A DNA stretch of 64,000 nt. Source: Cliona cf. orientalis (lineage: Eukaryota; Porifera; Demospongiae; Clionaida; Clionaidae). The notes under the pieces are model-generated. The model saw only the letters and a list, made by a program, of their open reading frames with translations. It was not told the DNA's origin and searched no databases. Shown piece after piece: positions 1-64,000 of the stretch. Position numbers and translations under genes: made by a program. The number at the start of each line of letters is the position of its first letter. Positions within the stretch are counted from its first letter, which is position 1. Location of the stretch: assembly GCA_963930775.1 (NCBI GenBank), contig OZ005697.1:4548292-4612291 (forward strand). The letters run 5' to 3'.

Positions 1-159
1 CTGCTATTTTTGCTGACTCAGCTGGTTGACCTGGGTTGCGTGAGCGTACATTGCAGCCTTTGGCAAATCTGTGACCAACCTCCTCTGTGTGTGTTAATGT
101 GGACCTTGATGCAATAATTATTCATTAACATTAATTTTTACCTTTGAACCTTTTAGTAG

Positions 160-1230
160 CTAAATGAAAGGAGGAATGAATTCCTGACGCACCTTTCTGG
201 AGTCCACCGTGGTGATGTGCATGAAGTACAGAGAAATGAAGTATTCGAGGTTGTATTGAACTTGTACCGCAATAATCCTCAAATAATATCTGAATATCCA
301 TTTCGAGCAAAGTTTGTGGATGAGAAGGCAGTGGATATAGGTGGAGTTAGTCGTGATATGTTTTCTGCATTTTGGGTTGATGCATACATTCGTGCTTTTG
401 ATGGTTGCAATTCTCTTGTTCCACAAGCACACCCACACGTAGATCTTGCTATGTTCCCAGTGCTGGGTACAATCCTGTCTCATGGATTTCTTGTGACTGG
501 GATACTTTCTGTCAGAATTGCATTTCCTTGTCTTGCTGCTGTAGTGCTTGGGCCTATGGTTAGTATACCAGACTCCACCTTCATTGCATCACTAGCCGAC
601 TATGTTAGCCCTTACGAATGCTCCATACTAAAAAGAGCTTTCAGTATTACCATTGGATCCTTCCCACATGATCTATGTGAAGAGTTACTGTCTTTATTAA
701 GTAGGCTTGGTTGTCGTGAGGTGCCATCTCTTCAAAATATTCGACGTCTAGTAGTTGAAGTTGCAAAGCACGAATTTATAGCTAAGCCCCTACGAGTTCT
801 GTACGTGATGAACTCCGGTGTGCCAGCACCTCACATGGATTTTTGGAAGAGGTTCTCAGTTGATGAGCTCTATGATTTTTATAAAGAGCTCACTGCTACT
901 CCAGCAAATGTCATCCATATGATTAAAGAACCAGATACAGTTAACAGTGCCCAGGAAAATACATTCAGCTATCTAATTCGAATGATAGGAAGCATGAAGC
1001 AAGATGACCTTTGCAATTTTTTGCGCTTTGTGACAGGCAGTTGTGTTCCAGTGGATGATAAAATTCTCGTTACCTTCAACAGTCTATCAGGCTTTTCACG
1101 AAGGCCCATTGCCCACACCTGTGGATTCAGGCTGGAATTATCATCTACGTATCTCACCTATCATGAGTTTGGGGATGAATTTAAAACCATACTCAATAGT
1201 GAATATGCTTGGCTAATGGATTCTATTTGA
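160..1230 (+). CDS. HECT-type E3 ubiquitin ligase domain, last exon (5' part outside or unresolved)
   Basis: Encodes most or all of a HECT domain, which passes ubiquitin from an E2 to a substrate through a cysteine. The reading frame is open from just after the acceptor-like AG at 158-159, following a pyrimidine-rich tract, so this is read as a 3' exon rather than a gene starting at a Met. Visible HECT hallmarks are VDIGGVSRDMF near the front, LCNFLRFVTGS in the C-lobe, and RRPIAHTCGFRLEL with the candidate catalytic Cys 35 residues from the end. The stop is at 1228-1230. It converges on the integrase gene at 1497-3960. HECT genes of this divergent G2E3-like kind are often multicopy beside transposase genes in aquatic animals, so it may be transposon cargo (inference). 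The HECT domain call is firm; the 5' end and biological role are unknown. Confidence 0.75.
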   Translation, partial: LNERRNEFLTHLSGVHRGDVHEVQRNEVFEVVLNLYRNNPQIISEYPFRAKFVDEKAVDIGGVSRDMFSAFWVDAYIRAFDGCNSLVPQAHPHVDLAMFPVLGTILSHGFLVTGILSVRIAFPCLAAVVLGPMVSIPDSTFIASLADYVSPYECSILKRAFSITIGSFPHDLCEELLSLLSRLGCREVPSLQNIRRLVVEVAKHEFIAKPLRVLYVMNSGVPAPHMDFWKRFSVDELYDFYKELTATPANVIHMIKEPDTVNSAQENTFSYLIRMIGSMKQDDLCNFLRFVTGSCVPVDDKILVTFNSLSGFSRRPIAHTCGFRLELSSTYLTYHEFGDEFKTILNSEYAWLMDSI

Positions 1231-1496
1231 CTAAAAAAATGTGGTTATTATTATGAGTATCTGCTATCTATAAAAGTAATAGCTGCTAATTTCTTTTACT
1301 CCCATAGGTCATAAATCATAATAATAATAATCATCTTATCGATAACTTATGTATAGGTTCACTCTGTGATTCTGAATAAGTAATGACATTGTACACTTGT
1401 GATTTCACTTTAAAATTTGTGATTAATGTGAATAATTTTGAAGCTGATCAAACCCAAATAAGTTATTATTATTATTGCTAATCTGAGTCTAATTCA

Positions 1497-3960
1497 TTAA
1501 GGAAGTCTAATGTACGCTGGTAAAATTTTAATATCCACACCATAATCATCACTATCAGAGAGTGGATCAATGGTTGCTTTTAGTTCTTCAATTTGTTCGT
1601 CACTGATGTCCACTTGAATAGTGGGTACTACAATACCAGCTGCAGCTTCTTCAGGATCATCATCAGGTGGGATGCTATCATCTTCAAAGTCTACTCCATA
1701 TAATTCACTTGTATTATCAAAAAAATCAACAGCAATCTGACCTGCAGCTGAATTGCGTAATCTCAGTGCACCTTCAGTAAAGAGCTGATTCGGAGTTTTA
1801 CCACGTTCAGTACGAATACCATGACTATTCCAAGACAGCTTGAATTGATTCAATGCCCTATTAATTCTAGGTACGTAAATATAATGTAAAGCAAAAAGGT
1901 GAAGATTGTTGACTGGATTTAGAAGATCGTGATGTTCCATGTAATAAAACAATCGATAGAAAAGTTGAGTACAACATCTGTGCATGTCTCTCCATAGTCT
2001 CTCGATCCGTTGGTTATGAACAGAGCTTCCAACAATAATGCTTCCCCTATCAAGACCACGATGATGTAGCATGTGCTGTGCAACTAGACGGTTCTCAACC
2101 CCTTGATCACTCCGTACACGTGATGGTAGACCATATGTTTGTGCTGCTGCCAGGAATAAATCATACACTGTCGCTGATCGATTGTTAGTTGAGCATTTCA
2201 AATAGACGACCAATCTGCTGTAGCCATCAATACCACAGTGTGTCACTAAGCACCAGCGAATCAATTTATGGTGACCATCTGAAAATAACAATAATAATTA
2301 TGCATATCTGCATGTTATTAAAAAGGATAACTCTCTTGTGTATGATATTTTTAGTATTATTATGGCTATAATATATACAGTGTAATTCATTTTGAATACG
2401 TGCTAGCCTGCCGACTCCAAAAGCGAGAGAGAGAGAGAGAGGCCTGGTCTGGGAGATCGTGCGCATCCTATTTCAAATGCAAATCGGATACTATTAGATG
2501 TATAATAAAGATCTACACCACATAAACCTTGTGTTACTCAACAGGAACTGTTGGCACGCACAAGTATCTTCCATACATTATATGAAGTAGATAGAACAGA
2601 GAGCTAATCAAATAGGATATACCGTAGGACGGGTTTTAATTGCGTAGTTTAATAATTGCGTTGTAGTCAAGCCAGGCCAAATTGCGAATCCAATAATTGC
2701 GATAGACGACCCCGTACCGTACTGTAGTATACGTGCACGTTTACGTTTGCGAATCTATTACTTGCGAAACGTAGAAAAACTCGCAATTCGCAATTAATAG
2801 ATACTCGCAATTAAAACCCGACCTACGGTACCTTTCTCGGTAGCACAAGATTAGTGATAGAAGAATAAACCACTCTAGACCAAATGACTCAGTAACTGAT
2901 AGATAATAGTATAGAATTTGCCCCATAGGCATAGTATTAGATTACTGCGTAAGAGTACAATAAACAAATTACAGCTGTAATCCGTACTCTTGCCTATGCA
3001 TGGGAGTAACTAAATGTATTATTGTGACTGTAATCACTATACTATCCACTATGGATGAACATAACCATGCAGCTAGCTTGTTATAGTGATAAATTTTGAG
3101 TTGGCTATAAAATAAGCATGCGGGAAAAATCATAATTATTATTATAGTAAATAGCACTAGGGCATGTTTCAAGTAGCCGTAGTATCGGACCTACCAATGT
3201 GCCATAAGGAGTTTGGGCCAGGAACTGAATACGGCTGCCGCCTTGCTAGTTCTCCTCTCCACCGAAGAGCTCGTTGTAATGGGTCACTCTCTCTAATAGC
3301 TTCTCTTAACCGACTCCGAGTGATATGAAATCCCATTGATCGAAATCTTCCCCATATCATGGTTTCACCAAGTGCTGGTTGGTCTCTCTGTATTTCATTG
3401 AGGACAATACGCAACTCACCATCAGTCAGACTACCAGACGTAGAGGAAATTAAGCCATATTCAACTCTCCTCCGATAAATAGTCATTCGAGATACACCCA
3501 GCATATTAGCTATTTGTGTCCAATTAAAGGACATTGATGAGAGGTATTGAAGCTGGTCATGTGAGATTTGAAACTTAGGCCTTCCGGGACCCACAGCAGT
3601 TGTCATTGGTGCTGAATAACTTGTACTTGAATCCTGAGAGAGACTGAGTTGCATCAGTTGGTCGAGATAAGATTGCCATTCTTGAGCGGTGCTGTGCAGA
3701 TGTCTAATTAGTTCTGCTATTAGTGTACAGTATTCAGTTACGGTGGCTGATTCACTGCTGTTCAAACTACCCTCTGCAACTGTTGTGCGCAGTTGATAGA
3801 CTACGCTTTCTAGACTTCCACACGCAATCTCAATCCGTTCGAGGGCATAGTGGCTAAAAGATTCATTGGCAGTGCCGTGTTGACGATTCAATGAACGCAG
3901 AAATGAAGATAATTCCTCAAAAAATAGCTCCCATCCCCACATAGGTCCTCTTGTAGCCAT
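1497..3960 (-). CDS. Integrase-core (DD35E) transposase-like protein, two exons
   Basis: Exon 1 is 3195-3960 and exon 2 is 1497-2278. The 916-bp intron has donor GTAGGT and acceptor TTTTCAG. Phase 1 splicing rebuilds [13 protein letters not shown], so the first catalytic Asp spans the junction. About 515 aa. The N-half carries a helix-turn-helix ([16 protein letters not shown]) and a GRPKF motif. The C-half is an rve-type catalytic core: Asp in HIDGHH, Asp in RSDQGVEN and Glu in [10 protein letters not shown], with 34 residues between the last two, as in retroviral-type integrases. An acidic tail follows. The start chosen is the Met in MATRGPMWG; the frame is open further upstream but reads poorly. 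The catalytic triad is intact, so the protein may be active or domesticated. It belongs to the unclassified integrase family common in cnidarian, sponge and fish genomes; I do not assign a transposon superfamily. Confidence 0.8.
2622..2828. mobile_element. 207-bp MITE with TA target duplication inside the integrase intron
   Basis: Terminal inverted repeats of about 23 bp begin CCGTAGGACGGGTTTTAATT on the left. The right end is its complement with one mismatch, ending CCTACGG. TA dinucleotides lie immediately outside both ends (2620-2621 and 2829-2830), as expected for Tc1/mariner-type or pogo-type insertion. Internally it has several short direct repeats of TTGCGAAT type and no coding capacity. 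Confidence 0.85.
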
Positions 3961-4584
3961 AATTATATAATCATGGTATATATCTCGGATTATAACGGCC
4001 ACGCCCCACAAGCCGCACCCCATACACGCGCCGTTAGCCACGCCCATGCCACGCCCATATGGTTCCCGGTAACCCACCTTCAAGTGTTTGTACGCGCACG
4101 CGCATATCGCATACGTCCCTAGCGCCGCGCCGCGACATCACATTCCCATTCCATGGCCAGATTCCGGTGTCTGACACACCGTTGCGACTTTAAGACGTAA
4201 AATAGCGACTTCTGGGGAAGTCGTATTATTACGGCAGGAAGTTGCAATATTACGTCAGGAAGTCGCGAAATTACGTCTTCATTTTTGTTACGTTTGGCGT
4301 GCCATAGGGGCCATGAGTTAGTATAGTACGCGCGCGAAGCGCGCCCGCAAAATCTTAAGCCACGCCCACTAATTAACGGTACCGCGTTCGTGACACTGAT
4401 GGCGAAAATGAAGAAACAACGATGGATAACAGGCAAAAACAGTCGATTTCAAGGAGAACAGCAAAGAAACTAGCATAATTTAGACTCAGAGCTGACAGAA
4501 GGCTATTGCAGACTGGTAAAATTGACAAGTTCACTGTTTTTGCTTAGCACAAGGCAAGAGTGGGTGTGTCAGCCTGAAAAAGTG

Positions 4585-4615
<31 letters not shown>

Positions 4616-4760
4616 ATGCAGTAGCTAATTCATTATTAGCTACTTCAGACAGTTACATAGCTACAGTATTATAAAATACAGTAATATTGTGATACCAAAA
4701 ACAGAAAATTCCATAAAATGAAAAAGGTTTATGTGACGTATCATTAATAATATACATTTA
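3961..4760. other. Spacer between integrase gene and death-domain gene, with a G30 tract
   Basis: No convincing gene. It contains CpG-containing, GC-richer DNA just upstream of the integrase start (3970-4140), a possible promoter region, and three short tandem-like phrases of the type AAGTCGTATTATTACG at 4190-4290. A pure run of 30 G sits at 4584-4613. Confidence 0.5.
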
Positions 4761-5479
4761 TTATACCGTATCAAAACGAATATCGTCAACTTTTTCATTC
4801 CATTCATATGTGGCTGATACTGCGCGATGGACAACTTCATTTCTATTAGGGGTGGGAGTACTACCAATATTAGCGAGAAACTCATGCAGCTCAATTTCTT
4901 TTTCTTCCGTTTTCTCTTTCGTGTCACCCAGCTTTCGCACCATACACTTGATTTTCTTCTTCGGATTGAAGCTTACTGAAATGCATTCAACATTACATTT
5001 AAATTTCTGAGTAACTTGGACATGTTTGGCAATTACTGTATACTTTGGAGGTATATAAACAGTTCTTTCAAATTGCTCTTCAACAGTTTTTACCTCAGAA
5101 ACAGTGGTTGTGACTTCTTTATGCCGATCATAGGTAATGCCAACTGATCCTGGACTTCCTGCAAATCCGAAAACCTCCAGACAAGGTGCTAGCTCAGCAC
5201 CGACACTCCACCCACTGCCTTTTGTGCGAGATTGCTCAGATCCCTTCTCGTAAGAGACTGTATACGACCACTTCTCCTCAATATCATTACTGGTGGTGTT
5301 AGGGTAGGGCAATGACACTTTAATAAGCTTCTCTTCTTTTCGTCCATCCAAACAGCGCCCTGTTACAATAGCTTCACTGAAATCTACACTTAATTTGTCG
5401 TCGTATTCCGCATGAACAAGCTGCTTTCCTTTCACCTTAAAGTAGAATGCAAGATCATTCTTAAACAGTAGTAACGTTC
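4761..5479 (-). CDS. C-terminal beta-rich domain exon, aerolysin-fold candidate
   Basis: Terminal exon of about 240 codons, entered through acceptor TTACTTTTAG at 5480-5481 in phase 1. It alternates polar and hydrophobic residues in long strands: WSYTVSYEKGSEQS, then KGSGWSVGAELAPCLEVFG, a Gly/Ser/Thr segment (GITYDRHKEVTTTVSEV), then TVYIPPKYTVIAKHVQV. This order (strand, amphipathic Ser/Thr-rich segment, V-x-x-P-P strand) is typical of aerolysin/ETX-MTX2/natterin-like pore-forming folds, but identity is too low to prove it by eye. It could instead be an unrelated beta-sandwich. If it is a separate gene, its start is not visible, because no Met begins the exon. Through the 37-bp exon at 5584-5620 it fits the protease gene upstream. 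Confidence 0.4.
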
Positions 5480-8400
5480 CTAAAAGTAAACGAAAGGATT
5501 TGTGGTCATAGTAATTTTTATGACAATCATAATTATGTGCATTGATTAGTTACTGTGACTACAAACTGCAATTTATTTTGTACCTCTCTTATCTTCATTG
5601 AATTCTGCAAACCTTGGAACCTGGACATGATAGTAGAGAGTTTTATGACATTATGTAAGAATGCATTCCAAGCCCTAATGGCATTAAATAAATCTAAATG
5701 TAGCACACTGGAAAGTGTTGGCATAATTTTGATGCATGTGTATTATAGAATGGCCTATAAGACAAGGCTAGCAAATATTTTACATGCTCTTGATATGCTT
5801 TATAGGCGGGTCCATCCCCACCTCCACTACCATAATATTATTATTATAGCGGGAAATTGAAAGGAGAAAACTTTCAAGGATAGGTAGGAAGAGAGCATTT
5901 TGTGGAAGAAATATTTGCGGAATGCTAAACCAGTGGGTGTGGTGTGCCTAAAATTTCGTGGACAAAACTTTCACAGATGGCTCTCAAATCATAAAGTTCA
6001 TAAAAACTTTCCCCTCAGCGGCTGTACGGTATATACCTATCACCAGTAGCTACCATTGCCTCACCAACCCTCTCCACAAATCAAGATCTTTCTACATCAC
6101 ATTCACCAAAGCTCATGAAGAAAATTTTAGATTCAGAATTTGCAGATATGGCAGAGCTTGTGCCCGGTGCATAGAAGCCACCAAAATGATGAAAGCACTT
6201 CCAGTAACCAGCCACAGATAATCCACAGCTACAGCCCCTCAACATTCTCCAGCCCAGTGTTAGATTTCTAAACATCTTGATATAATGAGTAATTAAAAAT
6301 GTGTCTCAATAGCTGCCAAATCTATTTCACTTGACTTACAGTTTGTTTTTTCATCGAGAAACTCATGAAAGCAGCCTCGATCAAGGGGCGTGGTTTGACA
6401 TAAAATAGGTGTGGTCATTTTTCACACACAATTGTATATTCAGCCCCAACAACCTTCAATACTTATTGCTGTTACTATTAATGGATGAGCGAGCGACATG
6501 AGGTCACTCCTTATAATTGCATACACACTTATTCAAAACAAAATACACTACCTATTGTTTATACTGATTGAGCATGATAATATATACTACTATTGTATTT
6601 TGCTACAGGTTACCACCAAGTACAGTATTGCATTGAACTGGCCCTTTTAAGCTCATTCTATGGTTTCATGTCCATATCCCTATAAAGTAACAGTGCCTTA
6701 TAAACAATGCCCCCCAATATTATTTTAGATTTTAACAGTCTGAAATTTGATTCAGAAAGATCAGAAAACCACGAATCACATGTAAGTCTATTATATAATT
6801 ATAGCTACATGCAACTCTAGTATAATCATAGGATCATCATGAATACACATGTATTCTTGCACTTACAAACCAAATGAGATGCTCTTTGGAGAGCTGCTGG
6901 TCTAGTGGTAGATAGAGACACTCTGCTCGGGTAGGTTGTGTCTCTGAGCTACTAATCTTCATGAGATGTACGTCTGGGGTCTGAGAGCAGGTGCACTTGA
7001 AAGCCAAATGGAAATTTTGTTGCTCAGCTTTCATCACATTGACAATCGTGTTACAGGCTAGGATGCATATCTCTGGGAATAGTAGCTCCGAGTAACCAGC
7101 CACAGATACTCGAAGTTCAAGGTAGCCTGGCTGAGAGATCAACATCAAATCAAATGCTTTCTTAATGCGAAATAAGGCCTTCTTCTGGTCATCACACATG
7201 ACACGATGCCACATCAAATTCCTATCGCCTACCAATGACGTCACTATATCTTCAAATGGTACTTTTCCTGACTCGAAGAAGAACACAAGTGAATTGTGCA
7301 TAATTTCATCATCAATAGAGTCATCTCCTGTATGTATTATATGAATGAAAGTCAGTGTGTGCATAATTATGTATAATAATATGTGCCAGGGGTATTTGTG
7401 CTGGCTGCGATCATAGACAAAGGAGGGTTAGAGGGATTGGAAATACCCAATATATTTCTATGGAGAGACAGGGAAAGAGAGAGATTAAAATTACCTTCTT
7501 GATAAGATTTAGCAACTGCCTCATCAAAGCTTGTTTCAGATTGATCTTCCTGTAGATAGATAGTATTAATAAGGTAACCAGAATTCTCAGAGGGAATGCC
7601 AAACAGAATGCAATTTGTCAAGAAATTCAGAATAGAGCAGTATTCCTATTCTTTATTGGCGACGCTTTAAAATTCCTCTCTATCCTGGATTCCATATTAC
7701 ATCAGTAATTCTGATTTGGCCTAAAATGTGTGTTGATCGATGCATTAGTATAGTCACCTGGTAATAGACAGAGCTCAGTAGGTGAAGATCCAACTTGGAG
7801 GGCCTACTGGCTAGCTGGTTGCAGTGGCTGTGAACGCCAAGGAGAACATTAGCTTCAGCACCAGTAAGCTTTCCTGACTTGAAGTCTTGCTCTATCTTCG
7901 CCCGCTTTGAATATCCATTGGTTAGCCAGCCAGTTTTGAACCTGAAATGCATGCAAGACCAAAAGACCACTACAGATGATGATAGAATTACCAATAATTG
8001 CAACACTGCCACTTTTAATTTGGCGATGAGATTTAGCTGCTGTTGCAGTTACCTTCACTACCAGCTCAATAACATTCCTTCACTCACAACATTCATGCAC
8101 AGGCAGAAAAAGGAGCCCCCCCCCCCCCACCACATACAACTTTATAAGCAGCAAGGGCTGAGCCTACTCATTTTTAAATGGGTATACTTTTGTATGCATT
8201 ACAATAAAAACTACTATCAGAAGGGCTCAGAACTACTCTCTGAGAGTACAATATTTTCATTAGGAGCATACCTCCAGACCTCTTAGATGGCTATTGGCCC
8301 TTATCTTTAAAGTCTGAGCCTTTGCAGAGCAACCTCCACCCTTGTCACATGCATCACAGACCTATATGTGGTAATTACTCTGCATTGCACTACAGTTTTT

Positions 8401-11400
8401 ATCTGCATGCTTCTCATCTCACATTCAAAAGATACCGTAACTACCCTAGCAGGCATGATCACGTAAAATTTAATAACCTCAAAGATAGGTAAATATACTA
8501 AGATTTATTGACTTCCTATACAGCAATCTGATTGGTCAGAATGTACACAATAGGTATTATGGAACATCAACTCACACTCACCAGTAGTGCATGATGCTAG
8601 TTGGATCATAGTCAGTGGAGGTACCGCTCAGATCTTGTTCAACATCCCAGTCAATTTTGAACTCCTTCTCTGTTATATTTAGGTCCTTCTTCATGCGATT
8701 GGTGTCAATATAAGGACTGATTAACTTCCAGAAATCAGAGCGCTGGTGCTCATGGGTGAGCCCAAGGATGTGGCCAAACTCATGGATGACAATATGCCTC
8801 TTGTAGAAATTGGAAATCTTTCCAGTGTGGAGATCCAGCCACATTGTTGGTCGGTCCTTCTTCACAGACTGAGCTTCCATTCCAACATAGGAGCGACAAA
8901 CACCATCATCTGTAATAATAATAATATTATTATAATGAGAATCCTTTGTGACAGTCATACTTATATTATGGCCTCTGCAAGTGGGAGTAGAATGTGCATG
9001 CAGCTGTACTATAGAATTATCTGTTTGCCTTCAAGCATCAATGAATAGTATTGGGGTATAATAATTACCCGCGCGCATGCGCAAGGGGTAAAGTAATCGG
9101 TTGTGTCGTCGTCGTCGTTGTCGTTGTTGTTGTCGTTAGCACAAAAATCGCCATATCTCGAGATATAGGCGTCTAAGCGACTCGTAAGTACAACGAATCA
9201 ATCGAATTTGGCGAAAAACTGGCTTCAGTGTGCGTCAAATCGAGGGATACGGTCCACGAACGTCACAAATAGTGTTTTTTTGTTGGCCACCGTAGCCACG
9301 CCTATCGACAGTGCCCATCAATGCATTATGCATGCCATTGTGCTTTCTGCTCATGCACAACTAAGTGGCCATGGTAAAGATCATCAAGTGTCACCCGGCG
9401 GGACCCCCAGCAACTAAGCAGCATTTCCACTACTTCTCTCAATTTAGGGCCATGCACCGAAAGTAAATCTATAAATTGCGCAATGTGCGCGCGGGGTATG
9501 TGCTCTACAGAGCTCTAGTTAATATTATTGTCATCTTCTTCCTAAAGCAGTAACAATAATGGAATCTATTATTATACCCAATACTTACTGTTTAATAGCA
9601 GGCGTACTTCTGCAGGCTCATTACCCTTGGCTAGTATAAACTCTGGTATGTTGTCGCCCCTCCACTCATTGGCCCAGCTCATAATGTTGCCAATATTGAG
9701 TGGATCACCACCATACATCCAACCGTCAGGAATTTCAGTCAGAAACTTCACCCTCAGTTGACCATAGCCTCTCCAAGCGACCTCTTTAGGTACGAACGCT
9801 GAACGCATGTTGCTGCTGATTTCATCACCAGAGTGTTGACCCTCACGTGAACTGATGGCTTCAGCTTCCACAATCGAGCATGTAGGCAGATTCTAATTAT
9901 TGATGCATACCAGAACATGATATTTCATTTAAGATGTCACAGCAAAGAGTATACACAATGCATTGATACCACCCCAGTAAAATTAGTGCTACAGCTAGAA
10001 TTATATATCCTTGCCCCCAATATTAGCCATTAGCAGGAGATAAATCCTGAGGGGGGACTGGAAATGAGACTACCAAGCAATGATCATAATTACGTACATC
10101 AGGAGCATATGAGCGTACATGTAGGGCACTTTAATAATAATATGATGAACTTATAGAAACCCAGTTGGTATAGTATACCTCAGATAAAAAGTGATCTCCA
10201 TTATCGTGAACCACAATAGGAGTTGCAGGAGGAGCAACAGGTTGTCCCTGGGGCAATGTCTGCAGCTGAGCATACAGAGGAGAAATAGGCTGGCCTTCTG
10301 GCAAAGTTGCAGGCTGAGAGGTTGAAGCTTGCCTTGGTGTAGGGGTTTCATGCAGAGCCCGAGGTGGCGACATCGGCTGATGACTAACAGCCTCAGATCG
10401 GTATGACCGCACTTGTGCAGGAGCACCATTGATAGGCTGAGGCTCAGGTAGAGTAGTAGGCGGAGCCAGCTCATGACTGATAGCCTGAGCATGACTGACG
10501 GTCTGTATTACTGGCTGTGGTAGACTTGTAGGCTGAGCCTGCTCATACATGTTGCCGACAGCCAGCCGTACAGTGCTCTCAGACTGAGTGGCTGGTAGAG
10601 TTACCGGCTGAGCATACGATGGAGAGGCTTTGTAATCAGGCCCTGCTTGAGACTTCGGCTCAGATGCAGAGTCTATAGAGTGATAGTCATAGCGAGATAT
10701 TAATAGCATCCTTTGATTCAAGCTACCATATAGAAATTTCACAACGATAAAACGTTCGTGAAATTTCAACTTTACAGTAAGGCATGCATGGCTAGAAGCT
10801 AAACCAGCCAAATATTAATTTATTAAACCACTAAATGTTTTCCCACAAAAATTTTAGGCTATACGGCATCTCTTACTCCCAGATTACAATGTTATTAATT
10901 TTAGATATGCGTAGAATGATGTACGTGGTTCATATTAAATTCATACAAAAATATATTATTTTAATCCTAGAAATGGTGTAGTTCTAAAAACTGATTGAGG
11001 TAAATGTTCAAGAGTCTGCAGTAAAGGAAAATTAAGAGGCATGATGTCCTTATAGTATATAGGAAAGGATTGGTTATAGCATCAAATGTTACGAAAGCTT
11101 CATGTTAAGTGGGATGAATTCAGGCTAAAGAATCAAAGCTTTGGATTCACATACCTGAACTGAATGTTGTTGCTCGGACCTTCTCAGCCAGTTGTCCAAA
11201 GCGAAGTGTCTTTGACTCCAGTGCATTGGCTAGTTCATCCTTGGTCACACCTCGCCTCAAGATCTCATCCAGTACACCATCAAAGCAATTAACAGTATCA
11301 TAGTGGTTTGACTGTACTATGGGATTGATATCTCCAGGGAGGAGACCGAGAGCAATGCCAAATAATCTGTAGCTAGAACGGACCTCCCAGATCAAGTCTC

Positions 11401-14400
11401 GAACTTCTCCAAAGTTACTGCTACCAAGAACCGCATTTCCTAAAGTGTCATAAGAAACAATGCAGAGAACCAGATAAGGCACTGCACTATAATTATAATA
11501 ATATGTGTGAGTATATACAACCACAATATTTGAGTAAACAGTTTTAAGACCTTAATTATTGGGGTGCATGTGAGATGCATAATTGAATGCACCACAATGA
11601 AGGTCTTGCAACTAGTTTATTGGCACATGATCCCTTCTCATCATTATGATCACCCACAGCCCTCTGATAGCCAGCAATTTGCCTATAAAACTTTGGTTGC
11701 TAGGTGATGGCCAGCAAGTGTGCACGGATGACCTACACATGCTAGATCTCCTCGCAGAGAAGGGCAGGCTCAATAGGTGCCTAATACCGTGGAATATAAA
11801 TCGTGTAGTCCCAAAATCATGCATCATACACAGTATACATGTACATAACACAAACATCTATTCGGTCAACATGGGGTTGCAGTATTCTGGTTTGTTGCCC
11901 ATGTGTGCATTAAGCGAATTTTTACCCCGCGTGCGCGCATGCGCAGCAGGGGGTAAAGCAATCGGTTTGTCTGTCGTCTATCGTCCGTCGTCTGTCAGCA
12001 TGAGAATCGGCAAATCTCAACATCTAAGCAAAGGTAGGATCGATAAATGGGATAAAATAATGTAAGACAGCAAAAAAAACACCGTTTGTCTCGTTCTTAA
12101 TCCTAGGCAGTACCCAGGGAAGCTACAAATCGTGCAAATGTATCGATCACGCCTACATCGGACACGCCCACCTAGTACCTTGTGAAATCTATTGCGCATG
12201 CTCGAGCTTCATGCTTCTAGCACTAAATTAATGTCATTTGTGATCATGGATCTCAGAAGAGAACTAAAACATTCGTGAGTAGCAAGAGAAAGAATAGAAG
12301 CCTCTAAGAAGAGGCATGGCCATGGGTGATATTACCATGGCACGCGGGGTATGTGCTCTATGAGCTCTAGTTAACCCTCGGCGCATGCGCGAGGGTTACT
12401 GTAGTTGGTTTGTGTGTCTGTCTGTTACCACGCTAGCTGCTACATACCTCGTTTGCGAGTCCAATTTGCAGTGTTGTAAGGTTCCTTATGGCGTTCCAAA
12501 CCCATGATTTGTGTGGATTTCTCCGAAAACACTTTGTTTGTCAGTTTTGGCGTCATTTTCCGATTCTAAGCTTCTTGACTTTGCCAGCATGACTTAACGT
12601 ATAAACAGGTTGCGCACTATATACGGTATGTACGTCTATTAACCCTCAGCGCATGCGCGGCTGTATCAATCCCACTGGCTATATATAGTAGTATAGTACA
12701 GTCTGTCAAGCTAGACCCCTTTTTCTCCCGACGACCTTTACCTACTCCTTAAGCCTTAGAATTGAAAAGAATTAAGCCACTGTCATCCCACGCTAAGCTT
12801 CCTGTATTCTTTTGACTCTCTGGCTTGTATGCATGCATGGGATTAAAAATATATTACAGTGCTTGAACCTGGCAAGTGAGTTGCGATAATGTTATTGGAC
12901 ATGCAATATTTCTCAGTGTATACTTCAGTCTTCTAGCTAAGTCCCCAAGAATTGGAGGTTAGGCTACAGTGAGGGAAGTTGAGTTGATCTCTACACCAAA
13001 GTTAGTCTCGCAAGCCACACCCTTCAATCTCCGCACGTGACTACACCACAGTGTGGAGTTCGATACAACACACTATGGTTGTTGCTGCTATGAGCCGTTG
13101 CACCTTGAATAACATTGCTGTGCAAGTATAACATTAGCCTCATCCCTGTCTCGCCCCGGCCCCAGCCCTTTAGCTACCTCCTTTCCGCATGCAACTGTTG
13201 AAGCATTTAGCTAATGCCATGCAGCGCGCCGAGGGTTTTGTGCTCGAGAGAGCTCTAGTTAATTTGGTGATCTCTACCGAATTCACCAAATCTTCAAATT
13301 AAAAACCGCACCAAACTTTCCTACTATACGGTATAGTATATTCTGTGTGTATCCACGCCTGCACATGTGAGTGCATGTGTACATCTGTTTATAATGCACA
13401 CATGAGTTTTTATCAGTTATAGGATGTGTGTATCATTGGGTAGCCTCATGACGAAAAAGGATCATAGGCAAATAAATCAGTTACATGCACATACATTGTA
13501 ACATTATGTTGGGTGTACTTGGTGCACTTGACCATATGCACCTCATGTACCCCAACATTGTCATAATATTATCATACATGTAACTACTATATTATGTGTG
13601 TGCATTTGTCGTATCCATACCTGGTGATGGTACTAGTTGTGGCCTGGAATGTCCTGGAATTAAGTAAGTTATATGTGTATAAATCACCAATTTAAAATTA
13701 TTATCCATGCACCTACCGGAGCCACTTGTAGGCAGTGGAGCAGCTATAAACATGTCTCGTATGTATGCAGCCCATGCTGGTTTGTTGGCTTTGAGAAAAC
13801 TCTTGATGAGGTTACGGTAGGTGGCATCTCTATCCCACGCCTTCCTCCACTCCCTCATCATGGCCAGCCTAATGGGAGGCAATGTGGTACACACACTCAT
13901 GAACTACACTATAAAAACATTAACATAATACAGTGGTCCCCAATGCCAGAAAATGTTGTATAGTGCAGCCATAATATTGGAAAATATTACTGTGACTGAA
14001 GCTAAATGAGCACCGAGCAATGACAGACAAATGGCCACTCCTTGAAGAGATTAGTAGCCAGGGTGAAATAAGTTGTAGCCATTGGTGAATTTGGCGACTA
14101 CAATACATTGTATTTCTGCACTATCAGTGAAGTACAAGTAAGAGTTTGACACCACCAGTACTTGCACTAAGGGGGAGGGGGGATATTATGCACTCAGTAA
14201 TAATTTACTTTTTTGCGGTTATTAGGTAATTATGATGAAACCTATGGTGTAATCTATGAGGTAATTATGAGAAAATTCAGGGCCTCGATGGAGCCCTTCT
14301 GGGACTTGAACTTCAGTGAAATATGTAGAGTATCTTGTGCGTGTATCCAGCGAATACCTTACAAGCAGCGTGTTGCCTTCTCTGACGAGCAGTGACGGCC

Positions 14401-15982
14401 AAACTTCACGCGTTCTCTACGCTGACGTAATCCCATGAATATATATAGATAGCCCTGCGCTATATATAGCACGCACCATGAGCAGCGTGCAATCTAGCTG
14501 TACTGCGCTGATGAGTTCTTCTTAGCTTTGAAATTTTTCACTATCGAGGTCCAGAGACACTCAGATTCCCGATGATCCGAGGCTAGTCTGCGACTGAGGC
14601 GCCGGCATCGTATACTGTACAGTGAAGTGAACTCACTATATTGACGACCTTTACCATATACACCATTTCAACCATGCAGCTACTGAGTGTATGGTCAAGT
14701 TTTCATAGAAATGCAATTCCATTGTAATGAACATTTTGGTGGTATTCTTACATGTAATTAATGGCAAAATAATTTACACTGTGGATTAGTAGTCTAGGGA
14801 AAGGGCACCTGGCTATGCATATACAAACAGAAAGCCCCCGTGTCATGCAGCTACCAATTTACTCTTTCCACTGGACAAGTGATCAGTGAAGCAAAATACA
14901 TCCACTTTTATCACAACTCATTCACTTTTTAGACAATAATATTAATTTTGTTGGCCATCACACAATGTGGCAAATTGCCGGATACCAGAATGGTATGGGG
15001 TAGGCTAACACACTAGCCTCGAGATCTTAATTGGGATGCACGAAATGCATGTCGAATGACCTTAACTGGGGTGTATTTGACCCTGTATTTTGTGTATCCC
15101 AATTAAAGCTTTGCAACTACAGTGGAACCCCACTTAACGGACACTCCTCAACAGTGGACACCTGCGATATAACGGACAATTCTAAATGTCCGGATTGTAT
15201 TTCCATAGCCTTCAAACCCCCTCAACAGTAGACACCCCGCTATTCCGTATAACGGACACTTATTTTGGTCCCGTTCGAGCCTGCGCAATAGTGAACAACC
15301 TCGCATAACGGACAGTTAGGCCACACCCACCATCAAAATCAGTCGGTGTCAGCGACCAGTAACTACAATAAATCCTAAAATTGATGTTTCATATTCTTGC
15401 TTAGGAGCTGTCAGTTGACAGATCTCTCATCAATACGGTCTTTTTCGTCGTCCACAGTAGTGCTTTATCATAGCTGGCAGCGATTGTAGGAGGGGCGTGG
15501 TCAACCACTAACCCCTGAGCTAAGGACACCTCGCTATAGCGGACAAAATGTTTGGTTCCAATGGTGTCCGCTTTAGAGGGGTTCCACTGTATAACTTACT
15601 TCATTCCCATTTTAATTATAGGTGAGGAATTTTGCTGACAATTTGGAACTATTTCAGGTACTACCGTATATATATACTACTATAATAATGTATGTATTAA
15701 ATAATCAAGTGCCAATATTACCGGTATATTACAACAATGGCATTACTTTTGGTTGTCAAAAGTGCTGTAGCGACTCTTGATAGTCTCCTGTGTCATAGAT
15801 CCCAGCTCAAGAGAAAGGGCCACCTCTCCCTCCCAACTGTCAATCACCTTAGCAATCTTTAACAAATCATCTTCCTTCAAACTCCCATCACGATACTTTT
15901 CACCGAAATCAACGATCATATCCAGCTTGTACCTGTTCTCGGGAGGAACAGCATTGATGTAATCATCCACATGGAGAGACAT
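4761..15982 (-). CDS. Death domain - death domain - astacin-type zinc metalloprotease - beta-rich C-terminus
   Basis: Twelve exons in consistent phase: 15747-15982, 13717-13868, 13621-13653, 11155-11439, 10179-10672, 9589-9892, 8582-8909, 7758-7941, 7495-7549, 6867-7327, 5584-5620, 4761-5479. About 1,095 aa. Residues 30-125 are a death domain split over exons 1-2 (DSWEGEVALSLEL; REWRKAWDRDATYRNLI). Residues 145-230 are a second death domain (FGIALGLLPGDINPIVQ). Residues 236-400 are Pro/Gln/Ser-rich. Residues 430-615 are a metzincin with HEFGHILGLTHEHQR (ligands H544, H548, H554; base E545) and Met-turn SIMHYW, matching astacin HExxHxxGxxHExxR. Residues 690-844 hold a CTCSQTPDVH...KEHLIWF module that I associate with sponge death-domain proteins. 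The tail is beta-rich (see 4761-5479). No signal peptide or membrane segment, so an intracellular protease is inferred. Exons 1-10 are strong; joining exons 11-12 rests on phase and splice sites only. Confidence 0.75.
5621..6866. other. Long intron of the death-domain/astacin gene with decayed repeats
   Basis: No further exon needed for the model. A stretch at 6100-6240 weakly echoes, on the minus strand, the SVAGY segment of the neighbouring exon and may be a decayed partial duplicate. An alternative gene end exists: reading straight through the donor at 6865-6866 meets a stop at 6837. Confidence 0.4.
9066..9523 (+). mobile_element. HINE/DINE-1-like element, copy 1 (intron of death-domain/astacin gene)
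   Basis: Begins TTACCCGCGCGCATGCGC and carries a GTC/GTT microsatellite (9105-9140). Near the end it has the subterminal inverted partner GTGCGCGCGGGGTA, then the hairpin CTCTACAGAG and the terminus CTCTAGTT. The same architecture recurs at 11.9, 12.4, 24.8, 31.2 and 43.7 kb. Non-coding. Assignment to Helentron-associated elements is by structure only. Confidence 0.6.
11921..12372 (+). mobile_element. HINE/DINE-1-like element, copy 2
   Basis: Starts TTTACCCCGCGTGCGCGCAT with a GTCTGTCGTC microsatellite after it. The end has the matching subterminal repeat GGCACGCGGGGTATG and terminus GAGCTCTAGTT. It lies in the large intron between 11439 and 13621 and directly abuts copy 3. Confidence 0.6.
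12371..13260 (+). mobile_element. HINE/DINE-1-like element, copy 3 (longer subfamily)
   Basis: Starts with the near-perfect palindrome AACCCTCGGCGCATGCGC followed by GAGGGTT, then a GTGTGTCTGTCTGT microsatellite. It ends with the inverted partner GCGCGCCGAGGGTTTTG, then GAGAGAGCTCTAGTT. A degraded second subfamily start at 12643 (AACCCTCAGCGCATGCGCGG) suggests nesting. Confidence 0.55.
13470..13570. repeat. Short palindromic element around a microsatellite-like core
   Basis: GTAACATTATGTTGGGTGTA at 13498 is mirrored by TACCCCAACATTGTCATAAT near 13549, with GGTGCACTTGACCATATGCACC at the centre. A small foldback of about 90 bp, non-coding, just 5' of exon 3 of the death-domain gene. Confidence 0.5.
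14205..14660 (+). repeat. Dispersed repeat (second copy in the cofilin intron at 33888)
   Basis: Shares the opening TTTTTGCGGTTATTAGGTAA, the middle ATCCAGCGAATAC, AACTTCACGCGTTCT and TATATATAGCA with 33888-34215. Lies in the first intron of the death-domain/astacin gene. It ends near GACGACCTTTACC, a phrase also present at 18359 and 45568. No coding capacity; superfamily unknown. Confidence 0.6.
15120..15589. mobile_element. pogo/Tigger-like MITE, 470 bp
   Basis: Ends CAGTGGAACCCCACTTAACG and CTTTAGAGGGGTTCCACTG are inverted repeats, with TA on both sides. The interior repeats GGACAC/AACGGAC units. A second copy in inverted orientation lies at 38050-38439. Termini of the CAGTGGAACC type with TA duplication are typical of pogo/Tigger-derived MITEs in animals. 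Confidence 0.8.
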
Positions 15983-18681
15983 CTTCGAGCCAATTTAATC
16001 ATGAAAAGCCAACACTGCAGTGAATAATGGAGGAAGGGCTTATTTAATTTAATTACACAATAGCCTATTCATATTAAACATGCATTAGGTTGTCCGATAG
16101 TTTAAAGTGACTACATAATAGTTAGACACTGCATGAGGACAAGGGATCTACGGTATTAGCATCCCGATGGCCCCACGCTGCGATATCCGAGCGTAGTGAA
16201 GGTGTTACCAAGGAGGGATGCTAAATACTGTGGATCCCATTGGCCGAGGTGATCTAAGTTATTTAGAGTTTTATATCTGTTGCTATAGTGGTACAGCTAT
16301 TTGCTTTGGAGTTCTCATAATACCATCGACCCTATTGGCCAAAATTTACAAGTAACTAAGTAAAACCTACAAGTAACTAAGCTACTTAAGTTACCTCCTA
16401 TTGACCAATTAGATTACAGGAAAGTGGCAGTAAAGTAATTCTAATAATTTTCACATGTCTACTGATTTAATTTTAACGGTTGATTAATTATGTAGGAAAT
16501 CTGTAGGAATAATTTTCTACACATTTCGTTCAAATTTCATCCTAAACTGCCAGGAAAGTGTGAGGAAATGTGATGTTTTAGTAAGCAGGACATGTAGGCA
16601 ACCTCATCTTTTGGTATACAAACAGCAAAGTGTTAGGAATATCACAGATCAATGTACATGTGTACCAGCAAATAACTGATAATATCTATGAGCATAAACC
16701 ACAAGTGGACCAAAAATCCGATCAATTCTCAGCATCATTAATTTTAGCACTCACACAACAAAATATCTATAAGCAGTGATTAATACCTAAGTGTGTAGCT
16801 TACAGGAGGGAGTGCATGTGATCTCAATGCAATGTAGGAATGTAGGCTAAGCCTTGTGTATTTTTACTCCAGAATGCCCTGTGTTTTATATAGAAGGGCA
16901 CTAGCTTATCATGACATTCCCCTGCTAACCCACAATACACTACCACATGTCATATATGGCAGTGGGTTGATATGGACATTCACATGGATGGGGATCCCCA
17001 ACTCTATGTGTGTCAGTTGTGATGATCATGCCACTTGCAGGTACCTGTCCACATTATTATGCTAATCTTGATACTGCTTTTCAGAAATCCAACACCAATT
17101 ATGTCCAATTGAAGCACTTAATATCGATTTGGGGACTTAAAGCACATCTAGATCTAGCGTTGAAACATTGGTGGGTGCAGTATATACATGGCTTGCGGTC
17201 ATGATAGTGATCGATAATGCTAGCACTTTCATGATGTCAAAATCAATAACAGTTTATGGTTCACATCAAATGTTACGTATATATATCGTGTTATGATCAT
17301 ACAGAGTTTGGTGCTTTTTGCACGCCACAGATTGTGCTGTGCTACAATATTCAATTCCATACTGGAAACCTCGTTACCCCGTGCACATACACAGCAAGGG
17401 GTAAAGCAATCGTCTTGTCCTTTGCCTGTCTTTGGCTTGAAATTGCCAGATCTGGCACACTGAATCCATTAAAAATTGTGCTTCGAATCAACTGATAAGG
17501 CCCACAAGTGTAGCAAATTATTGTTGGCCACACCTATCAACTGCATGCACCCCTATTTGCTTTCTGTTCATGTGTGTAACATGTAGGCATGGTCGTCAAC
17601 AAAGCACCTATGTACTGCACCGTAGTCTTGCAAGCCAACCTAGCTTTAATTAGGTAGGACAGCAGATATTATGTGCAACAAATCACAAAAATTTGTCGTC
17701 CAACATTCAGTATACAAGCACTACTTGTCTTCCATCAAACTTGAACATCTTTCCTGTCAAACTTGGGGATCGAGGCACACTAACTACCCAAAGCACGTAT
17801 AGTCTACGTTTCGAGATTCATGCCACTCGCATGTAGACTCCCACTCGAGACTGTGTAGCTGAGCAACTAGGGCTCTTGATTCTTGCCAGTCTTTAGTCCA
17901 TTTATATCATTTATATTATTATGCATGACCGATCTGAAAACCACCACTCACCTTCTACAAATAGCTAGAGGCCTCGCAGGCTGAATTTCAAGATAGGAAG
18001 CCCAATTGCAAGAATACTGAGCCTAGCCAGAGAGTGCAGCCCCAGTCTCTCGGCACCTCCCTTCTACCATCATGGACACTTTATTATGTGGTACGTAATA
18101 ATATTCACGGGGAGGCAGTGCGCACGCGCAATGGCAACCATGCGCTTACGGGGAACTCCCTGCTGCACTGTTCAGTGCCACAACGCGATACACAAAAGTG
18201 CTTACTAAACGGCACCTATAGAAGATCTAAATTAAAGCTAGGAATCAGTTTATATTGTAGACAAGGTAGTTACTATCTATGACTGTCAGCAACCGCGCGA
18301 TTCAACAATTAACGGGCGATCATTTTTTGTGGGTGCGTACGCTGTGTACCCACTGTGGTGACGACCTTTACCACATACACCACTTCCACTATGCAGCTAC
18401 TGGGACGTGGTCATTGTAGAACTGAGTAATAGATCGTTAAATTTTTTAATTTATGGTGGGTTTAACAATACTAAAATATAGGAACTTGATCATGGCTGTC
18501 TAACACATCAAATCAACACTAGCACACAGCCAAGACACTAAAAGGGGGCTGGGCACGAGACTATCAAGACACTAGTACAAAAATATAATATTTATATTAT
18601 AGACAAGTCCACGATATGCATATCTTTATATAATATTATACTGAAAAAGCAAAATAGTATCATACGAAGGCAAAAAATTAA
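15983..18681. other. Intergenic spacer between death-domain/astacin 5' end and TRPA 3' end
   Basis: No gene recognised. It holds a repeat at 16110-16440 (twin at 27860-28200) and a partial HINE-like start at 17373 (TTACCCCGTGCACATACACA then AAGGGGTAAAGCAATCG). Another repeat end, GACGACCTTTACCACATACA, lies at 18361. The first 200 bp next to 15982 is the likely promoter of the death-domain gene, but no core motif stands out. Confidence 0.5.
16110..16440 (+). repeat. Dispersed repeat, copy A of a pair flanking most of the TRPA gene
   Basis: The block from GACAAGGGATCTACGGTATT to TTGACCAATTAGATTACAGG is repeated in the same orientation at 27860-28200, with an estimated 85-90% match by eye. Both contain GTGTTACCAAG/GTGTTACTAAG, CTGTGGATCCCATTGGCC and CTCATAATACCAT. 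No ORF. The left edge has GTTAGACACTG, also seen at the hairpin MITE near 62826. Confidence 0.7.
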
Positions 18682-21600
18682 TCATCTTGCTGCTTTTGTT
18701 AGTTCCAATTCCTTTTTAATCTCCTTACATTCAGTAGATAGTTCATTCAACCTCTTCATGAGTATTGTGTTCTGCTGGTTCATCAACTCAAGAATCTGCT
18801 CCACTTCAGCATGCTTCTGTGTGTGGTATAAAATTTGGTAAATATTGTGATCACACCCATAAAAGTGTTACAGTACAGTAACTATAATCATGTGTTTGTA
18901 TCTACCTGTTGGTCAGCATGATCACCAATCAGTTTTTCAGCATTTTCATACTGAAGGTCTCCCCAGACATATCGACGAAGCTTCTCTGTTGTTGTGAACT
19001 TGTGATTAATCTTCACAGTTTTATCTCTTTTAATAAGGAACACTTTTAAGCACTTTCTCAGAAACAGCAGAAACACCCGACTGAAAACCTGGTCCTCCAG
19101 ATCAAGAATCAGCTTAACCTGATGAATTGTTCCATTTCAAAAGCTCTTTTCATGCCATATCATCATCAACTCACTTTTAAGATTCTCCTCTGTAGAGATG
19201 CAGCTTTTTGAATTCCACTGATGTCATCAACTGCCAGGCCAATCTAAGTGCAAAAATTAATCACTAATGGAGTGACAACAAAGAGCAATGAAATAAAGTA
19301 CAACGCACGGAGTTACATAAAAAATTATCACAATTATTAATGTGTTGGAGAATATCATAATATGAACCTACCAACAGATTTATAAGCAAGATTGGCATTA
19401 GAATCAGAAACAAAATCCATAGAATGTAGACTATTCCAAACTCTTGTTGAGGAATATTGTCATCGGTCAAGCCTCCTGCTCCAGCTGTTGACGTCATCAC
19501 ATCAATGATGAAAATAATGAACTGTACAAGACAGCACAAACGTATATAAAAATAATGTATGTAACAGTTGCGGTATAATATTACAGCTTAATAATTATTA
19601 CACATCCTGTTTATTGTATGGCCCAATATCAACAAGCTGACCAAGAAAATCATTAGTTCACATATCATCTCTCCTGCAAGACGTGTGAAGGCAACACTAG
19701 CAGCTACCTGTATGACTATGACTCATTAATCTAGCAGCATAGAAAATTATTAAATATATATATTGTACAGGGCACTACATTATAGGTTTCCATGGGCTTT
19801 GCTGTTGTAGTTTGTCATGGTTTATGGTTGTAGCTATAGTGTCATGACTGCTGTTCAATGAAATGTTCATGCACCAGCCACAGATACAGCCACTTGTATT
19901 TCGAGGTTAAATCATTTCTACTGACCTTCTGTAATGGATCTGGATAGATAGCCATAATTTGCACTATTAGCATTAAACATTACCTTCACACTGCGAGTTT
20001 CAAACAGCATGTAGAACGACAGACTGAATGATAGCACCAAGAGCAAAGCCAACAGAGTCAGCTTAAGGAATGTCACAAGAATGGTTGTGAACATGAGAAC
20101 ATACACTCCAGTTAAGTGCAGCTTCTGAAAAAATACAATGAGTACAATCCATGCGAGAAATACGGCTACTGCACCAGACTGCCACTGCCACTCTTGAGGG
20201 CACCAGCATGGAGCATGGAACAGCCATACAAAGAAGAATGTGGATATGTATAAAGTAATCTCCATCCAATTGATCCAGTTCAAGAAGTAATGATAAGTTT
20301 GCTTCAAAAATTGAAATAACTCCACAACCAGTCTCCCGACAGTGAGTAGAATGAGAATTGCAGCACACAGTGGAATGAAGTAGTATGCTGCAGTGCTAAG
20401 ACCTATAGCGACATACACACATACACACAATGTCTGTACATTATTGTAAGTTTGCTCAGTTTATGGTGTAAAAAGTAGCATGATAAAATTAATATTATTA
20501 TTATAGTGGATATACATGCATGCATTACCAACCTCAGCCATGCAGATCAATAATAATTATGTAGCCACGCACCCAAATATCCCAAGCCTGCATTCTCTAT
20601 TAGATTTATGGGAGTATGAAGCAGATTTACCATTCCGAGATGGATAGCATACGTAACATAACACTGCATTGCCACCACTAATCTAATGTATCAGACTAAC
20701 AGGTGGCAGAAAATTTCCGCCATATTCTTCAGCTTAATGCTACTCAGAAAGTGCTCAGATATTTGACAATGATAGTTAAGAACGTGCTTCATGAAAAGGA
20801 AGGACACATTATATGCTGCTATAGAAGTACAATGTATACTCTCAGTATCCAAAACTCATCTCAGTGGTCAATGATTAATGCATAGCTATTGTACACTATC
20901 ACATAATACAATGGTCGACAATTGGTCAAATTATTATACCACTTTTGCATGAAGTATCACTTGAAGACTCTTCGTAATAGCTGATTGGGTAAAAATAAAA
21001 AAAACCTCGACACATAAAACTGAACAAAGTTTATGAGAGTCACCAATAAACTAGGCATTATTATAGGGGTGGAGGATGGACTGAAACACAATTAGCCATT
21101 CCCTTTCATTAATTCCATGAAAATATTGCTATGGCAACCTCACATTCAAAGCAGAAGAGAGATTTATGTACTCTAACTCTAAGATTGATAGACACCAGAA
21201 TCTGATATAGTTTGGCCTACTAAAAATTAAAATTATAACAGCGTATACTGGTACTACTAGGCTCTGTATCACACATACTCACCTTTGCAAACATCAGGTC
21301 CATTAATTTGTATATCTATTGAATCTAGCGTTCCATTTGCAACAGCTCTACCTATGATAATATGGTATCATAAAAAAATTTCTTACTATTATTACGAAGC
21401 ATGCAGCTTACAAGTGTCATCACTTGGAAAGAGTACTAGCAGGGAAAATGTTGTAAGGAAGAACAAGTAGAGCAGGTACAGGCCAAGGTTAAGAAAATAC
21501 ACCCAGCGAGCATACTTGTACCACTTGTAACTCAATACACTGTTGACCAGAGGATGTTTCAGTAAATTTTCTCCGTCGTTTTCAACCTACAGGAAGGTAG

Positions 21601-24600
21601 ACTAAGTGTAGATAAGAGATCTTTGCCACATTATAGCAAGCCCATCACTTTATAATTAAGCACTAAATTCCAAAAACCCTCGATACGCTGTAATACCTAT
21701 AGCCTTGTTAGTCTTATATTATATATGTATACATGTGCTAGCTAAGCCAGCAATACTATATGCCCAGGTCTAGAATACACCTGGGCTACTTAGTATTCAT
21801 GGACACTATTAAGCACAACGTGCTGAAAGTTCACATGCACACAACCAGATTTGGGGGGTGCAGTACAACTTTCATAAGCTCCACATCCACTCACCATAAT
21901 GGCTAGAGGGTGCTTGTCCTTGCGAGTAGCTTGTGCAGGCATTCCAGGATCAGAAACATCAGCATTCTGATTGTTTAGTTCAAACACAACCTCCTGTTCA
22001 CCACTCCTCCTATTGGCATACATGTATAGATCAAAATAATAGCTATTCTTTAAAGCTGCTCGGATTCTCTGAGCCACGGACTGAAAACTCGAGTGGTCAC
22101 AAACCACAATAATTATTTATATTCACATCTGTCTACTACTCTTTGCCATAGCCTACAGAGTAATAATATTACTATCAAAGTGAAACCTTTAATTTACTTG
22201 ATAATACATTATCTAGCTTATAGGTGAAGCCATTGCTAAGTAGGGCTCTCCTCAACTGAAGAAGCAGCTCTCATTATAGAAGATAAAGTTGTAGACCTTG
22301 GCGTTCCTTTCAAACGCTTTGCAAACCCAAATTAGATAAATTTTAATTATATATAGCATTATAGATTTGCCCACTTCCAAATATTGGATCACCTACATAA
22401 TAATATTATTATTATTCTTGTTGGTATCAGTGTGAAGGTTAATATTATATATAGACTTCCAGTGGTTTTAGTACACATGTACATTGTGTACCTTCAGGCC
22501 ATAATTTCTCATCTATATAACTCTACGGTAAAGCTTATCCATTTTAAGAATTTCATAGAATTCACTGTGTGTGGATTTTGGCAGATCTCTACAGTCACTT
22601 AATCATAAACTCGATGCTTACCTTTGAATCTTCTTGACACTCTGCATGTCTTCAAAAAACTCATAATTCATGGTCACCACATAATCTGTTTCAGTAGAGC
22701 GGAAGTGTCCCAGGTACTGTTGATTAGCAGCAGTTACACAGCGGTTAAGAACTTCTTCAGCAACATCTAGAATATAAAATGATAATAATAATTATTCAAA
22801 GGTTCACTAAGTCATCTGTTGACGATCAATCTTAATTGTAGCATGATTATTATTGATGAAATCCGATTGGACTAACTTGGCATTTTTCGTATCAGCATTC
22901 TGAAGGGAGTGGTCACCACGTTCTCAAATTCACGGTATCCAATGGATTGGTGCCTAAGAGCTGCCTTCCAATCAGTAGGGTGCTGTACAATTTCCATGGC
23001 TATTGCACTATTACAACAAATAATTATTATAAGAATGACCATTACTCAACTCAAGTGATATAAGGAACATCCAGGCTGACATAATGACACTATTATGCTG
23101 CTTTAGGCAAATATCTTAGTGAAACGGTTTCATGGCCACCATCTTTAACTCATAATGTCATACACAATGTAATACATGCAAGTTGCAATTGAAGCCTACC
23201 ATAACGTTACTGCGCAGTCAATGGTTGGTGATATCCAGTCTATTCTATAGTTAGTTGAGGCCCTTAGAATACCTGTTTTCCGTTTCAATGGCGACATCCA
23301 AAGAGTTGAATAGCTGGCTGGCTTCACGGTTGCTGGTTAGTGCTTCCTTCTGTATCAGGACTCTCACAACGTCAATGTGTCCCGCTTCACACGCCATAAA
23401 CAAGGGAGTTCTCAATCGTGTGTCGTCTTCTGATTCCTTAGCTAGATAATCAATTGTGGCACCACGTTCTATCAGTAGCTCCACAATCTTTGCTGATCCA
23501 CTGAAAGCGGCATAGTGCACTGGAGTAGCTCCCTTCTCATTCCTGGTTGAAATGCAGACATAATTATGGTGCTGCTATTGGATTCACCACATGCAGTGAG
23601 ATCTATTTGTACTTGGATCAATGCTTATACTTCAGTTTAGTGTGGATCTTTGGTAATTTACTTATACCCCCATGAGTGAATTGTATAGTTTTAATTACTA
23701 GATGAGCAAATTTTAAATAACATGTAGGTATAGTCACCTACATGGCCACACAAAAATCCTGGATTTTGGAAAGCGATCCTCACCTTATATAATATGTGTA
23801 TGCAGCTTTAATGTTCATGTGTAGAAACTTTCTTAAATACCTTGCATCCACATTGGCACCATGCTTAATAAGCTCCTCAGCTATATCGTAGTGCCCTTCA
23901 AAACATGCATGGTGCAATGGAGTGTCTGCACTTTTATCAACATCTTCAACTGCATTTGAGCCACTTTGATGTCGGATGATTACACAAAGCACCCTAGAGA
24001 GAGTGATATAATATAATGTACTAAAACATCTCTCATGATACACAAAAATAGCTGGCATATAAGCCAAAATAAACTTTAAACGGTACAATTGTAGGTATAG
24101 CTATGAAGAGTTGGGTAAGAAATTATACAATAATCAATGCATGACCTAATATTAGCTGTTGTCAGAAAGACCTGCAATTGAGAGTATCTGTTTACAACAC
24201 AATTATAGATATGGACATGTAGCATGGACACAAAATTCTAACATACATATAGCATTGGTTTTCATACACTAGCAGCCATCGATTTCCTTGTACTATGAGT
24301 TCAGCTGGAATACTTAATAGCTTCTTATAGCAGACTAGCAACAATTATCACACATATCAGTCCATAGTGTTCTCGCCAGTAAGTCACAACCCAATATGCC
24401 TTCACCCTGTATGCCTATAAATAAAACCCTCTAGTCATGCTTTAATTTATTCTAGGACGAGTCAGGACTGATTGTTGGTATTCTACAATAGGCAGTCAAT
24501 CGAGCCAATAAACACTCTACCAGCTACAACGTATATTATGTAATAAGCACCTGCTTGGACTGTCTTAAGTATTTTAGATTTACTTTCTATGTGTTTACAA

Positions 24601-27600
24601 AATTAACAGCCTGTTGTTGAGGTCAAGTCTCAGAACACCATGCCTATTAAGCTCATGCGCTTAATAAACAATAGCTTGTGACGAGAAGAGAGCATGCGCT
24701 TAATAAATAATGTGCACTTAATAACCAGAGTTTACGGTATGTCAAGTTTGTGTAACACATAATGTTTAACCCTCGGCGCATGCGCGAGGGTTATGGTAGT
24801 CGTTCTGTGTGTGTGTCTGTCTATTACTATGCTAGCTGCTACATACCTCGTTTATACATTGAAAGTGAGGTGTCATTAGGCTCTCTGTGCTGACTTCAAT
24901 GTAAGCATTGTGTTGAAAACGCTTTGTTCAAAAAGTTCTGGTGATATTTACTGACCACCTCTGCTTTCTTTGCTTCTTGATAAGCTCACAATGGATAAAG
25001 GATACAACAATGGCTTCTTTTCAAGAAGACTACACATGTAGTGTACAGGACTAGCAACAGTTCTTATTATTTAACTGACTCGTCACAGTGACACTGATCA
25101 CGGTAGGCTATCAACAATGCTTCTTGGCTTATGTAACAAAATCTGATCAAGCGTACATGTATACACACATGTGCGCATAGTCACGCTAGAATTGTGTACA
25201 ATCATAAGTGTATAATCATGCATTCTTGTGGTTACTCTATGCTCTTGCAAGGCTTTCATAACTGCATTACACTGCTACAAAGGTCATAATATAATATTAT
25301 AGCAGAGAACATACTCTTGATTGTAGTTGGCTAGCAAACACACCAAGAGTTTTGCACGATAGTGTTTTGTATTCATATCCCTGATTTAACTTACTCCAAA
25401 TGACCCTTCTGTGCAGCCAAGTGTATTGGTGTTCTTTCTTCTGAATCCTTAACACCGAGGCTGACTTGAGCGTTCAAGAGGACATCCACTACAGTGGTTT
25501 TCCCATTCTTGGCAGCACCATGAAGTGCTGTACCATGCCCTTTACATACCGCATTGCATAGCGTTACTCCAGAAGTGGTTTCAGTAATCAGAAACTGTAA
25601 TATAGGAAAGACACTCAAACAGTAGCTTTAAATATTAGCTTAATAATTACTTGAGCCCAAGCACTCAGCCACCACTGCTGTTGCTGCTGGCAACTGTTAT
25701 TTTTAATATACAAACCTATACAACCCAGCCCCCTCCCATACTAACCCTGCTAACCATTCTCACAGCCCAGTCCCAGACCTCCCAGCTCCTCCCATCCATA
25801 CAGTCCACGTATAGACAAACCCTAGAGACTAATTAGCCCTGCTAACCATTCGCAACCCATCCCAGACCTCCCAGCCCCTCCCACACTAACTCTGCTAACC
25901 ATCCCCTGACCTCCTAGCCCCTCCCATCTGTACCGTCCAGTAATTGCGGCGGCGTACGTGCCGGCGTATCGCGATCGCATTTGCGTCGTTACATAGGTTT
26001 GAGGAGTTGTAAGTGTGCATGTTGCATGTATACAAGCTAATGAGACTTGTACATGTAAATCTGATCAAACTCTACCTACAGATTCAGTGCAACACTAACC
26101 TGTAGAATGTGTCGGTGGCCTTGTTCAGCTGCAACAAAAGCTATATTCTTGCCATATATGTCACAGGCATCAAGTTTCGCTCCAAGTTCAATAAGGCATC
26201 GGAATGCATCCATTGCTCCAAATTTAGCAGCAATCATCACAGGTGTATTTTTTGTCTTGTCACGAGCATTGACATCAGCATTTCTGAATAGCAAGAATAA
26301 AAAAGAAGACTTTTCTGACTATACCGTAGTGTTCTGCCCTGGGCAAGCACCCACTCCCGGATAAGCGCCCATGTGTCGCATTTCATGGGACCACTGTAGT
26401 AGCTTCTATACAAACGTATGGGATTTTGATCCCAGGTAAGCACCCAAGCGGGCCAAAATCGCAAGTTATGTTAAAATGCCCATCTGAGCCTAAGAGTAAG
26501 CTGCCCTCACTCACTCCAGATCATACCACTGCTACACCTTCTTTGATCCACATTGTATAATAATTAATATTATAGCCAAACTAGTATGCTATCTCAACAT
26601 CTTACTTGTTCATTAAGTGCATAATGATCTCCACGTTGTTATGCATTGCAGCAAAGTGCATGGATGTCCATTTTTCTCGCTTACTTTTGATGTCCACATC
26701 TGTGTCAGAATAGCACAGAAATAATTACCGCAAAAAATTGAATTGCATTCCAAACACTACTACTATCCAGCTTGTAGTGTAGGTGTCGGGGGAACAAACT
26801 AGGTTTTTAGGAACCTCACCACTATAATAATATAATTATTATCAGTTCTTCAAACCATTCTACCATACAACATAGCAACAAAAAGGGCAAATAGCTATCT
26901 CTTAGAAGAATCAATTCTAGGTTACCGTATGGAGCACTGGCTTTCATTGAAAGTGAGAGAAAGCCCTTAGAAAAAATTGTTGTGGTTTTGAATTTCGTGA
27001 TATACAGCAGCACTGCGCAAGCTAACAGATCATCGGGCAATACACAATCTTGACCTTGCTCAATTTCTTACCATTATAGTTGAAGAATACCATCAGCAGG
27101 ATGACCGTAATGCTCGTTATTTACTAGCACTATAATTGGCCATACTTCAACTTCGCCCAGTACACAGTGCGATCAGATCAGCCAGCCTAGCCAAGTCATA
27201 ATGGCTACGAATAAAACTGTAATGAACTTTTGAAGCTTTTGTATCATAAATGAATGGCAAATGTCCTTGTTATTAATTTAAACTGTTTTATCATACCTAT
27301 CCGCAGGTGTTAAAATTTCACAAGTTTGTGCTAGTTAACACAATATACTACAAATGAGCACTGCTTTAGCGCTCAAGAGTGTTACATGTTGTTCTCTTTG
27401 CTTAGTGACCTAGATAGGTCATACCGTAAATCTGGAAATTTTCGTTGTAAAAATATTTTCGTAGTCGATGGCGGCTACGAAAATTAATCTTACGAAAATT
27501 AGCATGCACTATTAACGCTAATGCGGTAAGGGGTCGTTCCTACGAAATTTTTTTTACACGAAAATTTATCATACGAAAGTTTCTTTACACGAAAATTTCC

Positions 27601-29080
27601 AGATCTACGGTACCTTACAAAATTGAGGTTATAATGTCAATCACGTCATATCATTGGAGCAACACTGAATCCTTTGACTGGGTTACTGTCATAAAAAAAA
27701 TTACTTCTTTGCTCAATGATTTTTAGAAGAAAGCATTCAACATTCAAGCTGACAATGTCGTTACTTGCATTTTTCAATTAACCTTGTTTCTAATTAAACA
27801 AATTATGTCGTCACTAAGAAATTTTAGCCTCATGTTAATTTAGCGAATTTGCTAAATTAAGATAATAGTTAGATACCGAGGACAAGGGATCTATAGTATT
27901 AAATTTTAGCATCCTGATGGCCCTAAGCTGTGACACCCTAGCGTAGCGAGGGTGTTACTAAGCGGACAGATATGCTAAATACTGTGGATCCCATTGGCCA
28001 AGGTGAACCAAGTTATTTAGAGTTTTACAACTGTTGCTATAGAAGTACAGCTATTTGCCTTGGAGCTCTCATAATACCATGGATCCTATTGGTCAATATT
28101 TATAAGTAACTAAGTAAAACCAAAACCTACAAGTAACTAAGCTACTTAGTTACCTCCTATTGACCAATCAGATTACAGGGAAGTGGTAGTAAAATTCTAA
28201 CGTTAGGTATGTGATGACTTTCTATAATTCCATAAACGGTATCAATTACTTAGAAACTTAGTATGGTAGTTAATGAGGGCTTCCCTGATTTTTCATGAGC
28301 CCATTCTGCATGCCCATAATACAAAATTATGGTCACTAGAGCCCTAAAAATATTTTTTCCTACTTTAGTTGGTGTGTAACATCAATTGAGGTAGGGCAAT
28401 ATCTGATGGTGCCTATGAACAAAAAATGATGTCAAGCAAGTATGCTGCTGCATTAGCACATGTTTTGCCTGTGAGGTTTTGTCAGATATTTGATACGGAC
28501 AAGGAAAAAATTCAAGCAACGCTGTTGTGCATAACTACAAGAGATCATTTGCGATTAGAGTAATAGGAGAAATCTTGCAGTCCACTTTCAATATCTGGCT
28601 CAACTTCTGGACGTCAACAATAAGCACTGTCTGAAATTGGTGTACATTAATATTAATTTTGTCCGATAATTGCAATCTTTGGATGCTGGTGTTTCTGGTG
28701 GAATGCGACATTGCTCCGAGGTCACATTCGGTTTATAATTGGGTGGGGCTACATCTGACCGACGGTCGTAGCTTCTTCTGTTTTCCCAATATTTGTACCG
28801 TACCAATTAATTTGCCAATCAAGACTCAGTACCTGCACCACTATCCAGCAGGCGCTTAAAGATACTCCCGTGCTGTATTTTTACAGCATGATGAAGTGCT
28901 GTGAAGCCTTCTTCGTCATACGCATTCAGATCACTGTGATTCTCGGTCAGTTGTAGCCAATTATCAATAATGTCCTGATCACCCTTTCTGGTAGCCTGTG
29001 GGTACAGTGACTTGAATTTTCATTGATTACTGGCCATAAAAAAAACCTACCTCCAGAAGTGTAATGTGATGAGCAGACAT
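18682..29080 (-). CDS. TRPA-like cation channel with N-terminal ankyrin repeats
   Basis: Start exon 29051-29080 (MSAHHITLLE), then 28833-28995, 26606-26699, 26100-26283, 25395-25594, 23841-23993, 23273-23542, 22877-23007, 22622-22766, 21895-22080, 21412-21586, 21283-21351, 19984-20402, 19604-19707, 19372-19521, 19175-19243, 18906-19118, 18682-18816. About 960+ aa. Exons 2-7 encode ankyrin repeats (TALHHAVK, TPLHHACFEGHYDIA, TPVHYAAFSGSAKIV). From 21586 on come six hydrophobic segments, a pore region, the diagnostic post-pore NLLIGLAVDDISGIQKAA, and a C-terminal coiled coil rich in Glu/Lys. TRPA channels sit in the plasma membrane and pass calcium and other cations on chemical or thermal stimuli. 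Two junctions are unresolved: phase between 22622 and 22080 needs a short extra exon, and exon 19604-19707 is one base short. Identity is firm; exact exon set less so. Confidence 0.85.
24773..25365 (+). mobile_element. HINE/DINE-1-like element, copy 4 (TRPA intron)
   Basis: Starts TTAACCCTCGGCGCATGCGC, palindrome completed by GAGGGTTATGG, followed by a GTGTGTGTGTCTGTCT microsatellite. It shares GCTAGCTGCTACATACCTCG with copy 3 at 12434. The distal end is decayed (CCAAGAGTTTTGCACGATAG at 25340, compare 32211). Immediately upstream, 24600-24735, lies another repeat whose relative is at 49650-49750 (GCGCATGCTCTC, CACAAGCTATTG). Confidence 0.5.
26322..26470. repeat. MITE-like repeat with AAGCACCC/GGGCGCTT motifs
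   Basis: Contains GGGCAAGCACCCACTCCCGG, ATAAGCGCCCATGTGT, GCTTCTATACAAACGTATGG and CCCAGGTAAGCACCC. Relatives lie at 45871-46024 and, in the opposite sense, at 47006-47135. TAC-CGTA type ends suggest a TA-inserting family. Located in a TRPA intron. Confidence 0.6.
27424..27610. mobile_element. 187-bp MITE with TA target duplication (TRPA intron)
   Basis: Left end CCGTAAATCTGGAAATTTTC and right end GAAAATTTCCAGATCTACGG are inverted repeats bounded by TA at 27422 and 27611. The interior is made of further GAAAATT/AATTTTC blocks, so the single strand could fold almost completely. Confidence 0.85.
27860..28200 (+). repeat. Dispersed repeat, copy B of the pair with 16110-16440
   Basis: Same block as 16110-16440 in direct orientation, here inside the large second intron of the TRPA gene. 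Begins near TTAGATACCGAGGACAAGGG. Confidence 0.7.
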
Positions 29081-32000
29081 AATTGTATCCTTTGTCTACT
29101 ATTATAGAGGAGAAAAAAAGGTCAGTTGGAATCCGGTGACGCACCACGATTGCAGAACGAGTGCGCTACGCATAAAGCTATATAGGTCCAGGTGAAAGCA
29201 CCTCACTCCCACGTAAAGGCGTTGGGAGTGGCCTACAGGTGCGTATAATTACACCTTCGGGAGAGGGACAGTCGTAACCTGTTCAGAAGTCAGTCATCAT
29301 TAAATTTTGTCTGACCGTCGAAATGGTACGATGATAATAATAATAGTAATAATATTATTAGCTAGAGCTCTGTATAATACTTACCCTGCTTGCACATTGT
29401 GGCGCAAGCTGTACAGAGATGACAAACGCGGCAATTCTGAGTGCATGGTAGACCGTCTACACGTAAAAATGGTACAAGTCTCAGAGGCATAGGTCCCGGT
29501 GATGTCATTCAAGTTTAATATTCCAAAAGGACATCCTCATATCTGCCCCAGACCTATAGGAAGGTATGGACTGCAACTACCTTGGTTGTATTATAAATGG
29601 CAGCTTACATTCTGATTTGGTCCTATAGGGCTTCACATTTCAATCAGCGGATAAGCAGAACAGCCAAACAGTAGGCAGCATATCACGAATATTTAATATG
29701 AGCTGATCTATATATCTATGTGTATACTTTTGTGTGCATGGTTAAAATTAGAAAGATGTACTAGTGGAAATGCTGCCGATAATGTTGTAGCTACGATGGT
29801 GTTAGCCAAAGTTCCAGACCTTAACTAGGAAGATATGAACTGCTATTGCATTTTGATTCGATTCCACAGGGTATAAAATTTAGGCTTGCGGCCACCATAT
29901 CTATCAGCCACAGAGTATAGGGTATATCACGGACATTATTTAGAACATTTCGACAATCTTTACCATATGCAGTTCATATTACTAGGCCACTAAGCTTAGT
30001 TGTGCACATGAGCAGAAAGCACTTGGTCTGCATACATGTACATTATCTGCATGCATTGATCTGTTGACAGGCATGGCTACGATGGCCAACAAATAGGCTC
30101 GATTTGTGATGCTCGTGAAGCGTGTCCCTTGATTTGAAGCCCACTGACATGAAGCCAGTTTTTTCATAAAATTCATTGTGTCACGAGTCACTCAGGTGCC
30201 TAGGTATCAAGATAATAATATTGTAATTATTATGGCAATTCTTGTGCTAATGACGACAACAACGACATGACTAGTTACTTCACCCCCTTGTGCATGTGCA
30301 TAGAGTAATATTACTCTAACACAATTTAATTCCACTGTGAATCGAGTGGCCCTGAATTCATGGAATTTCCATTCCTTGGACATGTGGTCAAAATTTAATA
30401 TCTGGACAATCCAGGGCCAGGGAATCCTCATAACTATATACATGTATGAGTCCTTTAATATATTAGGTGTCCTAATACTGTAATCTGATCTCCAGTACAT
30501 GTACAATGTATACATTATGTATGTCGCTATCATGTTGACAATACCAACACCATATCTAAACTTGTAGTACTGAAACCATGTGTACTGAAAGATACGAACT
30601 AATGTCACTTAATACACACAAGCCTTCCCACAAGATGAATACTATAAATACAGTATAGTGGGAAATTTTCATATGGTGCAAATTTTCACGGAATGATAGG
30701 TTGGGAGCCGCAAAAAAAGAACTACAAAATTATAAATGTGCAGAGGAATTGTGGTGTTGTACATATACAAGTAGGGTGCCGGCTGTGGTGCCAACTGTCC
30801 CGGAACGTCCAGGACAGTCCCAAAATCGAAGCCCTTAATTGTCCCGTGTAAACATTGAGGAGGCCGTGTCCAAGTACCAATTATGCAGCATATTGGGATC
30901 CAAAGAAGCAACCAAGAGGCACCATGCATTGCTTTCACACCCAGTTACCCAGAGCTCACAGGCCAGAATCGGAGCAGTCCTCATAATAATATTATTAGTG
31001 GAATACCAGTCCAGGCATTTAGGTACAGCAAGTCAGAGATACAATGTCATGTAACTACTAAGAATGAAGTCGTTATCAAAACTGCAAGTCCCAACTCGTA
31101 CAATAATTTCCTTGATGTAATCTTTGTTGATATTCCTTCTGTTCCTTCAGTAGGTGCATGCTATCCTCTGCTGTAGTGACTACATGTATGTAGCTATGTT
31201 TCTGCTCTATTATTAACCCTCGGCGCATGCGCGAGGGGTATGGTAGTCGTTCTGTGTGTGAGTGTGTGTGTGTGTGTGTCTGTTATTAATAGGGGTGCTT
31301 ATGCATGTGTACCCCCTTTTAGTCACATAAGCAACAATTCTGGATTCCATAAGATGTTTAGCTACTGAGTCACCAACCGAGTTCAGATCATTGGCCACCC
31401 GATGGTCACTCAGAGCTTGGTATGATGCAAGTAAATCTCTAAAGCAATGACATCTTCAATACAGTCACCAACAAATTTGAGATTGTTGGACCTGTAGCTA
31501 CATCTACCAGCCTGTATCTGGGGCCGATACTGAGTCATGCCGGGTAGTCTCAGGACTCTGGCGAGCCAGACAGCTTGATTCTATAGTTTTTGTGACTATA
31601 GCGAAATACATATAAAGGTTAATACTCATGGCCATATTATTTGAAGCAGTGAGTAAAATTACAGCTAGTACAATTGATGCTATTACACGTACAATGGCGT
31701 ACAGTAATAGTAGATCGTCATAATTTTCTTATGTCTACTTACACACACTTCACACATATGGATCAGAAAATGCTCCCCCCCCCTGAAAACTGTCCTTTTG
31801 AATCACTGATCTAAAAGGTGTGTAGCTGGTCCTTTAGTGATACCGTCTAGGAAAGGTCCAGACTGAGTCTGAGACTCTGTGATGTAGTTACACACCCAGA
31901 GTCTGAGACTAAACCTGACCAGACACACAAGAGCAGGTGCACACTTTAACAGCATCCATGGCTATGAAACTAGTCTGTTACCTGCACGAGCTATAGGAAT

Positions 32001-32560
32001 TTGCATGCAACTGAAATCTATCTAGTGACGACCATTTCCATTTCTGTTTCCATTTCCTCATTTCCAATTTCTCGTTTCTCATTTCCTCGTTCCTACTTTT
32101 AGTACAACCCACATTCTTGTGGCTATACACTGTAAAGTACCACTAGCACTGTTGCTTGGCTTACATGACAGCTTGCAAATTTGCAACATGCAGACTAGCT
32201 ATTGCTATTGCGCCGAGGGTTTTGCACTATAGTGCTTCATTTAGTGTGGGCTACTTACTAGTGCTGTGTTTATCCGTATTGGTATATTAAACATTACTTT
32301 TTATTATAGACTCATGGTCATGGCATTCAGGAAGGACACTCCTTTTCTTTTGTATTACACTTAAACTACATGTAGATCATGAGTACGTTGTGAATGTAAC
32401 ATGTTTTGTGTGCACGTGATGAGCATGCGCGCGAGTTAGTAAAAAATTTTACAAGTATAATTATTGTGAAATTCAAGTCATACTTGTGGCTTCAAATGCA
32501 AGCATGATAATAATAATTATTATTATGTAAACAGAACTAGTATGGTGTTGCAGTACAGTC
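29081..32560. other. TRPA upstream region, repeat-rich, no gene recognised
   Basis: Next to the TRPA start, 29115-29200 has a tRNA-like stretch on the minus strand (see findings). At 29985-30310 lies a reversed, truncated relative of the HINE-like family: the end near 30290 reads, on the minus strand, CACAAGGGGGTGAAGTAAC. 30640-30740 has a GGGAAATTTTCATATGGTGC repeat. The longer open frames here have no recognisable motif and sit in repeats. Confidence 0.5.
31210..32230 (+). mobile_element. HINE/DINE-1-like element, copy 5
   Basis: Begins TTAACCCTCGGCGCATGCGC then GAGGGGTATGG and a GTGTGTGAGTGTGTGTGTG microsatellite. The distal inverted partner GCGCCGAGGGTTTTGCACTA is at 32211. The 1-kb interior is unrelated to the shorter copies, so a nested insertion or a separate subfamily is possible. 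Confidence 0.45.
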
Positions 32561-32934
32561 ATGCATTCTTGATAACGGCACATGCACATTTACTACATCC
32601 TGTTTGAGCACTGGCCCAGCTGATTTCATCATATAGCCAAGAAACTCAGTTACATTGCTAGTTATCTCTCTCATTAGACTTATGAAGACAAAATACCATG
32701 TACAGAATCTACCACCTCCAGGAAAATGTATAGGTACTGACAATAGCAAATCATGCTCTATAATAATATACATTATAAGTGCATTAACTTACTTGCCTAA
32801 TTTTTGGACCTAGACTATACCTTGACCAGTTGCTCATGGAGGTCATGTAGCTCTAGTTCAATAGCCAGAGATACAACATTGTATGTCTCGAGGACTATCG
32901 TTTCCGCTGTCTTGTGACAGGCAGACAGAATTCT
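32540..32934 (-). CDS. Possible 3' exons of an unrecognised minus-strand gene
   Basis: Exon-like block 32820-32934 begins after acceptor TATTACAG and encodes ILSACHKTAETIVLETYN, then an acidic Leu-rich helix ending HEQLVK at donor AAG|GTATAG. A second block after acceptor TTATTATAG at 32762 continues in phase as SMICYCQYLYIFLEVVDSVH to a nearby stop. Another frame of the same block gives a longer open frame (78 aa). No domain recognised. Upstream exons would have to lie across the plus-strand cofilin gene, which lowers confidence. Confidence 0.25.
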
Positions 32935-33033
32935 GTAATATTCAGGGCCATTACCACAGTATACCATTATAAAATTACATAATTATGGCTTATTTATTAC
33001 ATTTTATTTATGTTGTAATTCTCTTGCTAACAG

Positions 33034-34692
33034 GCTGGATCTGGGATAGAGGTTGGTCCTGAAGTACCACATGTTTACGAGTCAATGAAATCAAGAAAAG
33101 CTCATAAGTATGCTATCTTTCACATTTTTCAGAAGAAAACAGTTAATGTTGAACTTAAGAGTGAATATGGTAACACAACTGAAGATAGAGATGAAGACAG
33201 AAAGTGCTTTGAGGAATTATTGGAACATCTGTTGGAACACAATGAACCTCGATTCATTATTTATGATTTTGGTTTCAAGCCTAAAGGAGAAAATGAAGCT
33301 ATTACTCTCATAGCCTACATCTTTTGGTACGCAAGTCCTAATGTTATTTACATTTCAAAAGTTTCTTGCTGGGATAATTCCTAGCAACACTTGGTATAGG
33401 AATGTGAGCATTCCTGTTAGCTATAATAGTGTAGCACTATACCCATATTACGTCCAGAGTCCCAATCAACAAATCGATTTGGCCGCTCGATGAGGTAATT
33501 ATGATGAATAATGATGAAACCTATGATGAAATTATGATGTAATTGCTGTGAAACTGTTTCAAAATGTTTAGCGCGCATGAAAGGTTGTTGGGACCCAGAA
33601 TTCGAACCTAGCGTAGAAGAGATCGTGGACTATGCAATGATATCATTATGGCGTTTCTCTCAGTTCGCTTTCTCTAGCGAGCTCGCTTTCAGGGCAGGGG
33701 GATTTCCCTATTCAGTCGAGCACATGGCAGGTGAAGTTTAACCGGCTCAAGCCGCACGCCCCAATATTGTACGCGTATACGGAGCATGCGCAATTAGTCA
33801 ATGTGTCCTAGTTCAAATTTATGGCGGCGTATTCATGAGGGACTCTGGACGTAGTCTCTAAGTTGTTCATTACATCCCCAGTAGCAATTTACCTTTTTGC
33901 GGTTATTAGGTAATTATGATGTAACCTATGTCGTCATAATTCAGAGGCTTTACAGAACACTTTTGAGACCTGAAAATCCATAGAATCGTAGATTAACTTA
34001 CATACATATCCAGCGAATACATTAAAAGCTGAGTGCTACTTTCTCCGACAAGTAATGCTGGCTGAACTTCACGCGTTCTAATGGCTGACATAATCCTATG
34101 GATAAATAAAGCCAGCCTTGTGCTATATATAGCATGCATCATGCCACGACCGATCTGAAGTTCGGAAGCTGTACTGTGCTGTCGAGTTCACCTCTTATGA
34201 TTGAAGCATCGAAACTTGTTATACTATTGAACAAAGCCAGGAAGGTACATAATATTATAGCTACAGCAGCCTAATAAAAATTTTAATAGCTAGACAGGGT
34301 CTCAAAATAATATTGAATTCGACTTTGGCATTACACATGCATGGCATAGCAGCATGAGATTTATTCAATTCCACCGAAGACTTGAGTAGCCAAGAACATA
34401 CTAGTCTAGCGAGCTAAACCCTAAAAATCACACCCACTAAGCGGTGAGTGAGAGAGCGTTTAGCTCGCTTAGGTGTTGTTATTTGTAAGTGTGTGGGCTT
34501 ATGCATGTATTTCAATCTTGCAGGATCCCTGAATCTGCCAAGATTGGAAATAGGATGATTTATGCATCTTACAAAGATACTGTGAAAAAATGTTTTTCAG
34601 GCATTTCAATTGAATTCCAAGTTGATAAACCAGAGGATATGGACTATGATCAACTTGCAGACACAATTGAAAAAAAGTACCGGGCTCTATAG
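33034..34692 (+). CDS. ADF/cofilin actin-depolymerising factor (initiator exon not located)
   Basis: Exons 33034-33326 and 34524-34692 join in phase (TTTTG|GATCCC gives FWIPES). The first begins after acceptor CTAACAG with AGSGIEVGPEVPHVYESMK, as in animal cofilins where a tiny first exon supplies only the initiator Met; that exon was not found. About 154 aa, close to the usual 140-165. Family landmarks: RKAHKYAIFHI (central strand), PRFIIYDFGF, the conserved YIFWIPESAKIGNRMIYASYK actin-binding region and long helix, and a short tail. It severs and depolymerises actin filaments in the cytoplasm. The basic RKAHK replaces the usual RKSS phosphoregulatory surroundings, and no LIMK-type N-terminal Ser is visible. 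Its intron contains two repeats. Confidence 0.88.
33451..33851. mobile_element. 401-bp MITE with TA target duplication in the cofilin intron
   Basis: Perfect 13-bp terminal inverted repeats CGTCCAGAGTCCC / GGGACTCTGGACG, flanked by TA on both sides (33449 and 33852). The interior shares GATGAGGTAATTATGATG phrases with the 14205 and 33888 repeats, so the latter may derive from this family. Confidence 0.85.
33888..34215 (+). repeat. Dispersed repeat, second copy of the 14205 family
   Basis: Starts TTTTTGCGGTTATTAGGTAA like 14205 and shares ATCCAGCGAATAC, GAACTTCACGCGTTCT and TGCTATATATAGCA. Lies within the cofilin intron, 36 bp after the MITE at 33451-33851. Confidence 0.6.
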
Positions 34693-35107
34693 AGAACAAA
34701 TTGTCAGTAACTGTTGTTTGTAGTATAATTATATTATAGCTGTTCCTTCTGTATACCTTCTTCTATGAATTAGTGCATCTATATCTATTAGTATTGATTT
34801 GGAACAACACACCATAATAGGTGCAGCACAATGTTAAGTACAATTAGTTTAATCTCTAATCCTGGGGCGTAACCAGGCGGCAATCGGAGTCCAAACTTTC
34901 AGGCTACCTTTCCTCAGTACAACACCAGGGGCATTGTCAGACTCTCCTCCACAATACTCAATATATTTTTATACATAACCATGTTTTAGGACAATATTCA
35001 TACATGTACAATGGGTGCCAGAGCTAGAGTCAACGATATTATCTGTATGCATACTAGTGGGTGTAATAAGATATGATCAATGAAACTAGATGATCAGTAA
35101 TGAATTT

Positions 35108-38100
35108 TCAAGATGATTTGTATTTGTTACTTGATGTTCTAACTCCTTGTACAAGAAGCAGAACCAAATAGACACTCAACAAAGTCATAGTCATCGAGCA
35201 CATCTCAATGAATAGATATCCTTCATTCCATGTGTATTTTTCAATGATGAGAGCAAATGGCCAACCAGCCACAAAGGAACCAACTGCGTGTGTGCATGTA
35301 TGGTAGTCTGTTATTGTGCAAGCTTGGGACCAATGTTGGGTTTGAATAACAGATGAAACTAGCCCTATTGTGCAAAACCCTCAGCGCATTGTAATAGCTG
35401 GCCTACATTTTGCAAATAATTTAAGCTAGCTATGCCAATATGCTGGTTATTATACGTTGAAAACAAGGTGCCATTAGGCTTGTTACGGCATTTTCAAGAT
35501 ATGCATTTCGTTAAAAACGCTTTGTTCAAAAGTTTTGGTGACATTTGCTGATCACTGCTGCCTTCTTTACTTCTTGACGAGCTCTTGATGGATAAAAGAG
35601 AAAGAAATGCTTCATTTCAAGAAGACTAGTGTGTAGGTACAGCAATAGTACTTATAACTGCTATTACTGGTCACAGTAGGCTATTAACTATGCTTCTTGG
35701 CTGTTCTTTGCGTGCACTAGATCTGCTGATCTGGCATGCACGTGGTACTATTATGTAATGGTGTGCAATCAGTATTAACATGGACAATTAAGACTGTGCA
35801 GTCTCAATTATCCATGATATTAATGCATTCTTTACAACCCTGTCAGTTGTTGGCCATTATCTAGCAACCAAAATTTTTGTACATGTAGGTAAATTGCCAG
35901 CTATCAGAGGGGTGTGGGTGATATTATAGTGATATTATGGTAGGCCAATGATAAGAGGGGGCAATAGGCAGGTTTCATGGGGGGGGGGGGGTGAGGGAGA
36001 AAGGGCAGGAGGGACAGGGGAAGCTGCCCACCACCCCAAAGTGAGTGCAAAACTAGGGTGATGTGAACTGCAGGTCACAGTAGGCTATCACTTTACTTTT
36101 GTTGTGTGCACTAGATCTGCTGATCTGGTATGCACATGGTATTACTGCGTAATGGTATGAATGCATTATTGTGGCCACTCTAGCTCTAGCTCTAGCTCTA
36201 CAGAAATGCCCACAAGTGCTTCAGCCTAATTCCATTATGTCAGCCTGCATGGATACTTACCCAGGATATACATCACTATGGTATTACCTTGAGCTACAGC
36301 ACAAGCAAGGCCGTGTGCACTGCCTGCCAGGGACTTTGGTACCACCTCCATGGAACAGAGGCCAATCACAGCAATAGCTCCATCCATCAGAAATCCATAG
36401 GCAAAACAAAGAATGCTCAGCCACACCTGTACATACACACGTACATGCATGCAATATTAATCCAAGCTCAAATAAGTTACAAAGTAAGCAGAACCAAAAC
36501 CTACACAAATAAGACTCAGCAAGGATAAGATACATCCTACATGTACAACATTTTTAAGCAATAGGGTTTCCATGAAAAAGTATGTACATATAGGTCCGGG
36601 ATACTGATATCCCTGCTACTGATTCTTGCTTATGTATGATTTGATCCTGCCATCCCTACTTACTTCAGCAATTATTTCTTTATATGCAATATATATATCA
36701 TATTTATTTGAATAGAACTCGCACCCCGATTAGTAGCCACCCCCGAATAGTAGCTGCACATGAAGCTCTATGCTCTATGAAAGAAATAGTAGCCGCATGC
36801 ATGCGCGAACATAATTAATGGACGTGGCCACAACCGCAAGCCATGAACGATCATTAGTTCGAGGCAAAAACATGGCAGAAACGTCCTTGGCTTGGCTCGG
36901 CTGCTTATTTTTTGATCATCTATCTAAAATCAGTCACGAAAAACGAGTCTATCATGTCAACGTCACCAAGAGGTGTCGCTCCACGATTAATAAAAGCCAC
37001 CCTCAATTAGTAACCACACTCCAGCAAGATTTTAAATTAATAGTAGCTGCAGCTACTATTTGAATAAATACGATACTTCTTACTGTATTGCAAAATAAGC
37101 CCCACAGGTGGTGCACCTTACCTTGGGCTCAAAATTGGGGGTGGGCTGATATTCCAGCTACATGTATCAATATTGGTGTGTGAAGTGATGCAAATAGTGC
37201 ATGACATTGCAGGCTAAGCACCTTGCACTGGCACAAACTACTGTGCAGCAGATGTAATTTTTAGTCTTATCAAATCCTTAGGCTTGGAAAATTACAATAT
37301 ACAAACAATATTCTCTGCAGACAACTTAACCGTTTACCCAACAGCCGCAGACTAAATCTCCATTTATTTCATGCAGGTAGCAACTGAGAACGATATCTCT
37401 CAAATGCTTGCACAATAATACATGTACACACACATACATATGCAGATGAAGGCTCTTTGAATAAATTTTACATCAAGGAGAAGGGCAAACAATCCATTAA
37501 GTATCAGTGAATTCAAGTGACTGTGGAGTATATATCTGTAAATCACTGAAGCACCACTGATCCTTTATCCTATCTAGTGTAAGCCTGCTGGAAGAGGGGA
37601 AACCAGACCAAGATGATTGTTGGGATCAACTACTGAGCTGCAGCACCTCACAGCAACTTGAACATCCCCCCTCCAGCTCTAAGGTTGAGTAATAACCCTG
37701 CACATTCTATAGTACATAAACCGTAATATTATAGCGAGAAATTTAATGTTATATGATGAAAAGTTTCACGGATTAATTTTGTGGATAGAACGGCTCCTAT
37801 GAAAATAAGAGGCACAAATATTTCGGAATATTGTGCATGCATTAGCTAGTGCATGTTATAGCATTAACTAGCTGACAATGGGTGTGAGTCTGACGATGTA
37901 TAGTGTACTGGCATAAAATTTAAAATCACAACTAGTTTTTCCGAAGGCTTGGGTGGTGACTCAAATTTATGCAAACAAAATTTCCTGCTACATGTACATG
38001 TATACCAATACTCTACATGTACAATACACTTGGTATGCATATCTATATACAGTGGAACCCCTCCAAAGCGGACACCACTGGGATCAAAAAATTTGTCCGC

Positions 38101-40038
38101 TATAGCGAGGTGTCCTTAGCTCAGGGGTTAGTGGTTGAACACGCCCCTCCTACAATCGCAGCCAGCTATGATAAAGCACTATTGTGGACGACGAAAAAGA
38201 CCGTATTGATGAGAGATCTGTCGACTGATAGCTCCTAAGCAAAAATTTGAGACATATTTAGGCTTTACTGTAGTGTACTGGTCATTAAAACTGACCGATT
38301 AATGGTGGGTGTGGCCTAACTGTCTGTTACTGTTGAGGGGTTTGAATATAATACGGAAATATAATCCGGACATTCAGAATTGTCCGTTATATCGCAGGTG
38401 TCCGCCGTTGAGGGGTGTCTGTTAAGCGGGGTTCCACTGTACATGTAATATTATGCACACACATACATGTAGCGTAACTTACTTCAGTTGAGGTGGCACT
38501 GACTGTGGTTCTGAAGAGGTGCACCACAAGAGTCATGAGGAGGGAGACTCCAAGCATCACCGGTGCCCTCGGACACTTCCTCTGCTCAGTACACTACATG
38601 CACGGAGTACACATGCATATACACATGTACATGTACGTACATGTGTATGTATGCATGCAGCAAAATATAATCACAAGAGCATCATAGTAGTAACTTTATA
38701 CAGTATATTCATATTGCATGTGGATGTAGATATGAAATAAATTGGAAATATACATGTAAGTAACACATGTAACACATGTACATGTACATGTACATGTACA
38801 GTATGTTATAGTTGCAAAACCTTAATTGGGGTGCATGGTCGAATGCACTAGTTTGTTGGCCCATGACCCCCTCTCATCATTGGCCTAGCCTATTGATCAC
38901 CCATATCCCTATGATATCCAGCAGTTTGACTTTGGTTGCTAGGCAACAGCCAACAATAGTATTCTGTCACTAGTTACCTTACATTGTAACAACTACAGTA
39001 TAACTTACCAAGCCAAGTACGTACATGTATGTACATGTACACACAAACACAAATACATGTACCACATACATGTACTAGTTAAGGTACATGTATACATACT
39101 TGCACATGTAGAGTACTCACTGATGTAATGAAGGTATCTGAAATTGATCCGACCACAATGTTCCCAAGCATTCCTCCAACTTGGGCCACACCAGAACAAG
39201 CGGCAGCACTCTCTTTCGATTTTCCTGATACTTCAGTGAAATAGAGCAGTGACCATCCCAGGATACCATCTTTCACTGCATAGACACAGGCATACACTAT
39301 GGCCACAATCCAGAGGTCAAACATGAAGAAAACGCTGTACCAAGATGGTCCTGATGTATTGCTACTACATGTAGACAAAGTGCTCGTTTTGCCTTCCTTA
39401 GCCATTGAACCAGTGCTTCCAAACTCTATCTTTATGTCAATTTCTGCCGGAGAATCTTTAATGCAGAGGAAGGCAGTACATCCAGCAATGAATGTAATTA
39501 ATCCAGCAACATAGTAGCTTGTAGTCCAGTCCGAGAGGGAGGAGATGTAGATGACAACGAGAGGACACAAGGCCGTCGCCACGTTCCCTGCGGAGGAGAG
39601 CAGACTCCACCACCGCCCCATCTGTGAGGGAGGGTACCAGTTCTTGAGTAGCACCGCACATGGAGCCCATCCACACCCCTGGAGGATACCTGTCATCAGT
39701 CGGAGAAATGACGCCATCCAGACATTCTTGGCCATCGGAAAAATGATGGAACTAAATCCAGTCAACATGAGACCGACGGAAAATATCTTTCTTGGGCTAA
39801 CGTGGTCAGAGAGGATGGACATGACTAGCTTGCTGACGCCATAGCCAGTGGAGAAGCTGCTGATGATCATTCCTACCTCATCCCTTCTGAATCCCTGCTC
39901 CTCAATGAGGCTAGTTGTGGAAGCAGGAAGCATCCGTCGGCATAGGACGAAGCAGCTCCAACCAACGAACATAGTAACATAAATAATCAATCTTTGTCGC
40001 CAGAAACGAGCCGTCTCTGCTTTGGGTAATGTGTTCAT
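35108..40038 (-). CDS. SLC37-type sugar-phosphate/phosphate antiporter (SLC37A4-like)
   Basis: Exons 39121-40038, 38483-38581, 36288-36426 and 35108-35283 join in phase to 443 aa, near the 429 aa of human SLC37A4. The start is the ATG of MNTLPKAETARFW. Major facilitator hallmarks: FWRQRLIIYVTMFVGWSCF (TM1), GYGVSKLVMSILSDHVSPRK (TM2-3 loop, MFS signature A), LQGCGWAPCAVLLKNWYPPSQ (SLC37/GlpT-type TM4) and a later AACSGVAQVGGMLGNIVVGSISD. It is expected to exchange glucose-6-phosphate or glycerol-3-phosphate for phosphate in an internal membrane. It has no long central loop as in SLC37A1-3, hence the A4-like call. Shares a 100-bp divergent promoter with TRAPPC2. Introns carry a pogo-like MITE and another repeat. 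Confidence 0.88.
36699..37071. mobile_element. MITE-like element in an SLC37 intron
   Basis: TATTTATTTGAATAGAACTC at the left and GCTACTATTTGAATAAATAC at the right are imperfect inverted ends. Both ends hold direct TAGTAGC units (ATTAGTAGCCAC, GAATAGTAGCTGC; AATAGTAGCTGCAGC). No conserved protein. Confidence 0.6.
38050..38439. mobile_element. pogo/Tigger-like MITE, 390 bp, second copy
   Basis: CAGTGGAACCCCTCCAAAGC ... GTTAAGCGGGGTTCCACTG with TA on both sides. It aligns with 15120-15589 in inverse orientation; shared interior phrases include AAAGACCGTATTGATGAGAG (here) and its complement. Lies between SLC37 exons 2 and 3. Confidence 0.8.
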
Positions 40039-40138
40039 CGTGGCCAAGTGTACCTGTACATGTGCCTGTGGTTCGGATAGGAAAAGGTCGTCAAAACTGG
40101 TGCTTTCTATTTAACGCGCACTATAGGAGAGGACGGTG
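40039..40138. promoter_or_regulatory. Divergent promoter shared by SLC37-like and TRAPPC2 genes
   Basis: Only 100 bp separate the two start codons (40038 on minus, 40139 on plus). No TATA box is obvious; TTAACGCGCACTATAGGAGA near 40110 is the only GC-rich patch. Both 5' UTRs and both core promoters must fit here unless an untranslated upstream exon exists. Confidence 0.6.
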
Positions 40139-43100
40139 ATGACTTCTTACTTTGTGATCGTGGGCCACAATGACAACCCTCTGTTTGAGCTGGATTTCTC
40201 ATCAAAGCCTGCTGAAGGTTCCAAGGTATAATTTGTAGTGGTTTGTGTTTGGGAGGGGATTGATGCCTGAAATTATGTGGCTTTTAAAAAATCTTCATGC
40301 AGTTTAGTCTCGCGCGCCACACCCCCCCCCCCCCCCCCCCCCCCCCAATCTGATGAGGGTAAGAGGGGTCTGGTGACCATGCATACAACAAGTTCTAGCG
40401 ACAGGATTTGGTCGCGTCCAATCAAATTCGAGATTTCAATTTATTGCTTGGCAACGCTTTACTGGCGGTGTGCGCACATATAGTCGGCCCCGCATTGTTT
40501 GTACATGTAGTTAATTATTGCATTCCGACGGAACAACTAGCTGTTTGCATGGTCACAACTCACCAGACCTTCTTTCTCTTGAGATTAAAGGGTGTGGCTA
40601 GCGAGACTAAGCCCAATTATGGCTTGATTTGGGACCTACTTACTTTAATTACAATGTCATGTGTTTGCTTATAAAACTAGTTGTGACCCCCGTCCTTCTG
40701 CTAGGATTTAATAGCCTGGACATTTTCACACAAGAGTCATAAAACACACACATAAATCTTCATGGTTTAGCCCAGTTTTGGCTTGATATGAGACCTACAT
40801 GTACATGTACTTGTAAAACTAGTTTTGACCCCTGTCCTATAAGGCATAACATGTTTTGCCATACCAGGGTAGTGCCTACGACATCAGCCTTCAATACAAA
40901 AGTGGCACCAGTGGGGGCTCAAGGAATAAAAGTGGTGTGTCATATACAACAGAATCCCCTTTCATGTGTATCAACATGTACGCCCTTGTCTACTAGAAAA
41001 GGTACTAGTATGCAGGAGCTGCGAGAGGCTAAACAGTCACGTATGTGTATTTAGTAAGAACTCGCACTGTTTGGTACCACTTGAGCTCAAGCAATATTGA
41101 AACCTCATGTATGTATTTCACATGGCTCTCTATGTGCATGCATGAGAGTGATATGAACCAGAGCCTGTGATTGGTGTTACTAGGACTGCTGTGATGTGAT
41201 GGATGTGTTCCTTTATTGGTATGCAGGCTGATGACAAGAGGCATCTCAATCAGTTTGTAGCTCATGCTGCCCTTGATCTCATTGATGAAGCTAAATGGCA
41301 AAGTGGAAATTTGTGAGTATGATAAAAATATAGATCTTCATTTTTTGTTATGTACATGTACACATAAATTGAATCAACTGTATATACATTTAGCTGGAAA
41401 TAATATTATGTATTGTACATTGTACTTGACAATGTTCAAGTGGAAGTCCCATTATTTAGAAGTGGGGAATATACCCAACTTGAAAGTCAGTAAGTGCCAG
41501 ATCTAGCTGTATATTGGCGGGTATTGTAAATCAGGTCAGTCTTGTTTTGATGCCGGTCTGGTCTGGAAGGAAATAGCAGCCTGCATCATACTTTGTAATA
41601 GTATTTATCGACCTTTATACATACAACTACATGTATCTTCATTGTCGCTCCGCATGCAGCATTGCCTATTTCTGATAAGTCACTGTTAGTTCGTCATGTT
41701 CCTTGTAAGTTGCATGAAGTGATCATGGTGTAGTACATGTACGTGGTGATCTATACATGTCTCGATTATATAATCACAGTGCTCTCGGGCACGAGTATTT
41801 AGCCATCATTACTAGAAATTGCAGGAGAAACATCAATGATAATCACAGCATCGAGTATAATCGCTGTTTTGTAGCTGACTGTCCCAAAATTAGTTAATAG
41901 CAGTACATGTACGTACATTGTATAATTTTTTCATGCACGTAGCTTGTCAACCATACTTTATGGTATGTCACTGTACTTACAAACCAGTTGTGCATACTAC
42001 ATATTAGGTACCGTACTTGCTCTAATTATCCGAATGGCCAAAAATAATTATTAATATCGCCGTTCGGTGTTAAATAGAAAGTAAATAAATTCGGGCAATG
42101 GTTTGTTCGAGTGTAAATAGAACGGATCCAGTGCAAATGGAGAAAGCACTATTATAGCAACGAAGAAACAGCAGTCAATGTCCAACTATAGGTTTATCGT
42201 TGTCAGCTCTAGAGTTCTCAGTATCGCTGTGCTCTCAGGAGCAATCGCAAAATGATCGCCGTCTGTGTCTGCGTTACCTTTCCGCTCTTATATGCTGTCC
42301 AAGATGTGGTAGCCACACTCTTCGATGAACGTGGAAGAGTTGTCTCGAGCTCCTGCCATGCCGTACTGCGTGGCCGTTCGGTTGATTTAGAGCGGATAAG
42401 AAAACTTGAAATTCAAGATGTTCAACCAGAGGAGGTAGGACAGGCTTGACCTTTGGCTAATAGTTCACTAATTAAATCGCTAGTAGAGGCTCTCATGAAA
42501 ATTTTTAGAGGATATCGTTGTAATTTTCGAACTCAGCACTATTGATTTAGTGGGGGAGCCCCTCTTAGTTAGCACTGTAGAGCAATTTTTAGGTCTTTGG
42601 AATGTCAATTAGCCGCTTTGATTAACATTCCAAAGGCGTAAAAATTGCTCTACAGTGCTAACTAAGAGGGGCTCCCCCACTAAATCAATAGCGCTGAGTT
42701 CGAAAATCGCAACGATATCCTCTAAAAATCTTCACGAAAGCCTCTATTAGCGATTTGATTAGTGAACTATTAGCCAAAGGTCAAGCGTGTCCTACCTCCT
42801 CTGATGTTCAACGAATTAGGAAGGAAATAAATTACTTAAACTTGCTGTTCGGGCTATTGGAATGTTCGAATAATTAGAGCGAGTACGGTACATGAAATTC
42901 AAAACATTTTGTTTATGTAGGTATTTGAAAATGGTGGACCGATTTAATGACCTCACTGTGAGTGGTTTTGTAACGGCAAGTCGTATCCAATTATGTGAAT
43001 GAATTTTATAGTTACATGCTGTAAGGCCACAGCAATTTAATATCCTGTTTCTCATCCACCGCCCGCATAGACTTCCAGGATATTGACTTGCAAAAACATA

Positions 43101-44707
43101 GCTATAGCCTTGTACAAAGCACCGCATTGAAAATATTAGAACAGCCACTTGAAAAACACGACGAGTTCCTCCATGTAAAGATGCGTAGTCGATAGAACTA
43201 GAGCTCTCGCACCGTGGAACAGACAAACTTACAAAATAGCTCAGTCACAAACTTGAACGCACGACGTCACTCTAATTAAAGCGCACTATTAAATAACGTC
43301 AATTCAGTGTCCCTATGGATCACGTGCTGTGTTTTTTCAGCTGTGTTTGTAAACAATGCCGCCCGCCCGCATTGATTTTTTATATTGCATTGGATGAGAA
43401 ACAGAATATTAAATTGCTGTGGCCTAATAATTAATATTATAATGTACATGTAGTGTGTAGTACATGTATGAATCCTTGACTGGTCCTCTAGACATGAGGT
43501 TCCTTCTTGTTCACGACACATCTCGCTCTCAGGAGCAGCTCAAGAACTTCTTTTCTGAGATGAATGAGATTCTGGTTAAGGTATTTTCCGATAGTGTGTC
43601 TACTGAATCAAGTTCTACAGTGAGCTATGTTGAGATGACTACTGTAGTTTTTCAGGGGACATATATAATTATCCCACGTGCATGCGCAAGGGGGTAACAT
43701 AATTGGTCATGTGGTCGTCGTGAGCACAAAATCACCATATCTCAAGCAACTCTTAAGCACAACAAATCAATCAAATTCGGCAAAAAACTGGCTTCAATGG
43801 GCTTCAAATTGAGGGACATGTTACATGAACATCACAAATATAAATAATGGCCACTGTAGCCACACCTATTGACAGTGCCTACTCAACGCATATCACATGC
43901 ACTCTGTGCTTTCTGCTCATGTGCACAACTAAGTGGCCAAGTATGAATGTGAACTGGTAAAGATCGTCAAAATGTTCTGCAAAGTGCTATGCTGGCCCTA
44001 TGGAACTAAATCAGAATGTAAGATAGCTATTACAACAAATGTAATAAAAGTTCTAGTCTGGTGCAGAGTGCTTTTTTCTGCAGCTGACATCACCAAGACT
44101 AGATAGCATTTCCACTAGAATTTCTTATATTCACGGTATAACCATGCACGTGCACAAAAGTAGATCTACTGATTGCACAATGTGCACGTGGGGTGGGGTA
44201 TGTGCTCTACAGAGCTCTAGTTTTGATATTTCTGCTGACTGGCCCCAAAACACAAACTTTATCCACTGCAGAATTTGTCATCCTCCAAGCATATATGTAC
44301 ATGTATCACAATATTTAGTACTTTCAAAATGCCAAACTAGCAGGAAAACTGAAGGGAAGTGGTGTTTCAAGAATTTTAGCTAAATTTTTGGTAAACATAT
44401 ACATGCAGTTTTTACAATTCCATGTTTTGGTTATTATAGTTACATGTACATATACTTCTAACCCCTTCAATTGTCACCTTAAAATTGCTACCCTAATAAT
44501 GTCTCTCTGCCAGGATTATCATAGGAGTTAGTAGCATGCCTTAACTAGAAGATGTAAACTATACAAGTATGTACATGTAACTGCTGGGCATTTCTTTACT
44601 TTGTTATGCAGGCAATTTTGAACCCTTTCTATACACCAAATACCCCCATCACATCAAGCAACTTCAAGAGAAAAGCATCACTTATAGCAAGAAAGTACCT
44701 TGCATAA
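40139..44707 (+). CDS. TRAPPC2: TRAPP complex subunit 2 (sedlin)
   Basis: Exons 40139-40225, 41227-41312, 42921-42982, 43492-43580 and 44612-44707 join in perfect phase to 139 aa (human sedlin 140). Landmarks: [20 protein letters not shown], the [16 protein letters not shown] helix, [32 protein letters not shown], and the C-terminal [20 protein letters not shown]. Sedlin is a longin-fold core subunit of the TRAPP tethering complexes that act as Rab1/Rab11 exchange factors in ER-Golgi and Golgi transport. The conserved motif order and phase leave little doubt. Introns are large and invaded: a foldback transposon ends about 30 bp before exon 3, and a HINE-like element lies between exons 4 and 5. 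Confidence 0.95.
40321..40346. repeat. Poly-C tract in TRAPPC2 intron 1
   Basis: An almost uninterrupted run of C after GCGCCACAC. One of about eight G/C homopolymer runs in the window (4584, 8117, 35981, 46965, 48062, 48087, 48265, 54510). Confidence 0.8.
42011..42888. mobile_element. TA-flanked foldback transposon with an internal ORF, in TRAPPC2 intron 2
   Basis: Terminal inverted repeats CCGTACTTGCTCTAATTATC / AATTAGAGCGAGTACGG continue on the left as CGAA and are bounded by TA (42009 and 42889). Inside is a second, much larger inverted repeat: arms 42427-42610 and 42620-42803 match almost throughout around a loop of about 10 bases. The left arm overlaps the end of an open frame at 42252-42449 (about 60 residues before a GTAGGA donor-like site) with coding-like composition that I do not recognise. 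It looks like a non-autonomous element that captured an exon-like sequence and then duplicated part of it in inverted form. Confidence 0.75.
43663..44222 (+). mobile_element. HINE/DINE-1-like element, copy 6 (TRAPPC2 intron 4)
   Basis: Begins TTATCCCACGTGCATGCGCA and continues AGGGGGTAACATAATTGG like copy 1. It ends with the inverted partner TGTGCACGTGGGG, then CTCTACAGAGCTCTAGTT. The body aligns with 9130-9450 (AAAATCACCATATCTC; ATCAAATTCGGCAAAAAACT). Confidence 0.65.
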
Positions 44708-45255
44708 CGATTTGTGCTTGCTAGCATTTGTTTTCTTTTGTTTGTCCTTTATAATAATACAGGTAATTAGAGTTCATACCCTGTGTGACTTCGAATTTAC
44801 AGCACAACTGTTGATCCATAGATCACCGACAACCCTTAGCTACACTGTGTATGTATACATGTATGTAATAGGCTTAAGTACACACAGTCAGATAGCCAGC
44901 ACATCAATTTTCATCCCCATAGCCTCTGTGAGAAAAAAGGTCTGGAGTGTTTCTTGGTTCTTACAAGTTTAGTACTTGGTGTTTTTGCACAAACACTACG
45001 AAGTCAGCATGGGGGATTTGGGGCTGGGAATGAGACTATCTAGCATAATGAGAGGGGTGGCCAGTCAAACTACTCTAGTAATCATTATCTATCTTTATCA
45101 AGACTAGTGCTTTAGGGTGTGAAGGCTCAAGATTATTATTACTAGGAAGATGATATCATCAGGCGGGGCGAGCCTTCGCTCGTGGATCAGCTGTATTCCA
45201 CAGTTTTTATTTGTAGTGTCAATAAAATACCTTGGTTTTGAGTCACTAACTGGGC
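44708..45255. other. TRAPPC2 downstream spacer
   Basis: Nothing recognised. Short frames lack motifs. GGCGGGGCGAGCCTTCGCTC at 45161 is a small imperfect hairpin, and a related GCTCGCTCAGGCTCGCCCCG is at 45713, in opposite orientation. Confidence 0.4.
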
Positions 45256-46741
45256 AGGCTATATACATTTGGCACAACCAAATGATCGAATTGAAGCAGC
45301 CAGGCTCTCAGTTTGGCCATCATTCATGACATCCTTGAGTACAGTAGAGAAAGGTACAGCTCTACCTGTAAAATATAGCCACAGTACAACTGAAACTGTG
45401 CCAACCGTGAATGACTGCCATGGCTACAACTCGAGATGAATAAGGTCAAAAGTTACCAAATAGCACGCTCCACGACGCAGATTTGTATCCGCCTAAGGTC
45501 CTCTCAACCCACCACACTGCACTGCCACGATTCCGCGGATTTGACCTTCGATCTGCATTGGTGACGACCTTTACCTCTCACGGTAAGGTCTACCACGTGG
45601 TGTCTGAGCATGCGCATTGAGTCGTTGCCCTGCAAGATCACGCACAAATAAATAAATAAATATATATATATATATATATATACACCGCTTCCGGTTTCTC
45701 GTGTATTCGGGGCTCGCTCAGGCTCGCCCCGAATTACAACAGTTATGGCCACTTGCCATATGTCACAGAGCTGACAATAATTTTATGTGATAATGAAATG
45801 CCAACAAAGCTGATTGCTTTACTCTCACGTGCACCTATATTATGTGTGAGGTAAACATTTCAGCACTACTGTAGTGTCCCAGGTAAGTGCCCATGTATCA
45901 TATTTTAAGGGGTCAATGTATAGCAGCTTCTATACAAATGTACTGAAGTTATATCCCAGCCTTCCCAGGTAAAGCGCCCATGCAGGCAAGTGCCCATGTG
46001 TGTGCTTACCCCAGACACTATGGTATTAGAATATTCCCCATAATATCATGCCCTGGTTCAATCACTTTCCATATCCTTCATGCATGATTGTTATTTGGGC
46101 CACTATGGTGACTCTCTAATCCATCTCTTCCTCCTCAAAAGTTTGACCCAGCTGAAACTTGGGAATGTACCAAGTATGTCCAGAAACTCCAACTAAACAA
46201 CCATGCAAGTATATATATAGCAGTGGGTAGGCAAGGATATCAGATCATATGCATTAGAATAATATTTCCAATGCTTTTGTGGCCCTTGCAGTTACATTAC
46301 CGGGTGTTATCAGGACTGTAATTCACATTATACAAATGGTGCCCTCTCTCTTTCTGTTACAAGATCATAATACAAGTATATAATATTATTACGAAACACT
46401 GCAATATTCTGTGATATCACCAAGAGTATATCAGAGAGCTGGTATCATGACACAACCGTGTTCATGTTGTGTTGCATGCAACCACATGCTGATGTCCAAT
46501 ACAGAAAGATATTTTTATACCTACTGTGTGTTGCTCTAGATCATACAATGTCATAATAGATACTGTTCTCTCAATAATACGTCGATGATTGAATAGCTGA
46601 TTTCATACAATTCTTTTTGCTAATGCATCAGTTCTTTCAAGAAGAGCCTATAGGCCAAAACTAATCACCAATAGTAAGAGTGTGTGGATAGATTTGTACC
46701 TGTATTCTTTGCACAGCAGATTTCCTCTTACCACGTACCAT
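45256..46741 (-). CDS. Possible small unrecognised minus-strand gene (three exons seen)
   Basis: Exon 46700-46741 starts with ATG (MVRGKRKSAVQRIQ) and ends at donor CAG|GTACAA. Exon 46609-46647 follows in phase (ALLERTDALAKRI) with acceptor CCTATAG and donor GTATGA. A likely terminal exon at 45256-45366 (RAVPFSTVLKDVMNDGQTES, then a short tail to a stop) follows acceptor TATTTTACAG. At least one intermediate exon is missing, because the phases of the last junction do not match. No family recognised. A basic N-terminus and helical second exon are all that can be said. Confidence 0.3.
45644..45682. repeat. AAAT / TA microsatellite
   Basis: Three AAAT units pass into about 12 TA units before ACACCGC. 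Simple-sequence DNA beside a CG-bearing repeat end (GTGACGACCTTTACC at 45568). Confidence 0.85.
45871..46024. repeat. Second copy of the 26322 AAGCACCC repeat
   Basis: GTCCCAGGTAAGTGCCCATG, AGCTTCTATACAAATGTACT, CCCAGGTAAAGCGCCCATG and TGTGCTTACCCCAGACACTA match the 26322 family. A further opposite-sense copy is at 47006-47135 (CATGGGCACTTACCCGGG twice; GTGCTTGCCCCAGGATACTA). Confidence 0.6.
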
Positions 46742-48040
46742 TGTCTCACTGGAAGGAATGTCCTAACAGAATAGATAAAGTATGAATACACAACTGTAAC
46801 TTAAAGATCATACATTGAACATCCAAGAAAGGATGATTATATCTTATACATAACAAGGTTTCAGGATTTCACTTAAGAGGGGAATTAATACGTAACGGCA
46901 AACTTTAAGGGGGGGAGGGGGGAACTCGATCTATCTAAAATATAGGGAAAGCCAATTGTCAAAGGGGGGGGGGGGGGAATCTGATTTGCTCGTGATTTTG
47001 GGCCACATGGGCACTTACCCGGGATCAAAATTACATATTTGTACAGTTTACACTGTGTATTATAGAAGCTGCTACAGTGGAATTCAGTACATGGGCACTT
47101 ACCCGGGAGTGGGTGCTTGCCCCAGGATACTACAGTGTATACATGTACAAAATAATATTATTCTTCTAAAAATCATCTTTCATATAATAGTCCCTCATAA
47201 AAGATGCGCTTTTCCACAAGTTCAAAAGGCTCACGTTTGGTCAAAATTGCAGTGCCATGTGTACAATATGGGAGGCCATAGAGTCGCATTCTTAAACGGT
47301 GCAAGTGCCACGTTTTTCGAGAAGTCTGCTCACCAGGTCACCCAGCCTCGAGCAAAGTGAGAGACGAGGTCCATTCTTTAAGTTAACAGTTATGCCTGTC
47401 AATAGTCTGGTGTTATGCGCAGAGCAAGAATGTCGCCTTTGCATGTGATGAGTTCAAGCAGCTGCTGTTGCATGTTGGCCTGTACACAATAATAGGTTCA
47501 AAGTTCAATTCTGCTTTCATCTGCGCATGTGTGCTGTACAAATGGTTGACATGTAGATACGGAGAGCATAGTATTTACAATTCCTGAGCATGTATGTTAC
47601 TGTTAATAGCTCATGCATGTTAGCCACATTATCCCATGATTGTGTGCGTACATAATAGCAGTACACGTGTTCAGTATGTCGACCAATTTTAATGCTTGTA
47701 CATCTTGACTCTTGTCCAAGCCCATGCATCACTAACACGGTGTATTTGTTGGTAGTTGCTTAGCAACCAAAGTTTTTATAGGCAATTTGCCGGCTATGGG
47801 AAGGGGTTGGGTCATCATAAAGTAGGCCAATGATGAAGAGAGGTCAACTACCAACAAAATAGTTATCTACCAGTAATTGGGGTGCATTCGACCATGCATC
47901 TCATGCACCCCAATTACTGGCAGATAACTATTATTATTATGCATATCGAGGCAATAAAATAACTGTAATGATTCAGTGATTATTCAACATGAATTTTGTG
48001 CCGGGTATGATCCCACAATTGAGCACTCGTGTATTTATAA
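46742..48040. other. Repeat-rich spacer, no gene recognised
   Basis: Includes a G-rich patch at 46909-46977, the 47006-47135 repeat, and at 47870-47930 a short foldback (CAGTAATTGGGGTGCATTCG mirrored by CATGCACCCCAATTACTGG). The longest open frame (46956-47360) runs through these repeats and is not credible as a gene. Confidence 0.5.
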
Positions 48041-48312
48041 TAGTACAGGGTTGCATACAGAGGGGGGGGGGGGCGCACTGGGATCCCCCCCCCCCCCCCC
48101 CCCCCCCCAGAGTTCCATAATATTATACATGTAATATATTCAGCACAAATAACATACACAAGCAAAAAGAAAAAGTTTGTTATCATAGCATTATTGTGTG
48201 ATTTATTTACTAGTATATATGCATGGCAGCGCCGCATATACATACGTAAGTCGTCCGTGAGATCCCCCCCCCCCCCCCCCCCCCCCAGAAAAAATCCTGT
48301 ATGAAACCCTGT
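48040..48312. repeat. Cluster of long G and C homopolymers next to a repeated CATACAG phrase
   Basis: ACAGGGTTGCATACAGAG runs into 13 G, then CGCACTGGGAT into more than 20 C. After 150 bp, GTGAGAT runs into more than 20 C and AGAAAAAATCCTGTATGAAA. The two tracts seem to be the same repeat end in opposite orientation. Such runs could form quadruplexes and are prone to assembly error. Confidence 0.6.
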
Positions 48313-48321
48313 AGTACATGA

Positions 48322-48722
48322 TATAATATATTACAAGTATAAAAAACAATGAAATTGAAGGGAGAAGTAGGGATGGGAGAGCCAAAAAGTATACAAACAA
48401 GATTTGTAGGGATAATCATGTCCACTATACATCCCAACGCTTGCTTTTTTTCGATTATGGCTACCACATGCCTGTTGACGACGATTCATTGGTGCTATCC
48501 TTAACCAAGAGAAATTAATGCTAGCTTAATGCTTAGCTCATAGGGGTGGGGGGATTGACTGTCGCATTACTGCCTGGTTAGTTTATTCCTGCACCTACTC
48601 AAAAAGCAAGCGTAGGGATGTATAGTGGACAAGATTATCCCTACAAATCTTGTTTGTATACTTTTTGGCCCTCCCATCCCTACTTTTCCCTTCAATTTCA
48701 TTGTTTTTTATACTTGTTTCTG
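48322..48722. repeat. Inverted repeat with ~125-bp arms
   Basis: Left arm (48330-48450): TACAAGTATAAAAAACAATG, then a GGGATGGGAG patch, then AACGCTTGCTTTTT. Right arm (48603-48720): AAAAAGCAAGCGTAGGGATG back to GTTTTTTATACTTGT. Arms match almost fully with a 150-bp spacer. It may be a transposon with long terminal inverted repeats. Confidence 0.8.
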
Positions 48723-49747
48723 TTCTTTTTTGTTTCTCTTTAGCGTAATTCATCAATGCTATCTATTAGCTATGATGTTCTCATTGGCTCTTAACTTCAT
48801 TTTCAATGGTGCAGTGGCATAATAATGCTTTTATAGTGTATGTATCCAGGATGACAAGCCGAAAATTGCTCGTGCGCAGTCTTAGCCACGCCCCTCACTG
48901 GGTCGTCATTATCGTACTGCAGCCACAGCCGTACTCTACATTGACAAGCTCTAGATCTTGGCATAATAAACAGTATGCTCAGTGACTAGCCTCGTTCCCA
49001 GACCCAGAGAAACTGCTACCAACATTAAACGTACTAACTTTTTAGGTTTGCTCCCTAAATAGAAGTTTTTCACGGCCTAGCTCGTTCTAGTTCTCCAGGT
49101 CCAGTCTGCCCGCGCCCGCGTGATCGATGCGGTGGCACGTGGCGCCAGCGCTTAACTCCTGTCACACGACTTCACCATGGTAACACATTATGAGCATGCG
49201 CATTATATAACAAAATGGCGTATAAGACACACCCAATTGTACAATGTGCTGACCAAACCCACCATTACATAACGGTGTCATGATAACACAAAACTAGTGT
49301 GACACTGCAACTGCGCGCTACAAAATAGAATGGATTTATATGAGAACTAAGGAGCGGTCCAGAGAGTCTTGAGCTAGCCCTGGTAATGAAAAAGAAAGAT
49401 AGATTGACAATTGGCTATTTTTTACACAGCTGGTTCAGGCATACCTGATCGTTTCCATGGATGTGTGGGGGCTTGATAGATAGACATTCTAGCGTAGATC
49501 ATGAATATGAGAGTTAAAAATCTTAAAATTTATGTTGCTCTGAGTTATTCAAGTTTTTGTAATGTATTACATATATGGCAATATCCGGGCCATCCCTACT
49601 TTGATAACAGAATGATTTAACAAACTGCCAATTAAAACAGTTGTATGCTACTGTAAACTCTGACTATCAAGTGTACCCCGCTATTAAGCACATATTATTA
49701 AATTTTATTAAGCGCATGCTCTCATCTTGTCACAAGCTATTGTCCAA

Positions 49748-52700
49748 TCCAGTGGTAATGCTACATCACCTTATCTCAATGTCGATATGCATAGCTACCT
49801 TCTATACATCCAACAATTGTATATAGCTACAACGTAATGAAACAGATTCATGTAAGGAAGGTGATTCTCTATCGTAATAAGCGCGATTTTCAATGGTAGC
49901 AGACAAAGTGTATTCAACAAAATTGATCATAATAACAATTTATTTGGCACTAACAAAGATTACTTTCAGTCTCCATAGTTCCTAACAAAACGAATCCTAA
50001 TGGTTAATTTAATAATCCAGCATATGCATTTAATTTCCTATTCCAGTTTGAAATGTGATTAACACACTAGAATCATTAAAAATCCTGCGAGTCATGACAA
50101 TAATTGTAGGGATTATCAATACGGTCAGGAAGTGACTCAGAAAGAGAAAGTTCCACATGTACAGACTCTGAGGATCTTGTACTTCGTTGTTTAGTTGACA
50201 CAATTTGGAAACGATGTAGTGAAATGAAGCGATACTTTATCAAACAATTGCAAAGTTTGCAAAACATATAAATGAGGAGTACTGCTTGAGGGACTGCAAT
50301 CAAAATCAACACGATAGCTAGCACAAGCACATTTAACGTTTTGTTCGCTGTATTCTGCGAGGCAAAACAGATAAGACCACTTATCAAAGCCAACACGGCC
50401 AGGAGCAGACTATCCAAGATATTCATACGCTGATCCTTGTACGGCCTGACTAGAGCAAAAAATAGCAAGAGTAGGAATACCCAGACAAACGATAATGTCG
50501 ATTGACAACTAACAAACGCTGTAGCACTGCATCCAACATATGTAATCAGAAACAGCATTCTCAGTATCATGTAAAGACTGGCAGTAAATCTGAGATCATA
50601 GCTCCCATCAAGGCCATCTTTGTAGCAACTTTGAAATAAATCAACGAAGATATAGACAGCAAGTGTTTTGTGAAGATGAATGCTAGTCATGATTTTCTGA
50701 AAACATTTGGTTTGATAAAATGCTAAAACAAGCAGTGGTGGTACAGCAACCACTAGTAATGTGAAAAATAGTATCAAAGCATATGGAAGGTGGTTAATGG
50801 AATCAAAATATGCTACTTCTGGGTTATATAACAAGTATGTGGTATTGCTCCAGCCAGACGACACTCGGTATATATGCTGAAAGCTATACACAAAGTACAA
50901 TTCAATGATGTACCTAGAATAAGACAACAAGAGAAATGTTGAGAATACATCAACCAACGTAACCTTCGTGTTCCTAACTTTTGCATACCAAGCAAAACAT
51001 CTTTGAAAAGGCTTCCAAAACCAGATAGCCAGCTTAAAGTTTCTGGCATACAATCTTATGCATATCCATGAAAAAGCAACAAGAAACAATGGAAAAACGC
51101 TCTTAATTTGTGTCAAAGAAAATGCCTGTTGTATACTGACGCTTGAATCAACACAAAAATCAGTTATCCCTACTCCACGAACGAGGCCAAGCAAAGACAT
51201 CATCCAAATTCCAATACTCACTAATGATACATAGTGAGCTTTCTCTAGTGCAGGATTATATTCAACATAAGGTGGTTGAAAAAGATAAGAATGAGTAAAA
51301 ATAATAGCAAGAGAAAGTTGATAAAACACCACAAGTGCATTCATTGGTGGTTTTGCAATACTTACCCTGAATACTAGAATCAGTAGAAACAGAATAAGAA
51401 CCGGAATAAGTTGGACCATCATATAAAAGACCCAACCTTGTCCACTGCTAAAGTTGCACTGCATACAGTTCATGAATACATTTGGTATAGCTAAGCCATA
51501 TCCAGTTTTGCACTTACTGCACAAGTACCCTTCTCTATTCCATCGCCCACACATAAAATCATTCAAATCAGACACATTTGTAGGTAGTTCAACATAGCCA
51601 TTCCGTGAGAAAGCCTCATGTTCTCTTGCAAACAACGTGTAGGGGCACTTGCCAACATCAATACTTCCAGTTTCATTATCAAATGTCATGCACAGACCTC
51701 TTGCTAAGTACACTCTTTGATTGAGATGATCACAAGTTACCCAAGACATCAGATCATGGCACATACAACGATTCAATGTATCATTAAAGGTATACCATAC
51801 CGGACAGCTTTCATCCTTGTCAATGGCGGATAGTGTCTTCAATTCCAAGAGAAACACCACCGCATTCACAAAGAACAAGCCAAAAACTTGCTTCTTGAAC
51901 ATGCTGATCGATTTACTACTCGTCTATGCAAGTGTGACAGACCTGTTATTCATAGTGGTATTGCAATGTGACCTGCTATGACAAAAGGGACCAGTCATGT
52001 TAGTATGAAACTAGATCAATTTTTATCATGACAATATCCAACTTGCTTTCTACAAATGTAGTAGTGAGTATACTTGTATCACATTAATATACAGTGGATA
52101 CACCTACAGAATACACTTTATACTATATGCATACTATATAGTACAACGACAAACATGGAGTCCCAAATGGTCCCTTTTCTCACAGTTGGTCACATATGAC
52201 TCACTGTTATCACAATACTGTGTACATTTATATACTGAGTGTATAATTAGTACATGATAAAGATACGTAGCATCTGTGCACTATTCTGTGGTTCCCCACA
52301 CTGTTGCCAAAATCACCATTTGCAATTATCTAATGGCTTCTGGTGATCATCTAGGGCATATTTCTTCTTCAATCCTTATCTTGCGTAATTGCATATGCAC
52401 ATGAACGCCAGTTCCCACAAAAATTACCCTGCCTGTGCATGCAAAGGCTTATGCACATGCGTATACTGTCACACAATTTCATAGACACCGCCGGCATCCT
52501 TAGTGGAGTTTGTCTTAATTTCCACTTGTTCATTCTCCTGTAATTCTAAGTTGGAAAGACACCCCACGAGTAAAAGCCATAATATTATTGCTTTCTTGGA
52601 AAGCCTATCGTTGCCTGTTCCTACAATTGAACAGAATGGTCCTGCTGAACGGGGTAGCTGATAAAATATCTGCTGTAGTAAGTGATTGTAAAGAATTGAA

Positions 52701-53370
52701 GTTAATTAGGGATAATCAAAAAGGCCTTAGAGTACGACTGAAGATAACCAGAAAACACTTGTACCCCTTGCATATAAGCCATGTTTGCATACTATTATTT
52801 ACATCCTTAATATACCACCAATCTATTCTACAAAGATGTCGGTCCCAGACCCAGATAAATGCAAGTATGGCTTCTAATCCAACATTGCTACAATACTATA
52901 TTATTTGGATGACTTAATTAAAACAGGAAGTAACAGTGTTCTAAAGAGGCAAGAAACAAGCACAAGTTTGATATAGCAAAGTCATGGGTGCTTAACAAGC
53001 TGATAGATTTAAGCAGCGAGGAAAGAAAGAAGGTAACGGCACTACTATGTAGGCGATTTAGTGTTAATTCTTTTATATTATTATGTCATAGGTGCTTAAT
53101 CAGGAGAACTGTGAAAAACTAGTGAAATTTGATACAGATGAGTTGGCGGAGGCATTTATGAAAACAATGAGAGAAAGAGAGAGATTCAGAGAGTCCCATT
53201 GAGGAATCTTGCTCTCCTAGTAAGTGTTGAACAATAATAACATTTATTATTTGTAACTGTATTATTATGAATGTCCGCTCTTTGCATCACAGAGAACGTG
53301 TTGTGTAGCAAGGAAGGAGAAGGCATCAGATAACACATACAAAACCTTTAGAGAGTGGCTAGAAAGCACA
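49748..53370. repeat. Segmental duplication, copy 1
   Basis: From GTGGTAATGCTACATCACC to about 53370 this block is repeated at 54668-58891 in direct orientation. It carries a minus-strand membrane-protein gene and a plus-strand gene fragment. Coding parts are about 97-98% identical; the non-coding flank has many small indels. Confidence 0.9.
50076..51902 (-). CDS. 608-aa ten-TM membrane protein with Cys-rich ectodomain, copy 1
   Basis: Intronless. Residues 1-26 are a hydrophobic signal peptide. Residues 30-155 form a Cys-rich ectodomain (CPVWYTFNDTLNRCMCHDL, CGRWNREGYLCSKCKTGYG, NCMQCNFSSGQGW) resembling the modular Cys pairs of EGF/TNFR-like repeats, with several N-glycosylation sequons. 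About ten membrane segments follow between 164 and 555 (for example VQLIPVLILFLLILVF, LPYALILFFTLLVVAVPP, LLLAVLALISGLICFA), then a Ser/Arg-rich cytoplasmic tail. I know this layout only as an uncharacterised family expanded in sponges and some cnidarians; ligand and function are unknown. A candidate AATAAA polyadenylation signal lies about 130 nt downstream near 49940. Its 97.5% identical partner is at 55037-56863. Confidence 0.85.
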   Translation of the reverse strand: MFKKQVFGLFFVNAVVFLLELKTLSAIDKDESCPVWYTFNDTLNRCMCHDLMSWVTCDHLNQRVYLARGLCMTFDNETGSIDVGKCPYTLFAREHEAFSRNGYVELPTNVSDLNDFMCGRWNREGYLCSKCKTGYGLAIPNVFMNCMQCNFSSGQGWVFYMMVQLIPVLILFLLILVFRVSIAKPPMNALVVFYQLSLAIIFTHSYLFQPPYVEYNPALEKAHYVSLVSIGIWMMSLLGLVRGVGITDFCVDSSVSIQQAFSLTQIKSVFPLFLVAFSWICIRLYARNFKLAIWFWKPFQRCFAWYAKVRNTKVTLVDVFSTFLLLSYSRYIIELYFVYSFQHIYRVSSGWSNTTYLLYNPEVAYFDSINHLPYALILFFTLLVVAVPPLLVLAFYQTKCFQKIMTSIHLHKTLAVYIFVDLFQSCYKDGLDGSYDLRFTASLYMILRMLFLITYVGCSATAFVSCQSTLSFVWVFLLLLFFALVRPYKDQRMNILDSLLLAVLALISGLICFASQNTANKTLNVLVLAIVLILIAVPQAVLLIYMFCKLCNCLIKYRFISLHRFQIVSTKQRSTRSSESVHVELSLSESLPDRIDNPYNYCHDSQDF

Positions 53371-53667
53371 TATAAGCACGGAAAGCCAAACGAAGATCAG
53401 TGGATTGAGATTATATTGATCAATATATCAATTCTGACTACAAGGCTGGACCTTGGAGTAATAGAGATCTACCAACTGGACAATCCTGTGACTGAAGATG
53501 ATGCACTCTCACTATGTCACCTACACATTGGACTCAGGACTAGACTTAGGTACATCTCACTACAACTTGTAACTAAAATGTTTAATCCCCTTGATTGTGG
53601 ATACCACTTCATAATCCACCTATATAATAATGTACTTAATATCATACCAGTTAATCAGGAGTTGTGA
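52570..53667 (+). pseudogene. Plus-strand multi-exon gene, copy 1, frameshifted
   Basis: Exon-like blocks: around 52600-52770 (NRMVLLNGVADKISAVVSDC, KLIRDNQKG), 52950-53030 (CSKEARNKHKFDIAKSWVLN, KLIDLSSEERKK before GTAACG), 53091-53220 (VLNQENCEKLVKFDTDELAE, AFMKTMRERE), and 53294-53560 (KASDNTYKTFREWLE to TEDDALSLCHLHIGLRTRLR). In the third block an extra AG within AGAGAGAGATTC causes a stop soon after, whereas copy 2 reads through. The fourth block is open here. The helical, charged blocks look like a death-fold or interaction protein, but I do not recognise the family. The duplication ends inside the fourth block. Confidence 0.5.
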
Positions 53668-54115
53668 CCAACATATGATTAGATACATATAGGTCATCAA
53701 TAGTTGTGTCTTGTGAATAATCAGCTGCCTTGGAATGCAACTTCAAGTTTGGGGAGTTATTGTCTTCGATATACGAGATCGGAGTTGCCCTCAGACTAAA
53801 GATTGATAAACCGATGATCTCTCAAATTAGGATATTATATTATGGGTGGGCTTATTCTTTGGCCACAATTCAACTATGGGGTGGAAATGATAATCTCAGA
53901 TTCTGATAAATCATAATGTTTATTTCGTCAAACTTTTCTGTGATAAACAAGCATCTCTGTAAGTGCATAATGTAAGTGTCGGACTAATGTATATAGCATC
54001 ACTGCAAACACGTAGGCAAGCTAGACGGTAATCTTAGGTTTTCCAAGCTTTTCCACCTCATAGCAAAAGAACTGCTTGTCCTACTCGCCTACTAGGGTAC
54101 GTATCAGCCGTCACG
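53668..54115. other. Spacer between duplicated blocks
   Basis: No gene or repeat recognised. The last 100 bp precede the coding-like exon at 54116 and may hold its promoter. Confidence 0.4.
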
Positions 54116-54235
54116 ATGTCGGAAGGAGGCGACACTGCAGCCCCTCTCACTCGAGGTGATATTCCCGAATTGGTCAAAGCAGTTGTAGAGGCACTAACCA
54201 AACCACCTCCGGGCGACTCTCCAGCACCTCGAGTG
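54116..54235 (+). CDS. Orphan first exon (MSEGGDTAAPLTRGDIPEL...)
   Basis: Forty codons from an ATG to a strong donor GTG|GTAAGT. The content is GC-richer and protein-like: an acidic start, DIPELVKAVVEALTKPPPGD, then a Pro-rich end. No second exon could be found before the duplicated block starting at 54668. The style resembles N-termini of gag-like or transposon-linked ORFs in sponges, but this is only an impression. Confidence 0.4.
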
Positions 54236-55036
54236 GTAAGTTGTTTATAGTCAGGGCCACAAAACGCAAAAAGAGCGCATACAGCACACGCAAACAGCGA
54301 AACATGTAAGCTTAATATTATTAGTGTGCATGTCAGTTTAGAGGGTCATGAGCTTATGGTCGGGGCCACAGTATGCCGAGATAAGTACATGCAAGAGTAG
54401 GTATCTTGCCATTGGGCCATGCGCAACTCCCCTTACCTGTGCGCTTATCAAAATCAAAAGAGGTTTGTGGCCGATATGGCCATTGTGCGCCTAATTAGCG
54501 TCTGCGCTCCCCCCCCCATGCATAATGAATAACGAGTACTCCAGGCGCGCTATCGTCTATTTATGCAGGATCAAAAGATGCACAAGGTTTCCTGCAATAT
54601 ATTGCCACTATTATAGCTATAAAAGTAGAACAATGCACCACACACTACTATCAGTGTATCATCAGATATCGCAGTGGTAATGCTACATCACCTAATCTCA
54701 ATGTCGATATGCATAGCCACCTTCCGTACATCCAACAATTGTATATAGCTACAACGTAATGAAACAGATTCATGCTTATATTGCGAGGAAGGTGATTCTC
54801 TATCGTAACAAGCGCGATTTTATTACTTGAAATGGTAGCAGACAAAGTGTATTCAACAAAATTAATCATAATAACAATTATTTGGCACTAACAAAGATTA
54901 CTTTCAGTCTCCATAGTTCCCAACAAAACGAATCCTAATGGTTAATTTAACAATCCAGCATATGCATTTAATTTCCTATTCCAGTTTGAAATAATATTAT
55001 TATACTATTGCGATTAACACACTAGTCTAAGAATCA

Positions 55037-56863
55037 TTAAAAATCCTGCAAGTCATGACAATAATTGTAGGGATTATCAATACGGTCAGGAAGTGACTCA
55101 GAAAGCGAAAGTTCCACATGTACAGACTCTGAGGATCTTGTACTTCGTTGTTTAGTTGACACAATTTGGAAACGATGTAGTGAAATGAAGCGATACTTTA
55201 TCAAACAATTGCAAAGTTTGCAAAACATATAAATGAAGAGTACTGCTTGAGGGACTGCAATCAAAATCAACACGATAGCCAGCAAGAGCACATTTAACGT
55301 TTTGTTCGCTGTATTCTGCGAGGCAAAACAGATAAGACCACTTATCAAAGCCAACACGGCCAGGAGCAGACTATCCAAGATATTCATACGCTGATCCTTG
55401 TACGGCCTGACTAGAGCAAAAAATAGCAAGAGTAGGAATACCCAGACAAACGATAATGTCGATTGACAACTAACAAACGCTGTAGCACTGCATCCAACAT
55501 ATGTAATCAGAAACAGCATTCTCAGTATCATGTAAAGACTGGCAGTAAATCTGAGATCATAGCTCCCATCAAGGCCATCTTTGTAGCAACTTTGAAATAA
55601 ATCAACAAAGATATAGACAGCAAGTGTTTTGTGAAGATGAATGCTAGTCATGATTTTCTGAAAGCATTTGGTTTGATAAAATGCTAAAACCAGCAGTGGT
55701 GGTACAGCGACCACTAGTAATGTGAAAAATAGTATCAAAGCATATGGAAGGTGGTTGATGGAATCAAAATACGCTACTTCTGGGTTATATAACAAGTATG
55801 TGGTATTGCTCCAGCCAGACGACACTCTGTATGTATGCTGAAAGCTATACACAAAGTACAATTCAATGATGTATCTAGAATAAGACAATAAAAGAAATGT
55901 TGAGAATACATCAACCAACGTAAGCTTTGTGTTCCTAACTTTTGCATACCAAGCAAAACATCTTTGAAAAGGCTTCCAAAACCAGATAGCCAGCTTAAAG
56001 TTTCTGGCATACAATCTTATGCATATCCATGAAAAAGCAACAAGAAACAACGGAAAAACGCTCTTAATTTGTGTCAAAGAAAATGCCTGTTGTATACTGA
56101 TGCTTGAATCAACACAAAAATCAGTTATCCCTACTCCACGAACGAGGTCAAGCAAAGACATCATCCAAATTCCAATACTCACTAATGATACATAGTAAGC
56201 TTTCCCTAGTGCAGGATTATATTCAACATAAGGTGGTTGAAAAAGATAAGAATGAGTAAAGATAATAGCAAGAGAAAGTTGATAAAATGCCACAAGTTTA
56301 TTCATTGGTGGTTTTGCAATACTTACCCTGAATACTAGAATCAGTAGAAACAGAATAAGTACCGGAATAAGTTGGACCATCATATAAAAGACCCAACCTT
56401 GTCCACTGCTAAAGTTGCACTGCATACAGTTCATGAATACATTTGGTATAGCTAAGCCATATCCAGTTTTGCACTTACTGCACAAGTACCCTTCTCTATT
56501 CCATCGCCCACACATAAAATCATTCAAATCAGACACGTTTGTAGGTAGTTCAACATAGCCATTCCGTGAGAAAGCCTCATGTTCTCTTGCAAACAACGTG
56601 TAGGGGCACTTGCCAACATCAATACTTCCAGTTTCATTATCAAATGTCATGCACAGACCTCTTGCTAAGTACACTCTTTGATTGAGATGATCACAAATTA
56701 CCCAAGACATCAGATCATGGCACATACAACGATTCAATGTATCATTAAAGGTATACCATACTGGACAGCTTTCATCCTGATCAATGGCTGATATTGTCTT
56801 CAATTCCAAGAGAAATACCACCGCATTCACAAAGAACAAGCCAAAAACTTGCTTCTGGAACAT
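55037..56863 (-). CDS. 608-aa ten-TM membrane protein with Cys-rich ectodomain, copy 2
   Basis: Same length and layout as 50076-51902 and also intronless and intact. I count 15 amino-acid differences in 608 (for example K3Q, WVTCD/WVICD, NALVVFY/NKLVAFY, LEKAHY/LGKAYY, LLGLVRG/LLDLVRG, SQDF/LQDF at the end). No Cys of the ectodomain is altered. The position corresponding to the copy 1 AATAAA reads AATAAT because one T is missing near 54880, so its 3' end may differ. Both copies keep open frames, which argues for recent duplication or continued function. Confidence 0.85.
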   Translation of the reverse strand: MFQKQVFGLFFVNAVVFLLELKTISAIDQDESCPVWYTFNDTLNRCMCHDLMSWVICDHLNQRVYLARGLCMTFDNETGSIDVGKCPYTLFAREHEAFSRNGYVELPTNVSDLNDFMCGRWNREGYLCSKCKTGYGLAIPNVFMNCMQCNFSSGQGWVFYMMVQLIPVLILFLLILVFRVSIAKPPMNKLVAFYQLSLAIIFTHSYLFQPPYVEYNPALGKAYYVSLVSIGIWMMSLLDLVRGVGITDFCVDSSISIQQAFSLTQIKSVFPLFLVAFSWICIRLYARNFKLAIWFWKPFQRCFAWYAKVRNTKLTLVDVFSTFLLLSYSRYIIELYFVYSFQHTYRVSSGWSNTTYLLYNPEVAYFDSINHLPYALILFFTLLVVAVPPLLVLAFYQTKCFQKIMTSIHLHKTLAVYIFVDLFQSCYKDGLDGSYDLRFTASLYMILRMLFLITYVGCSATAFVSCQSTLSFVWVFLLLLFFALVRPYKDQRMNILDSLLLAVLALISGLICFASQNTANKTLNVLLLAIVLILIAVPQAVLFIYMFCKLCNCLIKYRFISLHRFQIVSTKQRSTRSSESVHVELSLSESLPDRIDNPYNYCHDLQDF

Positions 56864-57239
56864 GTTAATCGATTTACTACTCGTCTATGCAAGTTTGACA
56901 GACCTGTTATTCATAGTGCTATTGCATAACATATCACTTTTCACATTCATTGTTATCACAATACTGTATACATTATACTGAGTGTATGATTAGTATAATT
57001 ATGATAAAGATAGTATCTGTGCACGATTTCTATGGTTCTCCACACTGTTGCCAAAATCACCATTTGTGATTGTTCAATGGTTTCTGGTGATCATCTAGGG
57101 CATATTTCTTCTTCAATCCTAATCTTGTGCAATTGCATATGCACATGAATACCAATTCCCACAAAAAATTGTGCATGTGTATACTGTCACAATTTCATAG
57201 ATATATTCTCCTGCAATTCTAAATTGGAAAGATATCCCA

Positions 57240-58891
57240 CGAGTAAAAGCCATATTATTGCTTTCTTGGAAAGCCTATCATTGCCTGTTCCTACAATTAA
57301 ACAGAATGATCCTACTGAACAGGGTAGCTGATAAAATATCTGCTGTAGTAAGCTATTGTAAAGAAGAATTGAAGTTAATTAGGGATAATCAAAAAGGCCT
57401 CAGAGTACAACAGAAGATAACTAGAAAACACTTATACCCCTTGTTAGTTCCCTCATGAAAGCCATGTTCGCCATCAAAGGGAGTGAATACAAAGTCAGCT
57501 GCATAACTCGAGGATGATGTTAATATTATTTGCATCCTTAATACTAACTATTTTCAATTCAAGCAGTACTGCCGATCTGTTTTGCAAAGACGTCAGTCCC
57601 AGACCCAGATAAATGTAAGTATGGCTTCTAATCATAATATAGTTATTTTGTCTCTATACAAAAGTCCCATAGACTAAGTGTGCAATTATTTTCTTAATTG
57701 CGCACTTATTTGCTTAGTAATTGCACACTTACTGACCGGTAGCGGCACGCACTGGACCAATCAGATCGCACGTACAATCATAGCGATAAGCACCAGCCAA
57801 ACAACAGAGTTCTGACCAATAGCAGCGCACACTAGACCAATCAGATCGCCCGTATGATCATAGTAACGAGCACTAGCCCAGACACAAACGAGTCCTTGAA
57901 TGGCGCATTATAGCTGGCCACCATGGCGTTGTGCAGATCAATAGAGAAGGCTTCGTGTAAGTCATCGAGCTAGACCCTTCCTCTTCACTTGTATCTATGT
58001 GTCTGCTCAGCTATCAGAATGCTGAGCTCTAGAACGAGCGAACAAAACGGCGACTGACTCATACTATTCCTCGTGCATATGACAGTGAGGCGTGGTCAGA
58101 ACTTCAGCTAGCACAATAGCTTCTTGTGACTGTTGAACTCGTCGACCACTTACCAACATTGACCTTACAGCAACATTCTTGTGGTTGGCCTTGTGCCTCA
58201 GCTACAACAGTGGCTGCCCCACAGCTCCTTTGCTAATTGTACTATAATATGATTAACACGTAATCACATAAATTCTCATGCAATTTGGGAAATAATTGCA
58301 CTCGTTATGTATTAGAAGGATAAATTGCACTCGGCTTCGCCTTGTGCAATTACTTTCCTTCTAATACATAACTCATGCAATTATTTCCCAAATTGCACTC
58401 GAATTCATGTGATTACCTATACTAATGCAATATTGCTACAATACTAATTGGATGACTTAATTAAAACAGGAAGTAATAGTGTTCTGAAGAGGCAAGAAAC
58501 AAGCACAAGTTTGATATAGCAAAGTCATGGGTGCTTAACAAGCTGATAGATTTAAGCAGCGAGGAAAGAAAGAGGGTAACGGCACTACTATGCAGGCCAT
58601 TTAGTGTTAAATTCTTTTATATTATTACCTCATAGGTGCTTGGTCAGGGGAACTGTGAAAAACTACTGAAATTTGATACAGATGAGTTGGCGGAGGCATT
58701 TATGAAAACAATGAGAGAAAGAGAGATTCAGAGAGTCCCATTGAGGAATCTCGCTCTCCTAGTATGTATTGAACAATAATAATATTATTATTTGTAACTG
58801 TATATGAATGTCCGCTCTTTGCATCACAGAGAACGTGTTGTGTAGCAAGGCATCAGATAACACATACAAAACCTTTAGAGAGTGGCTAGAA
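57240..58891 (+). pseudogene. Plus-strand multi-exon gene, copy 2, disrupted differently from copy 1
   Basis: Blocks match copy 1: 57258-57458 (NRMILLNRVADKISAVVSYC), 58480-58575 and 58637-58760 (VLGQGNCEKLLKFDTDELAE, then MREREIQRVPLRNLALL, in frame here). In the fourth block (58831 on), ten bases present in copy 1 (AAGGAGAAGG) are absent, shifting KASDNTYKTFREWLE out of the phase-0 frame. An intron has swollen by about 0.8 kb. The gene then runs into foreign sequence at 58892. Confidence 0.5.
57630..58425. mobile_element. Copy-2-specific insertion with a ~160-bp hairpin
   Basis: Absent from copy 1, where GGCTTCTAATC passes directly to CAACATTGCTACAATAC. It contains short palindromes of TGTGCAATTA/TAATTGCACA near 57680-57730. 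Two tandem relatives of CCAATCAGATCGC occur at 57760 and 57838. At 58255-58422 a long hairpin runs from GTAATCACATAAATTCTCAT to CGAATTCATGTGATTAC, with the GGCTTCGCC loop in its centre. Confidence 0.7.
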
Positions 58892-58982
58892 AGAGGGTTA
58901 TCTAGGATTGCCAACGACAGTCCTAGGACGTCCCCAAACCCCTATCCCCAACCCCAAACCCAACCCCCACCCCCATTCGAGG

Positions 58983-59246
58983 ATGGCTGAAGAGCTGAGC
59001 TATGAGGAAAGCGACTATGACAGCGATCATGTTGACAGTCTGGGAAGCTCAAATGAAAGTGAACTGAGCCTCTCCTTTGAATTTTCACCATTTGAAGGCG
59101 GCAGCCCTGGATCTGAAGCAGCAGAGGGCGAGGCTGTTGAGGGGTTGTCATATACAAATCAAACTGCAGCCTTCATTACCAATCTACCAGATATACAGAT
59201 TTCCTCATTTATCTTAAATGTTCTTCAGAGTCACCTCTCCTCATAA
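58983..59246 (+). pseudogene. Fragment of a transposon-associated ORF (MAEELSYEESDYDSD...)
   Basis: An acidic, Ser/Asp/Glu-rich N-terminus (ESDYDSDHVDSLGSSNESEL, SFEFSPFEGGSPGSE) that I recall from multicopy cnidarian and sponge proteins normally continuing into a Cys-rich WCxCGxC module. Here that module is missing and the frame ends at 59246. The sequence before it, CCCCAAACCCCTATCCCC, is a CA/C-rich low-complexity tract. Likely a truncated piece of a mobile gene. Confidence 0.4.
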
Positions 59247-59269
59247 TTGAGATGAAAAAACCGTACTAA

Positions 59270-61620
59270 TGCTTCGTTTGGAGACGATGACTCTACAGCC
59301 CAAGTTCTTCGGGAGGCACACATTGCTCTGCAGGATCTGAAGTGCGATAGGCAAAGGCTACCATTCATCCTCACTAATGGAGAGATTTGGTCACTTGGGA
59401 TAGCTGAGAAAGTTGCTAACAAGATAAAGTTACTGAATGCTATAAAGTCTTGATTTCATAAGAAAGAGCTCACTGACTCTGACACTGGTCAAACTTAAGG
59501 AGCTAATATCAATATCTTGAGTTATGTTCATACGTGAACTATATGATAGAATGTCTGCACTGTTATTTTGTTGACAAATGAGAAAATAATACTGATAAAA
59601 ATACAAGTATGTTTGATGTCACAATCATGGGATAATGTTAATGTGACAGAACACTACTAACAGCATGCTATGTACAGTTGTGTGCCAGTTAGTACAGTGC
59701 GCATGCACAGATGAAAGCAGCATGAAACAACAATTCCAGAACCTTGCTCAGTCACAGAAAGAAAAAACCCTGCTCTAGGAACATTTCTGCTCTCCACCAG
59801 TTTTCAGAAAGAGGAAGTGCTCTTTGATGTTCCATTCAGCAGTGAAGAGGTCACACATGCTGTCCATAAGATGAAGCTCGGGAAGTTATCTGGCCCAGAC
59901 AATCTGTCTGCAGAACATTTCAGATACGGAGCAGACAGTATTGCCTTGTGGCTAACAGGAATCCTCAACTCTATCCTTGACACGGAGCATGTTCCACCAT
60001 CACTCAAACAGGAATCACAATCCCTGTATATAAGGGAGGCAGCAAGGATCCTCTGGATACAAACAGTTACAGAGGAATCACTCTCAACTCTGTCATCTCC
60101 AAAGTTCTAGAATCCCTGATCCTTGACAGGTTGGAACCCCTGTTCATGGAAGCCGGTGTACCACATCCAGCCTATAGGAAGCGAGTGTCTTGTGCTGATG
60201 CTATCTTCGCCACACAAGAGGTGATCAACCGATACCTTCAGGATGGCAGCTGTGCCTGTACGACCTACAAAAGGCCTTTGATTCGGTCGAGTTTCCTGTG
60301 CTTTGATCTGAAGAGACAGTTTGACATGAGAGTCAACTCCAAGACATGGCACATATTGCACAGCTGGTATACAGACTGCCAGAGCTCCATACGTCTGAGA
60401 CAGTATGTATCTCTCTCTTTACTCTCGGACGTGGGGAGAGGCAAGGTTCCATTCATTCACCAGCCCTGTTCCTGCTTGTCATGGATCCCTTACTAAGACA
60501 ACTTCAGTCCCAGTCTGTGGGGATCTCAGTTAATAGCATGTACACTGGAGAGTATTTACATGCTGACGACATCCGCATACTTGCCTCCAGCTCTACAACC
60601 CTGGAAACACAGATATCACTGGTGACACAGTTCACCAAAGATAATTTCCTGAATTTGAACACCTCAAAGAGTGTAATCATAGTGTATAAGGTCAGGGTGA
60701 TAAAATTATTGTTGACAGAAATAGCTTTCCAGTGAAGGAAAAACATAATGCCTCAGCTACCTCTGGAAACAGAATCTGTCCTCATTACCAATGATTGATG
60801 ACTGAATTCAGAAAGCCAGAAAAGCCTTTTTCCAATTTGAGAAGTGTATATGCCTTCCAAGATATTTCGAGTCCTGTGTCATCTTGCTCAATTGTGCAGT
60901 GCTGTGTCCTCCCTATACACCTATATGGAGTGGAAAACTGGATAATGTCCTGAGAATCCATCAAGAAGCTGGAATATTTTCAAGGGAGATAGCGATTAAA
61001 GAGAATCCTGCAGATGGCACAATGGTACTCCAATCAAGTTGCTTGCATAGTACTTCCATCCATTCATTATGCACCATCAGGAAGTTGAGATTTTTGCACC
61101 AAGTTAAGACGAATGAAGAGAGCATCTGCCATCGAATATTATATGCAGCCATGGTCGATGATGTTGAGGTTCTAAGTCTTGTACGTGAATACAGGGAGCT
61201 GGAAGGATCTGATTTTACAGCACTAATAGCAGACTATCTGGAAGATACCTGTGTTCTCAGAACAGCAGAGAAATGTATCAAGCAGAAGGATCAAGCATTG
61301 TTACTAGCAGAAATATCAAAATACCAACTCATTCACAAAATTACCATGGAAATTGTCTGAAAAAAGCTTTGGGATCAAGCCATGGACCACAGCATACCCA
61401 TTGTCAAGAGCATGAAGAACATGGTGAGAATCTTAGCTTATCCAGAATATGCAAAAAAGAAATGCCCACTGTGTAACACAGACGAACTCAATTAACATCT
61501 GCTGGAACATTTAACTGAACACACGAAAACCAAAGGTACATTGAACACTCTGTTGGACTCAATCACCATGGACCCTTCCTTTTTTAGTCACGTTTTATAC
61601 TTTTTAAAGGCTTTCTAACT
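59270..61620 (+). pseudogene. Degenerate non-LTR (LINE) retrotransposon, reverse transcriptase region
   Basis: Reverse-transcriptase blocks lie in order but in changing frames: FSSEEVTHAVHKMKLGKLSG-PDNLSAEHF (59840), GITIPVYKGGSKDP and NSYRGITLNSVISKVLESL (60010-60115), YRKRVSCADAIFATQEV (60172), DMRVNSKTWHILHSWYTDCQ (60324), HSPALFLLVMDPLLRQLQ (60455), YLHADDI (60555; the usual Y/F-x-DD box), LNLNTSK (60650). A C-terminal part with CPLCNTDELN near 61460 resembles the terminal Cys/His motif of such elements. An open piece at 59270-59453 may be ORF1-derived. Frameshifts and stops show it is dead. The clade is not assignable by eye. Confidence 0.8.
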
Positions 61621-62067
61621 CACTCTGCTCCTTCATCCATTATTATACAATCTTATTTTACATGCCTTATACTATTTTACTTGCACTTGTATCTTTTATG
61701 TGTACGTGTGTACTTTGATCTATGCCCAAGTGGGCCTGCAAGACATGAAATACATTTCCAGCACCAAACTTTGAACCTATGCTATGGTGTAGACCACACC
61801 CCTCACTACAGGCTGAGTAGAATCTGTACAATATTACACTATTCAAAGATTTACTCCAGCGTTAACTGGCAGGAAAGAGTGTAGGGGTACACTCTTTCCT
61901 GCCAGTTACTATCGGGAAGAGGAGAGTGCAGGGGTACACTCTTTCTTTCCAGTTAATAAGCAGGGAAAGAAGAGTGCAGGGGTACACTCTTTCTTTCCAG
62001 TATTAGTTAGATTCGGGAGAGCAATAGTGTGGGGGGTACACTCTTTCTTGCCTGTTAGTAAGGTAAG

Positions 62068-62490
62068 GTGATGGCCAATCTTATGCAGTGCAAGAAGGAG
62101 AATATTAGGGTAATTTATGAGAACGTGCAGAAACAACGTGGGGCGAGCGATTGTGGCTATTTTGCCGTGGCATTTGCTACCATCCTATGCTATGGAAAGA
62201 GCCCATCCAGTGAGAGCTACTGCCAACGAGCAATGAGGGAGCACTTAATCAATGCATTTGATAAGAGGAAAATTGACGACTTTCCTACAAATGCAAAACG
62301 CCGACCAGGGAAGCCAACGATTCAACGCATTCCAGTCTACTGTGTTTGCCGCCTGACCGATGATGGATCACAGATGATAGAATGCATTGACTGTGGGGAA
62401 TGGTTCCACACTGGAAGTGTACAGATTGAACAGGCATACATAGTAAACCACGATCTAGAGTGGACATGTGAGAAATGTAAAACTAATTGA
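62068..62490 (+). CDS. Ulp1-type protease C-terminal piece fused to a PHD finger
   Basis: The ATG used is at 62071; the frame opens just after the terminal hairpin array. Residues 17-50 (NVQKQRGASDCGYFAVAFAT, ILCYGKSP) match the Gln/Cys end of the Ulp1/SENP C48 catalytic domain, including the presumed nucleophile in SDCG. The His-Asp half of the triad is not encoded, so it cannot be a complete protease. Residues 90-139 are a PHD finger (VYCVC, MIECIDCGEWFH, WTCEKC), but the Cys expected three residues after the His is a Ser (HTGS). Ulp1/PHD proteins occur as cargo of several eukaryotic DNA transposons. This is a truncated cargo gene or the last exon of a longer one. Confidence 0.6.
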   Translation: MMANLMQCKKENIRVIYENVQKQRGASDCGYFAVAFATILCYGKSPSSESYCQRAMREHLINAFDKRKIDDFPTNAKRRPGKPTIQRIPVYCVCRLTDDGSQMIECIDCGEWFHTGSVQIEQAYIVNHDLEWTCEKCKTN

Positions 62491-62823
62491 AAAGATCTAC
62501 TACAGTGTACTTGTGAGAAACGTTGAAACAATTATTAGTAATCTTTAGTTGGTAACCTTTTATACGATAATTTTTTCTGCTGTTAACTATACCATACATA
62601 ACTGTGAATTCCACTTCATTGTGTCTGCTTATAGCTTGTTGTGTCTGCTAGTAATTATTGCTCTGGCAATGTATGCAGCACTGGTGGCCTGCATGCACTC
62701 CACTCACTGGAATTATCCTCAACATTAATGCTTCCAGAATTAATTTTAATGGAAAGAGTGTACCACACTGTGATAAGGAAAGAGTGCACCCCTGCACTCT
62801 TCTCTCCCTGCTTAATAAATAAT

Positions 62824-62962
62824 AGTTAGACACTGTTTAGGAGGTTTCTATGTGATTTAGAAGACTGAAGGGCTCTATGTAGAATACCGAGCGAAGCGAG
62901 GGTTCTACTGAGCCCTGAAGTCTTCTAAATCACGTAGAAACCGACTGAACAGTGTCTAACAA
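62824..62962. mobile_element. Hairpin MITE nested in the 61.8-63.4 kb element
   Basis: GTTAGACACTGTTTAGGAGG ... CCGACTGAACAGTGTCTAAC are inverted ends. The match continues inward through TGATTTAGAAGACT / AGTCTTCTAAATCA almost to the centre (ACCGAGCGAAGCGAGGGTTC). About 139 bp, a nearly complete stem-loop. The GTTAGACAC end recurs at 16117. Confidence 0.8.
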
Positions 62963-63373
62963 CTTTAGATCCTAGCAACAATGCCCATAGGCTTGACATA
63001 TAAACTGCTGCCTAGCAACAATCCTAACCGTAGGCAACAATATTTTACAGGTTTATTTACTGGAAAGAAAGAGTGTACCCTGCACTCTTCTCTCCCTGCT
63101 TACTAATGGCAAGAAGGAGTGTACCCCCACACTAATGCTCTCCCGATTTTTACTAATACTGGAAAGAAAGAGTGTACCCCTGCACTCTTCTCTCCCTGCT
63201 TATTAACTGGCAAGAAAGTGTGTACCCCTGCACTCTCCTCTTCCCGATAGTAACTGGCCAGAAAGAGTGTAACCCTACACTCTTTCTTTCCCATTATACT
63301 GGCAGGAAAGAGTGTACCCCTACACTCTTTCCTGCTAGTTAACGCTGGAGTAAATCTTTGAATAGTGTAATTT

Positions 63374-64000
63374 AATCCCCACCCCCTGTGTAATGGCAAC
63401 GAACGTCGAATCTACCACTAGAGCAGGCATTGCCGCTCGCTTTGCTCGAGGCTTGATGGCCTGCCGAGCAGGCCTGTTGAATACGGTGGACCTGGAGGTC
63501 ACGTGTCACGCCAGTGGCTATCACGTATCACTCCAGTATTCTCTCTGCCTACCGTCGTCATGTCACCGCCGTCCGTAACGCTGATGTCCGTACCATTCAG
63601 TCCCCGTACCGTCGCCATTCCAGTCCGTAACGCTGATGTCCGTACCGTTCAGTCTCCGTACCGTCGCCATTCCAGTACACATGCTAATAACACGACCATG
63701 TACCAGTCCTAGCCAGGGGTGTGGTTATCTACGCTCACCGCCACACCCCCACACTCTTCAGTAGGGTACGATACACGTGTATCCTGAAGAAGCAGAGTGT
63801 AGCCTCGTCCCCGTTCTTGAGTATATTGATACCTCAGTGTGTTGTTGCTATTCCAATCATTTACAGCATAGATATAAATATACTCGTATATTATCTATAT
63901 TTACAGTCAAGATATAATATAGTACATACGGTTTTTCGCCATACTTAGTAAATGTGGCATCATAGAAGTTTCCAGGGTGACCTGTTCTTGGGATATAGGG
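63374..64000. other. Right-hand end: tandem repeat and unresolved sequence
   Basis: At 63568-63680 a unit of about 66 bp (GTCCGTAACGCTGATGTCCG, then TCAGTCCCCGTACCGTCGCC) is repeated roughly 1.7 times. No credible gene. GC content is higher at 63400-63570 than elsewhere in the spacers, so part of an exon cannot be excluded. Confidence 0.5.

Follow-up and report, generated by a model that had tools for sequence, protein, structure and literature searches.

A predicted sponge gene that combines two death domains with a bacterial-type astacin protease and a candidate cysteine switch

The locus and its gene model

The window (the whole stretch of 64,000 nucleotides of Cliona cf. orientalis DNA that was analyzed) contains on its minus strand a single open frame of 1,095 aa, assembled from 12 exons (15982-4761) and closed by a TAA stop at 4761. 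Its parts are as follows:

15747..15982, minus strand: exon 1, start codon and N-terminal portion of death domain 1 (aa 1-79); profile match to the FADD death domain, E 1.9e-4
13717..13868, minus strand: exon 2, remainder of death domain 1 (aa 79-130); relatives' profile and Pfam Death
13621..13653, minus strand: exon 3, short linker (aa 130-141); gene model
11155..11439, minus strand: exon 4, death domain 2 (aa 141-236); profile match to RIPK1/FADD death domains, 6e-6/1.5e-4
10179..10672, minus strand: exon 5, Pro/Gln-rich linker with uncertain 3' end (aa 236-400); gene model and donor scores
9589..9892, minus strand: exon 6, N-terminal half of the protease, together with the candidate cysteine-switch segment (aa 401-502)
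9878..9880, minus strand: codon of Cys405, the candidate cysteine switch; position relative to the first zinc His
8582..8909, minus strand: exon 7, zinc-binding part of the protease (aa 502-611); Pfam Astacin 1.6e-11 on its frame
8740..8784, minus strand: zinc-binding signature HEFGHILGLTHEHQR
8582..8598, minus strand: Met-turn SIMHYW; an intron splits the W codon, whose last base lies in the next exon
7758..7941, minus strand: exon 8, C-terminal end of the protease domain (aa 611-672); paralogue frames aligned there end soon after
7495..7549, minus strand: exon 9, short linker (aa 673-691); gene model
6867..7327, minus strand: exon 10, alpha/beta module of unknown fold (aa 691-844)
5584..5620, minus strand: exon 11, short linker with a weak donor (aa 845-857); gene model and donor score
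4761..5479, minus strand: exon 12, stop codon and beta-rich tail, the latter possibly a pore-forming module of aerolysin type (aa 857-1095)

An earlier note on this DNA had proposed twelve exons that link in phase, and our reconstruction agrees with it: the exons lie where they had been placed, the 11 introns are all GT-AG (phases 2,1,1,1,0,1,2,0,1,0,1), and one frame runs through. The longest introns measure 2.2 kb, while exons 3 and 11 have just 33 and 37 bases. Donor sites were scored with a small matrix built from the window gene and its relatives, and ranked among the 650 GT sites of the locus. Nine donors score 6.4-10.8; those of exon 5 (0.55) and exon 11 (2.1) are weak. The drawn exon 5 donor, which joins the death-domain part to the protease, ranks 297 of 650. 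Three alternative donors at 10604, 10511 and 10412 (scores 8.6, 7.1 and 5.3) are also open and have the phase that fits exon 6. Because these better donors share frame and phase, the linker may be shorter than drawn with the exon 5-6 join still in frame. Exons 1-12 are predicted to form a single transcript.

Secretion was evaluated by hydropathy only. The best 9-residue value within the first 40 aa is 0.7, and no signal peptide is seen, as had been claimed; the best 19-residue value in the whole protein is 1.5. The description of the protein as "receptor-style" is without support, as no membrane segment is seen. Classical astacin copies of the genome could not serve as a positive control for signal peptides because their frames hold the catalytic exon alone. 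A start codon with a signal peptide between the death domains and the protease, which the earlier note had named as a finding that would speak against its model, was sought by hydropathy and donor scores, and no well-supported one was found. The window protein is predicted to be cytosolic.

Death domains and related loci

Two death domains had been proposed at the N-terminus, and they are recognized through the profiles of their relatives, the window copy alone being under the Pfam cut-off. A profile of 14 exon 4 sequences matches the death domains of RIPK1 (6e-6) and FADD (1.5e-4), and 11 of its members reach Pfam Death at E<=0.1, the window member not among them. When exons 1-2 were combined with three relatives, the resulting profile matched FADD at 1.9e-4; all four sequences match Pfam Death at E<=5, with a best value of 5e-6 and a window member (0.021) under the cut-off. 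Scanned whole against Pfam at E<=10, the window protein gave no death domain. The HMM search that had been suggested for Death and Astacin domains gave a divided outcome: Astacin lies above its cut-off, and Pfam Death was missed in the window protein. Pfam on the full protein found neither a caspase match, so that no caspase fold domain was found, nor TRADD-N, a result to be read knowing that the same scan also misses the death domains. Exon 4 (death domain 2) has 95 further matches elsewhere in the genome, which is rich in death domains (1,292 first-look candidates, 150 of them scored). Their presence alone therefore tells little about function.

The protease type is encoded at no fewer than 21 places in the genome. 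When upstream DNA was read at 11 loci, a same-strand death domain was detected in five and a TIR domain in one; three carry no death, TIR or SAM-like domain in the DNA read. The domain order resembles that of the window gene at four further loci. At four places besides the window, a death domain, a SAM-like segment and the protease share one orientation, in three cases within about 3 kb. The SAM-like call was made by eye and with a home-made profile only, and Pfam matched none of the three spliced segments examined. A frame upstream of the C5 copy had a CARD-like look that was not borne out on checking.

The protease, its candidate switch and the C-terminal parts

The window protein harbors the features used to assign a protease to M12A: an HExxHxxGxxHE zinc site, an SxMHY Met-turn, and a Pfam Astacin (PF01400) score above the cut-off of 22.5 bits (37.5 for the full protein, 44.7 for the frame of exon 7). 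The complete signature HEFGHILGLTHEHQR and the Met-turn SIMHYW, both reported earlier, are intact. Among 18 copies inspected, the window included, every one has the zinc site HEFGHxLGLxHEHQR and a splice donor at the identical base of the Met-turn codon; the Met-turn reads MHYW in 17, the exception being L019 (MHNW).

The earlier idea of a classical astacin that had merely shed its secretion signal did not hold: the enzyme is bacterial-type and myroilysin-like, with a candidate cysteine switch. Its closest solved structure is bacterial myroilysin (profile E 2.2e-30, against 3e-6 for animal astacins). The catalytic domain has two cysteines in the window copy, compared with 4-5 in seven classical copies of the same genome (seven of eight fetched, L001 left out). 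As the catalytic domain holds at most one cysteine in 61 of 78 bacterial relatives (none in Myroides), a low cysteine count was rejected as a sign of a cytosolic enzyme. Of the 78 bacterial frames, 41 entered a first tree and 31 a second; with P0008 added, these made up 42 and 32 bacterial rows, and the 10 rows dropped for the second tree were long or otherwise divergent. Both trees separate three groups, with support of 95 and 98 for the window family, 99 and 100 for the classical copies, and 35 and 68 for bacteria. The groups are separate and long branches meet, so the trees are compatible with a window family that nests inside bacteria or lies beside them.

In myroilysin, the cysteine ahead of the catalytic domain binds zinc and keeps the enzyme latent (PMC9848320). 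The window protein has Cys405 at 139 residues ahead of the first zinc His. Among 75 bacterial relatives, 69 (with Myroides among them) have a Cys 108-150 residues before that His, versus 13 of 75 for a control stretch. Since local alignments end before the myroilysin Cys, Cys405 was matched to the myroilysin switch by its position and through the Myroides genomes. An exon-6-like frame was found in 13 copies, and 10 of these show a C[ST] motif, called by eye, ahead of the protease; of the others, L031 and L038 keep a Cys without S/T, and L028 has no Cys. By analogy of position, Cys405 would bind zinc and keep the window enzyme latent. Of the 69 bacterial relatives that carry the switch-position Cys, 40 lack a hydrophobic leader before it; on the myroilysin-like branch, an astacin without a signal peptide is therefore not unusual.

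Pfam matched neither the exon 10 module nor the tail, on single exons or on the full protein. The module has two more copies on C10, which adjoin tail copies; its structure model (pLDDT 61) gave no fold match at E <= 0.001, the best being 0.093. What had been described simply as a beta-rich tail is indeed beta-rich; its reading as a mere tail of the protease needs revision, as it is really a separate module, possibly aerolysin-like, and both it and the exon 10 module also occur at places where no protease was found. The tail model, from a three-row alignment, has a pLDDT of 30. A tail profile searched against PDB has lysenin at the top with E 0.1, and unrelated ribosomal proteins come next at 0.55. 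The alignment of the tail with lysenin and with the genome's own ETX_MTX2 genes spans some 90 residues and stops at an 'IPP' motif. An ETX profile puts the window tail first of 628 frames, as high as none of 500 shuffles, and the tail profile scores 13.2 bits against L141, which none of 400 shuffles reach. On the other hand, hhalign gave P 0.012 and a probability of only 3.6%, other tails were weaker on the aerolysin-type test (P0009-P0011 no better than shuffles), and Pfam matched none of 18 tails above the cut-off. Hence, the tail possibly bears a weak resemblance to aerolysin-type pore-forming modules.

Known systems, a possible mechanism and alternatives

Canonical animal astacins (BMP1/tolloid, meprin, crayfish astacin) are extracellular, with a signal peptide and an FXGDI prosegment that provides an aspartate switch (PMC9848320). 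The window protein shares with them the metzincin signature, the Met-turn and a Pfam Astacin score above cut-off. Unlike them, it lacks a signal peptide, FXGDI and four catalytic-domain cysteines, and no FxGD motif precedes the catalytic domain in the translated window model. Four conserved cysteines in that domain are the rule in the astacin family. A closer likeness is found with myroilysin and bacterial M12A enzymes (Myroides, Chryseobacterium, Thauera, Arthrobacter and others) in the HExxHxxGxxHE site, the Met-turn, the Cys before the catalytic domain and the few cysteines within it, and many bacterial forms have no evident leader; the window enzyme differs in that introns split it, death domains and a long linker precede it, and two extra modules follow it at the C-terminus.

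In caspases recruited by death-fold adaptors, a death-fold N-terminus and a protease effector belong to one chain. The window protein has the same arrangement and may work like a caspase without being a member, as its protease is a zinc metzincin, a different protease class. Caspase-like logic may apply to a protease recruited by death domains. The window gene appears to be an animal death-fold adaptor with a swapped effector. It resembles the death-like-domain/TRADD-N proteins of Amphimedon, a lineage-specific expansion with one to three N-terminal death-like domains and an exchangeable C-terminal effector (PMC8195603). The effectors named for them are ankyrin, SH3-LRR, kinase, MATH, SH2, PDZ, caspase, PNPase and HD; astacin, the effector found here, is absent from that main-text list (PMC8195603), and in the main paper the word occurs once, in the reference list. 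Among the open-licence papers that the literature searches listed, no title or abstract opening mentions a fusion of a death domain with an astacin.

The reading that we favor, with modest confidence, is that a single gene at the locus encodes an intracellular, clustering-activated, bacterial-type zinc effector protease held latent by Cys405. Two N-terminal death domains would gather copies of the protein on a death-fold scaffold. The flexible Pro/Gln linker would bear the astacin, at first as a latent zymogen with Cys405 on zinc. Under crowding, one copy might cleave the switch segment of a second copy or displace it, in the manner of proximity activation of caspases. The freed protease could then cleave nearby proteins, possibly including the stretch that connects it to the C-terminal module and tail. 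The protein would be activated by clustering and may act in immunity or cell death, and the protease perhaps controls a pore-forming tail. In the fullest version, which we regard as rather doubtful, a single polypeptide would make up a cell-death circuit: death-domain clustering would activate the cysteine-switch metzincin, and self-cleavage would release an aerolysin-type module to form pores.

A less dramatic possibility, unlikely though worth weighing, is that the protein is intracellular and non-immune, a protease that works constitutively in processing or trafficking and uses its death domains only to dimerize. The abundance of death domains in the genome (1,292 first-look candidates, 150 scored) suits such a view; however, a protease type present at 21 or more places and found near death, TIR and SAM-like domains presents a pattern that suggests a conflict system. 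We consider it improbable that the locus holds two adjoining genes, exons 1-5 (death domains and Pro/Gln) and exons 6-12 (protease, module and tail), whose phases match by chance. The weak donor drawn for exon 5 (0.55, rank 297 of 650) and the occurrence of module and tail at places without a detected protease are in agreement with a split, but exon 6 has no Met ahead of Cys405, the three better exon 5 donors are open and in the phase that exon 6 needs, and the death domain, SAM-like segment and protease are co-oriented at four other places, within about 3 kb at three of them.

It is very improbable that the protein serves as a scaffold or decoy, with a protease that is only a bystander or pseudo-enzyme: L019 has lost the Met-turn tyrosine, yet all 18 copies inspected retain the zinc ligands of HExxHxxGxxH as well as the catalytic Glu. 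More improbable still is a secreted protease made from an overlapping frame, in which ATG 10492 or 10474 would start a hydrophobic, signal-like stretch spliced to exon 6. Such a stretch has signal-like hydropathy (9-mer 2.2), 10492-10427 joined to exon 6 stays open and puts a leader-like start immediately ahead of the protease, and leader-bearing bacterial relatives exist, the Myroides enzymes for instance. The frame is, however, a shifted reading of the low-complexity linker. Its in-frame donors, searched from 60 bases past each start, are 10426 (-0.4) and 10384 (-2.5), ranks 375 and 495 of 650, far below the linker-frame donors (8.6, 7.1 and 5.3), and the relatives carry death, TIR or SAM-like domains upstream instead.

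Animal death-fold pathways mostly end in cysteine proteases or kinases. If our favored reading is true, a zinc protease tied to death, TIR and SAM-like domains is an independent solution with latency by a cysteine switch, and astacins join the list of intracellular effectors in animals. An animal lineage would have joined its own signalling domains to an enzyme of bacterial type and possibly also to a pore-forming module. The cell-death circuit, if true, would be a one-gene counterpart, made of unrelated parts, to the inflammasome adaptor, caspase and gasdermin.

A search of a protein collection gave no match to the full-length protein, while searches with its parts gave eight matches for the protease and 21 for the tail. 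In other sequence sets, relatives of the protease exon are 92% and 78% identical, and those of the tail are 90% identical, then 68-79%. Hence, parts of the window protein are conserved.

The predicted death-domain/astacin gene

Translation of 12 minus-strand exons, from 15982 to 4761, yields a single open frame of 1,095 residues. All 11 introns are GT-AG, and their phases are mixed. The earlier note had described 12 exons joined in phase into one frame; its coordinates and its domain order are both correct:

exons 1-2, minus strand, death domain 1
exon 3, minus strand, 12-residue exon between death domains 1 and 2
exon 4, minus strand, death domain 2
exon 5, minus strand, Pro/Gln-rich linker
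exons 6-8, minus strand, metzincin protease
exon 9, minus strand, short exon between protease and module
exon 10, minus strand, alpha/beta module
exon 11, minus strand, short exon between module and tail
exon 12, minus strand, beta-rich tail of 239 residues

The weak link is the exon 5 donor as drawn (score 0.55, rank 297 among 650 GT sites). Three exon 5 donors (10604, 10511 and 10412) are stronger, keep the frame open and provide the phase needed by exon 6; hence, the fusion of death domains and protease is independent of the drawn donor. The linker may be shorter than drawn. In the translated model, exon 6 has no Met upstream of Cys405, the candidate cysteine switch. Candidate leader starts ahead of the protease are found at shifted-frame ATGs (10492 or 10474), and the donors that they need score only -0.4 and -2.5. 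No leader is seen in the model, in agreement with the earlier note. Because the domain order recurs at other loci, the sequence data favour a single gene over two.

A Pfam scan of the full window protein listed no death domain. Profiles built from relatives did support both of those proposed, even if Pfam alone misses the window copy. Exon 4 has 95 further matches in the same genome. Its profile (n = 14) combined the window exon, 11 of 14 fetched relatives (L047, L055 and L056 were excluded) and two death-domain frames from locus L039, one of them already recognized as Pfam Death (1.1e-7). This profile picks up RIPK1 (6e-6) and FADD (1.5e-4) through their death domains; at a limit of E<=0.1, Pfam Death recognizes 11 of its 14 members, though not that of the window. 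For exons 1-2, a profile with three L039 relatives matches FADD at 1.9e-4; with the limit at E<=5, Pfam Death recognizes all four members (5e-6 for the best, 0.021 for that of the window). Death domains were scored at 150 places, drawn from 1,292 first-look candidates, so the death domain is a common adaptor module in this genome.

The protease and its relatives

The zinc site and the Met-turn are both intact, in agreement with the complete astacin signature noted before. The closest solved structure is bacterial myroilysin (1.9e-11 vs 0.0026 for BMP1 in a single-sequence search; 2.2e-30 vs 2.7e-6 with a six-sequence profile that contains one bacterial row). The catalytic domain has 0-2 cysteines in the window protease family (10/10 rows, some partial) and 4-5 in classical astacins of the same genome (seven of eight fetched). 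As 61 of 78 bacterial relatives likewise have 0 or 1 (Myroides has 0), the low count is a trait of the branch and no indicator of cellular location. Trees of 54 and 49 rows set the window family apart from bacteria (support 95 and 98), and also the classical astacins (99 and 100; the first tree has two classical rows only). With long branches meeting, and support of 35 and 68 for bacteria as a single group, no direction of transfer is claimed.

Cys405 lies just ahead of the catalytic domain, and the first zinc histidine is 139 residues downstream. In myroilysin, according to the available text of PMC9848320, a prosegment cysteine replaces the zinc-bound water. Our bacterial sample comprised 80 loci, some closely related to one another; 78 had a zinc-motif frame, 75 of those with at least 125 upstream residues. 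A cysteine 108-150 residues ahead of the zinc histidine was present in 69 of the 75, two Myroides genomes included, vs 13 of 75 for an equally long control stretch. As 40 of the 69 have no hydrophobic 11-residue stretch within 60 residues ahead of the cysteine, leaderless enzymes of the myroilysin-like branch look common among bacteria. Predicted cysteine-switch astacins, apparently leaderless, were seen in Thauera, Arthrobacter, Rhodococcus, Pseudomonas and others.

In the sponge genome the protease exon occurs at 21 or more places, window included, a lower bound as only the best candidates were scored; the other copies are 46-60% identical to that of the window. All 18 loci inspected, window included, have the zinc site HEFGHxLGLxHEHQR and a donor at the identical base after the Met-turn codon. 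The Met-turn itself is MHYW in 17, and MHNW, with loss of the tyrosine, in L019 (C4:6.70M). An exon-6-like frame was found in 13 of the 18. By eye, C[ST] precedes the protease in ten of these frames, while L031 and L038 have Cys without S/T and L028 has no Cys.

Upstream DNA was examined for 11 of the 21 loci. At five of them a death domain lies in the orientation of the protease: the window, C8:180.7k (by its own membership in the exon 1-2 profile), C8:178k (Pfam 1.1e-7), C8:318k (exon 1-2 profile match 3e-38, the frame by itself having no Pfam match) and C4:6.70M (Pfam 8.8e-4 after joining pieces, under the Pfam cut-off). The C8 copies are close duplicates and therefore not independent events. 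Four loci have a SAM-like segment, unrecognized by Pfam, between death domain and protease, and it is weakly seen ahead of the protease at C1:9.09M and C1:14.49M. At C8:247k, a TIR domain (TIR_2, 5.6e-17; 5289-5771 of locus L042, C8:240001-249500) lies about 1.4 kb upstream of a protease frame in the same orientation that begins at 7211; a TIR-astacin fusion is possible there. No death, TIR or SAM-like domain was found in the 6-6.5 kb examined at C8:9.227M, C5:9.773M and C8:921k. In the C8 copies the frame ends soon after the protease, which is thus the predicted C-terminal effector; relative to them, module and tail are extra in the window gene.

Module, tail and proposed mechanism

Module and tail are paired twice on C10 (L040 and L041, C10:7103001-7121000), where no adjacent protease was found. 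Coiled-coil-like frames were seen by eye upstream. The tail has 20 relatives in other sequence sets (44-90% identical, the window's own not counted). Pfam gave nothing above cut-off for 18 tail members, and the best solved structure for their profile is lysenin, short of significance at E 0.1 (the next are ribosomal proteins, 0.55). The alignment with lysenin spans about 95 residues and terminates at an IPP motif; we take the aligned stretch of lysenin to be its pore-forming part. The genome holds eight ETX_MTX2 (aerolysin-type) matches, six of which (L139-L144) were compared. Against these, hhalign aligned the same stretch of the tail (P 0.012, controls 0.29-0.65), with a probability of only 3.6%. 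With 6.8 bits on the ETX profile, the window tail ranks first against 628 background frames (the runner-up has 4.5), and 0 of 500 shuffles reach its score; the tails P0009, P0010 and P0011 behave like shuffles (90, 117 and 109 of 500 as high). The tail profile scores 13.2 bits on L141, above 400/400 shuffles, and -2.4 to 5.1 bits on the other five (2 to 44 of 400 as high). The predicted structure of the tail has a pLDDT of 30. An aerolysin-type pore-forming module is a plausible reading of the tail.

The sequence shows the domain order, the intact zinc site, a cysteine at the switch position and a model without a leader; the cytosolic location, activation mode and targets of the protease are what we infer. 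Most likely, the product is a latent, cysteine-switched metzincin clustered by death folds in the cytosol. Clustering would gather latent copies, crowding would permit trans-activation, and the active protease would cut local targets, perhaps also its own chain between protease and tail.

Animal astacins are extracellular, with signal peptide and prosegment (PMC9848320, available text), whereas the window model has no leader. For 357 Amphimedon TRADD-N proteins, the available text of PMC8195603 reports N-terminal death-like domains in most, and varying C-terminal effectors, among them caspase, PNPase and HD; the window gene, in contrast, carries an astacin-type protease. "Astacin" occurs in that text in the reference list only, and "astacin", "peptidase" and "protease" are all missing from the available main text of a 2026 Dysidea NLR study (PMC12909245). 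Searches of the open-licence literature, judged by titles and abstract openings, turned up no published account of a death-domain-astacin fusion.

Neighbouring frames in the window

Other frames were seen in the window:

160-1227, plus strand, HECT ubiquitin-ligase-like frame (4.5e-6)
1500-2297 and 3172-4137, minus strand, integrase core (rva_4, 7.8e-77) and a frame with weak helix-turn-helix matches
39082-40110, minus strand, major facilitator transporter frame (MFS_1, 1.8e-35)
50079-51923 and 55040-56884, minus strand, tandem pair of single-frame genes, 615 residues each
59715-60732, retroelement-like frames (by eye)
62062-62487, plus strand, PHD finger (2.1e-7), preceded by a weak Ulp1-protease match

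A mobile element immediately downstream of the death-domain/astacin gene probably accounts for the frames at 1500-2297 and 3172-4137. The first gene of the tandem pair has no Pfam match above cut-off. The two genes are near identical by eye across the 60 residues compared, and a hydrophobic stretch lies close to their start.
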